Origin: Spirosoma rigui
Lineage (GTDB): Bacteria > Bacteroidota > Bacteroidia > Cytophagales > Spirosomataceae
Direction of reading: 5' to 3'
DNA length: 64,000 nucleotides
Assembly (NCBI RefSeq): GCF_002067135.1
Contig: NZ_CP020105.1
Location: 3,348,001 to 3,412,000, forward strand
The notes under the pieces were generated by a model, which was not told where the DNA came from, made no database searches, and saw only the letters and a program-made list of their open reading frames with translations. Numbering within the stretch: position 1 is the stretch's first letter; every line of letters begins with the position of its first letter. Below, piece after piece: positions 1 through 64,000 of the stretch. The translations under genes were made by a program, and so were the position numbers.

Positions 1-580
1 ACGGTTTCTCGATCAGGCGGTCATAGGCGGGTTTCAGCAGGATAGAAACCATCGCCAGCCCCACTGCAAATGCCCAGGCTTCATTGGTGTCGCGAATATT
101 CAGAGCATACGCTACAATTTCGTGCGATATGATCAGGTCACCCGCCAGGAATGAAATACCCGCCACCAGGAACAGCAGTCCGGCCAGCAACGAATAATCG
201 GGAGAGGCTTTGGCCCGCCGTTCCCGCAGCGCGTCGATGTCGGCGTGTAACGTCTGCCGGTCGGCTTCGCGCTGTTTTACCTGCTTATCCAGCCGTTCTA
301 CCTGCAGAGCGTGGTTTTGCAGGTTGGAGTAAGCGGTACGGTTGGCCTCGGTCACGTCGGCGATCGCCTGCTCAGTTGCCGTTAGCTCGGTGCGTTTTTC
401 CTGAATACGCTCCGTAAGCCAGTCCGTGTTGACTTGGCTGGATAAATACCCTTCGTATGTTTCCCGGTTTACCCCCTCCACGCCACTGGTGTAGCCATGT
501 TGGAAGTCGGGGTTATTGTTTGGTTCCACAGTTGTCAGTTTATGGTTGCAGTGCGCGTAGCAGGCAAACCGTTTAACCAT
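1..580 (-). CDS. Hypothetical coiled-coil membrane protein (C-terminus outside the window)
   Basis: A minus-strand frame is open from an ATG at 580 to the left edge without a stop, about 193 codons. The N-terminal half is hydrophilic, with a motif HGYTSGVEG near residue 30 and then a long heptad-like stretch rich in E, Q and R (about residues 50-120). Two hydrophobic segments follow (about 128-148 and 165-185), so a coiled coil precedes a membrane hairpin. The ATG lies inside the end of the upstream gene: ATGGTTAA carries both this start and that gene's TAA, an 8-base overlap implying translational coupling. No family recognised. The start is well supported by the overlap; the function is unknown. 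Confidence 0.75.
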   Translation of the reverse strand, partial: MVKRFACYAHCNHKLTTVEPNNNPDFQHGYTSGVEGVNRETYEGYLSSQVNTDWLTERIQEKRTELTATEQAIADVTEANRTAYSNLQNHALQVERLDKQVKQREADRQTLHADIDALRERRAKASPDYSLLAGLLFLVAGISFLAGDLIISHEIVAYALNIRDTNEAWAFAVGLAMVSILLKPAYDRLIEKP

Positions 581-1658
581 GCAATACATCCTGCCGCTGC
601 TGTTCGCTGAGCCGGTAGCGGAGGCTGCGGGCGAGTTCAAACTCGCTCAGAAATAAGTTAACAAGTTGATCGCGCTGGGCGTTCAACCCAACCAGCGCAG
701 CTTCCTGCCGGCGCAACGCGCTGGCCTGTAGCCCCTGCTGCGATCGGTACGATGCAAGGTCGTTGTTCAGCAGCCGCAACTGACTCTCCAGGTCCGGTAA
801 GATCCTTTGCTGATCGTGTTTCTGTTGCCTTTCCAGACCCAGCGCCAACAGGTCATGTTGCAATCGAATCAGCAGGCTCAATAATAGCTTACCGGCCAGC
901 AGAAACAGAAACAGCACAAAAAGGAACAGGGCAACGGCCTGGCCCAGGGGTTGCCTGTGTAGCGCCTGTACCAGAATGAACAGTGCAGCCGCTACGGGCA
1001 GCCCCAGTTCTTCCACCAGCCGCCGACCCGTCAGCCGGGTGCCTTCCTCGTAAAAGAACGATGTTCGACCCGACAAATTGAACATGCCGGCGAGAAACAC
1101 GCCCAGGGCTATCCAATGGTTTGAAAAAACGGGCTGCAGGGTCGCATCGACCAGGTAAAATCCGCCGATGCAGAGTACAACCGATACGAGCAGGCTTACT
1201 ACGTTACGAAGAAGGGTATCTGATGCCGGACGGGGATTGATTACGGCATCAATACGTGCCTGCAACGCATGAGCCTGCGTTTCCCACTGGCTGATCTGTC
1301 GGTTGGTTTCGCGCAGGGCCTCTTCGGATTGTTCTTTATTCCGGGCAACGGAAACGGCCTGGTGCCGGAAGAAAGCCGTGATCTCAGCCACCTTTTCATC
1401 AGGCTGAGCATCAGACAAGCCAAACAGTACCCCTTCATCGCGGAGGGTGTCGGGATCGGAAAGCCAGTAAGGCTTGAGCATAGACGGTTCGGCGGAAGCG
1501 TTTTCAACCGACTCTTCTACGGCAGCAGGACGGGGATGGGTCATTAGCTGCGGCAGCGGTGTTAGTGGTAGTGCATTGGTAGCATTGGTAGGCAGGGTGG
1601 GGGGCGCTGGCGGGAACGGTTGCCGGAAATATGAACGTATGCGGTCGTACAGGGTCAT
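573..1658 (-). CDS. Hypothetical membrane protein with flanking coiled coils
   Basis: 361 aa, ATG start. The proline-rich N-terminus (residues 1-65) looks disordered. A helical stretch (about 90-140) is followed by hydrophobic segments near 150-172, 182-200, 215-233 and 240-265, and then a long heptad-rich C-terminal helix (about 270-355). It overlaps the next gene by 8 bases, so the two are probably made together and may interact: both combine coiled coils with membrane segments. I recognise no named family and no catalytic motif. The gene stands 73 bases after the amino acid permease gene in the same direction, but nothing ties its role to that transporter. Confidence 0.75.
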   Translation of the reverse strand: MTLYDRIRSYFRQPFPPAPPTLPTNATNALPLTPLPQLMTHPRPAAVEESVENASAEPSMLKPYWLSDPDTLRDEGVLFGLSDAQPDEKVAEITAFFRHQAVSVARNKEQSEEALRETNRQISQWETQAHALQARIDAVINPRPASDTLLRNVVSLLVSVVLCIGGFYLVDATLQPVFSNHWIALGVFLAGMFNLSGRTSFFYEEGTRLTGRRLVEELGLPVAAALFILVQALHRQPLGQAVALFLFVLFLFLLAGKLLLSLLIRLQHDLLALGLERQQKHDQQRILPDLESQLRLLNNDLASYRSQQGLQASALRRQEAALVGLNAQRDQLVNLFLSEFELARSLRYRLSEQQRQDVLHG

Positions 1659-1731
1659 GCTGAAGGATAGTAACTGACGGGGGAGTCAGGGTAAGTGTTG
1701 TCTAAGGGAGTCTGGCTGTGGCCGTTGCCGA

Positions 1732-3102
1732 TCAACTGGCCGCGCCCTCTGCCGGTGCCTTGAGTTGGGGGACGAACCATTTGAACAGGCCCCACGACAG
1801 GGCGAGTAGACCGCCAAATACCAGTGTAAGTACCGGATTGTAATAACTGATTGCCAGCAGGCAAACTACGGACAGTAGTAAGGCCACCATGGGTACGTAG
1901 GGGTAAAACGGGGTTCGATACGATCGAACCAGGTTCGGTTCAGTACGACGCAGGTGGAACAGGCTCAGTAAACTCATAATATACATGCCCAGCGCGCCGA
2001 ACACTGACAGGGTAATGATCTCTCCCGTTGTTCCCGATACCAGCGCCACCAGGCCGGCCAGTCCGCCAACGATCAGCGACCAGTGGGGTGTTTGAAACCG
2101 GCCATTGACGGCTGCTAGGAAAGAGGGTAGGTAACCCGCCCGGGCCAGCGCAAAAAGCTGGCGGGAGTAACCGAGTGTATTGGCGTGGAAGGAAGCAATC
2201 AGGCCGAACAGCCCAAGCCCGGCGAAGACTTTAGCCCATGAATTCTGCTGACCAAAAACCATAACCAGCGTTTCGGGAAGCGGGTAGTCCAGATCACTCA
2301 GCCGACGCCAGTCGCCCGCTCCGGCGCAGAGAAGCATTGTACCCAGGGCCAGTACCACCAGCGTACCGATGCTGAGCAGGTAACCGCGCGGTATGGTTTT
2401 ATTTGGATCTTTCACTTCTTCAGCAACCATGGCTACCCCTTCAATTGCCAGATAAAACCAGATAGCGAACGGCAGGGCAGCAAAGATGCCGCCAATTCCG
2501 AAGGACTCATTGTGGGCCAGAACGTTCTCCGTTTTGTAGGCGGGGGCAACCACGGCCATGAATATTAGCAATTCGATCACGGAGAGCACCGTTACGATCA
2601 CCGAGAAGTTGGCCGATTCGTTGACCCCGAGCAGGTTGATGCCAATAAAGACTACGTAAGAAGCGACAGCGACCCCCAGCACGGGCAAGGCGGGGTTAAG
2701 AAAATGCGCATAGGCCCCTAACGCGGCAGCAATAGCGGGCGGAGCCATCAGGAAGTCGACCAGGGTAGCAAAACCTGCCAGAAAGCCGCCCGTTGGCCCG
2801 AAAGCCCGGTAGGCGTAGGCAAAAGGGCCACCCGCGTCGGGAATGGCGGTCGTCAGTTCAGTATAACTGAAAATGAACGTAAGATAAAGGATCGTTACAA
2901 CGAGTGTGGCAATGAGAAAACCGATGGTACCCGCCACGGCCCAGCCGTAATTCCATCCGAAATATTCTCCGGATATGACCATGCCCACGGCAATAGCCCA
3001 CAGCTGGGTGGTCGAAATAACTTTGCGCAGGCCCGGCTTTGCCGATTCTTGTGCTCTGCTGGTCTGGGAAGACAGCAGGGGGCCTTTGGGAGGTTCGCCC
3101 AT
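1732..3102 (-). CDS. APC-family permease, ethanolamine permease type
   Basis: 456 aa with about 12 hydrophobic segments covering most of the length. The N-terminal run around WAIAVGMVISGEYFGWNYGW (residues about 35-54) and the later AIEGVAMVAEEVKDPNKTIPRG are typical of the ethanolamine permease branch of the amino acid-polyamine-organocation superfamily. The GEYFGWNYG signature is what separates this branch from generic amino acid permeases. The predicted role is proton-coupled import of ethanolamine or a similar small amine across the inner membrane. In related genomes this permease often sits beside eutBC (ethanolamine ammonia-lyase), but those genes are not in this window. The start is the first ATG of the frame. 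Substrate is inferred from family resemblance only. Confidence 0.85.
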   Translation of the reverse strand: MGEPPKGPLLSSQTSRAQESAKPGLRKVISTTQLWAIAVGMVISGEYFGWNYGWAVAGTIGFLIATLVVTILYLTFIFSYTELTTAIPDAGGPFAYAYRAFGPTGGFLAGFATLVDFLMAPPAIAAALGAYAHFLNPALPVLGVAVASYVVFIGINLLGVNESANFSVIVTVLSVIELLIFMAVVAPAYKTENVLAHNESFGIGGIFAALPFAIWFYLAIEGVAMVAEEVKDPNKTIPRGYLLSIGTLVVLALGTMLLCAGAGDWRRLSDLDYPLPETLVMVFGQQNSWAKVFAGLGLFGLIASFHANTLGYSRQLFALARAGYLPSFLAAVNGRFQTPHWSLIVGGLAGLVALVSGTTGEIITLSVFGALGMYIMSLLSLFHLRRTEPNLVRSYRTPFYPYVPMVALLLSVVCLLAISYYNPVLTLVFGGLLALSWGLFKWFVPQLKAPAEGAAS

Positions 3103-3198
3103 ACGAGGTGATCGGAATGAATAGGATGGACACTCGACTGCGCAGCTCGAATTACTCAGCGGTCAGGCCATCCCGGCATTCACCGGCGGCCTGAGTGA

Positions 3199-3939
3199 TT
3201 ACGCGTATCGCTGTAAAAATACGCGCTGGAGCGCAGTCCACAGCCGTTTTTTTAAATTTTGATCGGCTTCAATCGTTGGCAGTGAATCGGCCATCAAAAA
3301 AGTAATTCCCTCGAACCGGACGGGAGCGTAGCGGTCCATCATAATATCGAGGTTGATCCGCTCGAAGGGTACCCCAAACGTAATAAAATGGTTGATATAC
3401 TTACCCCGCAGCAACTCGGCAAAATCCATATCCTGTACACCGTGCAAATTGAGCAGATCAACCCCGTTGATGTTCAGATTTACGGCTTTCAGGATCTTCT
3501 CCAGAAACAGCAGGTTGCTCGGGTCCAGCTCTTCATCGGCCAGCAGTAATACTTTATGATTGAGCTGGGGCAAGCGGGATTGCTGTTGCACTGGCGGCAA
3601 AATCGAGGGCGTGGTGGGCCGGGGGGCCGGCTCGGGTAAGGGTTCGGGAGATACGATGACCGCCGTGGGCTCCGGCTCGGCTACGGCCACTACCAGCACG
3701 GGCGGGTCAACGGGTTCATCGACAAGTGTAACGACAGATGGCGGAGCCGGATTGGCCAGCTCGTCCAGGGCGGTGAGGAAATCGGCGTCGCTCCGGTCTG
3801 ATTTGGTCGTTTCCGGCGAATTCGGTTCGTCAAGAACGGCAACATCGGCTACGTTGTCAACCGGGTCCCAAGTGTCATTCGCCAGCCGGAAAAGCTGGTC
3901 GGTCTGGTAGAGGGTCTGGTAAAAATTGGTCGCTGACAT
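3199..3939 (-). CDS. Protein with disordered N-terminus and psi (HolD)-like C-terminal domain
   Basis: 246 aa. Residues 1-125 are low complexity (P, E, V, D rich) and probably disordered. Residues about 127-245 form a compact domain: an NHKVLLLADEELD strand, a helix-loop around LLFLEKILKAVNL, the strand NHFITFGV, then a FEGITFLMADSLPTIEAD segment, ending in a helix LKKRLWTALQRVF. The order, and especially the end (a 'P-x-L/I ... N/D-x-x-x-x-x-LW-x-x-L' pattern), recalls E. coli HolD, the psi subunit that links the clamp loader to SSB. Such proteins are usually annotated hypothetical in Bacteroidota. The gene is certain; the psi link is my inference from pattern and needs a profile or structure comparison. 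Confidence 0.75.
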   Translation of the reverse strand: MSATNFYQTLYQTDQLFRLANDTWDPVDNVADVAVLDEPNSPETTKSDRSDADFLTALDELANPAPPSVVTLVDEPVDPPVLVVAVAEPEPTAVIVSPEPLPEPAPRPTTPSILPPVQQQSRLPQLNHKVLLLADEELDPSNLLFLEKILKAVNLNINGVDLLNLHGVQDMDFAELLRGKYINHFITFGVPFERINLDIMMDRYAPVRFEGITFLMADSLPTIEADQNLKKRLWTALQRVFLQRYA

Positions 3940-3988
3940 GGGGGCGCGTGTTACTGAACCAACCGGTTAGACTAGGGAGGTCGAGCAG

Positions 3989-4423
3989 TTATTTACTAAG
4001 TTTATACCATTTAACCGGTTTCAATGGCTCACGACGGCCATCGAAGTTGCTTTCGAGCGGGCCGTAATGTTTGGTCAGGTAAGTAAGTATGGCGGGTTCT
4101 GAATCGCCCAGATCCCAGAGCTTTTGCGTACGCTGCATCCAGCGAATGCGCTCGATCCACTTGTCGCGGGAGAAGTGGCTCTGCAAAATCAACTTGCTCG
4201 AATGGCAGGCCGTACATTGCCCTTTCACGAGCGTCAGCTGGTCGTCGATAGCCAGTCCTGTTTCAGGATCTTTTTTGGCCGAGTCAGCCGCAACGAGGCT
4301 GGTCGCGTAGAGCCGCGTTGGCAGGACCGGCTGCGCAACGCCCGACGGACCGGGGAGCGCAACCGCGGATATGAACAGGCCGAGGGCAACCAGGCCGGTG
4401 GCGATTTCTGTTGTTTTACTCAT
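3989..4423 (-). CDS. c-type cytochrome, electron acceptor of the sulfite dehydrogenase
   Basis: 144 aa with an N-terminal signal peptide (hydrophobic residues about 7-30) and one haem c site, CTACH, near residue 75. A methionine in WMQRTQKLW about 30 residues later is the probable sixth ligand. It begins 19 bases after the stop of the molybdopterin enzyme gene and is surely co-transcribed with it. That pairing matches SorAB-type sulfite:cytochrome c oxidoreductases, where the small haem subunit accepts electrons from the Mo subunit in the periplasm. It is longer than a minimal SorB, with a C-terminal tail rich in basic residues. Confident as cytochrome c; the partnership is inferred from gene order. 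Confidence 0.85.
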   Translation of the reverse strand: MSKTTEIATGLVALGLFISAVALPGPSGVAQPVLPTRLYATSLVAADSAKKDPETGLAIDDQLTLVKGQCTACHSSKLILQSHFSRDKWIERIRWMQRTQKLWDLGDSEPAILTYLTKHYGPLESNFDGRREPLKPVKWYKLSK

Positions 4424-4442
4424 GGATGTTCATCAGTTAACG

Positions 4443-5714
4443 CTACGCAATACGTACAGCAATCCGATGGCAGGCGTTGTTACAGTAACCCTCCGGATTC
4501 CACTGCGGCATCACCATGGGTTGCGATACGCCGGCATCGTCAGTAGCCCGTGCCCATACTTCGTAGTAACCGGGACGGGGAAACGACACATTGGTAGACC
4601 AGTGCTGCCAGGCCAGCCGGTTTTTGGCGGGCTTCAGGTCGGCCTTCTGCCAGGTCGCGCCAAAATCGATCGACACGAATAGCTCTTTGACCGACCGGTC
4701 GCCCGCCCAGGCGTGTCCGCGCAGGGCCAGCGATTTTCCTTTTTCCAGCTGCGCACCCGTTTGCGGAAACGTTATGAGTGATTTAACGGGCATGGACTCA
4801 ATAATCCGGAACTGATCTTCGGGTGGGTCCTGACCGGGCTCTACGGGATTGATGGGTACTCTATAGCTTTTACCCGTCATCTTGGCCCCATCGTGAACCT
4901 TATTGCGTACGGCAATCGTATGCAGCCATTTTCCCGACGCCGACGCCGGCCAGCCGCCAACTACCAGCCGGAGGGGAGCCCCGTGTACGAGCGGGATATC
5001 CTTGCCGTTCATGGCCCAGGCAAGGAGGGTTTCGTCTTCCAGCGCCTTCCGCATGGGAACCCCACGCGAAATAACCGGCTTTTCAGGGTCCTGGCTCAGG
5101 TGAAGGTCTTTACCGTAGTAACCAATGTACACGGCATCGTTGGTTAGCCCAACATCGGCGAGGATATCCTTAAGCCGGACCCCTGTCCACTCCGCGCAGC
5201 CCACCCCACCATCAGTCCACTGGTTGCCCGACGTTTTTGGGAAATACCCCGCCCGCCCGTTGCCGGCGCATTCGAGCGTAAGCTGGTACGTGTAGGACTT
5301 GAATTTCTTCTTAAGGTCGGCGAGGGTATAGGTCCGGGCTTTTTTGACCGACTCGCCGTTGATGGTCAACGTCCAGGTGTTGGGATCAACCGAGGCCGGA
5401 ATGAGGCCGTTGTTGCGGATGAACAGTTTGTCGGCGGGCGTAATGGCATCGTCCAGCAAGTGAGCCGGCGTTTCCACGTTCCAGGGTTTGTCGTTTAGAA
5501 CGACCAGCCCTTTGTTTTTAGTGGCCATTGGGTCGACATCGACCAGGATAGGCAGGTAGTTTGCCGGCAGGGATTCGGCAAAAACAATCTCGGAGCCGAG
5601 CAGGGTCGTCAGGGTTGCCAGTGAACTTTTCTTCAGAAATCCCCGGCGATTGAAAGGGGTATCGAGTCGGTTTAACAAAACTTTGCGAGTAAGGGTAAAG
5701 AGCAGTTTACTCAC
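4443..5714 (-). CDS. Sulfite dehydrogenase / sulfite oxidase-type molybdopterin enzyme (SorA-like)
   Basis: Periplasmic oxidoreductase expected to oxidise sulfite to sulfate and pass electrons to the adjacent cytochrome c. A Tat-type signal (NRRGFLKKSS followed by a hydrophobic stretch) precedes the molybdopterin domain. LTLECAGNGR holds the cysteine expected to bind Mo, and a C-terminal Mo-co dimerisation domain ends in WNPEGY. The frame stays open back to 5801, but a rho-independent hairpin with a T-tract (5726-5764) and a TAnnTTTG box (5715-5722) lie in that stretch, so translation must start downstream. Candidates are GTG at 5714 (used here) or TTG at 5678, which would give a shorter, more typical n-region. 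No ATG is available before the Tat motif. Confidence 0.87.
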   Translation of the reverse strand: MSKLLFTLTRKVLLNRLDTPFNRRGFLKKSSLATLTTLLGSEIVFAESLPANYLPILVDVDPMATKNKGLVVLNDKPWNVETPAHLLDDAITPADKLFIRNNGLIPASVDPNTWTLTINGESVKKARTYTLADLKKKFKSYTYQLTLECAGNGRAGYFPKTSGNQWTDGGVGCAEWTGVRLKDILADVGLTNDAVYIGYYGKDLHLSQDPEKPVISRGVPMRKALEDETLLAWAMNGKDIPLVHGAPLRLVVGGWPASASGKWLHTIAVRNKVHDGAKMTGKSYRVPINPVEPGQDPPEDQFRIIESMPVKSLITFPQTGAQLEKGKSLALRGHAWAGDRSVKELFVSIDFGATWQKADLKPAKNRLAWQHWSTNVSFPRPGYYEVWARATDDAGVSQPMVMPQWNPEGYCNNACHRIAVRIA

Positions 5715-5722
5715 CAAAATTA
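5715..5722 (-). promoter_or_regulatory. Candidate -7 promoter element of the sulfite dehydrogenase operon
   Basis: TAATTTTG on the minus strand fits the Bacteroidota -7 consensus TAnnTTTG. It sits between the upstream terminator hairpin and the first possible start codons. No clear TTG lies 19-20 bases upstream, so the call rests on the -7 box and position only. If used, transcription would begin at about 5708-5710 and favour TTG 5678 as the start codon. Confidence 0.45.
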
Positions 5723-5725
5723 CAT

Positions 5726-5764
5726 AAAAAAAGCCAGCCCGCACGTACAAAGGCGGGTCTGGCT
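5726..5764 (-). terminator. Rho-independent terminator after the DUF2892 gene
   Basis: On the minus strand an 11-12 bp G+C-rich stem (AGCCAG-CCCGC paired with GCGGG-CTGGCT, one bulged A) with a 10-base loop is followed by seven T. It lies 38 bases after the stop of the DUF2892 gene and separates it from the sulfite dehydrogenase operon. Confidence 0.8.
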
Positions 5765-5801
5765 GCATGGGTGACGATGGTGGGATCGTCGAAATGAACA
5801 A

Positions 5802-6002
5802 CTAACGGGTCGTTACGGCCAATGAATCGTAAAGCAGGCAGTAACCGGTAAAGCAACTGATTGAGAGCAATACGGCAAAACTGACCATTAGAAATGCCAC
5901 GATACCGGTTGTCAAACCCAGTAAACACGGAACTACCAAATCAAGCGTCAGCAAAGCACGTAGCAGCTGATCGATCAGCCCAACGTTCTTTGTAAAGTTC
6001 AT
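5802..6002 (-). CDS. Small inner-membrane protein, DUF2892 family
   Basis: 66 aa. The N-terminus MNFTKNVGLIDQLLRALLTL and the later TGYCLLYDSL match the DUF2892 pattern (KNVG..DR..R, two membrane segments, G-x-C-x-LY), also found as the C-terminal membrane part of rhodanese YgaP-like proteins. Two hydrophobic segments span about residues 14-34 and 35-57. The conserved cysteine is present. These proteins often lie near sulfur, redox or detoxification genes, which agrees with the neighbouring sulfite dehydrogenase, but the molecular role is unknown. It is a single-gene unit, with a terminator on its downstream side and the purA terminator on its upstream side. Confidence 0.85.
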   Translation of the reverse strand: MNFTKNVGLIDQLLRALLTLDLVVPCLLGLTTGIVAFLMVSFAVLLSISCFTGYCLLYDSLAVTTR

Positions 6003-6046
6003 AGGGTAAGAAAGTTACGATAGGTACGAGGTACGTTGTAAATCTA

Positions 6047-6062
6047 GGTATATACACCTAAA
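6047..6062. repeat. Short inverted repeat upstream of the DUF2892 gene
   Basis: TAGGT and ACCTA arms separated by six A/T-rich bases lie 45 bases before the DUF2892 start, in a 90-base A/T-rich gap after the purA terminator. It could be an operator, but arms this short occur often by chance. Confidence 0.25.
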
Positions 6063-6092
6063 TTTCTGCTATCGTCTGAGTATTTTTTTTGT

Positions 6093-6123
6093 AAAAAAAG
6101 GCATCTGGTTAGCCAGATGCCTT
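6093..6123 (-). terminator. Rho-independent terminator of purA
   Basis: A perfect 11-bp stem AAGGCATCTGG / CCAGATGCCTT with a 4-base loop is followed by a T-tract on the minus strand. It begins 24 bases after the purA stop codon. Confidence 0.9.
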
Positions 6124-6146
6124 CGTACGTGTATATCGACTGTGGA

Positions 6147-7448
6147 TCAGGCTACTACTGATTGCCGGTAGATGATGGCCTCCCGGTCCGGGCTGGTCGA
6201 TATGAAGCTGATGGGTAACCCTAAAGATTCTTCCAGAAAGGATACATACTCAGCCAGTTCAGCGGGCATATCGTCAAACTGACGAATGGATGCCAGGTCC
6301 GTTTGCCAGCCTTTGAATGTTTTGTAAACCGGTTTCAGGTCGGTATCCGTCAGGTCGTAGGGGAGTTGCTCGGTGGTTGTCCCCGCTCCTTCGGTACCGT
6401 CGGGATACTGGTAATGGGTACATACCTGAATCTCGTCGAAGATATTCAGGACATCGACCTTCATCATAACCAGTTGCGTCACGCCGTTGATCATGATGGC
6501 GTACTTAAGGGCTGGTAAATCGATCCAGCCACACCGGCGCGGGCGACCCGTTGTGGAGCCAAATTCGCGACCCTCCTGGCGCATTTTCTCGCCTGTCTCG
6601 TCCAGCAGTTCGGTTGGGAAAGGACCACTCCCGACCCGGGTGCTGTACGCTTTGAAGATGCCATACACCTCACCAATCTGCCGGGGTGCTATACCCAGGC
6701 CGGTGCAGGCTCCCGCAGCCATGGTGCTCGATGAGGTTACGAACGGATACGAGCCAAAGTCAAGGTCGAGCAACGAACCCTGCGCCCCTTCGGCCAGGAT
6801 CTTCTTGCCCGATACCAGCGCGTCGTTGATAGCATACTCGCTATCGGTCAGCTGGAACTGTTTCATGAACTCGACCGCAGTGAAGAACTCGGCTTCGGCC
6901 TGGGGCAACACCGATGCATGGTCGAAATTGTTCTGATCCAGGATGAGCTTGTGGGCCTCAACCAGTTTCGTGTATTTGGCCCGGAAGTTAGGCGATTGGA
7001 TATCACCCACCCGCAGTCCCTGGCGCGCTACTTTATCCTGATACGTAGGACCAATGCCGCGCAGGGTCGAACCGATTTTCGACTCTCCTTTGGCCTGTTC
7101 GTAGGCCGCGTCCAGCAACCGGTGAGTAGGGATAATGATCGATGCCTTCTTCGAAATCAGCAGGTTTTCGTGCAGATTAAGGTTGTACTTCGCCAGGCCA
7201 TCGATTTCCTTCTTGAATACGATTGGGTCAAGCACAACGCCATTGCCAATGATATTGAGAATATCGCTGCGGAAAATTCCGGACGGAATCTGGTGCAAGA
7301 CGTGCTTGAAGCCATCGAATTCGAGTGTGTGACCGGCATTGGGTCCGCCCTGAAAACGAGCTACGACCTGATACTGTGGCGCGAGTACGTCCACAATTTT
7401 ACCTTTTCCTTCGTCGCCCCACTGGAGGCCTAATAAAACATCTACCAT
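6147..7448 (-). CDS. purA: Adenylosuccinate synthetase
   Basis: 433 aa, the usual length. It catalyses IMP + aspartate + GTP to adenylosuccinate, the first committed step to AMP, in the cytoplasm. The GTP-binding loop GLQWGDEGKGK is at residues 7-17, the catalytic His is in GPNAGHT (H40), and STRVGSGPFPTE and the STTGRPRRCGW region are intact. The ATG start is directly supported by the N-terminal VDVLLGLQWGDEGKGK alignment. It lies at the end of a rel-fur-DUF3291-purA run, all on the minus strand, and is closed by a strong terminator. A perfect 14-bp palindrome lies 11 bases upstream of the start and may be an operator. Confidence 0.98.
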   Translation of the reverse strand: MVDVLLGLQWGDEGKGKIVDVLAPQYQVVARFQGGPNAGHTLEFDGFKHVLHQIPSGIFRSDILNIIGNGVVLDPIVFKKEIDGLAKYNLNLHENLLISKKASIIIPTHRLLDAAYEQAKGESKIGSTLRGIGPTYQDKVARQGLRVGDIQSPNFRAKYTKLVEAHKLILDQNNFDHASVLPQAEAEFFTAVEFMKQFQLTDSEYAINDALVSGKKILAEGAQGSLLDLDFGSYPFVTSSSTMAAGACTGLGIAPRQIGEVYGIFKAYSTRVGSGPFPTELLDETGEKMRQEGREFGSTTGRPRRCGWIDLPALKYAIMINGVTQLVMMKVDVLNIFDEIQVCTHYQYPDGTEGAGTTTEQLPYDLTDTDLKPVYKTFKGWQTDLASIRQFDDMPAELAEYVSFLEESLGLPISFISTSPDREAIIYRQSVVA

Positions 7449-7458
7449 TTACTTATTC

Positions 7459-7472
7459 GATTGACGTCAATC
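7459..7472. promoter_or_regulatory. 14-bp perfect palindrome upstream of purA
   Basis: GATTGACGTCAATC is a perfect palindrome ending 11 bases before the purA ATG, in the 67-base gap after the DUF3291 gene. A dimeric regulator could bind it. About four such palindromes are expected by chance in a window of this size, so the placement is the only support. Confidence 0.35.
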
Positions 7473-7515
7473 CGATTTTGCGCACGGCTGCCGTCGTTAA
7501 ATTTAAAACAAACTT

Positions 7516-7992
7516 CTACTCTTCAGTACGACCTTCGCTACCGGTAGCATGCGCCGGGGCAGGCTGGATAGACCGGAACGAAAAAGCTCCGGGCCCCGGT
7601 CCCTGCCGGTTCAGCTGCTCCAGCTTTTCCCTAGCTTCGGTCAGCGTAGGGCGGTGGCCTTCCGGAACCCACCATAACACCGTAGTCAGGTCGGTCGACT
7701 TTTCAAACCATTTACGCCGGTCTTTCATCACCAGCGTATGCATGCTGTTAAAAACGAATGCCTGTAACTGCCCGACGGATTCCCAGACTGACATATTCAC
7801 GAGAATACGCTCATCGTCGAATGCCTGAATATCGGTAGCGTTGCCGCCTTCACCGGTCAGGCGCCATACAAACCCATCGCTGGCTTCGGCCAGGGCATTC
7901 ACTGCATCCAGCTGAGCCACAAAGTCGGCCATCAACGGATGGTTAATGCTGGGCGCGTTCATGCGCGAAATGTTCAGTTGGGCGAGTTGCAT
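7516..7992 (-). CDS. DUF3291 domain protein
   Basis: 158 aa from the ATG at 7992; longer frames reaching 8139 run into fur and are unlikely. The sequence follows the DUF3291 pattern closely: LAQLNISRMNAPSINHPLMADFV at the start, VNALAEASDGFVWRL, VNMSVWESVGQLQAFV, RRKWFE, and VLWWVPEGHRPT near the end. The fold is expected to be a ferredoxin-like dimeric alpha/beta barrel related to antibiotic-biosynthesis monooxygenases, but no activity is known for the family. It stands between fur (62 bases upstream) and purA (67 bases downstream) in the same direction. The C-terminal 20 residues are low complexity. Confidence 0.88.
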   Translation of the reverse strand: MQLAQLNISRMNAPSINHPLMADFVAQLDAVNALAEASDGFVWRLTGEGGNATDIQAFDDERILVNMSVWESVGQLQAFVFNSMHTLVMKDRRKWFEKSTDLTTVLWWVPEGHRPTLTEAREKLEQLNRQGPGPGAFSFRSIQPAPAHATGSEGRTEE

Positions 7993-8053
7993 AACGAGCA
8001 GATGCAGGCTGTAGTGCCGGAAAGTCAACCGCTGCCGTACAGCCTGCACAAAG

Positions 8054-8578
8054 TTATCCTTCAACCGGAACCTGCACCGTATCAACGGACCGTCCCTGCA
8101 CATCACTATCCGTTCCCTGGCGGTTCTCGCAACGATCACGGGCGCAGGAGCCGTAAAAAATCAGCGAGTGATGCATCACGTTAAACTTCAGCATATCGCC
8201 CACCATATTCTGAATGTTCTGAACCCGCGGATCGCAAAATTCCATCACTTTATGGCAATCGGTACAAATCAGGTGGTCATGCTGGCGGTAGCCATACGAT
8301 TTCTCGTACTGAGCGAGGTTGCGGCCAAACTGGTGTTTCGTCACCAGGTCGCAGTCAACAAGCACGTCGAGCGTATTGTACACGGTCGCCCGACTCACGC
8401 GGTACTTCTTGTTTTTCATCGAGATGAACAACTCATCCACGTCGAAGTGGTCTTGCCGGTTGTAAATCTCTTCCAAAATGGCAAACCGTTCGGGTGTCTT
8501 CCGCAGGCCCTTCCGTTCCAGGTAGGCCGTGAAAATCATCCGGGCGTTTTCTAAATTCGATTGTGTCGGCGCTGGCAT
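8054..8578 (-). CDS. fur: Fur-family metal-responsive transcriptional repressor
   Basis: 174 aa. The N-terminal winged helix includes LRKTPERFAILEEI and the recognition region YRVSRATVYNTLDVL (about residues 60-73). The dimerisation domain carries HDH (100-102), C105-x2-C108 and C145-x4-C150, giving a structural zinc site like that of Fur and PerR proteins. It differs from E. coli Fur in a C-terminal tail of about 25 residues rich in D, Q and R. Which metal it senses (Fe, Zn or peroxide via Fe) cannot be read from the sequence. It is placed between rel and purA, a neighbourhood I recall from other Bacteroidota. A TAnnTTTG box four bases before the ATG suggests a leaderless or nearly leaderless transcript. 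Confidence 0.92.
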   Translation of the reverse strand: MPAPTQSNLENARMIFTAYLERKGLRKTPERFAILEEIYNRQDHFDVDELFISMKNKKYRVSRATVYNTLDVLVDCDLVTKHQFGRNLAQYEKSYGYRQHDHLICTDCHKVMEFCDPRVQNIQNMVGDMLKFNVMHHSLIFYGSCARDRCENRQGTDSDVQGRSVDTVQVPVEG

Positions 8579-8582
8579 ATCG

Positions 8583-8590
8583 CAAAATTA
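8583..8590 (-). promoter_or_regulatory. Candidate -7 element of fur
   Basis: TAATTTTG on the minus strand matches TAnnTTTG and ends only four bases before the fur ATG at 8578, so transcription would begin at or next to the start codon. No TTG is seen at the -33 distance. Confidence 0.4.
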
Positions 8591-8597
8591 GTAATGT

Positions 8598-8657
8598 GTG
8601 ATGAGTAATTTGCGATGGATGGCAATTAACTGAGCACAGATCATCGGCACTCATCAC
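8598..8657. repeat. Intergenic inverted repeat between rel and fur
   Basis: Perfect 9-bp arms GTGATGAGT (8598-8606) and ACTCATCAC (8649-8657) flank 42 bases. They fill most of the 84-base gap between the rel stop and the fur start. The arm resembles the TGAGTGAA-like units of the palindromes at 11250-11330 and 31522-31579. No T-tract follows, so it is not a typical terminator. Confidence 0.5.
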
Positions 8658-8662
8658 GGAGG

Positions 8663-10930
8663 CTAGGAATCGAACCGGGTCACGTCGAACACACCCGGAA
8701 CCCGCTCCAGCTTGTGCATGAGCGTTTCGAGGTGACCCGTGTCGTGGACATACAAACGAATATTACCCTCAAAGATACCGTCTGTCGAGTCAATCGTGAC
8801 CGATCGCATGTTTATGTGCAGTTCATTGCTGATAACCCGGGTAACGTCGTTGACGAGTCCCACCCGGTCGGTACCGGTAATGCGGAGACCGGCCAGGAAC
8901 GCCAGTTCTTTCTGGGAAGTCCACTTGGCCTTGATGATCCGGTTGCCGTGGTTCGACATAAGCTCCACGGCGTTGGGGCACGTAACCCGGTGGATCTTGA
9001 TGCCGTCGTTGATGGTCACGAACCCGAACACATCGTCGCCCGAAATGGGGTTACAGCACTTTGACAGCGTGTAGTCGATCTTGTCCATGTCCTCGCCAAT
9101 GAGGAGCATGTCGGCGTCGGCCCGCTCGCCATGAATCTTCTTGAGTTCTTTCTCGAAAGTTTTTCCGTCGGGAATAGCATCGGTGTTGAGCTTGTTGGCG
9201 CGGTTCTCCTTGGCTTCCTTGTCGGACTTGAATTTCTTCAGTTCCTGAACGTCGATATGCCCTTTGCCCACACGGTAGAAAAAATCGTCGGTGGTTTTGG
9301 AGCCGAAGTAAGCCCGCAACTGGTTGATGACTTCGTTGGTCATCTCCATCCGCAGCACCCTTAGTTTCTTGGTGACCAGGTCACGACCATCGGTTACGAA
9401 GCGTTTGTTATCTTCCTTGATCAGGTCTTTGATCTTGGTTTTGGCTTTGGACGTTACCACGAACCGGAGCCAGTCTTCGCTGGGTTTCTGCCGGTTTGAG
9501 GTGATAACTTCTACCTGATCGCCATTCTGAAGCACATGACTCAGCGGCACCAGCGTATTGTTCACCTTGGCCGCCATACACCGTGCGCCAATCTGGGTGT
9601 GAATGTCGAACGCAAAATCAAGGGCCGTGGCCCCCCGCTGCAACACCTTCAGATCGCCCTTGGGCGTAAACACAAAAACTTCTTCGCTGTAGAGGTTACT
9701 GCGAAAATCATCGACAAACTCAATGGCGGCTTTTTTGTCGCCCTTACCCGCCGACTCAATCATGTCGCGGACCTGACTGATCCATGATTCGATCCCCGCG
9801 CCCGTCTGGGTATCGTTGCCTTTGTATTTCCAGTGGGCCGCGTAGCCCTTTTCGGCAATCTCGTTCATCCGTTCTGACCGGATCTGAACTTCAACCCACT
9901 GGCCCGATTTGCTCATGACGGTGGTATGGAGCGATTCGTAGCCATTGGTACGGGGGCTGCTGATCCAGTCTTTCAGCCGGTCGGGATTGGGTTTGTAGTG
10001 GTCTGTGACGATGGAATAGGCCCGCCAGCAGGCTGCTTTCTCTTCGTCGGGCGGTACGTTCAGGATAATGCGGATGGCAAAAAGATCGTAGATCTCCTCG
10101 AACGGCTTTTTCGACTTGTCAAGTTTGGTCCAGATCGAATAAATGGATTTGGGCCGGCCTTTAACAATGTATTGAATGCCCGTTTCGGCCAGGTCCCGCT
10201 CAATGGGTTCAATAAAACGACTGATAAACCGGTCGCGGGAAAGCCGGGTTTCGCGGAGTTTCTTGGCAATATCGCGGTAGGCATCCGGCTCAACGTGTTT
10301 CAGATATAAGTCTTCGAGTTCCGATTTTATTGCGTACAGACCCAGCCGGTGGGCGAGGGGAGCGTAGATATAGATCGTCTCGGAAGCAATCTTTAGCTGC
10401 TTGTCGCGGGGCATCGAGTCCAGCGTTCGCATGTTGTGCAGCCGGTCGGCGAGTTTGATCAGGATTACCCGAACATCGTCGGAGAGCGTCAGCAGCATTT
10501 TCCGGAAGTTCTCGGCCTGCTGCGAGGTACCATACTCGAATATGCCGGAGATCTTGGTCAGCCCGTCAATAATTTTGGCCACTTTGGGGCCAAACGCCCG
10601 GTCAATATCGGCAATGGTGGTGTCGGTATCTTCGACAACATCGTGCAGCAGGGCGGCTACTATGCTGGTGGTACCAAGGCCAATTTCTTCAATGGCGATC
10701 TGGGCGACGGCCAGGGGATGGTAAATATACGGTTCGCCCGACCGCCGGCGCATGTCCTTGTGGGCTTCGGCCGACGTGTTGAACGCTTTCTTGATCAGTT
10801 TGGCATCGTTGTCTTTTAAAAGCGGTTTGGCTGCCCGCAGCAATCGCCGGTAGCGTTTAAGAATTTCCTGGCGCTCGAGTTCTAAGTCAATGACGGGCTC
10901 AACAACCGTCCGGGGTTCGGTGGCATTCAT
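8663..10930 (-). CDS. rel: Bifunctional (p)ppGpp synthetase/hydrolase (RelA/SpoT family)
   Basis: 755 aa from ATG 10930. The frame extends to a TTG at 10987, but the ATG precedes the conserved part better. It makes and degrades the stringent-response alarmone (p)ppGpp. Domains in order: HD hydrolase with LLHDVVEDTDTT (intact HDxxED, so hydrolase-competent), synthetase around GRPKSIYSIWTKL and EEIYDLFAIRI, TGS domain (VFVFTPKGDLKVLQRGATALDFAF), a conserved cysteine region (YTLSKCCNPISGD) and a C-terminal ACT domain (LRITGTDRVGLVNDVTRVI). It is the long Rel form with both activities probable. It is first in the rel-fur run, ahead of a 9-bp inverted repeat. Confidence 0.96.
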   Translation of the reverse strand: MNATEPRTVVEPVIDLELERQEILKRYRRLLRAAKPLLKDNDAKLIKKAFNTSAEAHKDMRRRSGEPYIYHPLAVAQIAIEEIGLGTTSIVAALLHDVVEDTDTTIADIDRAFGPKVAKIIDGLTKISGIFEYGTSQQAENFRKMLLTLSDDVRVILIKLADRLHNMRTLDSMPRDKQLKIASETIYIYAPLAHRLGLYAIKSELEDLYLKHVEPDAYRDIAKKLRETRLSRDRFISRFIEPIERDLAETGIQYIVKGRPKSIYSIWTKLDKSKKPFEEIYDLFAIRIILNVPPDEEKAACWRAYSIVTDHYKPNPDRLKDWISSPRTNGYESLHTTVMSKSGQWVEVQIRSERMNEIAEKGYAAHWKYKGNDTQTGAGIESWISQVRDMIESAGKGDKKAAIEFVDDFRSNLYSEEVFVFTPKGDLKVLQRGATALDFAFDIHTQIGARCMAAKVNNTLVPLSHVLQNGDQVEVITSNRQKPSEDWLRFVVTSKAKTKIKDLIKEDNKRFVTDGRDLVTKKLRVLRMEMTNEVINQLRAYFGSKTTDDFFYRVGKGHIDVQELKKFKSDKEAKENRANKLNTDAIPDGKTFEKELKKIHGERADADMLLIGEDMDKIDYTLSKCCNPISGDDVFGFVTINDGIKIHRVTCPNAVELMSNHGNRIIKAKWTSQKELAFLAGLRITGTDRVGLVNDVTRVISNELHINMRSVTIDSTDGIFEGNIRLYVHDTGHLETLMHKLERVPGVFDVTRFDS

Positions 10931-11052
10931 CAGGATTGGCGTCTGGGCAGATACTGGCCCTGTTAAGTGGTTGTACTCTACTACCAATGTAACAATTAAA
11001 TAACAGAAAACAGAGTAGACTTACCGTAAAAATAAAAACGTTGGCTATTTCC

Positions 11053-11082
11053 TTGTCAAGTACAAAGTTTTTTGTACTTTTG
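11053..11082 (+). promoter_or_regulatory. Promoter of tRNA-Leu (Bacteroidota -33/-7 type)
   Basis: TTG at 11053-11055, a 19-base spacer and TACTTTTG at 11075-11082 fit the Bacteroidota primary sigma consensus (TTG, N19-20, TAnnTTTG). The predicted start, about 11088, lies roughly 70 bases before the mature tRNA. This is the best promoter match in the window. Confidence 0.75.
11058..11079. promoter_or_regulatory. Inverted repeat inside the tRNA-Leu promoter
   Basis: Perfect 9-bp arms AAGTACAAA and TTTGTACTT with a 4-base spacer occupy the spacer and part of the -7 element of the tRNA-Leu promoter. A bound protein would block RNA polymerase. Alternatively the symmetry follows from the promoter's own A/T-rich spacer. 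Confidence 0.45.
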
Positions 11083-11158
11083 CACCCTCAAAAGGACAAA
11101 TCAGCTGGCAAGTTCAGGCTGGTCTGGCCGGGCAACCGGCACTTCTGAGGTTAGGCGA

Positions 11159-11240
11159 GCGGGCGTGGCGAAATTGGTAGACGTGCCAGACTTAGGATCT
11201 GGTGCCGCAAGGCATGGGGGTTCGAGTCCCTCCGCCCGTA
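11159..11240 (+). tRNA. tRNA-Leu, anticodon UAG
   Basis: An 82-base cloverleaf. The acceptor stem GCGGGCG pairs with CGCCCGT (G1-U72 wobble) with discriminator A. The anticodon stem CCAGA/TCTGG holds the loop CTTAGGA, so the anticodon is TAG (11193-11195), reading CUN leucine codons. A long variable arm TGCC-GCAA-GGCA marks it as a class II tRNA, and the T arm GGGGGTTCGAGTCCCTC is standard. CCA is not encoded. It sits between rel and the trigger factor gene behind its own promoter. Confidence 0.96.
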
Positions 11241-11249
11241 CAAAGTTTT

Positions 11250-11330
11250 GAATGAGTGATTGAGTGAATGAGTGAATTGTATTTTGTCGCACTGACTAAC
11301 ATTCGCTCAATCATTCATTCGCTCATTCAC
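11250..11330. repeat. Palindromic element of TGAGTGAA-like units between tRNA-Leu and tig
   Basis: The left half (11250-11277) is a near-tandem run of GAATGAGTGATTGAGTGAAT-type units; the right half (11301-11330) is its inverted counterpart. Two alternative stems form: 20 bp between 11250-11269 and 11301-11320 (two G-T pairs), or 14 bp between 11264-11277 and 11317-11330 (one G-T pair). The element starts 10 bases after the tRNA and ends 20 bases before the tig start, so it could end the tRNA transcript or sit in the tig leader. Confidence 0.6.
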
Positions 11331-11350
11331 CATTTTAAACCGATACAAAC

Positions 11351-12712
11351 GTGGATATTACTTTAGAAAAATCCAGCGACACCAATGCTTCGCTGAAAAT
11401 CACGCTCACCCCGGCCGACTATAAGCCTGAGGTCGATAAGAAGCTCAAAGATTACGGTCGTAAGGTGCAGTTGAAAGGGTTCCGTCCTGGTCACGTACCG
11501 GCTTCGCTCGTGCAGAAAATGTACGGCAAGAGCATCATGGTCGACGAGATCAATTCGATGCTGAGCAAAACGGTTAGTCAGTATATCCGCGAAAATAAAC
11601 TCCAGGTTGTTGGCGATCCTGTTCCGGATCGTGAACTGGCCGACGCTATCGACTGGGATAACCAGACCGATTTCGCGTTCAGCTACACCCTGGGTCTGGC
11701 GTCAGAATTCGACATCGATTTCGGCGACCTGCCCAGCGTAACGCAGTACGAAATTCAGGCGGGGGATGCCGAAGTCGAAACGACCATTGCCGACCTGCGT
11801 CAGCGTTTTCATACGCACACTCATGGCGACGAAGTTGCCGATGGCGATACCATCTACGGTGAACTGAAGCAGGTTAACGCACCCGAAGGGGCCGAAGCCT
11901 TCTCGGCTAAAACTGCGTTCCCCATGAACCAGATGGCCGAAGAAGCCAAAGGTCAGTTCATTGGAACCAAGAAAGGAGACGTCGTTACGTTTGCTCTGGA
12001 ACAGGCTTTCCCTGATGAGAAAGCACGGGCTACCGCTACGGGCGTTAAAAAGGAAGAAGCTGCCGACCTTACGGGTGAATTCACCTTCGCCGTTGATGAC
12101 ATCACCCGCCACGAACCCGCCGAACTGAACCAGGAGTTCTTCGACAAAGTACTTGGCGCCGGTGCTGTTTCCAGCGAAGAAGAACTGCGGACGAAAGTTG
12201 CCGAAATCGTTCGGAGCAACTACAACCGCGAAGCCAACCAGTTGCTGCGACTGGATATCGAGAAAACGCTGATCGACAGCACCCCGATTCTGCTGCCCGA
12301 TGAGTTCCTGAAGAACTGGTTGCTGGAAGTAAACGAAGGTAAGTTCACCCCGGAGCAGATCGACGAGCAGTATGACGACTTCACAAAATCGGTGAAACTG
12401 CAACTGATCAAGAACAAAATCGCTGAAAAGGCAGACATCAAGGTAGAGTTTGAGGAAGTACTGGCCGTAACCCGCGATATGGTGCGTGAACAGTTCGGCT
12501 TCATGGGTGGCGAAAACGAAGAAATGAATCAGACCATCGATCGGATCGCCCGGAACTACCTGACGGATGAAAAGAATAACGGCCAGAACTACAGTAGTAC
12601 GTTCAACCGGGTGTACGATGACAAAGTCATTGATTATGCCAAAACACAACTGACCATCGTTACGCAGGAAGTAAACGTCGATGAGTTTAAGGCACTGGTT
12701 GAAAACCGCTAG
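11351..12712 (+). CDS. tig: Trigger factor, ribosome-associated chaperone
   Basis: 453 aa beginning with GTG at 11351 (M/V-DITLEKSSDTNASLKITL). The N-terminal ribosome-binding domain includes the signature GFRPGHVPASLV (about residues 43-54; GFRxGxxP in the family). A PPIase-like domain follows (about 150-245) and then the helical chaperone domain to the C-terminus. The FKBP-like centre is divergent, as is usual in Bacteroidota, so isomerase activity is doubtful. It holds nascent chains at the ribosome exit. It is transcribed alone between the tRNA-Leu palindrome and a strong terminator. Alternative start codons downstream would remove conserved N-terminal residues, so the GTG is preferred. 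Confidence 0.95.
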   Translation: MDITLEKSSDTNASLKITLTPADYKPEVDKKLKDYGRKVQLKGFRPGHVPASLVQKMYGKSIMVDEINSMLSKTVSQYIRENKLQVVGDPVPDRELADAIDWDNQTDFAFSYTLGLASEFDIDFGDLPSVTQYEIQAGDAEVETTIADLRQRFHTHTHGDEVADGDTIYGELKQVNAPEGAEAFSAKTAFPMNQMAEEAKGQFIGTKKGDVVTFALEQAFPDEKARATATGVKKEEAADLTGEFTFAVDDITRHEPAELNQEFFDKVLGAGAVSSEEELRTKVAEIVRSNYNREANQLLRLDIEKTLIDSTPILLPDEFLKNWLLEVNEGKFTPEQIDEQYDDFTKSVKLQLIKNKIAEKADIKVEFEEVLAVTRDMVREQFGFMGGENEEMNQTIDRIARNYLTDEKNNGQNYSSTFNRVYDDKVIDYAKTQLTIVTQEVNVDEFKALVENR

Positions 12713-12743
12713 GTATCAGTAACAACCTGTTTTGCTTTCTATT

Positions 12744-12777
12744 AAAAAGGACCGCTGGCATCAGCGGTCCTTTTTTT
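12744..12777 (+). terminator. Rho-independent terminator of tig
   Basis: A perfect stem AAAGGACCGCTG / CAGCGGTCCTTT with loop GCAT, followed by T7, begins 32 bases after the tig stop. Confidence 0.92.
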
Positions 12778-12900
12778 GTTTCTATCGGATTGGCGGCCGG
12801 TACCCGGGATCGACGAACAGGTAGGTATAATGATCTCTCTCGGATAGCATACTCGGTTCATTTGAATTAATTGGGCAACACTGTCGTTGAATAGTACCTA

Positions 12901-12958
12901 TCAAATGTCGAATGTAATTTTTAAGCAAATTAAACACTTGTTTAAAAAAAACATTTGA
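12901..12958. promoter_or_regulatory. Nested inverted repeats, candidate TetR operator
   Basis: The inner site TTAAACACTTGTTTAA (12930-12945) is a perfect 7+7 palindrome with a CT centre. It is enclosed by TCAAATGT (12901-12908) and ACATTTGA (12951-12958), an 8-bp inverted pair. It lies just upstream of the -33 box of the TetR gene. The TTTAAACA core recurs in the palindrome at 13652-13677 in front of the efflux genes, as expected for one regulator binding both sites. Confidence 0.55.
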
Positions 12959-12963
12959 ATCGT

Positions 12964-12994
12964 TTGGACGTTATAATTTAGCAACATACTTTTG
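12964..12994 (+). promoter_or_regulatory. Promoter of the TetR gene
   Basis: TTG (12964-12966), a 20-base spacer and TACTTTTG (12987-12994) match the Bacteroidota consensus. The ATG at 13003 is only eight bases after the -7 box, so the mRNA would be almost leaderless, or translation starts at the in-frame ATG at 13015. Confidence 0.65.
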
Positions 12995-13002
12995 AGCGTT
13001 AA

Positions 13003-13638
13003 ATGAAAAAGAACATGGAGTGTTTCTCGTCAAAGTCAACAGAAGAACGTATTCGGGAGGCCGCCAAGCGGGTATTCCTGGAGAAAGGATTCGATGGGGC
13101 TACGTCCAGAGACATTGCCGAAGCGGCCGGAATCAACATCGCCCTGACTAACTACTACTTCCGGAGCAAAGAGAAACTGTTCATCAACATTTTTGAGGAG
13201 ATGAGCAGCCTGTTTTTTGAAGGGATGATTGAGATCATGAATAAGTCGATCACACTGCGGGAGAAAATTGCCGAACTGATCGCGCACGATTTCCGGCTGA
13301 TGAAAGAAAATCCGTCCCTGTCGCTCTTTATCATGAATGAAATTCACCGTAATCCCGACCGGATGGTGAATGTACTGGGCTGTATGAAGCAAATTCAGCA
13401 TTCCATGTTTGAGGAGCAACTTCAGGAAGCTGTAAAACGGGGAGAAATCCGTCCCATCAGTGCCATGCACCTCATGCCCATTATGGTTGCCAACGTTCAG
13501 TTTCTGTTCATCAGCAAAGCAATGCATATGCGAATGTGGCACATGAGCGAAGCTGATTTTGACGGATTTGTCAGCAAGCATAAAGATCTCGTCACGGATT
13601 TGATTACGTCTTATTTGTTCGAATTTGAAAAGGTCTGA
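13003..13638 (+). CDS. TetR/AcrR-family transcriptional regulator of the efflux operon
   Basis: 211 aa. The N-terminal HTH (about residues 13-58: RIREAAKRVFLEKGFDGATSRDIAEAAGINIALTNYYFRSKEKLF in outline) is typical of TetR, with recognition helix around NIALTNYYF. The C-terminal ligand domain is helical and rich in methionine (HMRMWHMSEADF), with no further family clues. It is followed in the same direction by TolC, adaptor and RND genes, which strongly suggests local control of drug or lipid efflux. Palindromes with a shared TTTAAACA core lie both before this gene and before tolC, suggesting autoregulation plus repression of the pump. The start could be the ATG at 13003 or 13015. A small hairpin overlapping the stop codon may end its transcript. 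Confidence 0.9.
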   Translation: MKKNMECFSSKSTEERIREAAKRVFLEKGFDGATSRDIAEAAGINIALTNYYFRSKEKLFINIFEEMSSLFFEGMIEIMNKSITLREKIAELIAHDFRLMKENPSLSLFIMNEIHRNPDRMVNVLGCMKQIQHSMFEEQLQEAVKRGEIRPISAMHLMPIMVANVQFLFISKAMHMRMWHMSEADFDGFVSKHKDLVTDLITSYLFEFEKV

Positions 13639-13647
13639 CCTTTTTTT
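13628..13647 (+). terminator. Weak terminator overlapping the TetR stop codon
   Basis: AAAAGGT and ACCTTTT arms with a 3-base loop, followed by T, overlap the TGA at 13636-13638. A 7-bp A/T-rich stem is weak, so read-through into the efflux genes is possible. Confidence 0.45.
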
Positions 13648-13651
13648 GCCC

Positions 13652-13677
13652 ACGTTTTAAACAAATATTTAAAACGT
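13652..13677. promoter_or_regulatory. Candidate TetR operator before the efflux operon
   Basis: Perfect 10-bp arms ACGTTTTAAA and TTTAAAACGT with a 6-base spacer lie 44 bases before the tolC-type ATG. A further TGTTTAAAACA-like half site follows near 13691-13701. The core matches the palindrome upstream of the TetR gene. Confidence 0.6.
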
Positions 13678-13720
13678 ATAATTATTTATCCTGTTTAAAA
13701 CAAACCTTCCATTGTGTGCT

Positions 13721-15037
13721 ATGAAATTTTTACGATGGTATTACTACGCTATTCCGTTGCTGACGAACACGGTTGTCGGCGCGCAGGATGTCTCGCTTGA
13801 TCAGCTGATTGCCAAATCGTTAGTGGGTAATTACAGTGTCCAGGCCGCCCGGCTGGATGAATTGAGAACGGAGGCTCTTATTGCGGAGGTAAAAGCGAGC
13901 AGCCGTCCGCAGGTGAATCTAGCCGGTGATTACCGACGGTACCTGAAAATTCCGGGCCAGGTGGTTCCTGCAGCGGCATTCGGCGGACCCGAGGGCTCCT
14001 ACTCGGTGCTGGCTTTTGGACTGCCTTATAACCTGTCAACATCCGTTCAGGCATCACAGCCGATCTTCAACCAGTCGTTGCTGATTGCCACGAAAGCCGC
14101 TAAAGCCAGCCGGGACCTATCGCAGCTGCAAACCCAAAAGACCAAAGAAGATGTCGCGTACACCGTATCGGCTACGTATTACAACCTGCAGACAGTTGCC
14201 CAGCAGATCGCCTTTCTGCAAACCAACCTGACATCGACCGACCGGCTTATCCAGATCACCGACCTGCTTCGGCAAAACAAACTGGCAAAAGGCGTTGATG
14301 TCGACCGGCTGCAGTTGAGTAAAACAGCCTCACAAACCCAGATCGAATCACTGCAGGCCACGTACAATGAGTTATTGAATACGTTGAAATTCCTGACCGG
14401 CATGGCCCAGACGGATACCCTGCGGGTCCGGACCGCCATCGATGAGTCGGTGCCGGTAACGCCTGCCAACGAATACACCATTAACCGGACCGACCTGCAA
14501 CTGCTCGATCAGCAGAAAACCCTCAACGGGCTCGAACAGCGTAACATCAAAGCGGGCTTTACCCCAACCGTTTCGGCCTATGGTGTCGCCAACAGTTCGG
14601 TCTACGCTACCGGTGGGGATAATTCCTACATCAAAAATGTGCCGGGCTACTGGCTCGGTCTTCAGCTGAACTGGAGCGTATTTGACGGGCTGGCCCGGAA
14701 AGCCAGACTCGGCCAGAAACGTATCGACGAGCAGAAACTGGACGTCCAGGTTCGGCAAACCCGCGAATCCATTGCGCTCGACATTGCCAACGCCCGCAAT
14801 AAGTTTCTGGTGGAGCAGCAGAACCTTACCACCAACCAGGGACAGGTAGCACTGGCTGGAAAAGTGTACACCCAGACACAACTTCAATTTAAGGAAGGCA
14901 CCGTCGACATCACCGACGTTGTGCAGGCCGAAAACTCCCTCCGCGATGCACAAAACAACTACCTCAACACGCTGGTCAGTCTCCGGACGGCCGAACTGAA
15001 CTGGAAGAAAGCGACAGGCAGTCTCATCGGCCGGTAA
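13721..15037 (+). CDS. TolC-family outer-membrane efflux protein
   Basis: 438 aa from ATG 13721; an in-frame TTG nine bases earlier is unlikely. The signal peptide (MKFLRWYYYAIPLLTNTVVGAQD) ends near residue 20. Two repeated helical hairpin/beta units follow, with OEP-type features such as SLDQLIAKSLVGNYSVQAARLD at the start and FKEGTVDITDVVQAENSLRDAQNNYLNTLVSLRTAELNWKKATG (in outline) at the end. It would form the trimeric outer-membrane duct of the tripartite pump made with the next two genes. The spacing of 41 bases to the adaptor gene indicates an operon controlled by the upstream TetR. Confidence 0.94.
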   Translation: MKFLRWYYYAIPLLTNTVVGAQDVSLDQLIAKSLVGNYSVQAARLDELRTEALIAEVKASSRPQVNLAGDYRRYLKIPGQVVPAAAFGGPEGSYSVLAFGLPYNLSTSVQASQPIFNQSLLIATKAAKASRDLSQLQTQKTKEDVAYTVSATYYNLQTVAQQIAFLQTNLTSTDRLIQITDLLRQNKLAKGVDVDRLQLSKTASQTQIESLQATYNELLNTLKFLTGMAQTDTLRVRTAIDESVPVTPANEYTINRTDLQLLDQQKTLNGLEQRNIKAGFTPTVSAYGVANSSVYATGGDNSYIKNVPGYWLGLQLNWSVFDGLARKARLGQKRIDEQKLDVQVRQTRESIALDIANARNKFLVEQQNLTTNQGQVALAGKVYTQTQLQFKEGTVDITDVVQAENSLRDAQNNYLNTLVSLRTAELNWKKATGSLIGR

Positions 15038-15078
15038 ATCAACCATCCCTCTCATACAACCAACTCTTTACGAACGAT

Positions 15079-16128
15079 ATGAAACGTATTATCACCGTCT
15101 TTGCGCTGGTCGCAACGCTGGGTCTGACCGCCTGGACACTGGTCAACAACAAGAAAGTAGTAGAAGAAAAAGTATACAAGCCCAATCCAGACCAGCCAGT
15201 AGGGGTACGGACGGCCGTGGCCGGTCTGCGAAGCTTGTCGCAGGCGAATGAATTTCTGGGCTCTTTTTCACCCAACCGGGAAATCGAGATCCGCCCGCAG
15301 GCGGGTGGCCAGATTGTGTCGCTTCCCGTGGAGGAAGGGCAGACGATTGGGGCGGGGCGTCTGGTTGCCAAGCTCGACGATGAGCAGATCCGGTACCAGA
15401 TTGAAGCACTCCAGGTGACGCTGGAGGGGTACCAGAACGACCTGAAGCGGTTTGAAGTACTGGTGAAAGGCGATGCCACCCCCGCCATCAACCTGGAACG
15501 TACCGAACTGAGCATCCGCTCGACCCAGGCGCAACTCAAACAACTGCAAAAGCAACTGGCTAACACCACCGTAACAACGCCCTTTGCCGGGATTGTTACG
15601 GAGAAAATGGTCGAAAAAGGCTCGGTTGTTTCGGTAGGGGCACCCATTGCTAAGGTCACCGACATCTCGACCCTTAAACTGGTTGTGCAGGTACCCGAAA
15701 AAGCCATCAATCAGTTCCGAATCGGCCAGTCATTACCCATCCTGACCGAAGTCTACCCCGATGCCCGATTTATGGGGCGCGTATCGATGATTGCCGCCCA
15801 GGGCGATGCCGCCCATAACTACCCCGTTGAAATCACGGTTCAGAACTCGGGTAAAAATCCGCTACGGGCGGGTATGTACGGCTCCATTGCCAACACCCGT
15901 AGCGTAAAAGGCCAGACACTGGCCGTTCCCCGCCAAGCTATCGTTGGATCGGAAAAACAGCCGCAGATCTACGTCATCGAAGCGGGCAAAGCGGTCCTGA
16001 AATCGGTGGGTATCGGTGCCACTACCAACGAGTATTACGAAATAACCCGTGGATTAAAAGCGGGTGATCAGGTTGTGACCAGTGGTCAGATTAACCTACA
16101 GAACGGCACACCGGTAATCGCGCAATAG
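15079..16128 (+). CDS. RND efflux periplasmic adaptor (membrane fusion protein)
   Basis: 349 aa. An N-terminal hydrophobic anchor (about residues 4-22) lacks a lipobox cysteine. The biotinyl-lipoyl half IEIRPQAGGQIVSLPVEEGQ, a short helical hairpin (about 100-160), the second lipoyl half TTPFAGIVTEKMVEKGSVVSVGAP and beta-barrel/MP domains follow in the HlyD/AcrA order. C-terminal GLKAGDQVVTSGQINLQNG is typical. It links the RND permease to TolC. The helical hairpin is short, as in many Bacteroidota adaptors. Position between tolC and the RND gene supports one tripartite machine. Confidence 0.95.
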   Translation: MKRIITVFALVATLGLTAWTLVNNKKVVEEKVYKPNPDQPVGVRTAVAGLRSLSQANEFLGSFSPNREIEIRPQAGGQIVSLPVEEGQTIGAGRLVAKLDDEQIRYQIEALQVTLEGYQNDLKRFEVLVKGDATPAINLERTELSIRSTQAQLKQLQKQLANTTVTTPFAGIVTEKMVEKGSVVSVGAPIAKVTDISTLKLVVQVPEKAINQFRIGQSLPILTEVYPDARFMGRVSMIAAQGDAAHNYPVEITVQNSGKNPLRAGMYGSIANTRSVKGQTLAVPRQAIVGSEKQPQIYVIEAGKAVLKSVGIGATTNEYYEITRGLKAGDQVVTSGQINLQNGTPVIAQ

Positions 16129-16232
16129 AGCACCGGTTTTTATGATGGTTACGAATCGTCCTGATTGACTAACGGGTCGTAAGTCTTCTTGCCAATCATA
16201 AAAATCAGCGGTCTATCCAATCAACCAAGACT

Positions 16233-19200
16233 ATGAAATTTGTCGAAACGATCATCAAACGCCCGTCGCTCATTATCGTCTTATTTGCGATACTGACCAT
16301 CGGTGGTCTATTTTCCTATCGGTTGCTGAGTTACGAGTTGCTGCCGGAGTTTTCTACCCCGGTCATTACCATAACGACCATCTATCCGGGAGCGGCTCCA
16401 TCGGAGGTGGAAACGGAGATCAGTAAAAAGATTGAGGATGCGGTATCCGGTCTGGATAACCTCGACGATGTGAAATCCAACTCGTTCGAAAACGCATCGG
16501 TACTGGTCGTTCAGTTCAAGGCCGGAACGGACATCGATATGGCGCTGCAGGACGCCCAGCGCGAAATCGACAAGATGGTGAGCGATCTGCCCGACGATGC
16601 TGAACAACCGTCGCTGTCGAAAATATCGCCCAGCGATCAGCCCATCATGCAGCTGCTGGCTACGTCGACGCTGCCCAATGAAGTATTCTATCAACAGGTC
16701 GAAGATACCTACCTGCCGGTGCTGCAGCAGATCAAGGGCGTCGCCGACATTACGATGGTGGGGGGCGACAAGCGGGAAATCCGGATCAACGTTGATGACG
16801 ACAAGCTCAACTATTACGGACTATCCTTGCTTCAGGTATCGCAGGCCATTAACCAGGCCAACCTCGACTTCCCGACCGGAAAAGTAAAAAGTAGCAGCGA
16901 GAACATGACCCTGCGACTGGCGGGTAAATTTCAATCGCTGGCCGACATTCGCAAACTGGTCATTGCGACCCCACCCAACGGAAGCCCGATTCGGGTGAGT
17001 GACGTAGCAAAAGTGACCGACGGCCTGGCCGAAGCAACCAGTATAAGTCGTTTCAACGGGCAAAACGGGATTGGTCTGTTCATCAAGAAGCAGTCCGATG
17101 CCAACGCCGTCGACATCAGCGAGTCGGTGCAGGCCAAGCTGGCTCAGATCGAAAAAGAAAACGCGAAAGACAACGTACATTTCGCCATGGCCTACGACAG
17201 CAGTGTTTTCACGCTGGCCTCCGTCGAAGCCGTAACCCACGACCTGGTGCTGGCCGTTGGGCTGGTGGCCATCGTGATGCTCTTGTTCCTGCACAGTTTC
17301 CGCAATGCCTTCATTGTCATGATCTCGGTGCCAGCCTCGCTGATCTCGGCTTTCCTGTTCATGTATGTCATGGGGTATTCCCTCAACCTGATGACCCTGC
17401 TGGCCCTCTCACTGGTTATCGGTATTCTGGTCGATGACTCGATTGTGGTGCTCGAAAACATCCAGCGCCACCTCGAAATGGGTAAAGACCGCTGGCGCGC
17501 CACCCTCGACGGGGTGAGTGAAATTGGGTTTGCCGCCGTTGCCATTACGCTGGTTATTGTGGTTGTGTTCGTACCGATTACGTTCGTAAACTCGGTCATC
17601 GCCGATCTGTTGCGGCAGTTCTCGCTGACGGTGGCGTTCTCGACCCTGGTCAGTTTGCTGGTTAGTTTCACCCTTACCCCCTGGCTGACATCGAAACTGG
17701 CGCGGCTTGAACACCTGAATCCGAAAAATCCATTCCAGGCGTTCCTGCTCTGGTTCGAAAAAGGACTCACGTCTATCACTGGTGCCTACCATCGCAGCCT
17801 GGCCTGGGTGCTGGGGCATAAACTGGCTTTTACGGGCATACTGGTTGCGATCTTTGCTTTCACGGGCTGGGTCATGAGCCTAGGTATTATCGGGTCGGAG
17901 TTCGTTGCGCAGGGCGATCAGGGTAAGCTCCTGCTGACCATGAAGCTCGACAAAAGCGCGTCCCTGCAGCAGAATAACCTGACCGCCCGCAGCATCGAGA
18001 ATTACCTGCGCCGGAAACCCGAAGTGAAGACCATCTTCGCCAACGTAGGCGGAGCCAGTACCGGCATGAACAGCACCGGACAGGGCGAAACAAACCGGAC
18101 AGAGCTGACGGTTCAACTGGCCGATTCCCAGGAGCGGCCCGGTCATAAGCTGACCGAACAGTATATGATTGATATGCGGAAGGAGCTGGAAAAACAGTTT
18201 CCCGCCATTGAGTTCAACTCCGCAGTGGTCGGCATAGTCAATTCCGGCTCGGCACCAATCGAGATTTTCCTGAGCGGCAACAGCGTCGACGAAAATCTGG
18301 CCGCGGCCGAGGAACTGGCCAGCCGGATTCGGAGAACGCCCGGCGCCAACGACGTGAACGTATCGGTGGAGTCGGGTAATCCGGAAGTTCGGGTTGACAT
18401 TGACCGGGAGAAAATGGCGAAGCTGGGCATCAATATCGCCACGGTAGGGGGAACGCTGCAAAACGCCTTCGCCGGAAACGATGACTCCAAGTTCCGCGAC
18501 GGGGCGGAGGACTACGACATCCGCGTGATGCTCGACGCCTTCGACCGGAAGAATCCGGACGACGTGAAGACGATCAATTTCTTCAGCCCTGCCGCCAATC
18601 GGCCGGTGCGGCTGGCCGAATTTGCTACCGTTTCGCTGAGTAATGGCCCGTCGTTGCTGGAGCGGAAAAACCGTCGCTCATCCGTTACGGTAACGGCCAA
18701 TACGCTGGGCACCGGCTCCGGTACGCTGACGGCTGTTATTCAGGCTGACCTGGCCAAAAATCCGCTGCCCGCCGGCGTAACGGTAAGCTGGGGTGGCGAC
18801 GCCAAGAACCAGAGCGAAGGATTTGGCTCGCTGGGTATTGCCATGCTGGCCGGTCTGATGCTGGTGTATTTCATCATGGTGCTGCTCTACGACAGCTTCG
18901 TGTATCCGTTCGTCGTTCTGTTCTCGGTACCGGTAGCGGTTGTGGGGGCTTTGCTGGCGCTGGCGCTGACAGCGTCCAACATCGGCATCTTTGCCATGCT
19001 GGGTATGCTGATGCTCATTGGTCTGGTGGTAAAAAACGCCATTCTGATCGTGGACTTTGCCAATCAGCAGAAAGCAGAAGGCGTACCGTTCCGGCAGGCT
19101 ATTCTGCACGCGGGCAAAGAACGGCTGCGGCCTATCCTGATGACAACTATCGCCATGGTGATCGGGATGATTCCCATTGCTACGGCCAGCGGGGCCGGGG

Positions 19201-19373
19201 CCGAATGGAAAAACTCACTCGCCTGGGTACTCATTGGCGGGCTGAGCAGCTCGATGGTCCTGACGATCTACCTTGTACCGATGATGTACTACCTCGTCGA
19301 CCGCACGCAGGAATGGGTTGGCAACCGCTTCCGGAAACCGAAAACGGCCAAGCCCGTACCCCAACCGGTTTGA
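16233..19373 (+). CDS. RND-family efflux permease (HAE1 type)
   Basis: 1046 aa, full length. The N-terminus MKFVETIIKRPSLIIVLFAIL and YPGAAPSEVETEIS are family signatures. Twelve membrane segments are arranged 1+5 and 1+5 around two large periplasmic loops. TM4 holds the proton-relay pair in VIGILVDDSIVVLENI. FANQQKAEGVPFRQAILHAGKERLRPILMTT (in outline) is the usual C-terminal motif. It exports hydrophobic or amphiphilic compounds by proton antiport; the substrate cannot be told. It ends 88 bases before the acyl carrier protein gene, with a 14-bp hairpin in between that probably ends this operon. Confidence 0.96.
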   Translation: MKFVETIIKRPSLIIVLFAILTIGGLFSYRLLSYELLPEFSTPVITITTIYPGAAPSEVETEISKKIEDAVSGLDNLDDVKSNSFENASVLVVQFKAGTDIDMALQDAQREIDKMVSDLPDDAEQPSLSKISPSDQPIMQLLATSTLPNEVFYQQVEDTYLPVLQQIKGVADITMVGGDKREIRINVDDDKLNYYGLSLLQVSQAINQANLDFPTGKVKSSSENMTLRLAGKFQSLADIRKLVIATPPNGSPIRVSDVAKVTDGLAEATSISRFNGQNGIGLFIKKQSDANAVDISESVQAKLAQIEKENAKDNVHFAMAYDSSVFTLASVEAVTHDLVLAVGLVAIVMLLFLHSFRNAFIVMISVPASLISAFLFMYVMGYSLNLMTLLALSLVIGILVDDSIVVLENIQRHLEMGKDRWRATLDGVSEIGFAAVAITLVIVVVFVPITFVNSVIADLLRQFSLTVAFSTLVSLLVSFTLTPWLTSKLARLEHLNPKNPFQAFLLWFEKGLTSITGAYHRSLAWVLGHKLAFTGILVAIFAFTGWVMSLGIIGSEFVAQGDQGKLLLTMKLDKSASLQQNNLTARSIENYLRRKPEVKTIFANVGGASTGMNSTGQGETNRTELTVQLADSQERPGHKLTEQYMIDMRKELEKQFPAIEFNSAVVGIVNSGSAPIEIFLSGNSVDENLAAAEELASRIRRTPGANDVNVSVESGNPEVRVDIDREKMAKLGINIATVGGTLQNAFAGNDDSKFRDGAEDYDIRVMLDAFDRKNPDDVKTINFFSPAANRPVRLAEFATVSLSNGPSLLERKNRRSSVTVTANTLGTGSGTLTAVIQADLAKNPLPAGVTVSWGGDAKNQSEGFGSLGIAMLAGLMLVYFIMVLLYDSFVYPFVVLFSVPVAVVGALLALALTASNIGIFAMLGMLMLIGLVVKNAILIVDFANQQKAEGVPFRQAILHAGKERLRPILMTTIAMVIGMIPIATASGAGAEWKNSLAWVLIGGLSSSMVLTIYLVPMMYYLVDRTQEWVGNRFRKPKTAKPVPQPV

Positions 19374-19392
19374 TGCAACAAAATGTGCTGAT

Positions 19393-19427
19393 CTGTGGGG
19401 GTTCTACACAATATAGAACCCCCATAG
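19393..19427 (+). terminator. Strong hairpin between the RND gene and the inositol-lipid cluster
   Basis: An 11-bp perfect stem (TGGGGGTTCTA / TAGAACCCCCA), extendable to 14 bp with one G-T pair, has a 7-base loop. No T-tract follows, so it may be a rho-independent-like stop, a processing site or an attenuator. Confidence 0.55.
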
Positions 19428-19461
19428 ACCGACAACCTCAACGGACTAAACTTCCTCTCTC

Positions 19462-19707
19462 ATGACTCTGGAACAAATCAACAGTCGCCTGCAGGCTATC
19501 CTTGTCAACATTGGCGTCAGCTTCAACAACTTAACCGAACAGGCCCATTTCAGCCGGGATCTGGGGCTCGACTCGCTGGACGTAACGGACCTCCTCGTTC
19601 AGGTCGAGGATACGTTCAGCATCCGCATCCCCGACGAGGTCTGGTGGAAATTAAAGACCGTCGGGCAGCTGACGAACTACCTTATTGATGAGATGGTGTT
19701 CGACTAG
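19462..19707 (+). CDS. Acyl carrier protein
   Basis: 81 aa. The four-helix ACP pattern is clear, with the phosphopantetheine site GLDSLD (Ser38). It would carry an acyl chain as a thioester. It is not beside fab genes, so it is probably a specialised ACP rather than the housekeeping AcpP. The tail EVWWKLKTVGQLTNYLIDEM is more aromatic than in AcpP. It begins the run that continues, 53 bases on, with the inositol-phosphate synthase gene. Specialised ACPs are known in bacterial sphingolipid gene sets, where they feed serine palmitoyltransferase, so a lipid role here is plausible but only inferred. Confidence 0.93.
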   Translation: MTLEQINSRLQAILVNIGVSFNNLTEQAHFSRDLGLDSLDVTDLLVQVEDTFSIRIPDEVWWKLKTVGQLTNYLIDEMVFD

Positions 19708-19760
19708 CCATTCCGGCAACCGCTCTACAAACGCATTTTGACCAATTAATCTGCTTTTTA

Positions 19761-21110
19761 ATGAATAGTCCTTCCTCACTACTGCCGGCTTCCGGCCGAT
19801 TGGGCGTACTGATGCCCGGTCTGGGTGCCGTTGCTACTACCTTTGTTGCCGGTGTGCTGGCGGCCCGTCAGGGTCTTGCCTATCCGGCGGGGTCGCTTAC
19901 CCAGGCATCCCATATCCAGTTGGGTACCGGCACCGGTAGCCGCTCCCCACTCATTCGTGATTTTGTGCCCCTGGCCGACCTGAACGATCTGGTCTTTGGG
20001 GGCTGGGATATTTTTCCCGACAACCTCTACGATGCGGCCCGGCAGGCTAACGTACTGGAACGGCCCCTCCTGGATCAGTTGCAGCCGGAACTGGCGGCTA
20101 TCCGCCCGATGAAGGCAGTTTTTGATCCCCACTACGTCCGGAACCTGTCTGGAAGCTGGGTCAAAGAGACAACCAACAAGTGGGAGCAGGTGCAGGATCT
20201 GATGGCCGACATCGAGCATTTTAGTCTGGTTAACCAGTGCCAGCGTCTGGTCATGGTCTGGTGCGCGTCGACCGAGCGATACCACGAGCCGCAGCCAGTA
20301 CACCAATCACTGGCGGCTTTTGAGCGGGGACTGCGGGAGAGTGATCCGGCCATTGCCCCATCCATGCTCTACGCGTATGCTGCTCTGAAAATGCGGGTGC
20401 CTTTTGCGATGGGTGCGCCCAACCTGTGCGTGGACATCCCCGCTCTCGAAGAACTGGCCCGGCTCACGGGCACTCCTCTGGGCGGTAAAGATTTCAAAAC
20501 GGGGCAAACGCTTATGAAAACCATCATTGCACCGGGGTTGCGGGCGCGGGCACTGGGCGTTAACGGGTGGTTCTCGACCAACATCCTGGGTAACCGCGAC
20601 GGGCTGGTACTCGACGCACCGGAAAATTTCCAGACCAAGGAAGTCTCCAAAGGGCGGGTGCTGGAGGGTATTCTGGATGGTGAGATGAGCCCTGAACTCT
20701 GGGGCGACATACACCATAAAGTAAGAATAGAATATTATCCGCCCCACGGTGACAACAAAGAAGGCTGGGACAACATTGACATTTTCGGGTGGCTGGGCTA
20801 CAAAATGCAGATCAAAGTCAACTTCCTCTGCCGAGATTCGATTCTGGCGGCCCCCGTAGTGCTTGATTTGGCCCTTTTTCTCGACCTGGCCCAGCGGGCG
20901 GGTTTGTCCGGCGTTCAGGAGTGGCTGGGTTTCTACTGGAAATCGCCCCAAACGGTAGCCGGCTCGCTCCCGGTTCATGACCTGTTTCAGCAACTAAATA
21001 AGCTGGAGAATATGTTACGGTATTTAATGGGGGAAGAACCCATGACAAACCTCGACATACGCTATAGCGAGGCAGAACCCGTGGAAGTCGATAGTGAAAC
21101 ACATTCATAA
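19761..21110 (+). CDS. ino1: myo-Inositol-1-phosphate synthase
   Basis: 449 aa. It converts glucose 6-phosphate to 1D-myo-inositol 3-phosphate with NAD. The Rossmann start GRLGVLMPGLGAVATTFVAGV, the strongly conserved NGWFSTNILGNRDG block, the lysine region GKDFKTGQTLMKT and the late NVDIFGWLGYKMQIKVNFLCRDSILAAP-like segment (GWDNIDIFGWLGYKMQIKV) identify the family. It is the first enzyme of inositol-lipid synthesis and heads the block of lipid genes. It overlaps the next gene by 17 bases. The Bacteroides thetaiotaomicron inositol-lipid cluster likewise groups this enzyme with a CDP-alcohol transferase and phosphatases. Confidence 0.95.
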   Translation: MNSPSSLLPASGRLGVLMPGLGAVATTFVAGVLAARQGLAYPAGSLTQASHIQLGTGTGSRSPLIRDFVPLADLNDLVFGGWDIFPDNLYDAARQANVLERPLLDQLQPELAAIRPMKAVFDPHYVRNLSGSWVKETTNKWEQVQDLMADIEHFSLVNQCQRLVMVWCASTERYHEPQPVHQSLAAFERGLRESDPAIAPSMLYAYAALKMRVPFAMGAPNLCVDIPALEELARLTGTPLGGKDFKTGQTLMKTIIAPGLRARALGVNGWFSTNILGNRDGLVLDAPENFQTKEVSKGRVLEGILDGEMSPELWGDIHHKVRIEYYPPHGDNKEGWDNIDIFGWLGYKMQIKVNFLCRDSILAAPVVLDLALFLDLAQRAGLSGVQEWLGFYWKSPQTVAGSLPVHDLFQQLNKLENMLRYLMGEEPMTNLDIRYSEAEPVEVDSETHS

Positions 21111-21567
21111 ATTTTTTGCCAGTGGATTGGGGCTGGGCTACATACCGGTAGGAGCCGGAACCGTAGCGTCGGTGGTGACAATTGTGGTCGTCTACCTGCT
21201 GGAAACGGCGGCCGTCGCCCCGGGCCAGCCGCCCTCCGCGGGGCTTTGGTTACTCATCATCGGTCTGGTAACATTTGGGGGTGTCTGGTCGGCATCCGTT
21301 GTTGAAGCCGACTGGGGTGAGGATAGTAACCGGGTTGTTATTGACGAGGTGGCCGGGATGCTCATTGCCATCTGGGCCCTACCGCACACACCCGTCTGGC
21401 TGCTGGCCGGGCTGGTGTTGTTCCGGTTTCTGGATATCCGTAAGCCCGGACCCATCCGGCGACTGGAACAGCTGCCGGGTGGGTGGGGAGTAATGTTCGA
21501 CGATGTGGGCGCTGGTGTAGTCGCTAATGGTGTGCTGCAGGGCGTCTGGTTTTTTACGAAGGGATAA
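21094..21567 (+). CDS. PgpA-like phosphatase, probably acting on phosphatidylinositol phosphate
   Basis: 157 aa with four membrane segments. FFASGLGLGYIPVGAGTVASV and VVIDEVAGMLIAIW are PgpA motifs, and FRFLDIRKPGPIRRLEQLPGGWGVMFDDVGAGV-type residues complete the active site (DD near residue 135). PgpA removes phosphate from phosphatidylglycerophosphate. Placed between inositol-phosphate synthase (overlap of 17 bases) and a CDP-alcohol transferase, this copy more likely dephosphorylates phosphatidylinositol phosphate, as described for the analogous Bacteroides cluster. A housekeeping PgpA cannot be excluded. The ATG at 21094 is accepted because the overlap is small and the motif begins at once. 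Confidence 0.88.
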   Translation: MKHIHKFFASGLGLGYIPVGAGTVASVVTIVVVYLLETAAVAPGQPPSAGLWLLIIGLVTFGGVWSASVVEADWGEDSNRVVIDEVAGMLIAIWALPHTPVWLLAGLVLFRFLDIRKPGPIRRLEQLPGGWGVMFDDVGAGVVANGVLQGVWFFTKG

Positions 21568-21579
21568 TTTACGCTGCCG

Positions 21580-21960
21580 ATGTTTTCTGGGTTACCTGTT
21601 TTTGTTCGGGCGCTGCTAGGCTCATTGCTGGCTACGGGGTCGGACTATAGTGTATCGTTTGGGTTGCACCACTGGTTTCGGGTATCGGGCGTGGTGGCAA
21701 CGGGCCTGGGTGCCTCAGTGGGTGCAGTAGTGGGATTCGTCCTTAGCCGTTACTGGGTTTTTCCGGGTCAGCGTCGGTCCCGGCCCCAGCAGGCCATGCG
21801 CTACGGCATGGTGAGTTTACTGGGTGGAACGGGTAACATGGCGGGCATGCAGCTGGCCGAACTCGCCCACCTGCCGTTTAGTCCGGCCCGGGTTGGCGTT
21901 GGCCTGCTTGTGTACCTATTTATATCGTACCCCATCAACCGGCGGTACGTCTTTTCATAA
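21580..21960 (+). CDS. GtrA-like membrane protein
   Basis: 126 aa with four hydrophobic segments. The pattern FVRALLGSLLATGSDYSVSFGLHHWF, then VGAVVGFVLSRYWVF, a basic loop and a final NRRYVFS, is characteristic of GtrA/DPMS-type proteins, which are thought to flip or help transfer polyprenyl-linked sugars. It starts 12 bases after the PgpA-like gene. Within this cluster it might move a lipid-linked intermediate, possibly a mannosyl donor or the inositol lipid itself; that is inference. Confidence 0.85.
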   Translation: MFSGLPVFVRALLGSLLATGSDYSVSFGLHHWFRVSGVVATGLGASVGAVVGFVLSRYWVFPGQRRSRPQQAMRYGMVSLLGGTGNMAGMQLAELAHLPFSPARVGVGLLVYLFISYPINRRYVFS

Positions 21961-21964
21961 ACGA

Positions 21965-24520
21965 ATGCCTACTCATTTACTTACTCGACTATTTATTGGA
22001 GGACTGGTTAGCTGGTTAATGCTGGGGAATACCGCCTGGGCCCAGCAGTCGGTTCGGGGACGCGTCGTTGACGCCAAGTCCAGCGAACCGGTGCCGTTTG
22101 CGACGGTCGTTGTCCCAGGCACCCAGATCGGCACCAACACGGATGCCAGCGGGGCGTTCTCGTTGACGTTACCCGGTGTTACCGACACCCTGCGTTTGCA
22201 GGTATCACAGGTGGGTTATCAGACGCTGAGCAAACCCTTTCGGGGCGAACTGGAGGTGGTCTTTCGGCTGGTGCCCGATGCCAAGCGACTTCAGGAAGTA
22301 TACGTGCGTGGCAAACGCCAGCGTTACCGTAACAAAGACAACCCGGCTGTTGCGCTGATCCGGCGCGTCATCGACGCGAAGGATAAAAACCGGCGGTCGG
22401 GGGTGTCGACCTATCAATACGAGAAGTACGAGAAAATCCGACTCGACATCAGCAACGTAAACGAAAAATTCCGGCAGGGGCGGGCCTTCAAAAACTTTCA
22501 GTTCATCTTCGATTACCTCGACTCCTCCAACGTACTGGGAACGGTATCGCTCCCGCTGTATCTGAAAGAAAGCCTGTCCGATGTCTATTTCCGGCAGACG
22601 CCCCGCGCCTACAAAGAGTACCTCAAGGCTGAAAAGAAAGTAGGGCTGGAACGGTATTTCGACTCCAATGGTATTGGCGCGTACCTGAATCGCCTGTACG
22701 AGGAAATCGATATCTACGCCGACAATATCAGCCTGCTGGCTAATCAGTTTCCAAGTCCCATCTCGCCCCTGGCCCCTACACTGTACCGGTTTGTGCTGGG
22801 CGATACGGTTGTTTATGACAGTGTACGCTGCGTAAAGCTGGGGTTTGCTCCGCGTAACCGCGCCGACATGGCTTTCGAAGGAACGATGTGGGTAGCGCTG
22901 GATTCGAGCTATGCCGTGCGGAAAGTGAGCATGGGCGTTCCCAAAGGCATAAACCTCAACCTCGTAACGGCCGTTCAGATCGATCAGGAGTTCAGTCGCG
23001 TGGCGAGTGACCGGCTCATGCTCACCCGCGATGAGGTAGCTATCAATTTTAGCTTGGTTAAAGATGAGGACCGGATCGGCGTGCTGGGAACCCGAACGGG
23101 AACGTACCGCAACTACCAGATCGACGCGCCCATCGATGATAAGCTGTTCAAACCTGTGCAGCGGGTCGTTGTCCTGCCCGAAGCTGCCCAGCAAACTGAC
23201 TCGTTCTGGCAGGAGCGCCGGCACACGGTATTGAGCAAGAGCGAACGGGGTGTCTACACCATGACCGACAGTATTCAGCAGGTACCGCTGTTCAAGCGGG
23301 CTGCCCGTATTGCAACGGCCCTGCTCTTCGGCTACGTCGACCTGAACAAGTTCGAAATCGGGCCGGTCAACTCGTTCTATAGTTTTAACCCCGTCGAAGG
23401 GTTCCGACTGCGGGTGGGTGGCCGGTCGATGGCGCGGCTCAACCCCCGCCTGTATGCCGAAACGTACGGAGCTTATGGCTTCAAGGACCACCAGTGGAAA
23501 TACTTCGGAGCGTTGACCTACTCGCTCAACGGCCGGTCGATCTATGATTTTCCCAACAACTTTGTGCGCGTTTCCTACCAGTACGATACCCGGATTCCAG
23601 GACAGGAACTGCAGTTTATCCAGGAAGATAACGTACTCTTATCGATCAAGCGCGGGTCAAACGACCGTTGGACCTACAACAACGTATTCCGGGTCGATTA
23701 CCGGCAGGAATACGCCAGCGGGTTTAGTTACGACCTGGGATTCAAAACCCTCCGGCAGACCGCAGCCGGTAGTCTGCGGTTTACCTCGCCCGCTCACCCC
23801 GACCTGCCCGGTTCGATCCCGTCCACCGAATTCAGCCTCAGCCTTCGCTACGCGCCGAACGAGAAATTCTTTCAGGGAAAAAACTACCGGATACCCATCG
23901 TCAACCAGTATCCGATCATGCAGCTGCGGTACACGGCGGGTGTCAGCGGCCTGTTTGGTGGGCAGTACGATTTTCAGAGCATTACAGGCCGGTTCAATAA
24001 ACGATTCTACGTGTCGCCGGTTGGCTTCACCGACTTTACGGTCGAAGGGGGGCGGCTGTTCGGGACCGTACCGTACCCGCTGCTGATCATTCACCGGGCC
24101 AACCAGTCGTACTCCTACCAGCTCGAATCCTATAATTTGATGAATTACCTGGAGTTTGTCAGCGACCGTTACGGTGCTTTGTTCGTCGACCATTATTTCA
24201 ATGGATTTATTTTTAACAAGCTACCGTTGATCAAAAAACTGAAATTCCGGGAGGTCATTACGATGAAAGCGCTGTGGGGTGGTTTGGGGGCTAATAACCG
24301 GCCATCATCCGCCGATGCCAACGATATACAGTTTCTGACAACAGCCGACGGCCGGCCAGCTACCTACGCACTGGGTACCAAACCGTATATGGAAGTTAGC
24401 GTTGGCGTGTCGAATATTTTCAAGATTTTCCGACTGGACCTGGTTCGTCGGTTAACGTACCTCGATCAACCAAACGTTAGTGCGTATGGTATTCGGGGGC
24501 GCTTTAAATTTGATTTCTGA
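21965..24520 (+). CDS. DUF5686 outer-membrane protein with carboxypeptidase-regulatory-like domain
   Basis: 851 aa from ATG 21965, four bases after the GtrA-like gene. The frame extends further upstream inside that gene, but the signal peptide (LLTRLFIGGLVSWLMLGNTAWAQQ) starts here. Residues about 27-105 form a CarboxypepD_reg-like Ig fold (VRGRVVDAKSSEPVPFATVVVPGT...). The middle matches DUF5686, and the C-terminal 350 residues alternate polar and aromatic residues as in a beta-barrel, ending in F (RGRFKFDF). It resembles TonB-dependent receptors in architecture but lacks an evident plug. Location in the lipid cluster suggests outer-membrane handling of the lipid product, but the family is uncharacterised. 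Confidence 0.88.
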   Translation: MPTHLLTRLFIGGLVSWLMLGNTAWAQQSVRGRVVDAKSSEPVPFATVVVPGTQIGTNTDASGAFSLTLPGVTDTLRLQVSQVGYQTLSKPFRGELEVVFRLVPDAKRLQEVYVRGKRQRYRNKDNPAVALIRRVIDAKDKNRRSGVSTYQYEKYEKIRLDISNVNEKFRQGRAFKNFQFIFDYLDSSNVLGTVSLPLYLKESLSDVYFRQTPRAYKEYLKAEKKVGLERYFDSNGIGAYLNRLYEEIDIYADNISLLANQFPSPISPLAPTLYRFVLGDTVVYDSVRCVKLGFAPRNRADMAFEGTMWVALDSSYAVRKVSMGVPKGINLNLVTAVQIDQEFSRVASDRLMLTRDEVAINFSLVKDEDRIGVLGTRTGTYRNYQIDAPIDDKLFKPVQRVVVLPEAAQQTDSFWQERRHTVLSKSERGVYTMTDSIQQVPLFKRAARIATALLFGYVDLNKFEIGPVNSFYSFNPVEGFRLRVGGRSMARLNPRLYAETYGAYGFKDHQWKYFGALTYSLNGRSIYDFPNNFVRVSYQYDTRIPGQELQFIQEDNVLLSIKRGSNDRWTYNNVFRVDYRQEYASGFSYDLGFKTLRQTAAGSLRFTSPAHPDLPGSIPSTEFSLSLRYAPNEKFFQGKNYRIPIVNQYPIMQLRYTAGVSGLFGGQYDFQSITGRFNKRFYVSPVGFTDFTVEGGRLFGTVPYPLLIIHRANQSYSYQLESYNLMNYLEFVSDRYGALFVDHYFNGFIFNKLPLIKKLKFREVITMKALWGGLGANNRPSSADANDIQFLTTADGRPATYALGTKPYMEVSVGVSNIFKIFRLDLVRRLTYLDQPNVSAYGIRGRFKFDF

Positions 24521-24531
24521 TCATCAGCCCT

Positions 24532-25221
24532 ATGAAAGAGCAGGCTCAACAGTTGATTTATACGATGGTTCACCCGCTGATTCGGGGTATGATGACCATC
24601 GGCATGACCCCGAATCTGGTTACGACCATTGGCTTTGCCATCAATATTGTGGCGGCCGGGGTCTTCATCATCGGGGGCGAGTTAGGAGTACGGGGCGATT
24701 TCGAGTACGTAGGCTGGGGGGGCGGACTGATTTTGCTGGCCGGCCTGTTCGATATGCTCGACGGGCGACTGGCCCGCGTTAGTGGCCAGTCGAGTACCTA
24801 CGGTGCCCTGTTCGATTCGGTGCTGGATCGTTACAGTGAGCTGGTCATGTTTCTGGGGATTGGCTGGTATCTCATTGCCCACGATTATCTGCTCAGTTCA
24901 TTCATGGCGTTTTTGGCCCTGGTAGGCTCTATGATGGTGAGCTACGTCCGGGCGCGGGCCGAAGGGTTAGGCCTGTCCTGTTCCGTAGGCCTTATGCAAC
25001 GCCCTGAGCGGATTGTACTGGTGGGAGGGTCGGCCCTGATCTGCGGGTTGGTAGCACCCATGTTTCCACCCAACCTGGTTGTGATGGAAGGCGTTTTTGC
25101 CCAACCGTTCCGGGTAGATGCCAGTATTGTCCTTTCACTGCCTTTATCGGTTGTTGCCGTACTGGCCAACTACACCGCCATTGTCCGGCTTAATCACTGC
25201 CGTCGGCTTTTAGAACAATAA
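24532..25221 (+). CDS. CDP-alcohol phosphatidyltransferase (putative phosphatidylinositol-phosphate synthase)
   Basis: 229 aa, six membrane segments. The complete catalytic signature D-x2-D-G-x2-A-R-x8-G-x3-D-x3-D is present (D74, D77, G78, A81-R82, G91, D95, D99). It transfers a phosphatidyl group from CDP-diacylglycerol to an alcohol. Together with inositol-phosphate synthase and a PgpA-like phosphatase, the expected acceptor is inositol phosphate, giving phosphatidylinositol phosphate. It stands 11 bases after the DUF5686 gene and 3 bases before the DUF4833 gene. Phosphatidylglycerophosphate or phosphatidylserine synthesis would be the alternatives by family alone. Confidence 0.9.
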   Translation: MKEQAQQLIYTMVHPLIRGMMTIGMTPNLVTTIGFAINIVAAGVFIIGGELGVRGDFEYVGWGGGLILLAGLFDMLDGRLARVSGQSSTYGALFDSVLDRYSELVMFLGIGWYLIAHDYLLSSFMAFLALVGSMMVSYVRARAEGLGLSCSVGLMQRPERIVLVGGSALICGLVAPMFPPNLVVMEGVFAQPFRVDASIVLSLPLSVVAVLANYTAIVRLNHCRRLLEQ

Positions 25222-25224
25222 CCT

Positions 25225-25845
25225 ATGCACTACTGGTTGCTGCTGGTGGGTTGGGCTAGTCTCTTCCCGTTTGGTATACACACGACCGACACGCGACTGT
25301 CAACAACGTTCGGGTCGTCTTCTCATAAGGTTATGGCACGAACTACGTCGCACGGGGATACCGACACCGACGAGGGATGGCCTGTACCCCCCGCAGGCCC
25401 CAATCGGCTGTTTTACATCCAGCGCAGTTCGAACGCCAATACCATTGTCTACGACGCGCAACTACGCAAGAACGGGCAGTTCGATCCGCAGGAACCGGTT
25501 TCGGTTTACTGGCTTCGGCTGGCCGAACAGGGACAGCGACAGGAGCTTTCCTGGATTCAGCGGACCCTGGCCTATGGCATTGCCGATCCCGAACGGAAAG
25601 GAACCAGTGGCCTGGTGACGAGCGTGGTCAGTTACCGGAAACGAAAGCTGAACCTCCTTGTCGATCCGAGTGGGAAGCCCATGGCCCAGATCCAGATCAA
25701 CGGTCGGCTGGCGCAGCTCCATCATGTGTTCGTGCAGATACGGGACGGGCAGGGACCCATGGGCATCAGCAAGATTGCCCATGTCGACATTTTTGGGCAG
25801 GACCCACAAACAGGAAAACCAGTTCATGAACGATTTGTCCCCTAA
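25225..25845 (+). CDS. DUF4833 protein, putatively exported
   Basis: 206 aa. An N-terminal hydrophobic stretch (about residues 3-18) looks like a signal peptide or anchor. From about residue 58 the sequence GPNRLFYIQRSSNANTIVYDAQLRKNGQF, PVSVYWLRLAEQG and VSYRKRKLNLLVDPSGKPMAQIQINGRLAQLHHVFVQI (in outline) match DUF4833. No catalytic residues are evident; the predicted fold is mostly beta. It overlaps the PAP2 gene by 20 bases and follows the CDP-alcohol transferase by 3, so it is firmly inside the inositol-lipid operon. Function unknown; lipid binding or assistance of the PAP2 enzyme are possible guesses. Confidence 0.87.
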   Translation: MHYWLLLVGWASLFPFGIHTTDTRLSTTFGSSSHKVMARTTSHGDTDTDEGWPVPPAGPNRLFYIQRSSNANTIVYDAQLRKNGQFDPQEPVSVYWLRLAEQGQRQELSWIQRTLAYGIADPERKGTSGLVTSVVSYRKRKLNLLVDPSGKPMAQIQINGRLAQLHHVFVQIRDGQGPMGISKIAHVDIFGQDPQTGKPVHERFVP

Positions 25846-26782
25846 TCCCGCCCCGCTGGTTGGCGCACCCAGGCCATCGGTTGGCTCGCGGTTGCTGCGT
25901 ACGGTCGTTGCTACGGTCTTGTACTTCGCCTGGTTTGCTGGACTGGTAGGACTTCGGCCTGAGCACAGTGTCCTGTACGGGATCATGCTGTTCCTCTACT
26001 GGAGTTCGCGCCGGGGACAGCGGCTATTGCTGGCGCTGAGCCCGCTCATTGCCTACTGGATCATTTATGACTCCCTCCGGATCATGCCCAACTATACCGT
26101 AGGAGAGGTGCACATTGCCAGTTTGTACAATGCCGAAAAACAGCTGTTTGGTATTGGCGAGGGTGCCCTCCGGCAAACGCCCAACGAGTGGTTTGCTACC
26201 CATTCCTACCAGTTCATCGACGTGCTCAGCGGGTTCTGGTATCTAAGCTGGGTGCCTGTTCCCCTGCTGGTGGCTATCTATTGGTTTCTGACCAACAAGG
26301 AGCGCTACGCGCGATTCGTGGGGGCGTTCGTGTTCGTCAATATCCTCGGCTTCATCGTGTACTACCTATACCCGGCAGCTCCGCCCTGGTACGTAGCAAT
26401 GCATGGCTTTAACCTGGTTCCGCAAACACTGGGCAGTACGGCCGGTCTCAGTCGATTCGATGCCTGGCTGGGAGTAGAAGTATTCAAGGGAATCTACGCC
26501 AAAAACTCTAATGTATTTGCGGCTATGCCGTCGCTCCATTCGGCTTATCCGGTCGTAGTGGCCTACTACGTTATTCGGGCGGGGCGGTGGCCGGTGCGGA
26601 TCGGGGCGGTCCTGTTCGCGGTCGGTATCTGGCTGGCGGCTGTTTACACAAGTCATCATTACATCCTGGATGTGCTGGCCGGTATTACCTGCGCCCTGGT
26701 TGGGGTAACGCTGTGGGAAGGACTGATTACGGGCCGCGTTGGCCGGCCCTGGTTTCGGCGGTTCGTCACCGCAATTCAGTAA
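25826..26782 (+). CDS. PAP2-superfamily enzyme of the AUR1/inositol phosphorylceramide synthase type
   Basis: 318 aa from ATG 25826; the frame is open earlier but those residues lie within DUF4833. Six membrane segments are predicted. The motifs MPSLHSAYP and SHHYILDVLAG hold the two histidines and the aspartate of the LPP/AUR1 active site, while the KxxxxxxRP motif of classical PAP2 enzymes is absent, as in yeast AUR1. The likely reaction moves phosphoinositol from phosphatidylinositol (phosphate) to a ceramide. This agrees with sphingolipid-making Bacteroidota, and with the upstream genes that supply inositol lipid. The long cluster ends here at a strong bidirectional terminator. Confidence 0.9.
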   Translation: MNDLSPNPAPLVGAPRPSVGSRLLRTVVATVLYFAWFAGLVGLRPEHSVLYGIMLFLYWSSRRGQRLLLALSPLIAYWIIYDSLRIMPNYTVGEVHIASLYNAEKQLFGIGEGALRQTPNEWFATHSYQFIDVLSGFWYLSWVPVPLLVAIYWFLTNKERYARFVGAFVFVNILGFIVYYLYPAAPPWYVAMHGFNLVPQTLGSTAGLSRFDAWLGVEVFKGIYAKNSNVFAAMPSLHSAYPVVVAYYVIRAGRWPVRIGAVLFAVGIWLAAVYTSHHYILDVLAGITCALVGVTLWEGLITGRVGRPWFRRFVTAIQ

Positions 26783-26840
26783 CAGCTCCGGGGGCTAACA
26801 GGCCGCAGACCGGCGTGGAGCAGCAAAATAACAGACAACA

Positions 26841-26874
26841 AAAAAGGAGCGACCCGGTCGGGTCGCTCCTTTTT
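26841..26874 (+). terminator. Bidirectional terminator closing the inositol-lipid cluster
   Basis: Perfect 15-bp arms AAAAAGGAGCGACCC / GGGTCGCTCCTTTTT with a GGTC loop have T-tracts on both strands. It lies between the convergent PAP2 and lipoprotein genes. Confidence 0.92.
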
Positions 26875-26892
26875 GCGATAACGAATGAGATC

Positions 26893-27927
26893 TTATTGGT
26901 ACTGAATGTACATAGGCTTGGGGTCCAGAGCCAGCACTTCGGCTGGCGTCATGATCCGGGAGCCGGGCTTGCGGAAATCGTTTTCGTAGAACAGTTTGAA
27001 ACCGGTATACTGAACGGGTTCTTTCTGGATATACGCCTTATAGGAGTCTTTCTTAAGAACGGGTGGGCCCCAGCCGTCCATGTCCATAACGATCTGAACG
27101 TTCGGGTCGAGTTTGATATTTTTGTAATTCTTGATCATGCCCTGGGTGAACCGGTGAACGACCAGCACTTTAGGCGGCAGGTTGTTCTCTTTAACGATAC
27201 GGCTCAAAAACTGCACGGCCTGGTTGACATCGGCTGCATCGTAAGAACCGATTTTAGTACCGGGCTTGGCACCCGTCACCATCGAGAATTCAGGGTCGAT
27301 ACCGAGGTGAACGAAGGGCAGTTTCAGGTATTTCTCCATGTAAGCCATTTCAGGTCCCAGGGGAGCGTGACCACGCTGGATGTCGAGGAAAACGATGGCT
27401 TTGTGTTCGTTACCCCATTTGATGACTTTCTTGATTGTCTTGTCGGACATCCGCATGCGGTAGCCACCATCTTTACCGGGCAGACCCTGGGCCGATGTTG
27501 CTACCAGGTGCAGCGCTGGCTGAATGGGCGTTGTGGGATCAGCCGCCTGCCAGTTCTTTATTTCCTGATCCAGCCGACGCAGCATTTCCGCTTTCTCGTA
27601 CTTGCCCAGAATACCCATTTTCTTCGAGTGCGGGTTGCCGTAGTACGCAAAAATGCGGTGCTTAGGCAAGATGGCGCCCGTTGGTGCGTACGTCAGCGAA
27701 TCAAGTGTTGAGTCGCCGGTCGAGACCGACCGGGTGGAAGCAATGGGTCGTTCGGCAGTGGTGGCGGCTTCAGTAGAGTCGCTGGTGGTGGAACGAACAG
27801 GGGTGGCCGACGCTTCGGTCGTAATCGCACCCGTTTTCGAGGCTTCTTCCTGTTTGGATTGGGAACTTGAACAGCCGGTGAATTGACTAAGTGCCAATAG
27901 GGACAAAGCGGCTAACGAAAAACGCAT
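26893..27927 (-). CDS. Conserved lipoprotein, probable TIM-barrel-like domain
   Basis: 344 aa. The signal peptide ends in a lipobox, SQFTGC, with the lipid-modified cysteine near residue 19, followed by a Ser/Thr/Ala-rich linker to about residue 75. The folded part begins at HRIFAYYGNPHSKKMGILGKYEKAEML. Alternating strands such as ALHLVATSAQ, AIVFLDIQRGH, FVHLGIDPEF, VLVVHRFTQ and QIVMDMDGWGPP suggest a TIM-like barrel. I recall related domains without lipid anchors in other phyla, but no function is known to me. The strand-end acidic residues (LDIQ, IDPE, DMDG) could form an active site like that of a glycoside hydrolase. Confidence 0.82.
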   Translation of the reverse strand: MRFSLAALSLLALSQFTGCSSSQSKQEEASKTGAITTEASATPVRSTTSDSTEAATTAERPIASTRSVSTGDSTLDSLTYAPTGAILPKHRIFAYYGNPHSKKMGILGKYEKAEMLRRLDQEIKNWQAADPTTPIQPALHLVATSAQGLPGKDGGYRMRMSDKTIKKVIKWGNEHKAIVFLDIQRGHAPLGPEMAYMEKYLKLPFVHLGIDPEFSMVTGAKPGTKIGSYDAADVNQAVQFLSRIVKENNLPPKVLVVHRFTQGMIKNYKNIKLDPNVQIVMDMDGWGPPVLKKDSYKAYIQKEPVQYTGFKLFYENDFRKPGSRIMTPAEVLALDPKPMYIQYQ

Positions 27928-27957
27928 GCTAATGAGCTAATTTAGAGAAGGATGCAC

Positions 27958-27995
27958 AAAAAAAGGGTTAAACTCCATATGAAGGAGTCTTAACC
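27958..27995 (-). terminator. Rho-independent terminator downstream of the YrdC-family gene
   Basis: On the minus strand GGGTTAAGACTCC pairs with GGAGTTTAACCC (one interruption) and is followed by T8. It lies 36 bases past the stop of the YrdC-family gene. A TATCTTTG box at 28013-28020 just upstream could instead place the hairpin in the leader of the lipoprotein gene as an attenuator. Confidence 0.75.
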
Positions 27996-28030
27996 CTACA
28001 ATGCAAGTATAGCAAAGATACGCCAACTTT

Positions 28031-28651
28031 TCAAAGAATTAATTCCCCCAGGCCCTGTCTGACAACCGAAAAGTCATCGTCGGTGGCGTCCACAATGGTC
28101 GAGCCTACGTTACCGCCGTAGCCGCCATCAATGACAATGTCGACCAGGTGTTGAAATTTCTCGAAGATCAGTTCAGGATCGGTAGAATACTCGATCACCT
28201 CGTCCTCATCCCGAATCGACGTGGTTACAATCGGGTTACCAAGCTGGTGTACGATCTGGCGGGGAATGGCGTGGTCGGGCACCCGGATGCCGACAGTTTT
28301 CTTGTTGGTATTCACCAGTTTAGGGACGTTGCCGCTTGCTTCGAGGATGAACGTGAACGGTCCCGGCAATACTCGTTTCATGAGCTTGAAGGCCTGGTTG
28401 CTTACCCGTGCGTAGTCGGCAATGTGACTCAGGTCGTAGCAGATAAACGAAAAATCGTTCTTAGTCGGTTTGATCCCCTTGATCCGGGCTACCCGCTCAA
28501 CGGCCCGGGCATTGTGAATATCGCAACCCATACCGTAGACAGTATCGGTTGGGTAAATGATCACTGCTCCATCGCGGAGCGCCCGCACAACGTGTTCGAT
28601 TCGGCGCGGATCGGGATTCTGGGGATAAAGTTTCAGGAATTCGGCTGGCAT
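28031..28651 (-). CDS. L-threonylcarbamoyladenylate synthase family protein (YrdC/YciO/Sua5)
   Basis: 206 aa. Residues 28-41 ([15 protein letters not shown]) are the family signature, with [14 protein letters not shown] and a later [10 protein letters not shown] and GIRVPDH. YrdC-type enzymes join threonine, bicarbonate and ATP to give threonylcarbamoyl-AMP for tRNA t6A37. Several residues ([18 protein letters not shown] instead of KxRP...PL) look closer to YciO, whose physiological role is less clear. It is followed by a terminator and preceded by 71 bases before the GT2 gene in the same direction. The family is certain; t6A function is probable at best. Confidence 0.9.
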
Positions 28652-28722
28652 ACCGGAAAAGTTAGTCGTTCATCGATGGACAAAAGGGATGAACAGTTTC
28701 CCGTTGCTACCCCCTGAACTAT

Positions 28723-29766
28723 CTAAACAAATTTCACGGGCGAAGGGTGCGGCCGATTCAGGTAACTGTACTTGAGATACTGCCGGTAGAGCTGGTTGAC
28801 GGGCGGGTGCAGCCGGCTCAGCTGCAAGATCAGGTTCGTCAGGAGATCGGGCCGTTCGATTTCCTGGAGCAGCTGCCCAAACTGAAGGGCCAGCTCGAAC
28901 TGCTCAACGTAAAACGCTTTCCGGATAAAGGTCCGGATGCGGTTCGCCAGGGCCCGGTACTCGTCGCGGGTCTGACACCGGTCGAACGCTTTGCGACATA
29001 CGATCAGCGTTGAACGCAGCAGGGGATTCTCGGGCTGGCTCACCTGCGCCGACAGGGAGGTGGGCAGTACCCGTTTGCAGGTTAGCACTTCGTCGATGAA
29101 CGCGTAGTAGTACAGGCGGGAGGAGCGCACCCAGAAGTCGAAATCTTCGTAGCTCAGGGACTCGTCGTAACCACCCAGTTCGACCAAAACATCCCGGCGC
29201 ATCATCATCGTGGGGGTGCAGATGAAGTACGCCGTCAGGACGGATTTGAACACATCGCCCGATGGAACCCTGGTGAGCGTCCGGCCATCGCTTCCAACCG
29301 GGTAGTGGCTGCCCGTTTCCCGGCCCTGCGCATCGATGTAAACGGCGTTGGAAAATACTACGGCGTAGGGCCCCGACAAGCGCTCGAAAAGATCGGCCTG
29401 GCGGCTGATGCGGTTCGGAAGCAGCACGTCGTCGGCCGAGAGATCGATGATGTAACGCCCTCCTGCCAGCGCAAGGCCCTGATTGAATGCCCGGTTTAAA
29501 CCCAGGTTGGCGAGGTTTTTGATAAAGCGGACGGACGGATTTTTCCGAACAAAACCCTCAATGGTCGCCACGGAACCATCTGTGCTGCCGTTGTCGATAA
29601 CGATGAGCTCAACGTTTGGGTAGGTTTGATCAACCACCGATTGCAGCGCCTGCTCGACGTAGGCCTGGTGGTTGTAACTTATGCAAATGACAGTTACCCA
29701 AGGTTTTATCCGATTTAAGTGCGCGCCCATTGGAAGCGGACTTAACTGGCCTGTGACAGAATTCAT
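28723..29766 (-). CDS. Family 2 glycosyltransferase
   Basis: 347 aa. The GT-A fold begins at WVTVICISYNHQAYVEQALQSV, followed by VELIVIDNGSTDGS and the nucleotide-sugar/metal region YIIDLSADDVLLPNRI (SADD in place of DxD). An acceptor segment with EDFDFWVR follows. The C-terminal 90 residues are helical. No membrane segment is evident. It probably adds a sugar in surface polysaccharide synthesis; donor and acceptor are unknown. ATG 29766 is chosen as the first in frame. The gene is isolated, with a 254-base gap upstream that holds no recognisable gene. Confidence 0.9.
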   Translation of the reverse strand: MNSVTGQLSPLPMGAHLNRIKPWVTVICISYNHQAYVEQALQSVVDQTYPNVELIVIDNGSTDGSVATIEGFVRKNPSVRFIKNLANLGLNRAFNQGLALAGGRYIIDLSADDVLLPNRISRQADLFERLSGPYAVVFSNAVYIDAQGRETGSHYPVGSDGRTLTRVPSGDVFKSVLTAYFICTPTMMMRRDVLVELGGYDESLSYEDFDFWVRSSRLYYYAFIDEVLTCKRVLPTSLSAQVSQPENPLLRSTLIVCRKAFDRCQTRDEYRALANRIRTFIRKAFYVEQFELALQFGQLLQEIERPDLLTNLILQLSRLHPPVNQLYRQYLKYSYLNRPHPSPVKFV

Positions 29767-30020
29767 AGCGTACTCAACTCAACAATTACTCCGGAAATAG
29801 TCTTTTTACGGCCTTAGGTAATGACTTTGTTACTTTAAAAATAGGTGGTGTTAATAAACCTATGCTAGATTTTTTGAGTAAGCGGAGATATTGACTCGGT
29901 ATCCCACCCCCGTTGGCAGGATTGGCACGGTTTTTAATAATGATTAAGCGTACCGGTCTTGCCCGCCATTTAGTACGGCGGTTCCGCTACATTTATGGGT
30001 TAGATTTTGCAAATGTCACC
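29767..30020. other. Intergenic region upstream of the GT2 gene, no gene seen
   Basis: A/T-richer than its surroundings. It contains ATAGGT/ACCTAT arms near 29842-29864 and, next to the end of the YihY gene, an 11-bp stem with one G-T pair (CAAATGTCACC / GGTGGCATTTG, about 30009-30041) that overlaps the YihY stop codon. No reading frame here has coding character. Confidence 0.5.
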
Positions 30021-30974
30021 TCACGTGTTTGGGGTGGCATTTGTTGTTTTCTGCGCCATATCCGGATTTTTATCCCCTTCCAGGTTATACAGCGCTACGT
30101 TCATCTCAAACCCCAGAATTAATAAGAGGGCAATCAAGTTGATCCAGATCATTAGAGCAATAAGCGTACCGATTGAGCCGTACACCTTATTGTATGATCC
30201 GAAATTAGAGACATAGTAGGAAAAGCCGAGCGTGGTCAGCACGATCAGCAGCGAGGCTGCTACCGATCCCGGCGTAACAAAGGTCCACTTCATGTTCACG
30301 TCCGGTCCGAAACGGTAAATGATGGAAACGGCAGCCACGAAAACGGCAAAAACGGTCAGGTAGCGACCAACCGCCAGCAAATTCACCACCACGACGTTGT
30401 TCAGGATGCCGAACCGGAGCAGGTAATCGCTCACAATTCCACCGACGATCAGGCCTAGGATAGCCAGGATCAACGCAATCGCGAGTGTAAACGTTAACCC
30501 GACGGCAACCCCCCGGACTTTGAAAAAACCGCGTCTGTCCTCCGACTCGTGCGAGGAGTTGAAGGCGTTCATGAGTGCAACCAGTCCGCTCGTGGCTGAG
30601 TATAGTGCCAGCAGGAAGCCCAGTGACAGCACGCCACCGCGGGGGCGGCTAATGATATCCTGGATGGTTGTTCCGACCGTACTGAAAGTGTCGCCGGGCA
30701 GCACGCGCCGGAAGAAACCCATGATCTGCTCTTCCAGATTGGGAATCGGGAAGTAGGGAATAAGCGTGAAGAGAAAGATAATCGTTGGAAACACGGCCAG
30801 GATGAGACTGTACGATACAGAAGCCGCCCGCTCGCTGGTGTCGTTCTCCGCGATCTTCTGCAACATCTTTTTCAAAAACTCATACCAGGTTGTTTTGGAG
30901 TTGAACGGGTGATGCTGCTGCATCCAGTTCCGCGTCCCTTCAAGGGCGCGCAGACCCATTAGTTTATCGAACAT
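30021..30974 (-). CDS. YihY/BrkB-family inner-membrane protein
   Basis: 317 aa with six hydrophobic segments. ASVSYSLILAVFPTIIFLFTLIPYFPIP and GSIGTLIALMIWINLIALLLILGFEMNVAL are the two hallmark regions of the YihY/UPF0761 family (formerly annotated RNase BN). The function is uncertain; recent work on homologues suggests lipid or envelope transport roles, which I mention only as background. The C-terminal tail is short and polar. It is transcribed alone; the gap before it holds a TACGTTTG box (31009-31016, minus strand) that could be its -7 element, about 35 bases before the ATG. Confidence 0.93.
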   Translation of the reverse strand: MFDKLMGLRALEGTRNWMQQHHPFNSKTTWYEFLKKMLQKIAENDTSERAASVSYSLILAVFPTIIFLFTLIPYFPIPNLEEQIMGFFRRVLPGDTFSTVGTTIQDIISRPRGGVLSLGFLLALYSATSGLVALMNAFNSSHESEDRRGFFKVRGVAVGLTFTLAIALILAILGLIVGGIVSDYLLRFGILNNVVVVNLLAVGRYLTVFAVFVAAVSIIYRFGPDVNMKWTFVTPGSVAASLLIVLTTLGFSYYVSNFGSYNKVYGSIGTLIALMIWINLIALLLILGFEMNVALYNLEGDKNPDMAQKTTNATPNT

Positions 30975-31008
30975 AACCAGATAGCTGCTAGGTTGTATGG
31001 GTCAGGAA

Positions 31009-31016
31009 CAAACGTA
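31009..31016 (-). promoter_or_regulatory. Candidate -7 element of the YihY-family gene
   Basis: TACGTTTG on the minus strand matches TAnnTTTG and lies 35 bases before the ATG. No well-placed TTG is visible at -33. About 20-30 such boxes are expected by chance over the whole window. Confidence 0.4.
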
Positions 31017-31081
31017 TGCAGGACCTAACCGTTAGACTGAGCAACTATCTGATGGTCCAACTGTTCGATTTTATCCGGGTG

Positions 31082-31492
31082 TCAGGCGAAAAAAGGACGG
31101 GCTGCTTCGACCAGATCGTCGGGAGCCGTGCAGGGTCGACCGGTATCGGCGCGGACGAAAACGAGCGTCGTCTGGCCGGTATTTAACAATACGCCATCCT
31201 GATTAAAAATCTCGTAGGCAAACATAAACCGGGTTTTGGGCATCTGCGGAATGGTAACCCGAATGGTTAGCAGATCATCATATTTGGCCGGCCTAATAAA
31301 CCGGGATGTCAGGTCGTAAACGGGCATGGAAATACCGCGCTCCTCCAGCTCTTTATAATTCAGCCCCAGATACCGCATGGTTTCAACGCGGCCAATTTCA
31401 TAAAAACGGGCATAGTTACCGTAGTAAACAATGCCCATCTGGTCGGTGTCGTAGTAACGCACCCGAATGTCAGTAACGTCGTAAGTAAGCAT
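31082..31492 (-). CDS. Acyl-CoA thioesterase of the 4HBT (YbgC-like) family
   Basis: 136 aa, a single hot-dog domain. VRYYDTDQMGIVYYGNYARFYEIGRVETMR carries the catalytic Asp of the YbgC/4-hydroxybenzoyl-CoA thioesterase class (D in YDTDQMGIVYY). It hydrolyses short to medium acyl-CoA thioesters in the cytoplasm; the substrate is not predictable. It starts 99 bases downstream of mltG in the same direction, behind a long inverted repeat. Confidence 0.92.
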   Translation of the reverse strand: MLTYDVTDIRVRYYDTDQMGIVYYGNYARFYEIGRVETMRYLGLNYKELEERGISMPVYDLTSRFIRPAKYDDLLTIRVTIPQMPKTRFMFAYEIFNQDGVLLNTGQTTLVFVRADTGRPCTAPDDLVEAARPFFA

Positions 31493-31521
31493 AGGCAGTC
31501 GGTGAGGTCGTTAGCGCGTGG

Positions 31522-31579
31522 GTCAGCCCGGTAGTGCGTCAATTGGCGGATTCGCTAACCGATTCATTACCGGGCTGAC
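31522..31579. repeat. Long inverted repeat between mltG and the thioesterase gene
   Basis: Perfect 12-bp arms GTCAGCCCGGTA (31522-31533) and TACCGGGCTGAC (31568-31579) flank 34 bases and are extended by GTGGG.../...TCACTCAC ends. It fills the 99-base gap. No T-tract. The flanks (GTGAGGTCG, GACTCACTCACTGA) recall the TGAGTGAA-like units of the other intergenic palindromes. Confidence 0.6.
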
Positions 31580-31591
31580 TCACTCACTGAT

Positions 31592-32629
31592 TTACTTCAT
31601 AATTTTCATGCGGGTCAGAGCCTGCTGATAAAGCCGGGCGTTGGCCAAGTGCTCCGACAGGGTTTTCGAGAAGGTGTGATAGCCGTTGAACCGGGCATCG
31701 ACCACAAAATAGAGGTAGTCGTGCTGTTCGGCGTTGAGCACCGCATCGATGGTTGCGGGGGCGGGCAGGTTGATGGGACCCGGTGGCAGACCCGTGTAGC
31801 GGTAGGTGTTGTAGGGCGAGTCGACGGTTAGCTGCTTGTTCAGGAGCCGCCGGATGGTGAAGTCGCGCAGGGCAAAAATAACGGTGGGATCGGCTTCGAG
31901 TTTGATGCCGCGCTTGAGCCGGTTCAGATACACCCCGGCTACGCGGGGCTGCTCGTCGCGCTTGTTGGTCTCGGCCGCTACGATGGAGGCCAGCACCTGG
32001 GTCTGGGTTTGACTCAGGCCGAGGGCTTTGGCTTTAGCCTGCCGCTCGGGTGTCCAGAACTTTTTGTACTCGTTACCCATGCGTTCCAGCAGGGCTTCGG
32101 GTTTGATGGTCCAGAAGAACTCGTAGGTATTGGGCAGGAACAGGCAAACGATGGTGGTCGTATCAAAGCCGTATTTCTGGCAAACGGCGGGATCGTTGAG
32201 CAGGCTGCCCAGAGCCGCCGGACCAAACTCAAACTTGCTGCCCAGCCGCTGGATCAGGTCGCTTTTCTGCCGCATGCTGTTGAACGTTACGGGCATGGCG
32301 TCCTGGCTGCCGCTACGCAGCTTGACGAGCGCTTCCCGGTTACCCATGCGTGGTTTGATTTCATAACGCCCCTCTTTTACCCGTTCGGGGTATTTCATAA
32401 GCTTGGCCAGGAACCGGAACGACAGCTCGTCGTTAATGACGTCGTTCTTCTTGAGCGTATCCATGACCGACTCGAAGGTCGAACCGCGGGGAATGAGCAG
32501 GGCAAAGGTTTTATCGTTTTCCTGGGTCTGCAGGTTCGGACTTCTGAAAATCTGCCAGAAGTAAAAGGTGAACGTAGTCAGTAAGATCGAGACGGTTAGG
32601 AACAGGCCAATTTTAAGATTGCGCGACAT
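31592..32629 (-). CDS. mltG: Endolytic peptidoglycan transglycosylase MltG
   Basis: 345 aa. One N-terminal membrane anchor (residues 8-26), then a LysM-like YceG domain (FALLIPRGSTFESVMDTLKK), then the catalytic domain with E220 in SIVAAETNKRDEQPRVAGVYLNRL and the DPTV region. It cleaves nascent glycan strands in the periplasm and sets glycan length. The end SKTLSEHLANARLYQQAL is typical. ATG 32629 is followed directly by the anchor. A TAAATTTG box 120 bases upstream (32749-32756) could drive it. Confidence 0.95.
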   Translation of the reverse strand: MSRNLKIGLFLTVSILLTTFTFYFWQIFRSPNLQTQENDKTFALLIPRGSTFESVMDTLKKNDVINDELSFRFLAKLMKYPERVKEGRYEIKPRMGNREALVKLRSGSQDAMPVTFNSMRQKSDLIQRLGSKFEFGPAALGSLLNDPAVCQKYGFDTTTIVCLFLPNTYEFFWTIKPEALLERMGNEYKKFWTPERQAKAKALGLSQTQTQVLASIVAAETNKRDEQPRVAGVYLNRLKRGIKLEADPTVIFALRDFTIRRLLNKQLTVDSPYNTYRYTGLPPGPINLPAPATIDAVLNAEQHDYLYFVVDARFNGYHTFSKTLSEHLANARLYQQALTRMKIMK

Positions 32630-32941
32630 AACTTAGGGAATGAGTACGGAATAGTGAAGGCTGGCTAATGGATTGACAGACAGGGATTCATCCCATGTAG
32701 GAGCCGGGAACTGCCTTTTTATCGCACTGGACATGGTTCACTATGGCGCAAATTTACGTCAAAACCCGTCCCGATTACCTACCACTTGTAAAGTACAAGG
32801 GACCGTCCGGCCAATTTTTGGTACCAACCGGTTCAGCGCACTGCCCCCCCCTGACCGTACCGGAATGGGAAGCCTGTCTGCCAGCCCGGTCCTGAACCGG
32901 CGGGTAAGTTGATCCGGCTTTTCGCCAAATAGGTTGTAAAT
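32630..32941. other. Divergent intergenic region between mltG and the MFS gene
   Basis: 312 bases without a convincing gene. It holds a minus-strand TAAATTTG (32749-32756) for mltG, a plus-strand TAAATTTG (32937-32944) for the MFS gene, and a small inverted repeat CTTGTA-AAG-TACAAG (32785-32799) between them. Both divergent promoters may be controlled here. Confidence 0.5.
32749..32756 (-). promoter_or_regulatory. Candidate -7 element of mltG
   Basis: TAAATTTG on the minus strand. It would give a leader of about 110 bases for mltG. Confidence 0.4.
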
Positions 32942-32944
32942 TTG
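32937..32944 (+). promoter_or_regulatory. Candidate -7 element of the MFS gene
   Basis: TAAATTTG overlaps the first possible TTG start (32942). If this is the promoter, translation must begin further in, for example at TTG 32966. A TTG lies 25 bases upstream, longer than the usual spacer. Confidence 0.4.
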
Positions 32945-34189
32945 GGCGAACAAAATCCGCTCGTTTTGGTCGTTCGTTCCCTTTTCACCCGCCGGGATTC
33001 CGGCACGCCTTCGCTGTACACCCTTTCTTTCTGGTTGCTGAGTACAAGCAACTTTTTATTCTCGGCCAGTTTCTCGATGATGATCCCCGAACTGCCCGAC
33101 TACCTCACGGGGCTGGGCGGGCGGGAGTACATAGGCCTGATCATCGCCTTTTTTACGCTCACGGCGGGCCTGTCGCGACCCTTCAGCGGAAAGGTGACGG
33201 ACACGGTTGGGCGGGTACCCGTCATGGCCTTCGGCTCGATTGTCTGCTTCGTCTGTGGATTTCTGTATCCGTACCTGCTCACCGTCTGGGGCTTTTTGAT
33301 ATTACGGCTTATTCACGGGTTTTCAACCGGCACCAAGCCCACCGCCACGGCCGCCTACGTTGCCGACGTAGTGCCTGCTACCCGCCGGGGTGAAGCCATG
33401 GGAACGCTGGGTCTGTTTACGGCGATGGGGATGTCGCTCGGACCGGCCATCGGTAGCTGGCTGGCCCACGCGTTTTCTATGAACGTCATGTTCTGGACCT
33501 CGTCGGCCTTTGCGCTGCTGTCAATCGGTATTCTGCTCCGGATGCCCGAAACACTGGTCAATACACAACCCTTTCGTTTCGGCCTGCTCAAGCTCAAAAA
33601 AGAAGAAATTTTCGACAGGCAGGCGCTGCCGCCGTTTATCGTGCTGTTGCTACAGTCGGTAGGGTATGGCGTGGTCGTTACGTTGATCTCCACCCTGAGC
33701 ACATCACTCGGGATCACCAACAAAGGCCTTTTCTTTACCGTCTACACGCTGGCCTCGCTGGGCGTTCGGCTGGTCTTCAGCCGGACATCAGACCGCTACG
33801 GCCGGGTACCGGTGCTCATTTTTTCGACGGCTTTGCTGGCGGTGTCAATGGCACTGCTGATCGTGGCCCAGACGCCATTTATTTTCTGGACGGCGGCTCT
33901 GCTCTACGGGTTTGCCAGCGGCATGAACTCCCCCACGGTTCAGGCCTGGACGGCTGACCTGGCCGACGAAGCGACGCGTGGCCGGGCCATGGCGACCATG
34001 TACATTGCCCTCGAAGCGGGGATCGGGCTGGGAGCGCTCGGGTCGGGTTGGCTGCTCAATCACATCGATGGTGATGCGGGCATAACCGCTTCGTTCGCCA
34101 TGTCGGCGTTGCTGGCCCTGGTAGCCACCGGGTATCTGATTGTCTTCGGTCGGCGCGACAAACGGCAACAACTGTCGGGTACGCACTAG
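32942..34189 (+). CDS. Major facilitator superfamily transporter
   Basis: Up to 415 aa with 12 hydrophobic segments. The loop 2-3 signature appears as GLSRPFSGKVTDTVGRVPVM and is repeated in the second half as FSRTSDRYGRVPVL, with RLIHGFSTGTKPTATAAYVADVVPATRRGEAMG (in outline) in TM4-5. It is likely a drug/proton antiporter or multidrug-type exporter; the substrate is unknown. There is no ATG before the first membrane segment. The frame opens at TTG 32942, inside a -7-like box, so the true start is probably TTG 32966 or close by. It ends five bases before the convergent GT14 gene, with no terminator between. Confidence 0.92.
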   Translation: MGEQNPLVLVVRSLFTRRDSGTPSLYTLSFWLLSTSNFLFSASFSMMIPELPDYLTGLGGREYIGLIIAFFTLTAGLSRPFSGKVTDTVGRVPVMAFGSIVCFVCGFLYPYLLTVWGFLILRLIHGFSTGTKPTATAAYVADVVPATRRGEAMGTLGLFTAMGMSLGPAIGSWLAHAFSMNVMFWTSSAFALLSIGILLRMPETLVNTQPFRFGLLKLKKEEIFDRQALPPFIVLLLQSVGYGVVVTLISTLSTSLGITNKGLFFTVYTLASLGVRLVFSRTSDRYGRVPVLIFSTALLAVSMALLIVAQTPFIFWTAALLYGFASGMNSPTVQAWTADLADEATRGRAMATMYIALEAGIGLGALGSGWLLNHIDGDAGITASFAMSALLALVATGYLIVFGRRDKRQQLSGTH

Positions 34190-34194
34190 ACCAG

Positions 34195-35211
34195 TCAGCA
34201 GAACAAGGGCAACCGGCTGGCCGACGGATTTGTGTTCAGCCATTGATCGAGCCGATCGAGGAGGACCGCCGACCGGTCGCCGTCGAACTTACGGGCAAAC
34301 AGGGCGTTGGTCGTTGTCAGTGCGGTAAAATCCCGCTCATCCAGCACGGCCGGGCGTTCGCGGCTTCCCAGGTCGGACCCATCCAGACCGGACCCATCCA
34401 GGCCGGACCAGTCCATGTAGCGGAAGTGGAACGCCTGTTCCGGCAGCATCTCCGCCGAAGCCGCCCGCTCGCTGGCGGTCAGCTGCTGGCTCCACTGCTG
34501 GTAATCGTCGACATGAATGATTCGGTTGCGGAACGGCGCGTTGAGCAGAATGGTGTGGAAAAAATGTTCGATGGGGCTGTCGCTGTACCGGTACCAGCGC
34601 AACCGGAATGGGTGCCTGTTCACGTAGTCGATAAGGTAGGTGATGGCCTGATGCGACAGGGAAAAATACTCGGACCCGCCATAGGGTATCGGGCCCCGAG
34701 GGGGTGTCCGGCGGGGTAGCAGATATTTTACACTGCGGTTGTAAAGCCGAAACAGCCGGTAACTAACCTGGCTTTGTCTGGGGTTTATCCAGGGCGTATC
34801 GTGGAAATAGTAATAGCGGAGTTTATGACCCCAGCGGGGGCGGTCAGTAAATGTCCAGTAGCTGATGAGTTCGGGTGGCTGTTGCTCGAAAAAGTGGTTA
34901 ATTGCCGAATTGGTGCGGAGTGGGTAGTCGGCTTCGGACAGGTAGATAGCGTAGGAGAACGGGAGGGTCTGAGCCGCCCGCAGCAGCGCGAGCATCATGC
35001 GTACCTGACTGAATCCTTTCCAGTAGACCCGTTGCCGGTCCCGAACGAACTGTACGTTGGCCCTTTCGGGCAGGGCATCCGTAAACGGTTCAATTGCCAC
35101 CCGGCCGTCGACATGAATCAGGAACCGGACGCCGGGTTGCTGAAGCCGGGTCACAAGTCGTGCCAGCTGCTGCGGCTGCCGGTAGGCCGAAATTAAGTAA
35201 ATGAGGGACAT
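34195..35211 (-). CDS. GT14-type (core-2/I-branching) glycosyltransferase
   Basis: 338 aa from ATG 35211; the frame reaches a TTG at 35232. It starts IYLISAYRQPQQLARLVTRLQ and has FLIHVDGR, YAIYLSEADYPL and GGSEYFSLSHQAITYLIDYV, which match the bacterial branch of beta-1,6-N-acetylglucosaminyltransferase-like enzymes (GT14). These are soluble or peripheral and use UDP-sugars without a DxD motif. The role is probably surface polysaccharide or glycoprotein modification. Near residue 275 a short 5-residue repeat (SGLDG-SGLDG-SDLG) is encoded by three 15-bp units. It is convergent with the MFS gene. Confidence 0.9.
   Translation of the reverse strand: MSLIYLISAYRQPQQLARLVTRLQQPGVRFLIHVDGRVAIEPFTDALPERANVQFVRDRQRVYWKGFSQVRMMLALLRAAQTLPFSYAIYLSEADYPLRTNSAINHFFEQQPPELISYWTFTDRPRWGHKLRYYYFHDTPWINPRQSQVSYRLFRLYNRSVKYLLPRRTPPRGPIPYGGSEYFSLSHQAITYLIDYVNRHPFRLRWYRYSDSPIEHFFHTILLNAPFRNRIIHVDDYQQWSQQLTASERAASAEMLPEQAFHFRYMDWSGLDGSGLDGSDLGSRERPAVLDERDFTALTTTNALFARKFDGDRSAVLLDRLDQWLNTNPSASRLPLFC
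34371..34415. repeat. Three 15-bp tandem repeats inside the GT14 gene
   Basis: Units 34371-34385, 34386-34400 and 34401-34415 share the pattern GGYCGGACCCATCCA with few differences. They encode the acidic Gly/Asp repeats of the GT14 protein. An in-frame unit of 15 bp lets copy number change without frameshift. Confidence 0.7.
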
Positions 35212-35275
35212 AAGGGAGGGAGGAGTAGCCAACGGGATACCACAGGCCCAAGTTCACGAAAAATAAGATACCGCT

Positions 35276-35692
35276 ATGAATGTACCCGTCAACGAGATCG
35301 AATCCCGCATCAAACCACTGGTCGACGCCCTGAATGCTACGGGCCTTGTCCGAACCTTTTCGAGTTGCGAAGGCCACTACGGGCTCGATGAGCAGACACT
35401 GGTCGACCGGAATCATGCCTATGTTCGTTTCGTACCTGCCCCGCGCGTTCCGGCCCGGCGGGTGGAAGACGGACTGGGTCAGTGGCTTATCACGTACAAA
35501 AAAAAGCACGGGCTCATGCCCGTGCGCGTAATTGGTTATGTGTTGTTGACCCCCATCGATGATGACATCGACCGGACCTACGTCATTGAACTGCACCCGT
35601 TCAACCGTTTCGACCCCGCCGATCGTAAACGGTCTGATACGGATTGGGCGGTAGAGCGGCTGGTCACCGTAATCAGCTACCGGGACGTCTAG
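35276..35692 (+). CDS. Hypothetical protein with FSSCEGHY motif
   Basis: 138 aa, ATG start, single alpha/beta domain. The N-terminal helix IESRIKPLVDALNATGLVRTFSSCEGHYG resembles the start of TYW3-like proteins ('...N....y.T.SSCSGR'), but the rest does not, and wybutosine synthesis is absent from bacteria. The core includes HAYVRFVPAP and YVIELHPFNRF. No membrane segment. It lies 43 bases from the divergent GT14 gene (65 from its ATG) and converges with hslU. Coding is supported by a clean ATG and full-length frame. Function unknown; it may bind a nucleotide or metal via the Cys/His pair. Confidence 0.72.
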   Translation: MNVPVNEIESRIKPLVDALNATGLVRTFSSCEGHYGLDEQTLVDRNHAYVRFVPAPRVPARRVEDGLGQWLITYKKKHGLMPVRVIGYVLLTPIDDDIDRTYVIELHPFNRFDPADRKRSDTDWAVERLVTVISYRDV

Positions 35693-35735
35693 GCCATTTA
35701 CGGACATCGAACAATCTGCTGGTCCTGGTAGGGTG

Positions 35736-37127
35736 CTACAGGATAAACTGGCTCAGGTCGCGGTTCTTCACCAGACCGTGCAGTTTCTCGCCGACGAGTT
35801 CTTTCGTGACAACGACCTGGGCGTTGGCTCCGATCACGTCCGGAATATCGAACATGAAATCATTCATGAGGTGACTCAGTACGGTTTGAAGTCGGCGGGC
35901 GCCAATATTTTCCACCTCACCGTTTACTTCGAAAGCAATCCGGGCCAGCTCGCGCAGGGCGTCATCCTGGAACGTCAGGCTCACGTTTTCGGTCTGCAAC
36001 ATGGCTACGTACTGCTTGGTCAGGGCATTTTTGGGCTCTTTCAGAATCTGGTAGAAATCATCTTCCGACAGACTCTGTAGCTCTACCCGAATCGGGAAGC
36101 GGCCCTGAAGTTCGGGAATCAGGTCGCTGGGTTTGGCTACATGGAACGCTCCGGCCGCAATGAACAGGATATGATCGGTATGGATAACACCGTATTTAGT
36201 GTTCACGGCACTCCCTTCCACAATAGGGAGCAGGTCACGCTGCACCCCTTCGCGGCTTACGTCCGGGCCACCTCCTCCGTTTCCTGAGCGGGCGGAGGCT
36301 ACCTTATCAATTTCGTCGATGAAAATAATTCCGGCGTCTTCGGCTTTACGAATCGCTTCTTCTTTCACCTCGTCCATGTCGATGAGCTTGGCCGCTTCTT
36401 CTTCCAGCAGGATGGTGCGGGCTTCGGCAATGGTGACCTTGCGTTTTTTACCGCGCTTGGGCATCATACCGCCAATCATTTCCTGGATGTTCATCATCGA
36501 CAGGTCATCGACCGAGCCACCCATAACGCCAATGTTTGGCGTCTGGCTCTGCTGCACGTCGATCTCGATTTTCCGGTCGTCCATTTCGCCGGAGCGGATC
36601 TTCTCCCGAAAGCGTTCGCGGGTGCGCTCGTTCAGTTCGGCGTCCGGATCGGTAGGGGTGTTGTCGAATCCCATGCCCGGTGCCGGACTGGCGGGCTTGA
36701 CGGGTGGAATGAGAATATCGAGAATAGCATCTTCAACGAGTTGCTGCGCCCGCACCTGAACGGCTTCTTTCTTGGAGGCCCGCACCATATTTACCGCCTG
36801 TTCAACGAGGTCGCGAACCATGCTTTCCACGTCGCGGCCTACGTAGCCTACCTCAGTAAACTTGGAGGCTTCCACTTTGATGAAGGGAGCATCGGCAATT
36901 TTGGCGAGCCGACGGGCAATTTCAGTTTTGCCCACCCCGGTTGCGCCAATCATCAGGATATTGTTGGGCGTGATTTCACGCTGCATCTCGGGCGTGCTGT
37001 TCATCCGGCGCCAGCGGTTCCGGAGGGCAATGGCTACGTTACGTTTGGCATCATGCTGGCCGATAATGTATTGATCCAGTTCGGCAACGATTTGCCGGGG
37101 CGTCAGGTCTTTGAGTAGTTGGGTCAT
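35736..37127 (-). CDS. hslU: ATP-dependent protease ATPase subunit HslU
   Basis: 463 aa from ATG 37127; the frame goes back to 37181, but family alignment begins at MTQLLKDLTPRQIVAELDQYIIGQ. Walker A is GATGVGKTE (about residues 57-65) and Walker B is AGIIFIDEIDK. The I domain is charged (about 110-245), and the end RDLSQFIL is the C-terminal tail that inserts into HslV to activate it. It unfolds substrates for the HslV peptidase. hslV is not adjacent in this window. It is longer in the I domain than the E. coli protein, as in other Bacteroidota. Confidence 0.96.
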   Translation of the reverse strand: MTQLLKDLTPRQIVAELDQYIIGQHDAKRNVAIALRNRWRRMNSTPEMQREITPNNILMIGATGVGKTEIARRLAKIADAPFIKVEASKFTEVGYVGRDVESMVRDLVEQAVNMVRASKKEAVQVRAQQLVEDAILDILIPPVKPASPAPGMGFDNTPTDPDAELNERTRERFREKIRSGEMDDRKIEIDVQQSQTPNIGVMGGSVDDLSMMNIQEMIGGMMPKRGKKRKVTIAEARTILLEEEAAKLIDMDEVKEEAIRKAEDAGIIFIDEIDKVASARSGNGGGGPDVSREGVQRDLLPIVEGSAVNTKYGVIHTDHILFIAAGAFHVAKPSDLIPELQGRFPIRVELQSLSEDDFYQILKEPKNALTKQYVAMLQTENVSLTFQDDALRELARIAFEVNGEVENIGARRLQTVLSHLMNDFMFDIPDVIGANAQVVVTKELVGEKLHGLVKNRDLSQFIL

Positions 37128-37257
37128 TGAAAAAGAAAGGGCTGGTAGGATGCCCCGTATGGTAAATAACACCGGAATCACGAAAATGTGCGAAGGTGAG
37201 CGGGAAATTTGGTGGCACGCTGATTAATTCGGCACACCGGCCAGCCGGAAGGACACC

Positions 37258-37806
37258 TTACTGAACACCGTCGCCAGCTACGTCGACGGGTTCGGCCGGG
37301 GCCGTATGGCCGAGTTTCGCTTCGATGATCAGTTCGGCCAGTTCGCGGAAACAGCCCTGCCCCCCGTTCGTCTCGCAGCAGTAGTCGACAACGGCTTTAT
37401 TCTGGCGCGTAGCATCGGCGGGGCAGGCTGAAAAGCCCACCGCCTGTAAAATTTCAATGTCGTTCACGTCGTCGCCAATGAAAGCAACCTCCGAAGCGTC
37501 CAGCCCCAGCCGGCTCAGAATACCGGCCAGCAACGACAGTTTATCGCTTGCCCCCAGGTACAGTTCGGTGATCCGGAGTTTGGCGGCCCGCGTGGCTACC
37601 GATGGGGAGGTTTCGCCGGTGACGATGCCCGTTTGAACGCCTACCAGCTCGCGGAGCCGGACAACGCCCATGCCGTCTTTAATATTGAAACGTTTGAGCA
37701 CTTCGCCCGTTTCACCATAGTACACACCACCGTCGGTGAGAACACCGTCGCAATCGGTGAGAACGAGTTTGACACGGGCTGCTTTGTGCTGAATGGTTGG
37801 AGTCAT
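37258..37806 (-). CDS. HAD phosphatase of the KdsC type
   Basis: 182 aa from ATG 37806. The frame extends to 37869, but those residues are not conserved. HAD motifs: LVLTDCDGVLTDGG (nucleophile Asp), GIVTGE, K-containing LGASDKLSLLAGIL and VAFIGDDVNDIEIL. There is no cap domain, as in KdsC, which removes phosphate from 3-deoxy-manno-octulosonate 8-phosphate to give Kdo for lipid A core. A sugar 8/9-phosphate phosphatase for another acid sugar is possible. A Cys-rich end (VVDYCCETNGGQGCFREL) carries the conserved NGGxGxxRE motif of the family. Confidence 0.9.
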   Translation of the reverse strand: MTPTIQHKAARVKLVLTDCDGVLTDGGVYYGETGEVLKRFNIKDGMGVVRLRELVGVQTGIVTGETSPSVATRAAKLRITELYLGASDKLSLLAGILSRLGLDASEVAFIGDDVNDIEILQAVGFSACPADATRQNKAVVDYCCETNGGQGCFRELAELIIEAKLGHTAPAEPVDVAGDGVQ

Positions 37807-37877
37807 GGAAGAGTGTTTAGGGGGCGTCTGACGCTGGGGCGGCCGGGTATACCGATGGTAGCCGGGCAACAGACGGG

Positions 37878-38921
37878 TTAGTTTATAAATCGGTCTAGGT
37901 CAATACGCATCGAAAGCTGGCTGGTACCGGCGGTGGGGATCGCCGTAAACCGTCCGTAAGTAAGTTGAAATCCCCGCGCCTGCACCGATGCGCCGAACGA
38001 AAACCCCGACCCGAATCCACCTGTTGCCAGCTTGCCTTCCTGCCGTTTCTGATGATTGTAGCCCAGCAGCAGGTTAACGTTGCGGCTGATGAGCAGTTCA
38101 GTCCCGACGCTCAGGTGACGGGCCAGTTTCTCGATCAAACCCACCGGCAGCGTAATGGGGTTGCCGTTGAGGTCGTAGCGGGTGGTCAGGCTGGGATCGT
38201 TATAGGTGATGTCAAAGCGTTGCAGGTGGTGGGCCGTCAGTGTGACCCGGACGGGAGCATATTTGGGTTTAAAGGTAACCCCCGCCTGCAGATCGAATGG
38301 AAGATCAGCGTCGGCGGGGCCGTACTGTTTAATCAGGTAGCCCGCGTTTTTGGCCACCAGGCCAACCGTAAGTTCCCGTTTGGGATGCCGCCAGACACCG
38401 CCGAGGTCGGCCAGGATGCCAAAGGCTGAGTACGTTTCGATGGACGAGCCAACCGCTTTGACCGTTGCGCCAAGGGTGAAATTACCTTCGGTGCGGGCGT
38501 GGGTAAGGCTTAGGGCGTAGTCATTGGCCGTGAAGGTGCCGAGACTGTTACCCGCCGGGTCGGTGAGGATAAACTGGCCGTAGCTCAGGTACTGCATACC
38601 CGCAGCCCAGACCGATTGCTTGTCCGGTCGTTTCCGGTGAATGGGCAGACCGTAGTGCAGGGTATAGTACTTGGCCGCGGCCAGGTACGGCATCAAGCTG
38701 ATGGATAACTGGTTAGCGGGAAGCGAGTCGGCCAGGGCGGGATTGTTAAGGTGGTACGGTCCATCCGGACGGGTAGCCGTAGCCAGCTGGCCGCCGAGAG
38801 CCGCCACCCGGGCGTGGGTAGGCAGATCGAGAAATGAAAATACGCGCTGCCCACCGAGGCTCTGGGCGTACCCGATTCCGTATCCGATGCTAAAAAAGAT
38901 GATGAGTACGTACCGTATCAA
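37878..38921 (-). CDS. porQ: Type IX secretion system protein PorQ
   Basis: 347 aa beginning with TTG (38921), since no ATG or GTG precedes the signal peptide IRYVLIIFFSIGYGIGYAQS. SLGGQRVFSFLDLPTHARVAALGGQ is the PorQ/PorV-type start (family pattern 'vf.fL.lp.sAR.aALGG'). The remaining sequence alternates as a beta-barrel of the FadL/PorV class and ends in strand residues RIDLDRFIN. PorQ is an outer-membrane accessory of T9SS and gliding machinery, associated with lipoprotein/attachment complexes. Neighbouring genes are not T9SS genes, which is usual for porQ. Confidence 0.9.
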   Translation of the reverse strand: MIRYVLIIFFSIGYGIGYAQSLGGQRVFSFLDLPTHARVAALGGQLATATRPDGPYHLNNPALADSLPANQLSISLMPYLAAAKYYTLHYGLPIHRKRPDKQSVWAAGMQYLSYGQFILTDPAGNSLGTFTANDYALSLTHARTEGNFTLGATVKAVGSSIETYSAFGILADLGGVWRHPKRELTVGLVAKNAGYLIKQYGPADADLPFDLQAGVTFKPKYAPVRVTLTAHHLQRFDITYNDPSLTTRYDLNGNPITLPVGLIEKLARHLSVGTELLISRNVNLLLGYNHQKRQEGKLATGGFGSGFSFGASVQARGFQLTYGRFTAIPTAGTSQLSMRIDLDRFIN

Positions 38922-39226
38922 AGCAAAATCCGGCGTTCAGTCGGGCAGTCAGGCTTACTTGTACCGGTTAGGAAATGACCCACCGGAACAGAGTTGACCG
39001 TAAATATCGAGCAATGTTCGGTAAAAAGTGTTTGTGGGGCCTGCTGAACAAAAATCAATAATTCTGCTTTAGCGGGCAACTGCCTTGAAACCAGTCCGCA
39101 ACGGGGGCGTGCGGTAGCCGCGCAGGCACGGACCTGCCCGCGGATAGCACCGAAAAACCAGACAAATCGTGGGAATCGTCCTGAATAATTAACTTTGCCA
39201 ACACGTGAAATCGACAAACCTTTTCT
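38922..39226. other. Intergenic region between porQ and the carboxylase gene
   Basis: 305 bases, no gene supported. The only feature I see is a plus-strand TAACTTTG box at 39190-39197, 29 bases before the ATG of the carboxylase gene. Confidence 0.5.
39190..39197 (+). promoter_or_regulatory. Candidate -7 element of the carboxylase beta-subunit gene
   Basis: TAACTTTG fits TAnnTTTG and lies 29 bases before the ATG at 39227. No TTG at -33. Confidence 0.45.
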
Positions 39227-40816
39227 ATGCAAACCGAGACCCGTCCCGGCGCTAACCACGCCGACATCAGCAAACCATCGAAAACGCAGCTTCTCGATCA
39301 GAAAAATGCCGAAGCCGAACTGGGCGGTGGCCAGAAACGCATCGACGCCCAGCATAAGAAAGGGAAACTAACCGCTCGGGAACGAATTGCGCTGCTGGTC
39401 GACGAGGGCTCCTTCGAGGAAATCGGGAAGTTCGTCATGCACCGTACCCGCGACTTCGGCATGGACAAAGAACATTACCTGGGCGATGGCGTCGTGACCG
39501 GCTACGGCACCGTCGACGGACGGCTTGTGTACGTTTTCGCGCAGGACTTCACCGTCTTCGGCGGAGCACTTTCCGAAACCCATGCCGAAAAAATCTGCAA
39601 GCTCATGGACCTGGCCATGCAGAACGGGGCGCCGATCATTGGCCTGAACGACTCCGGCGGGGCCCGGATTCAGGAAGGCGTACTGTCGCTGGCGGGCTAT
39701 GCCGATATTTTCTACCGCAACACCCGGGCGTCGGGAGTTATTCCGCAGTTGTCGGCGATCATGGGGCCCTGCGCGGGTGGTGCGGTCTACAGCCCCGCCA
39801 TCACCGACTTCATTTTCATGGTCGAGAACACGAGCTATATGTTCGTGACCGGCCCAAACGTAGTTAAAACGGTAACCCACGAAAGTGTTACCGCCGAGGA
39901 GCTGGGCGGGGCCAGTACCCACAGCACCAAGTCGGGCGTAACTCATTTTGCCTGCGCCAACGAACTGGCCTGTATCCAGGACCTCAAACGACTTCTCAGC
40001 TACATCCCCCAGAACTGCGAAGAGGAGCCGCCCATGCTGCCCTATGACTCGGCCGGTGACGAACTACGGACGGCCTTGAACAGCATCATTCCCGATAACC
40101 CGAATCAGCCGTATGACATGCGGGAGGTGATCAGCGAACTCGTTGATGCGGATACGTTTATGGAGGTACACACCAATTTCGCCGAAAATATCGTCGTGGG
40201 GTTTGCCCGCATTGGTGGCCGCAGCATTGGTATTGTGGGCAACCAGCCTGCCGTTCTGGCGGGGGTACTCGACATCAACGCGAGCACCAAAGCCGCCCGC
40301 TTCGTGCGTTTCTGTGACTCGTTTAACGTACCCCTGCTCGTTCTGGAAGACGTACCGGGTTTCCTGCCTGGCACCGACCAGGAGTGGAATGGCATTATTA
40401 CCAACGGAGCCAAGCTGCTGTTTGCTTTCTGCGAAGCCACCGTACCCCGCGTCACGGTAATTACCCGCAAAGCCTACGGTGGTGCCTATGACGTGATGAA
40501 TTCCAAGCATATTGGCGCCGACATGAACTACGCCTGGCCAAGTGCCGAGATTGCCGTCATGGGCGCGTCGGGAGCGGCCGAGATTATTTTCAAACGGGAG
40601 ATTGCCGAAGCCGAAGACCCGCAGGCCAAGCTACAGGAGAAAGTACAGGATTATACCGAGAAGTTTGCCAATCCCTACCGGGCGGCTCACCGGGGCTACA
40701 TCGACGAGGTGATCATGCCCGACCAGACCCGGCACAAGCTTATCCGGGCGTTCAAGATGCTGGAGAATAAAGTAGCGACCATGCCGAAGAAGAAACACGG
40801 CAATATTCCGCTGTAA
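39227..40816 (+). CDS. Acyl-CoA carboxylase carboxyltransferase subunit (propionyl-CoA type)
   Basis: 529 aa. The two crotonase-like halves are complete: [32 protein letters not shown] (in outline), [30 protein letters not shown] in the first; [37 protein letters not shown] in the second. It moves CO2 from carboxybiotin to propionyl- or acetyl-CoA. The same fold serves methylmalonyl-CoA decarboxylase, so the substrate is not certain. The biotin carboxylase and biotin carrier genes are not nearby. It is transcribed away from porQ, with a -7-like box 29 bases upstream. Confidence 0.95.
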
Positions 40817-40868
40817 ACTGAGCAGGTGCGTTCTCCGAATCGAATCAGGATGACCCGGATTACGTTCC

Positions 40869-41009
40869 ATGACCAGAAAAAAGACTGAGCTTATGATAAC
40901 CCCAACACCGAAAAAACCGGGCAGCCTGCTCAGAACCATACTGATCGGCCTGCTGATCATCTTTGGCCTCGCCCTGATCCTAGGTACGCTGACAGTGATG
41001 TTTCCCTGA
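40869..41009 (+). CDS. 46-aa single-pass membrane protein
   Basis: ATG at 40869 gives 46 residues: a basic N-terminus (MTRKKTELMITPTPKKPG), then one long hydrophobic helix (residues 20-45, LLRTILIGLLIIFGLALILGT and on) to the end. It lies 52 bases after the carboxylase gene in the same direction and ends at a 22-bp perfect hairpin. An internal ATG at residue 9 is an alternative start. Similar short tails (KKPG...GLLIIFG) are common, poorly described proteins in Bacteroidota. Coding is inferred from the basic-then-hydrophobic layout and its placement between a gene and a terminator. Confidence 0.55.
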   Translation: MTRKKTELMITPTPKKPGSLLRTILIGLLIIFGLALILGTLTVMFP

Positions 41010-41058
41010 CTAAATGACAAATGCCATTACTGTAGGGTAATGGCATTTGTCATTTAGT
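41009..41058. terminator. Very strong hairpin between convergent genes
   Basis: Perfect 21-22-bp arms (41009-41030 and 41037-41058; CTAAATGACAAATGCCATTAC on the left) with a 6-base loop. It includes the last base of the small gene's stop codon and the first base of the aminotransferase stop codon. There is no T-tract on either side, so it probably acts as a bidirectional barrier or mRNA 3'-end stabiliser. Confidence 0.75.
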
Positions 41059-42269
41059 TAGATAGCCGCTAAAATCACCGCGCAGGCTTCGCGGATCTGC
41101 TCCTCGGTAATGATCAGCGGTGGGGCGATCCGCATGGAATTGTCGCAGAACAGGAACCAGTCGGTGATGACGCCGTTGGCAATGGCCCGGTCAATGATGG
41201 GTTTCAGTACGGCAAACGATTCGAACTCAACGGCTAGCATCAGCCCTTTTCCGCGAATGGCTTTGATGGCCGGGTGCACCAGCAACTGCCGGAAGAGCTG
41301 GCCTTTGGCTTCGGCCTGCGCGTAAAGTTTCTCGTTCTGAATGACCTGCAGAGTCGCCAAGGAGGCCGCGCAGGAAACCGGGTGCCCGCCAAACGTAGTG
41401 ATATGGCCCAGGATCGGGTTGTTTTTGAAGACGCTCATGATCTCCGCCGAACTGATGAAAGCACCCACCGGCATGCCCCCCCCCATCCCTTTGGCACACA
41501 GGAGTATGTCGGGTATGACCGGCCCGCCGTTCGCCCCGAAGGCTTCAAACGCCCAGAACGTACCTGTCCGGCCAAACCCCGTCTGGATCTCATCAAAAAT
41601 CAGTAAGGCACCCATGTCGGTACAGCGCTGCCGAACGGCCTGTAGGTAGGCCGGGTCGGGCACCCGGATACCTGCTTCGGCCGTGATGACCTCCATGACA
41701 ACTGCGGCCGTAGTAGCGGTGATCTGGTCAATGTCGGCTGTAACACCGTGCCGGATGTGACGAATACCGGGGAGGAGGGGGCGGTAGTTTCGCTTGAAAT
41801 TTTCGTCGCCCGAGAGTGACAACGCACCCTGTGTCGCGCCGTGGTAGGCGTTGATGCAGGAGATGATTTCAGTGCGTCCGGTGTAGCGTTTAGCCAGCTT
41901 CATGGCTCCCTCCACGGCCTCAGTGCCGGAGTTCGTGAAATACACATTGTCGAGGCTGGCGGGTAGTGTACTGGCCAGGGCCTGAGCGAGTTGCGTCTGG
42001 GGCGTCTGCACATATTCACCGTAAACCATCAGGTGCAGGTATTTGTCGAGCTGCTGCTGAATGGCGCTAATAACACTCGGGTGGCGGTGCCCGACGTTGC
42101 TCACGCCGATGCCCGAAATGAGGTCCATATACCGCGTCGACTGACCCGACGGACCTACCGTTGAATAAATATACACTCCTTCGGCCCGGTCGATTTCCAA
42201 CGCTAGGGGGAAATCGGAGGTCTGTGCTACGTGCTGGAAAAATAACTGCCGGTGCGTCACCGTCTGCAT
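41058..42269 (-). CDS. Class III pyridoxal-phosphate aminotransferase
   Basis: 403 aa from ATG 42269; the frame is open a further 400 bases but that part lies antisense to the next gene and is not conserved. NVGHRHPSVISAIQQQL, VYFTNSGTEAVEGAMKLAKRYTGR, AYHGATQGALS, LLIFDEIQTGFGRTG and the PLP lysine in LLCAKGMGGGMPVGAF are intact. It belongs with acetylornithine/ornithine/4-aminobutyrate aminotransferases; the N-terminus is shorter than argD-type proteins, and the substrate is not clear from sequence. It is divergent from the envelope gene at 42316 with only 46 bases between starts. Confidence 0.94.
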   Translation of the reverse strand: MQTVTHRQLFFQHVAQTSDFPLALEIDRAEGVYIYSTVGPSGQSTRYMDLISGIGVSNVGHRHPSVISAIQQQLDKYLHLMVYGEYVQTPQTQLAQALASTLPASLDNVYFTNSGTEAVEGAMKLAKRYTGRTEIISCINAYHGATQGALSLSGDENFKRNYRPLLPGIRHIRHGVTADIDQITATTAAVVMEVITAEAGIRVPDPAYLQAVRQRCTDMGALLIFDEIQTGFGRTGTFWAFEAFGANGGPVIPDILLCAKGMGGGMPVGAFISSAEIMSVFKNNPILGHITTFGGHPVSCAASLATLQVIQNEKLYAQAEAKGQLFRQLLVHPAIKAIRGKGLMLAVEFESFAVLKPIIDRAIANGVITDWFLFCDNSMRIAPPLIITEEQIREACAVILAAI

Positions 42270-42315
42270 AATACGTCGTTCAATGATGTTCGTCAGCAAA
42301 GCAACACCCCCAACC

Positions 42316-43515
42316 ATGAAAACAGTTCTGTTTCTGCTCCTCCTGGGGGCGGTTGCGGGCCGGGCACAGACGCCCGTGATCACGCCCGCCGACGTGCAGC
42401 GTAAGCAGTCGTATCTGATTATGCGGGACAGTTCGGTCGTACGCGGGCGGGTGCTGCGGCAGGATAGCAGCCTGATCACCGTTCGGAAGCGGAACCGCGA
42501 ACTGACGTTCGTGGAAGCCGACCAGCTCGTGCGGGTGGTGGCTAACCGACCTGATAAAGCCGTTGGGTTGGTCGGCTTCCGGCCCATTGGCCCGACGCGC
42601 CGGTTCGTTCTCAAAGATGGAACCCAGATCGAGGGGCAGTTTGTCCGGCGCGACAGTACCATGATCACGGTTCGCAAACGGAACGGCCAGCTGACCTACT
42701 TTGAGCCCGAGCAACTCGCCCGGATGGATACAGTTGCCCTAACCGGAACGGATAGCAGCCGATTCTTCGCCAACCGTTTTGCCCCCTGGCTGTTGACGGG
42801 TTTAACGGCGGTCAATCCAGACAAAGGAAAATTTTACTACCGCAATACCTGGCTGCTGCTCAATGAATTTCAATACGGTATAACCCGCCACTGGAGCATT
42901 GGCGCCCGCTTTGTTGCGCCAATCCCGTATCTAATCCTGGGTGAAGGCTACTTCGGCACCGGCCTGCTGGCTAAAACGGACCCGCAACTCATAACGAAGC
43001 TGAGTGCCTCCGTGGGACCCCGGTTCAGACTAGGTCTGAACACTACCTATCAAGCCGACACGCGAAAGATATACCCGTCCCGGCCGGGCATCTGGACGTT
43101 TCAGGCACTGGCAACGATCGGCAGCAGCCAGCGTAACGTAACGGTAGGTTACGGCATTACGGTGCCGAAAACCAAACTCATCTATTACACCTACCAATCG
43201 GTGTTCTCGTCGGCGGCACCCCAGTATACCTACGTCTATGTCCCGAACCGTACGTTCCTGACCGTCGGTGTCAGCCAGAAAATTACGCCTGGCCTGACGT
43301 TCATCAGCGACAACCTGATCAACCTGGGCCCGCAGAACTACTATAATTTCGCCGAGCGGGCATCGCTATCGGCCGCTCTGCGGATCGACCGCCGGCGGCA
43401 CGCGTTCGATGTAGGGGTGTTCTCGCTCATCTACCAGCACCCGTACCTCTGGGACGGTCACAAAACCCGACTCTTTCCGTATGTCGGTTATAATTTGCTA
43501 ATTGGGCGCGATTAA
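42316..43515 (+). CDS. Putative envelope protein with two repeated beta modules (paralogue of the next gene)
   Basis: 399 aa from ATG 42316, which starts a clean signal peptide (MKTVLFLLLLGAVAGRAQ). Two copies of a roughly 45-residue beta module follow: YLIMRDSSVVRGRVLRQDSSLITVRKRNRELTFVEADQLVRV and RRFVLKDGTQIEGQFVRRDSTMITVRKRNGQLTYFEPEQLARM (in outline). The C-terminal 250 residues look like a small outer-membrane barrel (KGKFYYRNTWLLLNEFQYGITRHWSIGARF...). It is 12 bases upstream of a paralogue with one module. The family is unnamed to me. The module may read as an SH3-like or Sm-like barrel. Confidence 0.82.
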   Translation: MKTVLFLLLLGAVAGRAQTPVITPADVQRKQSYLIMRDSSVVRGRVLRQDSSLITVRKRNRELTFVEADQLVRVVANRPDKAVGLVGFRPIGPTRRFVLKDGTQIEGQFVRRDSTMITVRKRNGQLTYFEPEQLARMDTVALTGTDSSRFFANRFAPWLLTGLTAVNPDKGKFYYRNTWLLLNEFQYGITRHWSIGARFVAPIPYLILGEGYFGTGLLAKTDPQLITKLSASVGPRFRLGLNTTYQADTRKIYPSRPGIWTFQALATIGSSQRNVTVGYGITVPKTKLIYYTYQSVFSSAAPQYTYVYVPNRTFLTVGVSQKITPGLTFISDNLINLGPQNYYNFAERASLSAALRIDRRRHAFDVGVFSLIYQHPYLWDGHKTRLFPYVGYNLLIGRD

Positions 43516-43527
43516 CCCGCCGTACTA

Positions 43528-44427
43528 ATGAACTATCTGTTGCTTATAACCCTGCTCGTGCTGCCCTTCGCGGGAATTGCGCAGGACGAATATTACCCCA
43601 AATCCGGCCAGTCTGTCAAACAGCCGGCTTCTCCAGCCTACATCATTGTGCTGAAAGATGGTACCGAACTGCGGGGCGAAATTCTGCGGCAGGATAGTGT
43701 CGAAGCTGTGATCCGGACCCGTAATCTGGGGGAGGTCCGGGTGAAGTCGGAGCAGATCATCCGGATGGAACGACAGGACAGCAAAGAACCGGGCGGGACC
43801 TATGCCAATCTGTTTCCGCAAACGATGCGGGTGGCTCCAACGGCGTTTTCAGCCGAAAAAGGGCGGCTTTACTACCGGAATTATTATCTCTACATCAGCC
43901 AGTTCGAGTACGGCGTTAATGACAACTGGAGCGTTGGGGCTACGTTTTATTCATTCCTACCCACCAACCTGTTCAGCCTCACTACCAAAGTGTCCCTGCC
44001 GGTAAGTAGCCGGGTTCGGGTAGGGATTAACGCCCAATACGCGGCCGCCCGCTTTGACCGGTATCTCGAGGGGATAGCTTATGTTCAGGGTATTGTCACC
44101 ACCGGCGACCGGCGCAACAACACAACCTACGGCCTGGGGGCCACGGTATCCAACGGCCGGGTGTCGAGTAACCTGGTAGGTACGTTCGGGCTGGTTCGTA
44201 AAGTCAGCCCCAAGCTGACATTTATCAGCGAGAATTTCGTGCTCTTTGGTAACGGTGTCAATCGGTACGTTAGTTTTGCGGGGGTCCTGTCGGGCGGCAT
44301 TCGTTTCGACCGTCGGCGACACGCGTTCGATCTGGCAGCGTACATCCCGCTCGTCTTTGGCCCGGATGTTGACACACCCATTACGGTTATTCCGTACGGC
44401 AGTTATCACCTGCGAATCGGCCAGTGA
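43528..44427 (+). CDS. Putative outer-membrane protein with one beta module (paralogue of the previous gene)
   Basis: 299 aa. Signal peptide MNYLLLITLLVLPFAGIAQD, one copy of the module (IIVLKDGTELRGEILRQDSVEAVIRTRNLGEVRVKSEQIIRM, in outline), then a barrel-like region that aligns with the previous protein (GRLYYRNYYLYISQFEYGVNDNWSVGATFYSF; FDRRRHAFDLAAYIPL). The shared RIDRRRHAFDVGVFSLIYQ-type strand confirms a tandem duplication, with loss or gain of one module. No function known; likely outer membrane. The two genes are 12 bases apart and certainly co-transcribed. Confidence 0.82.
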   Translation: MNYLLLITLLVLPFAGIAQDEYYPKSGQSVKQPASPAYIIVLKDGTELRGEILRQDSVEAVIRTRNLGEVRVKSEQIIRMERQDSKEPGGTYANLFPQTMRVAPTAFSAEKGRLYYRNYYLYISQFEYGVNDNWSVGATFYSFLPTNLFSLTTKVSLPVSSRVRVGINAQYAAARFDRYLEGIAYVQGIVTTGDRRNNTTYGLGATVSNGRVSSNLVGTFGLVRKVSPKLTFISENFVLFGNGVNRYVSFAGVLSGGIRFDRRRHAFDLAAYIPLVFGPDVDTPITVIPYGSYHLRIGQ

Positions 44428-44506
44428 CATAATCGACGGGTTTATCTGACTCGGTACACCGATTTCATGTATTTTCGCCGTTGTAGTCAGACAACCCACC
44501 GTTTCC

Positions 44507-44632
44507 ATGCCCGAAAACCCCACTGGTTTACCGTCTTTTATTCGTTCCTGGTCCCAGCTGTACGCCATCGTCATTGGCAGTCTGGTTGCTGAGATAGTCG
44601 TTTTCTACGCACTAATGCGCTGGCTGTCATGA
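44507..44632 (+). CDS. 41-aa membrane protein coupled to the symporter
   Basis: MPENPTGLPSFIRSWSQLYAI continues into one hydrophobic helix (residues about 18-39) and ends MRWLS. Its stop codon overlaps the symporter's start as ATGA (44629-44632), a translational-coupling arrangement that argues strongly for a real gene. Small membrane partners are known for some SSS transporters (DUF485-type and similar); this one is shorter than those and does not match them. Function is likely as an accessory subunit of the symporter; not shown. Confidence 0.7.
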   Translation: MPENPTGLPSFIRSWSQLYAIVIGSLVAEIVVFYALMRWLS

Positions 44633-46332
44633 GTATAATCGACTGGAGTGTGCTTGTGGTTACCCTGCTGGGCGTTATAGTATATGGCATCGTGCGCAGC
44701 CGGGGCAGTCGGAGTATGGACGATTACCTGCTGGCGGGCCAGTCGCTGCCGTGGTACCACGTAGGTTTGTCGGTGATGGCCACGCAGGCCAGTGCCGTCA
44801 CATTTTTGTCGGCACCGGGGCAGGGCTTTTCCGATGGCATGCGGTTCGTACAGTTTTATTTTGGCTTGCCGCTGGCGATGGTCGTGCTGTCAGTCACCTT
44901 CGTGCCCATCTTCCACCGGCTGAAAGTATTTACGGCCTATGAGTTTCTGGAAAACCGCTTCGATGTGCGGGTCCGGACCCTAACGTCGAGCCTGTTTCTG
45001 CTGCAGCGGGGCCTTTCTACCGGCCTGTCGATCTACGCGCCGGCCATCATATTGTCGACGATTCTGGGCTGGAATATTTACTGGACAAACTTGCTCATGG
45101 GTGGTATTGTGCTGGTCTATACCGTAACGGGTGGGACTAAAGCCATTTCGTACACCCACCTTCAGCAAATGGCTATCGTGACGTTTGCCATGGCGCTGGC
45201 CGGATTCCTGACGGTTAAACTACTGCCCGAAGGCGTTGGCTTCGTCGATGCCCTGCACGTAGCGGGTAAAGCCGGTCGCATGAACCTGATCGATCTGGAG
45301 TTCGATCCCAATAGCCGGTATAACCTCTGGTCGGGATTAATTGGGGGTTTCTTCCTGCAACTATCTTATTTCGGTACCGATCAGTCGCAGGTGGGGCGGT
45401 ACCTGACGGGCGAAACGATCGGGCAGTCCCGGCTGGGCCTGCTCATGAACGGCCTGCTCAAAGTGCCCATGCAGTTCCTGATTTTGCTGGTTGGGGTACT
45501 CGTATTCGTGTTTTACCAGTTCAACCCGGCCCCCGCTTTTTTCAACAAACAGGAAACCGACAAGCTCAGACAAAGCCAGTACGCGGGTGCTTACCAGCTG
45601 GCCGAAATCAAACACCAGAATCTGGCTGTGCAGCGCCAAAAAGCCGTTACCGACATGCAGGTAGCGCTCAAAGCCAACAACGAAGCGGGTCAGGAAGCGG
45701 CCGGGGCGGTACTGCGCGAAACCGACGATGCGCTGAAAGTTGTGAAAGCCGATGTTGTCAAGCTCATTGAAAAGAATAACCCCGCTGCCGACACCAACGA
45801 TGTGAACTACGTATTTCTGCGGTTCGTACTCGACTACCTGCCCCACGGTCTTATTGGCCTGCTGATCGCTGTTATCTTCAGTGCTTCCATGGGTTCCATT
45901 GCCTCAGCGTATAATTCACTGGCGTCGACGACGGTGGTAGATGTGTACAAGCGCCTGGTCCGGGCCGAAGCCGACGATGCGCACTACCTGCGGGCATCGC
46001 GCTGGGCAACGGTCGGGTGGGGGGTATTTTGCATCGTAGTAGCGCAGTTTGCCAACCGGTTGGGTAGCATGATCGAGGCCGTCAATATCCTGGGGTCGCT
46101 GTTTTACGGGGTCATCCTGGGCGTCTTCGTCGTCGCTTTTTATGCCAAATCCATCGGTGGACGCGCTACGTTCTGGGCGACCCTCATTGCCGAAGTGTTT
46201 GTCATTATCAGCTGGTACCTGGACCTGACGGCATTCCTGTGGCTGAACGTCATTGGCTGTCTGCTAGTGGTGGGCATCGCCTGGCTGCTACAGATGGGCA
46301 TCGGTCGCAACGAGCGCACAGCGTCCGCGTAG
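44629..46332 (+). CDS. Sodium:solute symporter (SSS family) with cytoplasmic helical insertion
   Basis: 567 aa with 13 or so membrane segments. SRGSRSMDDYLLAGQSLPWYHVGLSVMATQASAVTFLSAPGQGF (in outline) is the TM1-2 signature with the sodium-site region, and GLLIAVIFSASMGSIASAYNSLASTTVVDVY is the typical TM8 motif. A hydrophilic, coiled-coil-prone insertion of about 95 residues (301-395) is unlike the usual short loop and probably cytoplasmic. The substrate is not identifiable: sugars, organic acids, inositol or others fit. It is translated in coupling with a 41-aa membrane protein. A TATTTTCG sequence near 44469-44477 is a poor -7 match. Confidence 0.93.
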   Translation: MSIIDWSVLVVTLLGVIVYGIVRSRGSRSMDDYLLAGQSLPWYHVGLSVMATQASAVTFLSAPGQGFSDGMRFVQFYFGLPLAMVVLSVTFVPIFHRLKVFTAYEFLENRFDVRVRTLTSSLFLLQRGLSTGLSIYAPAIILSTILGWNIYWTNLLMGGIVLVYTVTGGTKAISYTHLQQMAIVTFAMALAGFLTVKLLPEGVGFVDALHVAGKAGRMNLIDLEFDPNSRYNLWSGLIGGFFLQLSYFGTDQSQVGRYLTGETIGQSRLGLLMNGLLKVPMQFLILLVGVLVFVFYQFNPAPAFFNKQETDKLRQSQYAGAYQLAEIKHQNLAVQRQKAVTDMQVALKANNEAGQEAAGAVLRETDDALKVVKADVVKLIEKNNPAADTNDVNYVFLRFVLDYLPHGLIGLLIAVIFSASMGSIASAYNSLASTTVVDVYKRLVRAEADDAHYLRASRWATVGWGVFCIVVAQFANRLGSMIEAVNILGSLFYGVILGVFVVAFYAKSIGGRATFWATLIAEVFVIISWYLDLTAFLWLNVIGCLLVVGIAWLLQMGIGRNERTASA

Positions 46333-46334
46333 AC

Positions 46335-46362
46335 GTAGAGATGAATCCCTTTGCGTCTCTAC
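46335..46362. repeat. Small hairpin of the GTAGAGA...TCTCTAC type
   Basis: Arms GTAGAGA (46335-46341) and TCTCTAC (46356-46362) with a 14-base loop lie just after the symporter stop. Sequences of the form GTAGAGACGCAA...TCTCTAC are, to my recollection, dispersed repeats in several bacterial genomes. It may also act as a terminator, though no T-tract follows. Confidence 0.45.
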
Positions 46363-46393
46363 ATGCGTCAGCAACCCCTGCGTCATTACGCTG

Positions 46394-47314
46394 CTACTCC
46401 TGCACCTCCAATCGGTAGCCGACGCCGTGGACGGCCGTTATCCGAATGGTGGGGTCGTTCTGAAGCAGCTTACGAAGCCGTGACACAAATACGTCGACGC
46501 TCCGGCCAACGGTAACACCCTCATCTTCCCAAACCAGTTTCAGGATCTGGTTACGTGCCAGCACTTCATTGGGGTGACTGATTAGCAGACGCAGGAGCTT
46601 CGTTTCGCGATACGTCAGGGTATACTGACTGGAACCTGAGGTCAGCAACTGGTTGCCTACATTAAGCCACGACTGCCCAAACCGAATGGCCTGATCCGGT
46701 AACGTACTGGATTGCCCTATCGGCCCAACGACCCGCGCCGACCGACGCCATGCGATGAACGCTATCCCTGAACACAACCCGGCCAGGGCCACCAGCGACC
46801 ACGGCATTGCCGGCTGTGGCGCTGGTGCAACGGGGTGGATAGTAAGCTGGAGAACGTAGCACCCGGCCGCCATTGAACGGCCTTTGCAGGGAATAGGGCT
46901 ACCCGCCAGCAGGTCGGTCAGGCTATACCCAAGTTGCAGCTCACCCCGGGCGCAGTCGAGTACGGCAACATCGTAGGAACCGTTAACCTGGTGAATCCGG
47001 AGCGACTCCTGCAGCAGGGTTGGTAGTGAGTCGTAATTGAACGCCCGGCTGAACGCAACCCGAAATGTACGGTCATTCGGTTGCTCGACAGGCGGAATCC
47101 GTGACGTAGAGTCTCCGGCCAGCCGGAGCAGGTGATGCGCTGTCCGGCGAAGGGCAAGGTTAACTTTTTCGGCTCGGTACGGTCCCGAACCAGCCGATTG
47201 TACTTCGTTTGATCCTGATGTGGTGCCCACAAACCGGACAAATAGCATCCCGACCAGCAACAGTGCTACGCTGCCAGCCAGAATGCGTAAAAAGGGTAGG
47301 TGGGTAATTTTCAT
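46394..47314 (-). CDS. Membrane-bound one-component regulator with C-terminal OmpR-type winged helix
   Basis: 306 aa. TM1 at about residues 10-29, a periplasmic region (30-170) with three cysteines (C121, C143, C152), TM2 at 171-190, then a cytoplasmic OmpR/PhoB winged helix at about 205-304: YTLTYRETKLLRLLISHPNEVLARNQILKLVW, RSVDVFVSRLRKLL and ITAVHGVGYRL. ToxR and CadC place this DNA-binding domain at the N-terminus with one membrane pass; here the order is reversed. It probably senses an envelope signal directly, with no receiver or kinase domain. It lies 22 bases after two small secreted proteins that could be its sensor partners or targets. Confidence 0.88.
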   Translation of the reverse strand: MKITHLPFLRILAGSVALLLVGMLFVRFVGTTSGSNEVQSAGSGPYRAEKVNLALRRTAHHLLRLAGDSTSRIPPVEQPNDRTFRVAFSRAFNYDSLPTLLQESLRIHQVNGSYDVAVLDCARGELQLGYSLTDLLAGSPIPCKGRSMAAGCYVLQLTIHPVAPAPQPAMPWSLVALAGLCSGIAFIAWRRSARVVGPIGQSSTLPDQAIRFGQSWLNVGNQLLTSGSSQYTLTYRETKLLRLLISHPNEVLARNQILKLVWEDEGVTVGRSVDVFVSRLRKLLQNDPTIRITAVHGVGYRLEVQE

Positions 47315-47336
47315 ACGTACAGGAGTGGCGGATAGG

Positions 47337-47774
47337 TTAGCAGCCGGGTCCGAAACTGAAGACGAACAGATTCAATGAGTTTAGCCGGATGGTACGTTTG
47401 GAGCGCATATCGGCCGAACGAATGGGCTCAAGCACCAGCTCATCCCCATAGCGGGCAAAGGGCATGACGGTATCGAGTGGAACGGCGAAGTTGTCTCCCG
47501 TTTCCGCTGAACGAACCTGGCGAACGATGGTACCCTTGCGTCGGAGGTAGAGCCGGAAGGGAACGGATCGCTGATGCTCGGACACCAGGTTGCTTTCCCG
47601 CAAGCCGATGGAACCCCGGGTGTGCAGTGAAAACGTAAAGTAGTCGACAGGACGCCCGTTCAGCGTGACGGCATCGTCATAGAGTGGGGCTGCCGAATGA
47701 GCGTCGGCTGGCCGTATCATCCTGCCTGCGAGAAGAAGCGTTAGCAAAACAATTGAAAATCGGGCTGTTTTCAT
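47337..47774 (-). CDS. Small secreted hypothetical protein
   Basis: 145 aa from ATG 47774 (MKTARFSIVLLTLLLAGRMI), with a signal peptide ending near residue 25. The mature part is beta-rich: VDYFTFSLHTRG, SVPFRLYLRRKGTIVRQV and GDELVLEPI, ending in a single cysteine. It shares the plan and the 'GD-x-L/I-x-L' turn with the next protein upstream. The frame is open to 47828 but earlier codons overlap that upstream gene. It is 22 bases before the regulator gene, in one transcription unit with it. No family recognised. Confidence 0.75.
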   Translation of the reverse strand: MKTARFSIVLLTLLLAGRMIRPADAHSAAPLYDDAVTLNGRPVDYFTFSLHTRGSIGLRESNLVSEHQRSVPFRLYLRRKGTIVRQVRSAETGDNFAVPLDTVMPFARYGDELVLEPIRSADMRSKRTIRLNSLNLFVFSFGPGC

Positions 47775-47793
47775 GGGTGGCGGGGATGGTTGT

Positions 47794-48204
47794 TTACAAA
47801 ACGAGAATTTCATTGTGGGGCAGCACATACTGCCTGTCCGTTGTCAGGAGGATAAGGTGGTCTCCTTTTTTGCAGTTCGCCAAAACGGACTTCACCGGGT
47901 AGTGTCGGTACGTCTGACGGGTATACAGATGTACCGTTCCGGTCGCTTTGTCGCGAATGGCAATGCTGAACTCAACGTTACGGAGCGGCTTTGTCACCGT
48001 TGGTGTCAGTGCGACGGTTTGCACCGTGAGTATACCCGTTGCGGAGGCTGGTAACTGACAGCGCCCTTTTGGACTGTAGCTGGTGACGATCAGTTTATTG
48101 CTGAGGAAAGCCGCCGTACACCGGGAGTACGGCGGTCGGGCTAAACCCGGTGTCGCGGAAAAACAGGCGCTCAACATACCGAAAAAAAGCAGTTGGTGTT
48201 TCAT
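47794..48204 (-). CDS. Small secreted hypothetical protein
   Basis: 136 aa, ATG start, signal peptide (LLFFGMLSACFSATPGLARP). The mature part has three cysteines (near 29, 49, 110) and beta-like segments (TGILTVQTVALTP, EFSIAIRDKATGTVHLY, KKGDHLILLTTDRQYVLPHNEILVL). The similar GDxLxL end suggests distant relation to the neighbouring protein. It is first in the unit with the membrane regulator, behind a TAGGTTTG box (48233-48240) and three direct GTAAAAG-type repeats (48273-48300), which may be the regulator's binding sites. Function unknown. Confidence 0.78.
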   Translation of the reverse strand: MKHQLLFFGMLSACFSATPGLARPPYSRCTAAFLSNKLIVTSYSPKGRCQLPASATGILTVQTVALTPTVTKPLRNVEFSIAIRDKATGTVHLYTRQTYRHYPVKSVLANCKKGDHLILLTTDRQYVLPHNEILVL

Positions 48205-48232
48205 GGTGCTGTGCGTTTGGAATGTGATGAGA

Positions 48233-48240
48233 CAAACCTA
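48233..48240 (-). promoter_or_regulatory. Candidate -7 element before the secreted-protein/regulator unit
   Basis: TAGGTTTG on the minus strand, 28 bases before the ATG at 48204. There is no TTG at -33, as in promoters that need an activator. Confidence 0.5.
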
Positions 48241-48272
48241 CATTGGTTGCCAGCGTTGGCCATGAAACAGTC

Positions 48273-48300
48273 GTAAAAGAGTGTAAAGGAAATGTAAAAG
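48273..48300. promoter_or_regulatory. Three direct repeats, candidate OmpR-type binding site
   Basis: GTAAAAG (48273-48279), GTAAAGG (48283-48289) and GTAAAAG (48294-48300) are spaced 10 and 11 bases apart. They sit about 33-60 bases upstream of the -7-like box, the usual place for OmpR/PhoB-type activators, which bind direct repeats on one face of the helix. Confidence 0.6.
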
Positions 48301-48322
48301 TATGTTTTTGGTCTGATAAACA

Positions 48323-48371
48323 ACGGGTTGGTTAGTGTGCGACTGATTCATACGCCTGTTAACCAACCCGT
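48323..48371 (-). terminator. Inverted repeat downstream of the LytTR regulator gene
   Basis: 12-bp perfect arms ACGGGTTGGTTA (48323-48334) and TAACCAACCCGT (48360-48371) with a 25-base loop. It lies 34 bases past the stop of the response regulator gene. No T-tract, so termination strength is uncertain. Confidence 0.55.
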
Positions 48372-48404
48372 CGTTAGCCTGGGGCTTTCACTCATAATCG
48401 ACTC

Positions 48405-49097
48405 CTACAGCACCAGACGGGCCCGGATAGCCGCAACGGCTTCGTCGTAGGAAGCCCCGATGGGAATCGTCTGGTTGGCGACCGTAATCTCCTGCCGGGC
48501 TATTTTCGTAATCTTACCGACGGCCACGCAAAACGACCGGTGTACGCGCACGAACTGCTCGGGAGGCAGGTGCTGCAGTAGATCGGTCATGGTCTGGCGA
48601 CTGAGCAGCTTGCGGTTGGTAAGCACCAGCGAGAGGTAGTTGCCCTCGGCTTCGATGTACAAAATATCATCCAGCAACACTTTTTCTTCTTCGTAGCCCG
48701 TCTTGACAAACAAGTAATCCGGCGTGTTTCCCGCCCGATGAGCGTGCATGTCGAGGGCTTTGGTACAGGCTTTTAAAAAACGGGGTAGTGAGAAGGGTTT
48801 AAGCAGGTAATCCACGGCGTCCAGTTCAAAGCCCTGTACCGCAAATTCCGAGTAAGCCGTAGTAAAGATTACCATCGGTACCCTGGGCAGGCATTTTACC
48901 ACGTCCAGCCCCGAGATGTCGGGCATCTTGATGTCGAGAAACAGCAGGTCGATACGGTTGGTTTGCAGGTAGGTAATGGCGTCGAATGCATCGGTGAAAA
49001 CGGCTTTCAGATCCAGAAACGGGACTTTGGCCGCGTGAAGCCTGATAATGTCCAGCGCTTTGGGTTCGTCGTCGATGGCAATGGCGGTCAGCGGCAT
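48405..49097 (-). CDS. LytTR-family response regulator
   Basis: 230 aa from ATG 49097; nine further codons upstream are open but not conserved. Receiver domain: acidic pair in IAIDDEPKAL, phospho-acceptor D55 in LLFLDIKMPDISG, and the conserved TAYSEFAVQGFELDAVDYLLKPFS. The LytTR DNA-binding domain (about residues 130-228) includes YIEAEGNYLSLVL and FVRVHRSFCVAVGKI. It pairs with the LytS-type kinase 1.3 kb upstream, separated from it by a small secreted-protein gene. A TATCTTTG box (49178-49185) could provide a separate promoter. Confidence 0.95.
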   Translation of the reverse strand: MPLTAIAIDDEPKALDIIRLHAAKVPFLDLKAVFTDAFDAITYLQTNRIDLLFLDIKMPDISGLDVVKCLPRVPMVIFTTAYSEFAVQGFELDAVDYLLKPFSLPRFLKACTKALDMHAHRAGNTPDYLFVKTGYEEEKVLLDDILYIEAEGNYLSLVLTNRKLLSRQTMTDLLQHLPPEQFVRVHRSFCVAVGKITKIARQEITVANQTIPIGASYDEAVAAIRARLVL

Positions 49098-49177
49098 TGG
49101 GTTGATTCGTTTAAGTAGGGCCACCGGTCCTGACGGAAGACCAGTACTACTGCTGATCGGGCTATTGGCGGTTTCCT

Positions 49178-49185
49178 CAAAGATA
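49178..49185 (-). promoter_or_regulatory. Candidate -7 element of the response regulator gene
   Basis: TATCTTTG on the minus strand, 80 bases before the ATG at 49097, in a 159-base gap. An imperfect short hairpin followed by T7 (about 49209-49233) lies just before it and may end the secreted-protein transcript. Confidence 0.35.
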
Positions 49186-49256
49186 AACGGAGCGCCGTCA
49201 TCTCCCGGAAAAAAAGCTGGCGGGGAGCCGGTTCGCAGCGGAGAGGGGTACCTATT

Positions 49257-49721
49257 TCAGCTTTGCTTTATCCGCCGGTCCATGCCCTCCACCGCAATGG
49301 CAAGATCAGTCGGGGCTTTTCGGTCATCATAGCCCACGTTCCGACCAGTCAGGATGCGCAACTGATCCGGCGGAATATCGACCAGCTTTTTTATCGTCGG
49401 TTTGAATGCCTGCCCGTTGTAATCATCCGAAATGCTACGCAGCATTTCGTTAAGCCGATTCATGCCGTCGCCTGCGTCAGTGATGATCACCAGATCCTGA
49501 CCCAACTGCCGGCATTGTCTGGAAAGAGCGGCAGCCTTCATTGCAACCCCCATGCCCAGGGAGCCTCCAATCACCTTTTCCTCCAGGGCTTGGCCCCAAG
49601 CCGCAGTGGCCGAAGTATCGGGTGGGCATTGATTCGGCCGTAGGCTGCGAAAGAATCGGGTTTGCCCTACCGCCATCGGGATAAGCCACAGCAGCAGAAG
49701 GGGAATGAACAGGTATTTCAT
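49257..49721 (-). CDS. Small secreted hypothetical protein between kinase and regulator genes
   Basis: 154 aa from ATG 49721 (MKYLFIPLLLLWLIPMAVGQ, a clean signal peptide). The mature part is helical: ALEEKVIGGSLGMGVAMKAAALSRQCRQLGQDLVIITDAGDGMNRLNEML (in outline), then a region with DIPPDQLRILTGRN. Two cysteines. It stands 45 bases after the kinase gene and 159 bases before the response regulator gene. It may be a periplasmic modulator of the kinase, but nothing in the sequence shows this. No family recognised. Confidence 0.7.
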   Translation of the reverse strand: MKYLFIPLLLLWLIPMAVGQTRFFRSLRPNQCPPDTSATAAWGQALEEKVIGGSLGMGVAMKAAALSRQCRQLGQDLVIITDAGDGMNRLNEMLRSISDDYNGQAFKPTIKKLVDIPPDQLRILTGRNVGYDDRKAPTDLAIAVEGMDRRIKQS

Positions 49722-49766
49722 ACGCACTTGGTTTAAACAGTTGCACGCGGAATGTGATCGGGTAGC

Positions 49767-51323
49767 TTACCAGTAGGTGAGGATCAGCGACGCGAAGTAA
49801 TCCTGCTCGGACTCCTGCATATCGTGTTGATAGCGACCGGGGTAAATCAGGTCCAACCGCTTACGAACGTTGTCCAGGCCCACACCGGGCTTGGCCACTT
49901 CGGGGTCATTGACGGCTTTGGCGTGCCGGGAATTGTGGACTTTAAGATACAGCCGGGTGTCGTCCAGTGTTAGGGTAATGTGTATCCACGAGTGGGCCCG
50001 GAAGCTGATGCCGTGCTTGAACGCGTTCTCGATAAAAGGCGTCAGCAGCATGGGAGCAATATACAGGGCACGGTTCGGCTCCTGAATCGTAACCTGAATA
50101 TCAATATCATGCGTCTCATCGATGCGCATCCGCTGGAGCTGGATGTAATTGCGCAGGTATTCGATTTCCTTGTCGAGCGGTATTCGGTCGAGGTTGTTCT
50201 CCTGCAGCATGAACCGCATCATATCGCCCAGTTTCTGAATGCCGTCGGCTGTTTTCTCGCTATTCTCATTCAGGGCCGTGGCATACAGGCTGTTGAGCGC
50301 GTTGAACAGAAAGTGCGGGTTGATCTGCGCCCGCAGGTTCGCCAGCTCGGCCGCTTTAGCCGACACTTCGGTCTTGAGCGCCGTTTGTTCGTTCGTCAAC
50401 AGGCGCCGGACATAGGCAATGGCGAAAGCCGTTGTCAGCACAATGGCCGAAAACGATATAATGGGGTCAAGCGCGTAGTAATAGAAGGTGGTAACGGCTC
50501 CCCACAGGATTGTTGTGGCCACGATAACGGTGAGCACGGTCGTGCCGATCAGGCTAACCAGCACCATCCGGGACAATCGGGATTCTGCAAAGAGGGGTAG
50601 AATAGACTGGTATATATATCCCTGAAGAACCAGGATCTGTAACAACATGCCGGACAGTAAAAGTGTATCACCGGAACCACCACGCCATAGCGTAACGGGC
50701 AGCGTACCGGTGAGCACGAAATTTGCCGTCAGCAGGCACAGACTGATCAGCAGCAGGTAATTGATGCGGGTAACGTGCTGCTCCGATTCCTGTTTAATTT
50801 TACGAACCAGCCGCTGGTAATACTGAAACGCCAGTTCATACAGCCCCACTAAAATGGCTAACCCAATCGTGTTGGCCAGCACGGTCCGCTTGCGGAAAAG
50901 CGAGTACACCTTCAGGCCAATCACGTCCCCAGCGGTGTTGTGCTGGTAGCGGACATAAAGCTTCAGGTACTGGTAGAGAAACACGCCAACCAGCAGCAGC
51001 CCGATTGATAAGCCCAGGTATAAACCTGCTTTCCGGTCGTTGGTCCGGTCCTGAATAAGCGGAAAGGCGTGGGCGTGAAATACGTACCCGGCCGCCAGCA
51101 ACAGGCCGATGCCGGCAATGAGCGGTACGTTGTTGTTCAGGATATGGTCGTAGGCAGCCAGGTTTCGACCGATCGTGGCCGCCGGTACGTTGCTGCGTTC
51201 GGCGGTCGTTATCATCCCGTCGAACCGGTTAGCTTCGTTCAGAAGGCGCCGGATCGTGTATAGAGTGGCCGTACCCAGTACAAAAATTAATTCATATCGT
51301 CGAAATACCTTCCAGTCGTGCAT
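49767..51323 (-). CDS. LytS-type sensor histidine kinase
   Basis: 518 aa from ATG 51323 (MHDWKVFRRYELIFVLGT). The frame is open to 51464, but the earlier residues are basic and unlikely. Eight or so hydrophobic segments fill the first 340 residues. A coiled linker leads to the His_kinase motif NLRAQINPHFLFNALNSLYATAL, with the phospho-acceptor His, and an ATP-binding domain with IAPMLLTPFIENAFKHGIS (N box) and GVGLDNVRKRL (G box). It forms a pair with the LytTR regulator. The TAGCTTTG box at 51344-51351 lies 20 bases before the ATG. The signal sensed is unknown. Confidence 0.93.
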   Translation of the reverse strand: MHDWKVFRRYELIFVLGTATLYTIRRLLNEANRFDGMITTAERSNVPAATIGRNLAAYDHILNNNVPLIAGIGLLLAAGYVFHAHAFPLIQDRTNDRKAGLYLGLSIGLLLVGVFLYQYLKLYVRYQHNTAGDVIGLKVYSLFRKRTVLANTIGLAILVGLYELAFQYYQRLVRKIKQESEQHVTRINYLLLISLCLLTANFVLTGTLPVTLWRGGSGDTLLLSGMLLQILVLQGYIYQSILPLFAESRLSRMVLVSLIGTTVLTVIVATTILWGAVTTFYYYALDPIISFSAIVLTTAFAIAYVRRLLTNEQTALKTEVSAKAAELANLRAQINPHFLFNALNSLYATALNENSEKTADGIQKLGDMMRFMLQENNLDRIPLDKEIEYLRNYIQLQRMRIDETHDIDIQVTIQEPNRALYIAPMLLTPFIENAFKHGISFRAHSWIHITLTLDDTRLYLKVHNSRHAKAVNDPEVAKPGVGLDNVRKRLDLIYPGRYQHDMQESEQDYFASLILTYW

Positions 51324-51343
51324 AACTCTGATTGATTGTTGAT

Positions 51344-51351
51344 CAAAGCTA
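51344..51351 (-). promoter_or_regulatory. Candidate -7 element of the kinase gene
   Basis: TAGCTTTG on the minus strand, 20 bases before the ATG at 51323. No TTG at the -33 distance. Confidence 0.45.
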
Positions 51352-51500
51352 TAGACCGGGACAAGGCGCGGGGAAAAAATGGGTTGAACTGGTTTGAAAA
51401 TGGGTCGAATCGGGTTGCGGGTCGAAAAAGAAGATGCAGCAGAGGGATGGAGACGGATGGCCACCGTTTATAGGTTGTCAGGTCCGGGCGGCTTTACGTA

Positions 51501-51547
51501 CCAAAAAGGGGTACTGAACCCGTAACTGGTTCAGTACCCCTTTTTGG
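51501..51547 (-). terminator. Rho-independent terminator of the aromatic/glycine-rich protein gene
   Basis: Perfect 20-bp arms (CCAAAAAGGGGTACTGAACC and its complement) with a 7-base loop. It begins 16 bases after the stop codon. The A/T ends give T-tracts on both strands, though the opposite strand has no gene here. Confidence 0.9.
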
Positions 51548-51563
51548 GCATATTTAGGCTGTC

Positions 51564-52922
51564 TTACCGATGGCCACCGCGGAAGCCGCCACCACTGTGG
51601 AAGCCACCCGCCCCGCCGAAAGTGCGCATCCCGCCGTAGCTGGTACCACCCCACGACTGCATCCGGCCAGCCCCGGCGCTCGCGTTCGGATAGCGGCTCA
51701 GGGGAGATGCCATTCGGATACCGCTGTTGGTTCGAACGTAGGGCCGGGTGTTGGAAAGCCCGCTGGCGCGGCCCCCACTTACGGTATAGGCCGGATTGAA
51801 CGCCCGGTGAGCCGCCGACATAAAGCCGGCGTTACCCGGTGTCCAGTATCGATGCTGACCAATGGTGCGTCCGTAATAGGTATTGAAGCGATTGTACAGG
51901 TGCGGATACGCGTAGTAGCCGCCGTTAAAAAACCAGTTCGAGAAGCCGATCGATGGCAGGCCATAGACCATGAAATTGCCCCCCAGCCCGTAAGCAAAGC
52001 CGGATCCATACCACCAGGCCGATGGATACCAGAGCGGAGCGCCGTACCACCCTGGGTACCCAAACCAGAACGAATAGGGGTTCTGATAAGCATAGGTGTT
52101 GGTGGGCCAGGCCGGATTTGGGTTAATACTGGTGTTATAGCCATTTGCCCGGGCGTAGTCCCGACCAGCCTGCTGCAACTCCTGCCGGGCCTGCGGGTCC
52201 TGATCGAGTTCCCGTTGGTACTCGGCCATTTCCTGCTGGTTCTGAGCCGTTACTGTGTCGTGCAACGTATTCAGGTTCTGCGTTACTCCGGCCGGGTCTG
52301 CCTGAAAAGCCTGACCTAGCTGAGCCGTTTTGTCGATCTGCTGGGTCAGCAGCGACATCACATCGGGCATGCCGATCAACTGGCGGAAGGCTGCCTGCGT
52401 GGGCAGGTCGAGTGGAGCGATCAGGTTGTCGAATGCCTGTCCGGCCTGCTGATTGAGATTATCGACCTGAACCAGGTCGGCATGGTGATGACGGTAGAGT
52501 TTCCAGGCTGTTTCCTGTAAATCAGTCGGCAGGGCTTTGGTAACTGCCTGAACCGACGACTGATTCGTGTTGGCCGGCAACGTAGCCAGCGTGTGCATGA
52601 TGTCGGGGAAGCGGGCAATATCGTAGAACCAGCCCTGTTTGGTTTGCCCGAACGATTCGATCAGGTTGATAAAGGCATCCTGACTGTCGCCCTGTTGCTG
52701 CGCGATACGGGCTAATACGTTGGGTTGCTGGCTGGCCAGCAGGATAGCATGACGGACATCGTCACGGTAAGGCGCAATAGCAGAAACGAGGGTCGAGTCG
52801 GAGAAAGCCGGTAGGCGGTTGTCTTCAGGCGTCTGAGCGAGCGTTGATTGCCCTTGCGCGAACAGTAATCCCAGGCCCAGCACAAGGGCCGTAGCGGATG
52901 GGAAGTTTTTGAACGCGTTCAT
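51564..52922 (-). CDS. Secreted hypothetical protein with aromatic/glycine-rich C-terminal half
   Basis: 452 aa. Signal peptide ends near residue 29 (LLFAQGQSTLAQ). Residues 40-265 are helical and Q-rich (SAIAPYRDDVRHAILLASQQPNVLARIAQQQ), with a pattern loosely like DUF3300. From about 270 on the protein is dense in Y, W, F, G and N (NPYSFWFGYPGWYGAPLWYPSAWWYGSGFAYGLGG in outline) and ends in HSGGGFRGGHR. Such tails suggest a surface-exposed or matrix protein. No cysteines in the mature part. It stands alone between the kinase and the permease genes and is closed by a strong terminator. Confidence 0.82.
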   Translation of the reverse strand: MNAFKNFPSATALVLGLGLLFAQGQSTLAQTPEDNRLPAFSDSTLVSAIAPYRDDVRHAILLASQQPNVLARIAQQQGDSQDAFINLIESFGQTKQGWFYDIARFPDIMHTLATLPANTNQSSVQAVTKALPTDLQETAWKLYRHHHADLVQVDNLNQQAGQAFDNLIAPLDLPTQAAFRQLIGMPDVMSLLTQQIDKTAQLGQAFQADPAGVTQNLNTLHDTVTAQNQQEMAEYQRELDQDPQARQELQQAGRDYARANGYNTSINPNPAWPTNTYAYQNPYSFWFGYPGWYGAPLWYPSAWWYGSGFAYGLGGNFMVYGLPSIGFSNWFFNGGYYAYPHLYNRFNTYYGRTIGQHRYWTPGNAGFMSAAHRAFNPAYTVSGGRASGLSNTRPYVRTNSGIRMASPLSRYPNASAGAGRMQSWGGTSYGGMRTFGGAGGFHSGGGFRGGHR

Positions 52923-53107
52923 GAGTGAAACCTTGGTTTAATAGGTGGTCCTGCGCCAGCCCGGCACCTGGCTCCGTCAAGCCGGAAAGGGGCTGTCAGG
53001 CTGTCTTGGCGGCTATAGTACTAACAAACAGAGACCTGTTTATGGTGTAATAGCCCGGTTAATCGTTGATTAAAAAGCCGGTCATTGCCTGGGTGAACGA
53101 CCAGCTT
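52923..53107. other. Gap between permease and secreted-protein genes
   Basis: 185 bases without a gene and without a convincing promoter box or terminator. Confidence 0.4.
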
Positions 53108-55504
53108 CTACTCCGTTCGCAGCGATTTGACGGGGTCCATCAGGGCGGCTTTGATGCTCTGGACGCTCACCGTCAGCAGGGCAATACTCACCGCCAGTAC
53201 ACCCGACAGCGCAAACACCCACCAGCTGATGTTGATGCGGTAGACGAAGTCGTTCAGCCACTGGCTCATGGCGTACCAGGCAATGGGCGTAGCCACGACA
53301 CTAGCGATGATGACCAGCCGGATAAAATCGATACTGAGCAGGGCAACGATGCTGGTAACCGATGCACCCAGCACCTTTCGGATGCCAATTTCCCTGGTAC
53401 GCTGCAGCACAACATGCGACACCAGCCCGTACAGACCCAGGCAGCAGATCAGGATAGCGATGCCGGTGAAGGTGTTGATCAGGCGGGCAGTCAGGGTTTC
53501 GGTTTCGTAGAACGTAGCGACCTGATCCCCGAAGAACTCGTACTCGAATACCTCGTTGGGGTATAGCTGCTGCCAGGTTTCGCGAATCCGCTGGAGCGTC
53601 CGGCCTGGGTCATGCCCCGACACCCGGATACTGGCCCGGGCGTACCAGTCGGCGTAGCTGGCAATGAAACAGGGACCGATGGGCTCGTGCAGCGATTTCT
53701 CGTGGAAATCCTTCACGACACCCACAATGGGCATGGGTGATCCCGATAAGTGGTACTGCAGCTTTTTGCCCAGCACCTGCTTTGGGTCGCGGAAGCCCAA
53801 CTGGTGCAGGAGGGTTTCGTTGATCACATACTCCCGGATGGTATCGCTCGGCATGAGGTTGCGCCCGGCAACCAGCTGCAGACCGTAAGTACCCAGAAAC
53901 TCTGCATCGGCCAGCCGGTCGCGGATGGGGAAGAGGGCCCAGTCCGGGCTGCCGTTGAACTTAAACGACCCGCCAAACAACTGGCTGCTGGCGGGGGGGC
54001 GGTGGCTGAAGCTGACCGATCGGATGTCGGGGTAGGGCGTCAGCTGCTGCCGAAAAGCCTCCCGGGTCGACTTCTGCTTGTTGGGTATCCGGACGATAAC
54101 GATGTTGTCTTTCCGGTAGCCCAGATCCGTTTGCTGGATGTATTGCATCTGGTTGGCAACCACCAGGGCGCCAATGATGAGCACCTGACAGGTCACAAAC
54201 TGCGCCACAACCAGCACCCGCCGTAGGCTGAAGCCGCCCACTGCCGTAGCCGTAAGGCTCCCCCGCAGTGCTGCCGAAGGAGAAAAGCCGGCCAGCACCA
54301 GCGACGGATAACCACCCGCCAGCAACACAACGCCCCCGAGCAGTAGTCCGATAAAGCACATCGTGGCCCGGTCAAACCGAAGCGCCAGATCTAGCTGTAC
54401 CCAGTTGTTGAACAACGGAAGAAACGTGACCACGAGGACCAGTGCCAGGCCAGCGGCCAGGATCGTAACCAGGCTTGTTTCGAGCAGAAACTGGTAAATG
54501 AGCTGATGGTGCGAGCTGCCCAGCGTTTTCCGGATGCCCACTTCCTTGCTGCGTCGTAATGCCTGAACGGTACTCAGGTTGACGAAATTAATGCAGGCGG
54601 CTCCAACCAGCAGCAGCCCGATGATCCCCAGCGACCAGAGCAACGACTGCCGGATGGCGCCACCGCCCCGCGCTACGTCGAAGTGAAGTTCCCGTAAGGG
54701 CTGCGCGTGGAACCGGAAGAATTTGGCGTCGGCCCCGTACTGTTTCTTCGCCAGCGCGACGAACGATTGGTCGAGGGCAGCGGCCGACGCCGGATTTTTG
54801 AGGGTGACATACACCCGATTGGTGCTATTGAGTTGCCACCAGTTCGTTGCGTCGTAGGTCGGATCGAACTGCCGGAGGGTTGCCAGCGACAGGAACAGGC
54901 CCAGGTTGGTATCGGTTGGCGCGGGCGGATCGGCCACCAGGCCCGTAACGGTTGCGTCGAGTTTATTATTCAGCGTGATGGTGCGCCCCATCGGGTCAGC
55001 ACTTCCGAAGTATTTCTGTGCCTGTGAACGGGTTAACACAACACTGTTCGGGTCGCGGAGAGCGGTTTTTGGGTTGCCCGCCAGCCAGGTATAGCTCAGT
55101 ATGTCAAACCAGGCGGGCTCGGTCAGGCCCGTACCGGAATGCTCCAGAAAACGGGTGACCAACCCGCTCCCCGACTCTTTGATACCAACGGTCAGCTCCC
55201 GGTTCATCATCAGAAAAGCCGCCTGATCCACCTGCGAATACTGACTGCGTAAAGTCTGCGCCATGGGCAGGGGGGCCTCTGGATTGTATTCGATGGACCC
55301 GTCGGCCAGATACAGATCGGTGTCGATCCGGAAGATGCGGTCATCATGGACATGGTACTGGTCGGTACTCAGGTGGTGCCTGAGGAACAGAAAAATGAGT
55401 AAGGCTCCCGCCATACCAACCGACAGGCCGAGAGTATTAAGAAGGGTATAACTACGTTGGGTAGCCAGATTCCGCCAGGCAATTTTGAGGTAGTTTGTAA
55501 GCAT
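53108..55504 (-). CDS. MacB/FtsX-type ABC transporter permease (third of three tandem copies)
   Basis: 798 aa. N-terminus MLTNYLKIAWRNLATQRSYTLLNTLGLSVGMAGALLIFLFL is the standard MacB_PCD start: first membrane helix, then a periplasmic domain (about 40-270), three membrane helices (about 280-420), a second periplasmic domain and four C-terminal helices. It ends SIKAALMDPVKSLRTE. No ATPase gene is near; such eight-helix fused permeases are common orphans in Cytophagales and use unlinked ATPases. Its last 60 residues nearly match those of the permease at 58110-60467. The role is mechanotransmission or export of an envelope substrate; unknown. Confidence 0.93.
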   Translation of the reverse strand: MLTNYLKIAWRNLATQRSYTLLNTLGLSVGMAGALLIFLFLRHHLSTDQYHVHDDRIFRIDTDLYLADGSIEYNPEAPLPMAQTLRSQYSQVDQAAFLMMNRELTVGIKESGSGLVTRFLEHSGTGLTEPAWFDILSYTWLAGNPKTALRDPNSVVLTRSQAQKYFGSADPMGRTITLNNKLDATVTGLVADPPAPTDTNLGLFLSLATLRQFDPTYDATNWWQLNSTNRVYVTLKNPASAAALDQSFVALAKKQYGADAKFFRFHAQPLRELHFDVARGGGAIRQSLLWSLGIIGLLLVGAACINFVNLSTVQALRRSKEVGIRKTLGSSHHQLIYQFLLETSLVTILAAGLALVLVVTFLPLFNNWVQLDLALRFDRATMCFIGLLLGGVVLLAGGYPSLVLAGFSPSAALRGSLTATAVGGFSLRRVLVVAQFVTCQVLIIGALVVANQMQYIQQTDLGYRKDNIVIVRIPNKQKSTREAFRQQLTPYPDIRSVSFSHRPPASSQLFGGSFKFNGSPDWALFPIRDRLADAEFLGTYGLQLVAGRNLMPSDTIREYVINETLLHQLGFRDPKQVLGKKLQYHLSGSPMPIVGVVKDFHEKSLHEPIGPCFIASYADWYARASIRVSGHDPGRTLQRIRETWQQLYPNEVFEYEFFGDQVATFYETETLTARLINTFTGIAILICCLGLYGLVSHVVLQRTREIGIRKVLGASVTSIVALLSIDFIRLVIIASVVATPIAWYAMSQWLNDFVYRINISWWVFALSGVLAVSIALLTVSVQSIKAALMDPVKSLRTE

Positions 55505-55587
55505 AGAATGTCCGTACCGATTTGCCGGTCAAGGTACGGACATTACTTACAGCCAGACTGTTAAAAAAGTATAACGGGCGTGTGCCT

Positions 55588-58008
55588 TTATTCGCTGCGC
55601 AAGGAGTTGACGGGGTCCATCAGGGCAGCTTTGATGGTCTGAAAGCTGACCGTCAACAGAGCAATGGCGAGAACGGCGACAAAAGGCATGACGAAGAGCC
55701 AGCCCGTCAGGTCGGCCCGGAAGGCGTAACTCTCCCGCCAGCGGGTGACCGCAAACCAGGCCAGGGGTGTGGCAATGGCAAACGCAATAACAACCAGCAC
55801 GGCAAACTCCTGGTAGAGCAGCGTCAGAATCTCGCTCATCGAAGCGCCCAGCACTTTCCGAATGCCAATCTCCTTCGTGCGCTGCGTGGTCGTGAATGAT
55901 GCCAGCCCGAACAAACCCAGACAGGCAACCAGAATGGCCAGCCCTGTAAAGAAGCCAAAGACCTGCCCGAACCGCTGATCGGCCCGGTACTGATCGGCGA
56001 AGTGCGCGTCCAGAAAGAAGTAGTCAAAGGGGTTACCGGGGAAGAACTCGTTCCAGGCTGTCCGAATGGTGGTGATGCTCCGGTCGGCCTCGGCGGGGGC
56101 TATCTTTACCGAGAAGTAGCCACGAACGTTGGGGATGAGCCGGAGAATGAGCGGTTCATAGGCTTCCCGCAGGGACTGCTGGTGGAAGTTGTCCACGACG
56201 CCGACGATGGTGAAGGTTTCGCCCCAGAAGTCGATTTCTTTGCCAATGGCTTCTTTGGGTTGCCGAAATCCCAGCTGCTGAACCGCCATCTTGTTGAAAA
56301 CAACCGCCTTCGGATCGGTGCCGAAGTCGCGGGCGAAATTGCGGCCCGCCAGCAGCCGCAGTCCATAGGCATCGAGGTACTCGTAGTCGACGCCAATAAT
56401 GCGGTATTGCTTTCCCTTACTTTCGTAGGTGCCCTTTATCCGGATACCCCCGGCGTTCCAGCCTACGGCGTCGCCCGGTATCGACGTTGACGCGGTAATG
56501 CTCTTGATGGCCGACTGCCGTGACACCTCGTCTTTGAAGGCCTTCATTTGTTGCAGGTGAGTCGAATCGTTGCTGATGATGGGTGGCCGGATCACCAGCG
56601 TCTGGTCGATGGACAGGCCCAGCGATTGCTGCCGCATAAAGGCGATCTGCCGGAAAACGGCCATCGTGCCCACCAGTAAAAACAACGACGCTACGAACTG
56701 GAAAACGACCAGTCCTTTGCGGAGCAGGATGCCCTGCCGCGTGTTTACCATCCGGCCCTTCAGCACCGTAACCGGCCGGAAGCCCGACAGCACGACGGCG
56801 GGGTACAAACCCGAGAAGAAAACACCCACGACAAACAGAATCGTCAGGGCCAGCCAGAACCGGCCACTCCCCAGCAGTGAAAGCGACAGTTGCTGCCCCG
56901 ACAGGTTGTTGAACACCGGAATTGTGATCAGCACCAGTACCAGGGCGAGTAGAACAGCCAGTCCGTTGAGCAGGAACGACTCCAGCATGAACTGACCCAT
57001 GAGCTGGCTCCGCTGCGAACCAACTGCCTTGCGAACGCCTACTTCCCGGGCGCGGCTGATGGCTCGCGCCGTGGCCAGATTGACGTAGTTGACCCAGGCA
57101 ATGATGACGATGAAGAACGCAATGGCCAGCAGCAGGTACACGGTTTTACCGTCGCCGTTGGGTTCTGTCTCGCCAATGTAGTGCGAGTACAGGTGTATGT
57201 CGCGCAAGGGCTGGAGCGTATAGACAGCCGCCGAATGATATTTCTTATGGTCGGTCCCGGACAGCCGGTCAACAACCGCCGGGAACTTGGCTTCGAGTGC
57301 CTGCGGATTGGTGCCCGGACGGAGCAGGAGGTAAGTCAGGCAGCCGTCCCATAGCCAGGCCGTTTCGGGGTTGTTGTCCGGCCCCATTCTGTTGACAAAC
57401 GTAGCGTAGGACTGGAGCAGATCGGCTTTTAGGTGGGAATTAACCCCAAAATCTTTGTAGACTGCGGTTACTTTGACTACCTGCTCCCGGTTGATACGGA
57501 AGGTTTTGCCCAGCGGGCTGGCCGTTCCGAACAGCTTCCGGGCTACTGATTCGGACAGGGCGACGGTATTCGGCTCGCGCAGTGCAGTGCGGGCATCACC
57601 CGCGACCAGCGGGTAGGAAAATACGCTGAAGAAGGCCGGACTGGCGTAGTAGACCTTTTCGATTTTGAGTTGTTCGCCATCGGGCGCGGCTGCTACTACC
57701 GATCCGGTTCCGACGACCTTGACGTATTCTTCAATTTCGTTGTACGCATCCTTGAATGCATTACCGGCTGCGTAGGCCCCGGAAACCCATTCGGTACTGA
57801 GCTTGCCTTCGTCGTAGCGGTCTTGCCTGATGCGGTAGATCCGGTCGCCCTTGCTGTGGAAATTGTCGTAGCTCAGTTCGAATGCTACGTACTGCAGAAT
57901 GAGCAGGCAGGCGGCCATACCAATGGCCAGCCCGATGATGTTGATGGCGGAGAAGACTTTGTGCCGGAGCAGATTCCGCCAGGCAACTTTGAGATAGTTT
58001 TTAAACAT
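55588..58008 (-). CDS. MacB/FtsX-type ABC transporter permease (second of three tandem copies)
   Basis: 806 aa from ATG 58008 (MFKNYLKVAWRNLLRHKVFSAINIIGLAIGMAACLLIL). The frame is open to 58224, but that stretch is proline- and arginine-rich and lies in the intergenic gap. Same plan as its neighbours: two periplasmic domains, eight membrane helices, LATARAISRAREVGVRKAVGS before the second helix group and TKEIGIRKVLGAS near the end. It finishes with TIKAALMDPVNSLRSE. It is the most divergent of the three in its C-terminal helices (FAVTRWRESYAFRADLTGW). Lies 83 bases before the next permease gene. Confidence 0.93.
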   Translation of the reverse strand: MFKNYLKVAWRNLLRHKVFSAINIIGLAIGMAACLLILQYVAFELSYDNFHSKGDRIYRIRQDRYDEGKLSTEWVSGAYAAGNAFKDAYNEIEEYVKVVGTGSVVAAAPDGEQLKIEKVYYASPAFFSVFSYPLVAGDARTALREPNTVALSESVARKLFGTASPLGKTFRINREQVVKVTAVYKDFGVNSHLKADLLQSYATFVNRMGPDNNPETAWLWDGCLTYLLLRPGTNPQALEAKFPAVVDRLSGTDHKKYHSAAVYTLQPLRDIHLYSHYIGETEPNGDGKTVYLLLAIAFFIVIIAWVNYVNLATARAISRAREVGVRKAVGSQRSQLMGQFMLESFLLNGLAVLLALVLVLITIPVFNNLSGQQLSLSLLGSGRFWLALTILFVVGVFFSGLYPAVVLSGFRPVTVLKGRMVNTRQGILLRKGLVVFQFVASLFLLVGTMAVFRQIAFMRQQSLGLSIDQTLVIRPPIISNDSTHLQQMKAFKDEVSRQSAIKSITASTSIPGDAVGWNAGGIRIKGTYESKGKQYRIIGVDYEYLDAYGLRLLAGRNFARDFGTDPKAVVFNKMAVQQLGFRQPKEAIGKEIDFWGETFTIVGVVDNFHQQSLREAYEPLILRLIPNVRGYFSVKIAPAEADRSITTIRTAWNEFFPGNPFDYFFLDAHFADQYRADQRFGQVFGFFTGLAILVACLGLFGLASFTTTQRTKEIGIRKVLGASMSEILTLLYQEFAVLVVIAFAIATPLAWFAVTRWRESYAFRADLTGWLFVMPFVAVLAIALLTVSFQTIKAALMDPVNSLRSE

Positions 58009-58109
58009 GGTTGTAAGAATGAAAGTAGCAGGAGGAGGGAAAAGGAACGCGTGGGTGCTGAGGGAGGATGGAATTGGCGTCAGCAATCCCGTTCGAGCCC
58101 TTTCTTCCC

Positions 58110-60467
58110 TTATTCCGTTCGTAAGCTCTTCACGGGGTCCATCAGAGCGGCTTTGATGCTCTGAAAACTGACCGTTAGCAGGGCAATGCTCACTGCCAGG
58201 ATACCCGCCAGGGCGAAGATCCACCAGTCAATATCGATGCGGTAGACGAAGTCGTTCAGCCACTGGTTCATGGCATACCAGGCAATGGGCGTAGCCACGA
58301 CAATAGCGATGATGACCAGCTGGATGAAATCCCGGCTCAGTAGCGCGATGATACTGACGACCGATGCGCCCAGCACTTTCCGGACGCCGATCTCTTTAGT
58401 ACGTTGCTCGGCGGTGAACATGGCCAGCCCGAACAGCCCCAGGCAGGCAATGAAAATGGCGAGGATAGCGAAGCAGTTCGCCAGTTTGCCAATCCGGGTT
58501 TCGCTGTTGTACTGCTTTTCGAAACTATCGCTGGCAAAGACGTAATCGAAGGGGTAGGCCGGGTTGTATTTCTTCGTAAGCTGCTGCAGACTGGCCAGTG
58601 CCTTTTCGGTTTCGCCGGGCCGCGTTCTCACCAACAACGTATTGTTGTTGGTCGTATCCAGGCGCATGATCAGGGGTTCGATGGCGACGCGCAGGGAGTT
58701 GAGGTGAAAATTCTTCACCATGCCCACAATCTTGCCGCTTTTGTTCCAGAATTTAAGGTCCTGCCTAACGGGGTTTTTCATGCCCATGCGCCGGGCTGCT
58801 TCTTCGTTGACAATGTAGTTGGTGCTGTCTGTTACAATGGATTTGTCAAATTCGCGCCCTTCCAGTAGCTTGATCTTCATCGTTTTGGCGAAGTCATAGC
58901 TGACGGGCAACTGCATGAACAGCGTTTTGTCGTTCGGGTCTTTACCGGTCCACTCAAGGCCGGTTGTGGAGCTGCTGATGGCGAGCGGGTCGGCACCCGA
59001 CGCCGTCACCGACAGAATGCCGGGAGCCTGCACCAACTCCTGCCGGAAGACGTCGAATCGCTTCGGTAATTCCCCTTCCAGCGCCATGTAAATAACGTTT
59101 TCGCGGTCGAGCCCCAGATTTTTGGTCCGGATATAATCGACCTGCCGGCCCGCGATCAGGGTACCGATGATGAGCAGCAGCGACAACGAAAACTGAAAGA
59201 CCACCAGACCCTGCCGAAACCGTACAGCCCCTGCGTTGAAGCGCAGGCTGCCTTTCAGAATACGAATGGGCTGCAGCGACGACAGGAACAGCGCCGGATA
59301 ACTTCCCGACACGATGCCCGTTACCAGCGCCAGTCCGGCCAGCGTGAGCCAGTAATACGGGTTGCCGTACTCAATGGCAATATGTTTGTCGGTGAGCCTG
59401 TTGAAACTGCCCAGTAAAAGCTGCACCAGTACGATGGCAAACACCAGTGCCATCCCGGCCATCAGCACGGCTTCGCCCACAAACTGACCGATAAGGAAAG
59501 TCCGCTCCGCACCCACCACCTTTCGGATGCCCACTTCCTTAGCCCGTTTGGCCGACCGGGCCGTAGCCAGGTTCATAAAGTTGATGCAGGCGATAATGAG
59601 AATGAAAACGGCGACGATGGTAAAGAGTCGGACGTATTCAATGCGGCCACCATCGGGTTTGCCGTTGGTAAATTTCGAGTACAGGTACGTATCCTCAAAC
59701 GGAAACAGGAAGGCCGTGATGGTCGTCACCTTGTCATCGTGCCGATGGATCATGTCTCGGAGCTTGGCATTGACCCGGTTCAGATTGGCCTGCGGGTTTA
59801 ACAGCACAAACGTTCGGGGGCCGTTATTTCCCCACTCGGTCAGCCATTTGTTTTTGGCCTCGAAGGGCTCGATGGGCAGCACAAAATCAAACGTCAGCGA
59901 CGAGCGTTTAGATATGTCGCGCAGAACACCGGTTACCTGCCGGTCGTCGGTATTATCGAGCCGGACTGTCTGCCCCAGTACGTCGGTTCGGCCAAAGAGT
60001 TTCCTCGCTACTGTCTCCGAAATAACGATGGATGTGGGTCCGGAGATGGCTGTTTCAGGGTTGCCGTGCAACAGCGGAAAGGAAAAGATCGAGAACAGAT
60101 TCGGGCTGGCAAACCGGCCTTTTTCTTTGAACCCGGTCGTTCCCCGTGCCAGCAGATGTTCTTCCTCCCAGGTGATCTTCACCGACTTTTCCACCTCGGG
60201 GATTTCGGCGGTGAGAGCGGCCGCTATGGGACCCGGGGTGGCGGGTGTCGTGCTTAGTTCGCTACCCGTCCACTGCTGATTTTCCAGCACCTGAAACAAG
60301 CGGGGACCGTTAGCGTGGAACCGGTTCATGTTTCGCTCGTCCTGCACCCACAGCAGGATCAGCAAACTACAGGTCATCCCCAGCGCCAGACCAAGGACAT
60401 TGATGAACGAGAACGTTTTGCTTTTGACAATATTCCGCCAGGCGATCTTGATGTAATTGCGCAGCAT
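58110..60467 (-). CDS. MacB/FtsX-type ABC transporter permease (first of three tandem copies)
   Basis: 785 aa with the same domain order. Start MLRNYIKIAWRNIVKSKTFSFINVLGLALGMTCSLLILLWV; conserved NFMNLATARSAKRAKEVGIRKVVGA and EQRTKEIGVRKVLGAS; end WYAMNQWLNDFVYRIDIDWWIFALAGILAVSIALLTVSFQSIKAALMDPVKSLRTE in outline. This last block is almost identical to the third copy, unlike the middle one. It is 87 bases after the DUF4097 gene in the same direction, so these permeases probably belong to the sigma-factor unit. No ATPase in the window. Confidence 0.93.
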   Translation of the reverse strand: MLRNYIKIAWRNIVKSKTFSFINVLGLALGMTCSLLILLWVQDERNMNRFHANGPRLFQVLENQQWTGSELSTTPATPGPIAAALTAEIPEVEKSVKITWEEEHLLARGTTGFKEKGRFASPNLFSIFSFPLLHGNPETAISGPTSIVISETVARKLFGRTDVLGQTVRLDNTDDRQVTGVLRDISKRSSLTFDFVLPIEPFEAKNKWLTEWGNNGPRTFVLLNPQANLNRVNAKLRDMIHRHDDKVTTITAFLFPFEDTYLYSKFTNGKPDGGRIEYVRLFTIVAVFILIIACINFMNLATARSAKRAKEVGIRKVVGAERTFLIGQFVGEAVLMAGMALVFAIVLVQLLLGSFNRLTDKHIAIEYGNPYYWLTLAGLALVTGIVSGSYPALFLSSLQPIRILKGSLRFNAGAVRFRQGLVVFQFSLSLLLIIGTLIAGRQVDYIRTKNLGLDRENVIYMALEGELPKRFDVFRQELVQAPGILSVTASGADPLAISSSTTGLEWTGKDPNDKTLFMQLPVSYDFAKTMKIKLLEGREFDKSIVTDSTNYIVNEEAARRMGMKNPVRQDLKFWNKSGKIVGMVKNFHLNSLRVAIEPLIMRLDTTNNNTLLVRTRPGETEKALASLQQLTKKYNPAYPFDYVFASDSFEKQYNSETRIGKLANCFAILAIFIACLGLFGLAMFTAEQRTKEIGVRKVLGASVVSIIALLSRDFIQLVIIAIVVATPIAWYAMNQWLNDFVYRIDIDWWIFALAGILAVSIALLTVSFQSIKAALMDPVKSLRTE

Positions 60468-60554
60468 GGTGACCGAAGGAGTTGGGGAAGGGAGTTCGGG
60501 GGTAATGACACCGGAAATTGACCCGCGTTGCGTGCTATGGCCGGCGGTGATGCC

Positions 60555-61376
60555 TTATTTCGCTTTTCGGACGTAGATGCTGCCCTGCATAGTTTTCATC
60601 ATGACTTCGGGGCCGCCGTTGTTGATTCTCCCGTACACCCAGTCTTCGATGGATACCCTATACATGCCGGATTTGGTCGAACGGGTGCCTTTGGGCTGGC
60701 TCTTGTCAATGTCAAAGTCGAAGTCGCTGAAAATGTCGCCCCGGTCGGATTTGAGCTTGACGTTGGCTTTGACCGATGCGGGAAACGTTACGTCGACGCG
60801 ACCGTTGAGGGTTGAGAAAGCCATGGGAGCATTGGGGCTAACATCGCGGAAGACGGCTGTTACATCGCCATTGATCGTATTGGCTACCGCCGATCCGCTG
60901 ATGTTGGTCAGCTCGATGGCGCCGTTGACGTTATTGATCTCCAGTTCGCCACTCACACGCTCAACGGTGATGTCGCCTTCGTTGACCGTGCTGATCTTGA
61001 GCGAGAAGCGCTGCGGTACCCGGATGGTCAGATTCACCGGTTTCTGGTGGCTGGTGGCATTTATGCGGATGCGGTTATTTTTTTCCTCAGCCGATACGTC
61101 GAGCGCGTTATTGGTTGAGATACGGCGCATACCCCCGCTGCTGGTGCTACGGTCTTCGGCGCGGCTACTGGAGCGGGTCGATGCGTCGATAATCACGTCC
61201 TTGCCCGAGTAGCCGGTGACGTGAATGAACCCATTGACCAGGCCAACCTCCAGCGAGCCGGGTTTGCCGGGATCAGTGAGGGGCACGACGAGTTGTTCCT
61301 TTGATTCGCTCTGGGCAAAAAGGGCCGTTGTTGCCGTCAGTAACAGGACGACAATGCCGGACAGTACGTTATTCAT
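60555..61376 (-). CDS. DUF4097-family beta-strand repeat protein, exported
   Basis: 273 aa from ATG 61376 (MNNVLSGIVVLLLTATTALFAQS, signal peptide). The mature protein is a chain of short repeated beta units: LEVGLVNGFIHVTGYSGKDV, INATSHQKPVNLTIRVPQRF, ISTVNEGDITVERVSGELEINNVNGAIELTNISGSAVANTINGDVTAVF, and AFSTLNGRVDVTFP. The N-G-x-I/V repeats are the mark of DUF4097/adhesin-like beta-helices. It is four bases from its paralogue upstream. Function unknown; in Bacteroidota these occur with ECF sigma/anti-sigma genes, as here. Confidence 0.9.
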   Translation of the reverse strand: MNNVLSGIVVLLLTATTALFAQSESKEQLVVPLTDPGKPGSLEVGLVNGFIHVTGYSGKDVIIDASTRSSSRAEDRSTSSGGMRRISTNNALDVSAEEKNNRIRINATSHQKPVNLTIRVPQRFSLKISTVNEGDITVERVSGELEINNVNGAIELTNISGSAVANTINGDVTAVFRDVSPNAPMAFSTLNGRVDVTFPASVKANVKLKSDRGDIFSDFDFDIDKSQPKGTRSTKSGMYRVSIEDWVYGRINNGGPEVMMKTMQGSIYVRKAK

Positions 61377-61380
61377 TGGC

Positions 61381-62247
61381 TTACGATTGTTTTTTGATGT
61401 ATACATTGCCGTTAAACGTCTCGAAACGCAGGGTCTTGCCGCCCGTTCCGACGCGTACGGCGGTTGTCTTATTGAGTTTGTAGACAGTTTTGTCGCCCTC
61501 GCGCTCCTGGTTTTTAACAACCTGCACGGGCAGGATTTCGGCTTCGGTAAAATCGGTATAGAACTCACCCTGGAAGGTTTTGAACCTCATGTCGGCGGAG
61601 AGACTGGGTGGGTAACTTACCCGAATGTTGCCGTTGAGGGTGTAGTACGACGATTTATCGGGCGGGTTGTCCAGGTAGTTGGCGTCGATATTACCGTTGA
61701 CGGTGTGGACATCCGTAGCCCCCCGGGCGTTGGTCAGGGCAATGGCTCCGTTCACATTGCGCACCCATAGGGCACCCGCTACGTCCTTCACCCGCACATC
61801 ACCCCGGTTCACGGTCGATACGTTAACGTTCATGCCCCGCGGAATTTTCACGGTAAAGTCGAGGGTGAAGTCGTAGTGAATCCGGCGGTCATCCCGGTCG
61901 CCCCTGTTGTTGCGGTTGGGACGCGAATCGAAGGGTTCAACGATGTAGGCCATAACGGTATCACCTTTCTGTTCGAAAGCAAGCTTTAACTCCTGTTTTC
62001 CTTTCGCCAACGCCTGTTTGTCGTCGGAGGTGATCCGCTTGTCGACATCGAAGGTTACGGTATCGTCCGTCGATCCTTCGACGTTGATCAGGCCGTTGAT
62101 GTTGTAGATGACCAGCACGCTGGCCCCGGCTCTGGCTACCGGGAATACTTTGCGGATATGTTCGGTGGCGGCTTCCTGTGATTGTGCCTCCGATTGGGCA
62201 CACGAGATCATCAGTCCCGCCAGCAGGGGGATGAGGTACATTGTCAT
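61381..62247 (-). CDS. DUF4097-family beta-strand repeat protein, exported
   Basis: 288 aa from ATG 62247 (another ATG two codons later). The signal peptide MTMYLIPLLAGLMISCAQS carries a possible lipobox (GLMISC), so it may be a lipoprotein. The mature part has the same beta repeats as its neighbour: STVNRGDVRVKDVAGALWVRNVNGAIALTNARGATDVHTVNGNI in outline, and YYTLNGNIRVSYPP. An acidic/basic insert (SRPNRNNRGDRDDRRIHY) is specific to this copy. It is the third gene of the sigma/anti-sigma unit. Function unknown. Confidence 0.9.
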   Translation of the reverse strand: MTMYLIPLLAGLMISCAQSEAQSQEAATEHIRKVFPVARAGASVLVIYNINGLINVEGSTDDTVTFDVDKRITSDDKQALAKGKQELKLAFEQKGDTVMAYIVEPFDSRPNRNNRGDRDDRRIHYDFTLDFTVKIPRGMNVNVSTVNRGDVRVKDVAGALWVRNVNGAIALTNARGATDVHTVNGNIDANYLDNPPDKSSYYTLNGNIRVSYPPSLSADMRFKTFQGEFYTDFTEAEILPVQVVKNQEREGDKTVYKLNKTTAVRVGTGGKTLRFETFNGNVYIKKQS

Positions 62248-62263
62248 ATGGGTAAAGGGGTTA

Positions 62264-62333
62264 TTGAGTTGGGTGAATGCGTGAACCGGAGAATGAGTAA
62301 ATGAATGGGGTCGGGGGCTCATTCACGATCTCA
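62264..62333. repeat. TGAGT/TGAATG-rich spacer with a weak inverted repeat
   Basis: The 86-base gap between anti-sigma and DUF4097 genes contains GTGAATG (62273-62279), GAATGAGTAAATGAATGG (62291-62308) and CATTCAC (62320-62326). The units resemble the TGAGTGAA-like elements at 8598, 11250 and 31522, but pairing is weak (7 bp). Confidence 0.35.
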
Positions 62334-63155
62334 TTACGTAAGCTCCCGGATTGATTGTTCGATTTTGCTTTTGACGAGGGTGTTGACGCCTTGTTGCCGG
62401 AGAATTTGCCGGAGTGGCTTCAGGGATCGTTTTTCCTGGAGCTTCACCATCACGTCGGCGAGGGCTACCTGCACCAGGGGGGATTCCTGTTTCGTCAGCG
62501 ACTGCACCAGTCCTTCCCGAACGCGGGAGTCGTTCGCCAGCTCGGCGAGGGCTTCCAGCGTTACCAGGCGCACATTAACGTTCGGGTCGTTGTTGAGCGT
62601 TGTCAGCAGGGCGTCGATCACCCGTCTGTTGGCGTCGCTCATCTCTTTGGTATAGCTTACTGCCCGGAGCCGTTCCGTGGCGGACGGATTTTCGAGCAGC
62701 GATAGCATCATCACCTCGCGCATTTCCTGTACCCGCGTCGACAGGGTGTCGATGCGCTGCTGGTAGGCCACCTCGGTCGACTGCCGGCCCGGCAACCAGT
62801 TGCCTGCTAGCAGTCCCAGACTCACGAGCAGCAAACTAAACGCTACCCGACCCGCCAGTTGCGGTGTCCACAACCGGTTGAACTGCGCCAGCCAGCTCGC
62901 CCAGCGGCTCTCGGGAGCCGTACGTTCTGCTTCGTCAAAATGATGGAGCATGGTGTAGAAGCGGGTACGCATCTCGGGATCGGGTTCCGGGGGTGTTATC
63001 GAACCCATCCGCTGCCAGACCTGCCGCGTGGCAGCCAGTTCCTGTCGGCAGGCCGGGCATTGGGCCAGGTGCGCGTCGACAGCGTCCCGGTCCGTGGTCG
63101 ACAGGTCATTAGTCAGCCAGTCGGGGAGTTTATCGGTAGCGTCGTCGCAGTTCAT
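62334..63155 (-). CDS. Anti-sigma factor with zinc-finger-like start and HEAT-like repeat domain
   Basis: 273 aa from ATG 63155, four bases after the sigma stop; a TTG at 63176 is open but would overlap it. The start MNCDDATDKLPDWLTNDLSTTDRDAVDAHLAQCPACRQEL carries the zf-HC2 pattern (C...H-x3-C-x2-C) of anti-sigma factors. A membrane segment (about 103-123, VAFSLLLVSLGLLAGNWL) is followed by a coiled coil and helical repeats (TLNNDPNVNVRLVTLEALAELANDSRVREGLVQSL) that look like HEAT repeats and would be periplasmic. The periplasmic part may sense envelope proteins. Confidence 0.92.
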   Translation of the reverse strand: MNCDDATDKLPDWLTNDLSTTDRDAVDAHLAQCPACRQELAATRQVWQRMGSITPPEPDPEMRTRFYTMLHHFDEAERTAPESRWASWLAQFNRLWTPQLAGRVAFSLLLVSLGLLAGNWLPGRQSTEVAYQQRIDTLSTRVQEMREVMMLSLLENPSATERLRAVSYTKEMSDANRRVIDALLTTLNNDPNVNVRLVTLEALAELANDSRVREGLVQSLTKQESPLVQVALADVMVKLQEKRSLKPLRQILRQQGVNTLVKSKIEQSIRELT

Positions 63156-63159
63156 GGGT

Positions 63160-63765
63160 TTATCGTTCGTTTTCAATCGTCAGGTAGATCGTCTTCAGGG
63201 CGTTCATGGCCCGGTGAACCCGTACTTTCACGGCTCCTTCGGTCGTATCCAGAATACGGGCAATCTCATCGTATTTCAGCTCCTGGTACCGGCTCAGCAC
63301 CAGCACTTCGCGCTGGTCGTCGCTTAGTTTGGCCAGTGCCTGCCGGAGCAGTGCCAATTCCTGTTCTTTTTGCAGCGACTCATCCGCTGGCAGGCCACCC
63401 CCAATCCGGTCGGCAAGGTCGGCTACGTCGTAGTGATGGGCCGTCCGGTTGTTTTGCCGGGCGGTATCGATCAGAACATGGCGGGCCAGGTGATACATCC
63501 AGGTCCGGAAAGCCCCGTCGCCGGTGAACGTATGCCGGTATTTCAGCATCCGGTAGAAAACCGTCTGGACCATGTCTTCACTGGCATCGGGTCGCCCGCT
63601 CATGTGGTAGAGGAAGCCGAAAAGCTCCCGGTGGTACCGCTCGAAGAGTAGTCCCATCCGGTTCAAATCGCCCGCCTTGACCCGCAGCATCAGGGCATTG
63701 TCTGTCAGTGCATTCAACGGTTTAAAAGGTGGTGTTAAGGAATTTGACGTGGAAACCGCCGACAT
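63160..63765 (-). CDS. ECF-type RNA polymerase sigma factor
   Basis: 201 aa. Region 2 spans about residues 25-95 (LMLRVKAGDLNRMGLLFERYHRELFGFLYHMSG... ASEDMVQTVFYRMLKY ... FRTWMYHLARHVLID). Region 4 (about 140-195: LAKLSDDQREVLVLSRYQELKYDEIARILDTTEGAVKVRVHRAMNAL in outline) is clear. It directs transcription of an envelope-linked set, presumably including the genes downstream. The ATG at 63765 is followed by an S/T-rich stretch; the next in-frame Met (LMLRV) is at residue 26. The anti-sigma gene begins four bases after its stop. The A/T-rich upstream lacks a clear TAnnTTTG box. Confidence 0.94.
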   Translation of the reverse strand: MSAVSTSNSLTPPFKPLNALTDNALMLRVKAGDLNRMGLLFERYHRELFGFLYHMSGRPDASEDMVQTVFYRMLKYRHTFTGDGAFRTWMYHLARHVLIDTARQNNRTAHHYDVADLADRIGGGLPADESLQKEQELALLRQALAKLSDDQREVLVLSRYQELKYDEIARILDTTEGAVKVRVHRAMNALKTIYLTIENER

Positions 63766-63963
63766 CCCGGGAGGTTACAGAAAAAATTAATTTTTTTTTG
63801 CGTGTGTTTCTGCCCCTGGTAAAAGGAGCATCCCGCCAGTCACCCGTTGAGACGCGTTGACTGGCGGGATGAACGAAAGGGGCTTTCCAAACGACCGGGT
63901 GCACCATTTTGTGTGCTCCGGCAACGGGTCAACGAGCGCAGTGGCACCCGCCCGAACGGAGGC
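63766..63963. other. Upstream region of the sigma factor gene, no gene supported
   Basis: Contains an A/T-rich run (63781-63799), a strong hairpin (63829-63871) and about 90 bases with no recognised feature. Confidence 0.4.
63829..63871 (-). terminator. Hairpin upstream of the sigma factor gene
   Basis: Perfect 14-bp arms CATCCCGCCAGTCA (63829-63842) and TGACTGGCGGGATG (63858-63871) with a 15-base loop. On the minus strand it is followed by CTCCTTTTACC, a weak T-tract. It may terminate the gene entering from the right, or sit in the sigma mRNA leader. Confidence 0.6.
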
Positions 63964-64000
63964 TTAGTGCATGGATCGTAGCTGCCGCTGCTTGGCCAGG
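63964..64000 (-). CDS. Possible C-terminal end of a gene entering from the right edge
   Basis: On the minus strand one frame reads LAKQRQLRSMH and then TAA (63964-63966), about 90 bases before the hairpin at 63829-63871. Only 12 codons are visible, so neither coding nor product can be judged; the distance to a likely terminator is the sole support. Confidence 0.25.
   Translation of the reverse strand, partial: LAKQRQLRSMH

Follow-up and report, generated by a model that had tools for sequence, protein, structure and literature searches.

An eight-gene operon in the window (the whole 64,000-nucleotide stretch of Spirosoma rigui DNA that was analysed) probably directs inositol-lipid assembly and envelope export, with an acceptor lipid that in this organism is probably not ceramide. 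As the original prediction described, eight consecutive plus-strand genes run from 19462 to 26782 with spacings that never exceed 53 bases, overlaps at two junctions and a 15-bp hairpin at the end (Table 1). The spacings are 53 bases between the genes for the acyl carrier protein (ACP) and myo-inositol-phosphate synthase (MIPS), 12 between PgpA and GtrA, 4 between GtrA and DUF5686, 11 between DUF5686 and the CDP-alcohol phosphatidyltransferase (CDPPT) and 3 between CDPPT and DUF4833; MIPS and PgpA overlap by 17 bases, and DUF4833 and PAP2 by 20, the PAP2 start being 25826. Seven of the eight genes start with ATG and PgpA with GTG. All eight families exceeded the curated Pfam cut-offs (PF00550, PF07994/PF01658, PF04608, PF04138, PF18939 with PF13715, PF01066, PF16117 and PF14378). 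The terminator hairpin is flanked on both sides by A-/T-runs and can thus serve both convergent strands.

Table 1. Features of the operon and of the genes upstream of it (window coordinates).
Feature	Position	Strand	Evidence
TetR-type regulator	13003..13638	+	PF00440 8.9e-14
TolC-type outer-membrane efflux protein (adjacent pump, membership uncertain)	13712..15037	+	PF02321 4.6e-45
HlyD-type membrane-fusion protein (adjacent pump, membership uncertain)	15079..16128	+	PF16576 1.3e-20
AcrB-type RND transporter (adjacent pump, membership uncertain)	16233..19373	+	PF00873 2.5e-272
Hairpin without T-run, AcrB/ACP gap	19392..19428	+	15 pairs, -26.6 kcal/mol, z -6.2
ACP, divergent	19462..19707	+	PF00550 2.1e-11
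MIPS	19761..21110	+	PF07994 1.1e-97, PF01658 8.3e-32
PgpA-type phosphatase, BT1525-like PIP phosphatase	21094..21567	+	PF04608 1.4e-38
GtrA-type small membrane protein, BT1524-like, proposed PI flippase	21580..21960	+	PF04138 3.1e-15
DUF5686: signal helix, carboxypeptidase-regulatory domain, further domain in N-terminal half, predicted Omp85-type beta-barrel	21965..24520	+	PF18939 1.7e-57
CDPPT, BT1523-like PIP synthase	24532..25221	+	PF01066 2.2e-15
DUF4833: N-terminal hydrophobic segment, all-beta domain	25225..25845	+	PF16117 2.6e-38
PAP2/AUR1-type transferase, BT1522-like	25826..26782	+	PF14378 4.5e-29
15-bp hairpin terminator, two-way	26841..26874	.	-27.0 kcal/mol, z -6.6, equalled by 0/200 shuffles

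The core of the operon (MIPS, PgpA, GtrA, the CDP-alcohol transferase and PAP2) corresponds to the published inositol-lipid set BT1522-BT1526 of Bacteroides thetaiotaomicron, in agreement with the original prediction. There, according to the accessible text of PMC9246714 and PMC8791184, MIPS, a PgpA-type PIP phosphatase, GtrA, a CDP-alcohol PIP synthase and an AUR1-type PAP2 enzyme form a single operon. In the window all five genes lie on one strand with DUF5686 and DUF4833 interposed, and the locus differs from the published one in having DUF5686 within the operon together with DUF4833, ACP and an upstream TetR and RND pump; its genome differs in that no serine palmitoyltransferase (SPT) was found. 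DUF4833 was present in none of 14 control genomes, Bacteroides ihuae included. MIPS is single-copy in the genome (one match). CDPPT scored 318 bits against NCBIfam NF052561 (PIPSynBT1523), under the equivalog cut-off of 350, and PAP2 scored 312 bits against NF052609 (phosphoinositol dihydroceramide synthase; cut-off 480), placing it in the same family but below equivalog level. The CDP-alcohol transferase motif was present in the window's CDPPT and in 70/70 CDPPT matches; the window's PAP2 has the catalytic sites PSLH and HYILD, and PAP2 motifs were found in 68/68 matches.

The window's GtrA-type protein contains the GtrA transmembrane domain (PF04138). Lipid flipping by this protein, as originally suggested, would be in line with a BT1524 mutant with decreased IPC and increased PI in total membranes (PMC8791184), although TLC of a BT1524 knock-out was reported as unchanged (PMC9246714). 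The suggestion of no earlier assignment does not hold for GtrA, the subject of these two knock-out papers, or for a carboxypeptidase-regulatory neighbour, BT_1527, listed in the accessible text of PMC9246714 close to both kinds of cluster.

Linkage to inositol genes in other genomes recurred for GtrA, DUF5686 and DUF4833, as the original prediction required of cluster members. A draw across the phylum gave 42 MIPS loci from 41 genomes, six of them PAP2-type. GtrA was present at 5/6 PAP2-type loci and 0/36 other MIPS loci (one-sided Fisher test, 7e-6), DUF5686 at 4/6 and 0/36 (1.3e-4), DUF4833 at 3/6 and 0/36 (1.7e-3) and ACP at 1/6 and 0/36 (0.14), the genomes being related rather than independent and the window being among the six. 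Most counts accepted DUF5686 only at a profile coverage of at least 45%; without this filter it was found at 5/6 PAP2-type loci and at two of the 36 others, both partial profile matches. A draw within the family gave 14 MIPS loci, of which nine were PAP2-type (window included), with GtrA, DUF5686 and DUF4833 at eight each.

A further set was drawn through DUF4833, its named loci being the best 80 of 257, some of which overlap with other mapped loci. CDPPT and PAP2 shared a strand at 51 of these 80, and among the 51 (drawn through DUF4833; best 80 of 257) DUF5686 was present at 50, MIPS at 47, PgpA and GtrA at 46 each, and SPT, an N-acyltransferase and a reductase at 36 each. These counts are a recount from raw hits; earlier gene picking, which loses some overlapping ORFs (e.g. 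GtrA of L031), gave 45 for GtrA and 35 for the reductase. The short loci L001-L009 were left out of the maps, and L025 yielded no DUF4833 ORF. Several clusters have gaps: among Spirosomaceae, L167 lacks DUF4833, and L029 lacks GtrA and has DUF5686 on the opposite strand; elsewhere in the maps, L047 lacks DUF4833 and a GtrA match, and L046 and L049 lack both DUF4833 and a well-covered DUF5686, indicating that DUF4833, DUF5686 and GtrA are not strictly needed.

Three loci of the DUF4833-drawn set (best 80 of 257) read SPT-acyltransferase-reductase-DUF5686-DUF4833 with no inositol gene within the available stretch, and DUF5686 and DUF4833 look like a sphingolipid-envelope module. At four further loci (L010, L035, L037 and L044) the pair accompanies headgroup genes of the other type, an NTP transferase and HAD; a PfkB kinase is present there and MIPS absent from the stretch. 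These are Spirosomaceae relatives of the alternative cluster of Bacteroides vulgatus and Prevotella (NTP transferase, CDP-alcohol transferase, HAD; accessible text of PMC9246714), which shares headgroup transfer by a CDP-alcohol transferase with the window's operon but differs in its chemistry, without PgpA or PAP2.

For DUF5686 the predicted structure is an outer-membrane barrel of the Omp85 type. Foldseek searches with its AlphaFold model (mean pLDDT 78, pTM 0.61) returned SAM-complex, BamA and TamA chains with a best E of 2.9e-8; 128 PDB chains matched at E<=0.001, and the 50 shown were nearly all SAM, BamA/BAM or TamA. The TM-score by target length was 0.67 on the TamA barrel 8us4, and low (<=0.30 in the rows shown) for the whole protein. 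While the predicted barrel is like that of the Omp85 superfamily (BamA, TamA, SAM complex), DUF5686 differs in having a carboxypeptidase-regulatory and another domain ahead of it, and no POTRA was identified in this whole-protein comparison. Pfam gave no Omp85 match, listing at E<=0.01 just DUF5686 and carboxypeptidase-regulatory/CILP domains, and a BFVD fold search was uninformative. The outer-membrane delivery originally suggested for this protein gains from the predicted barrel.

DUF4833 is predicted to be extracytoplasmic. Among separate DUF4833 proteins, 90/91 (81 distinct) have a hydrophobic segment ahead of the domain and none has one inside it. At 20 of the 51 CDPPT and PAP2 loci (DUF4833-drawn, best 80 of 257) the domain and the CDP-transferase form a fusion; single-ORF fusions numbered 24 (23 distinct), with an inter-domain hydrophobic segment over threshold in 23/24. 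The model was confident across residues 51-206 (pLDDT 82-97), and Foldseek found no fold match in the PDB (best E 0.011, TM 0.18) that would point to a function. The literature searched yielded no mention of DUF4833 or DUF5686 by name.

Phosphoinositol ceramide, the product originally proposed, is not supported by this genome (one contig, 99.81% complete), in which no SPT was detected. Three proteins only matched SPT at E<=0.001: a SulA-like protein, a BioF-like protein and a 61-bit match. The SulA-like protein, encoded outside the operon at C1:4803846-4805147, scored 588 bits against PDB 7u7h and 230 against the SPT 3a2b. In the accessible text of PMC9304779 a lysine in place of alanine separates SulA from SPT, and this lysine is present here (RSQTYAKALPMP, as against RSL(M/I)FSAS in the five cluster SPTs printed for that site), such that the protein matches the sulfonolipid enzyme SulA (PDB 7u7h; cysteate acyltransferase 28eh; PMC9304779) both by sequence and by the lysine. 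With SulA and no detectable SPT, phosphoinositol ceramide lacks support in this organism, and PAP2 probably uses a lipid other than ceramide as its acceptor. SPT at E<=1e-120 was also absent from 12/12 PAP2-type Spirosomaceae genomes found; within the family the comparison (0/12 PAP2-type versus 26/109, p 0.07) is a weak association, and the point rests on absence rather than enrichment.

These absences stand against a plain B. thetaiotaomicron-type cluster making PI and phosphoinositol ceramide, for which the ceramide would have to come from an SPT that escaped recognition or from an external source. We consider such a cluster unlikely, even though the only NCBIfam match of PAP2 is phosphoinositol dihydroceramide synthase and SPT was above cut-off in 5/5 non-Spirosomaceae PAP2-type MIPS genomes. 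Where the operon also has SPT, the N-acyltransferase and the reductase (36/51 loci; DUF4833-drawn, best 80 of 257), the acceptor is most simply ceramide. The N-acyltransferase (GNAT) was rejected as a ceramide marker, being too broad (237/247 genomes); GNAT relatives in the window's genome scored 190 and 180 bits, versus 535-622 for the five best of the 247-genome list.

The lack of SPT would also suit PI alone as the real product; PAP2 would then act in PI turnover or as a lipid phosphatase, and the extra genes would serve general envelope upkeep. The PAP2 proteins of the window and its L026 partner share a long branch of 1.16 changes per column, such as a change of role would leave, in a tree that left out duplicates (L066-L069, L139), L098, L099 and rows below 90% profile coverage. 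However, the PAP2 catalytic motifs are retained, and PAP2 is present at 9/9 family MIPS loci with CDPPT and PgpA, making PI alone a distinctly improbable end point.

The favoured reading is inositol-lipid assembly and envelope export with an acceptor that is probably not ceramide. In the cytosol MIPS would produce inositol phosphate, the CDP-alcohol transferase would combine it with CDP-DAG into PI-phosphate, and PgpA would dephosphorylate this to PI; the three steps are established for B. thetaiotaomicron and proposed here by homology. GtrA may aid PI to the periplasmic face, as the B. thetaiotaomicron mutant supports, where the AUR1-type PAP2 would transfer phosphoinositol to the acceptor lipid. 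At this face DUF4833, whose all-beta domain is predicted to be exported and in many relatives is joined to the CDP-transferase, may be an assembly or hand-over partner, and DUF5686, with its Omp85-type barrel and N-terminal domains, could deliver the product to, or insert it in, the outer membrane. To our knowledge, the route of bacterial sphingolipids and inositol lipids across the periplasm is an open question in Bacteroidota. Very tentatively, DUF5686, DUF4833 and GtrA might form an undescribed inner-to-outer-membrane route for headgroup-bearing sphingolipids or sphingolipid-like inositol lipids of this phylum, with the AUR1-type enzyme re-aimed at a non-ceramide acceptor, such as a SulA-derived sulfonolipid hydroxyl, in SPT-less Spirosoma, Arcicella and Flectobacillus. 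In several bacterial families of the phylum, inositol/sphingolipid genes are accompanied by two unnamed protein families, of which one occurs in fusion with the headgroup enzyme and the other is a predicted Omp85-type barrel. Given the missing SPT, the annotation 'IPC synthase homologue' in Spirosomaceae should not imply inositol ceramide production.

ACP, by contrast with GtrA, DUF5686 and DUF4833, did not hold its place in the cluster. Its profile matched the window and Spirosoma L026 alone among 166 mapped loci (74/81 residues identical), and conserved membership was ruled out at 2/166 loci, both Spirosoma; the window's protein fell below the listed NCBIfam ACP cut-offs (e.g. TIGR00517, 58.3 versus 70.45 bits). 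Overall, the B. thetaiotaomicron-type core and the belonging of the other three genes found support, whereas ACP membership, the phosphoinositol ceramide product and the novelty of GtrA did not.

The same-strand run extends upstream of ACP to take in TetR, TolC, HlyD and AcrB, the last of which ends 88 bases before ACP. It is doubtful that this pump is a component of the lipid system and acts as its exporter. L026 and L028 have an orthologous pump at the same place ahead of their clusters (AcrB 93% and 80% identical), and a co-directional TetR lies within 9 kb of MIPS at 8/9 PAP2-type Spirosomaceae loci, but AcrB was not found within 9 kb in 6/9 family clusters, the gap between AcrB and ACP holds a strong hairpin, and the genome has 16 near-full-length RND matches. 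The pump beside DUF4833 at two Runella alternative clusters is just 27% identical to the window's and was counted as a different one, and an RND pump as a general partner was rejected.

Inositol specificity of DUF4833 was ruled out, as the family also sits with SPT genes alone and MIPS is often absent (from 13/16 DUF4833-bearing genomes in the phylum draw and 66/80 in the family draw). At 22 of the 80 named loci (best 80 of 257) neither inositol nor SPT/reductase genes were nearby. Other contexts were too mixed to assign a function, with hydrogenase, sigma-factor, catalase-like and glycosyltransferase neighbours; two fatty-acid hydroxylases, a dehydrogenase, an acyltransferase and a GDPD were also seen near DUF4833.

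The operon was recovered as originally predicted in both position and layout, by open reading frame calling, Pfam searches and exact spacing (maximum gap 53 bases, overlaps of 17 and 20).

Coordinates of the eight operon genes in the window
Gene	Position	Strand	Start	Basis
ACP	19462-19707	+		ORF, Pfam
MIPS	19761-21110	+		ORF, Pfam
PgpA	21094-21567	+	GTG	ORF, Pfam
GtrA	21580-21960	+		ORF, Pfam
DUF5686	21965-24520	+		ORF, Pfam
CDP-alcohol transferase	24532-25221	+		ORF, Pfam
DUF4833	25225-25845	+		ORF, Pfam
PAP2	25826-26782	+		ORF, Pfam

A strong 15-bp hairpin lies downstream of PAP2 (26841-26874), and MIPS is single-copy in the whole genome, a single contig of 5.83 Mb that is 99.81% complete. 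The + strand run begins upstream of ACP with genes for TetR, TolC, HlyD and AcrB (13003-19373). The 88 bases between the AcrB end and the ACP start hold a strong 15-pair hairpin without a T-run (19392-19428, -26.6 kcal/mol), possibly an attenuator, a processing site or a TetR operator; in the other Spirosoma locus with ACP (L026) the sequence of this gap differs. The convergent neighbour of the operon (26893-27927, - strand) encodes 344 aa with a lipoprotein-like start, and a Pfam search with its product gave no match.

A draw on MIPS across the phylum found it in 41 of 247 genomes (42 loci, every one mapped), and six loci, including the window's, carried an AUR1-type PAP2 (PAP2-type). These six held PgpA (5), GtrA (5), DUF5686 (4, counted at ≥45% profile coverage), DUF4833 (3) and ACP (1), all of which were absent co-directionally within 9 kb from the remaining 36; with the coverage filter off, DUF5686 was found at 5/6 PAP2-type versus 2/36 other loci. 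Within the Spirosomaceae, MIPS was present in 14 of 121 genomes (14 loci), and the nine PAP2-type loci held PgpA (9), GtrA, DUF5686, DUF4833 and TetR (8 each), AcrB (3), ACP (2) and serine palmitoyltransferase (SPT; 0).

Loci were also drawn from named genomes with DUF4833, which gave 257 confirmed loci; of these the 80 best were analysed, and CDP-transferase and PAP2 lay on the same strand in 51. Comparison of gene order across the draws upheld the predicted linkage of GtrA (46 of these 51), DUF5686 (50) and DUF4833 to the inositol genes, whereas that of ACP did not stand (0/51). MIPS (47), PgpA (46), SPT, N-acyltransferase and reductase (36 each) and fatty-acid hydroxylase (30) were also present, all counts being lower bounds because contig ends cut some loci. 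The set spans, among others, Chitinophaga, Niastella, Mucilaginibacter, Rufibacter, Pontibacter, Flectobacillus, Arcicella and Saprospiraceae, and the most frequent order was SPT, N-acyltransferase, reductase, MIPS, PgpA, GtrA, DUF5686, CDP-transferase, DUF4833, (hydroxylase), PAP2. One SPT (locus L017) exceeds the curated model NF047600 (670 vs 640 bits), and the two genes following SPT would be 'ceramide synthase' and 'ceramide reductase', judging from their Pfam families and the Spt/CerR/CerS set named in PMC9304779. A contig labelled Beijerinckiaceae (L127) carries a Bacteroidota-type cluster including DUF4833 and is probably mis-binned.

DUF5686 and DUF4833 follow sphingolipid genes also without inositol genes. 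Three loci (L084, L087, L088) read TetR, SPT, acyltransferase, reductase, DUF5686, DUF4833, with no inositol gene in the stretch mapped; since L087 and L084 end soon after DUF4833 (170 bases and ~1.2 kb), only L088 reveals more of the downstream side. At four further loci (L010, L035, L037, L044; L010 and L044 from the same genus) the pair lies beside an alternative headgroup set of Spirosomaceae (NTP transferase, CDP-transferase, LPG-synthase-like, HAD, PfkB kinase), with SPT in 4/4 no more than 1 kb from an edge of the stretch mapped, which itself has no MIPS; the PfkB kinase may phosphorylate scavenged inositol. Six loci (L013, L015, L016, L018, L019, L022) share a conserved set of SDR, PhyH-type dioxygenase, CDP-transferase, GtrA and DUF4833. 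All lack MIPS, PgpA and PAP2, and this set probably makes another headgroup lipid. Finally, three Spirosoma genomes (L031-L033) carry PgpA, GtrA, DUF5686, a fused CDP-transferase–DUF4833 and PAP2 with no MIPS match genome-wide. In L033 a PfkB kinase lies 1.6 kb upstream on the opposite strand.

Such fusions were found as one ORF in 24 cases (23 distinct): 20 of the 51 named blocks plus L029 and L031-L033. A hydrophobic segment between the two domains is kept in 23/24, the exception, L033, being just under threshold (1.55 vs 1.6), and the 91 unfused DUF4833 proteins (81 distinct) have one ahead of the domain in all cases but one, so that DUF4833 is most simply read as extracytoplasmic in both forms. 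Its predicted structure (40 sequences) is all-beta over residues 51-206 (block pLDDT 82-97); a fold search of the PDB returned no chain at E ≤ 0.001 (best 0.011, TM 0.18), and a sequence search of the PDB no match at E ≤ 10.

The DUF5686 model (35 sequences, mean column identity 55%; pLDDT 78, pTM 0.61) comprises a signal helix, a carboxypeptidase-regulatory domain (~28-102), another domain and, starting at ~479, a barrel of long strands; the C-terminal residue of the protein is Phe851. Foldseek matched it to 128 PDB chains at E ≤ 0.001, nearly all of the 50 listed being SAM complex, BamA/BAM or TamA (TM 0.67 to TamA barrel 8us4 by target length). Sequence matches to the PDB (SusC-type chains) were limited to the carboxypeptidase-regulatory part. 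The predicted fold suggests an Omp85-like function.

The acceptor lipid in the window's organism was addressed through PAP2 and SPT. PAP2 retains its catalytic motifs, and of the NCBIfam models it matches phosphoinositol dihydroceramide synthase alone (312 bits, under the cut-off of 480). An SPT query matched three places in the genome at E ≤ 0.001: a SulA, a BioF-like gene and a 61-bit match. The best, SulA, scored 588 bits to PDB 7u7h, which we take to be Alistipes SulA, 573 to 28eh, named cysteate-C-fatty acyltransferase, and 230 to SPT 3a2b. It also has the lysine given as the distinguishing mark of SulA in PMC9304779, and this gene suggests that the organism makes sulfonolipids. This SulA-type cysteate acyl-ACP transferase gene (L178; G000 C1:4803846-4805147, in the window's genome) lies near ADH, SDR, acyltransferase and DAG-kinase-like genes.

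SulA-like genes occur in 120/121 family genomes and NF047600 passed in 26/121. It passed in 0/12 of the family genomes found with a PAP2-type block (nine with MIPS plus G250, G284 and G334 without; the 121 may include further MIPS-less ones), 11 being searched to E 1e-120, above which a very divergent SPT may lie, and the window's to E 0.001. Outside the family SPT passed in 5/5 PAP2-type MIPS genomes, in a check covering 23 of the 40 other MIPS genomes and eight more. In the PAP2 tree, several deep forks of which are weak, the proteins of the window and of L026 group together on a long branch, and an Arcicella/Flectobacillus clade is separate from that of L029 and L031-L033, indicating that the SPT-less blocks are not a single lineage.

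The core of the operon is already known: in B. thetaiotaomicron the roles of MIPS, phosphatidylinositol-phosphate (PIP) synthase, PIP phosphatase and PI-DHC synthase have been demonstrated (PMC9246714). For the GtrA mutant (BT1524), inositol-phosphoceramide was lowered and phosphatidylinositol (PI) raised in total membranes (PMC8791184), a result that suits a PI flippase, but TLC showed no change (PMC9246714). DUF4833 would be a periplasmic partner in the transfer step and DUF5686 the outer-membrane end of the system. ACP was present in just two Spirosoma genomes; a possible role is to provide the acceptor with acyl chains, as SulA uses acyl-ACP (PMC9304779). In the literature searched, which mostly excludes subscription journals, the terms 'DUF4833' and 'DUF5686' were absent, and no relevant title was found on Bacteroidetes sphingolipid transport, on inositol lipids or sulfonolipids in Spirosoma, or on Omp85 joined with carboxypeptidase-regulatory domains in Bacteroidetes. 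BT_1527, a neighbour with a carboxypeptidase-regulatory domain, lies close to both kinds of cluster, as described in PMC9246714.
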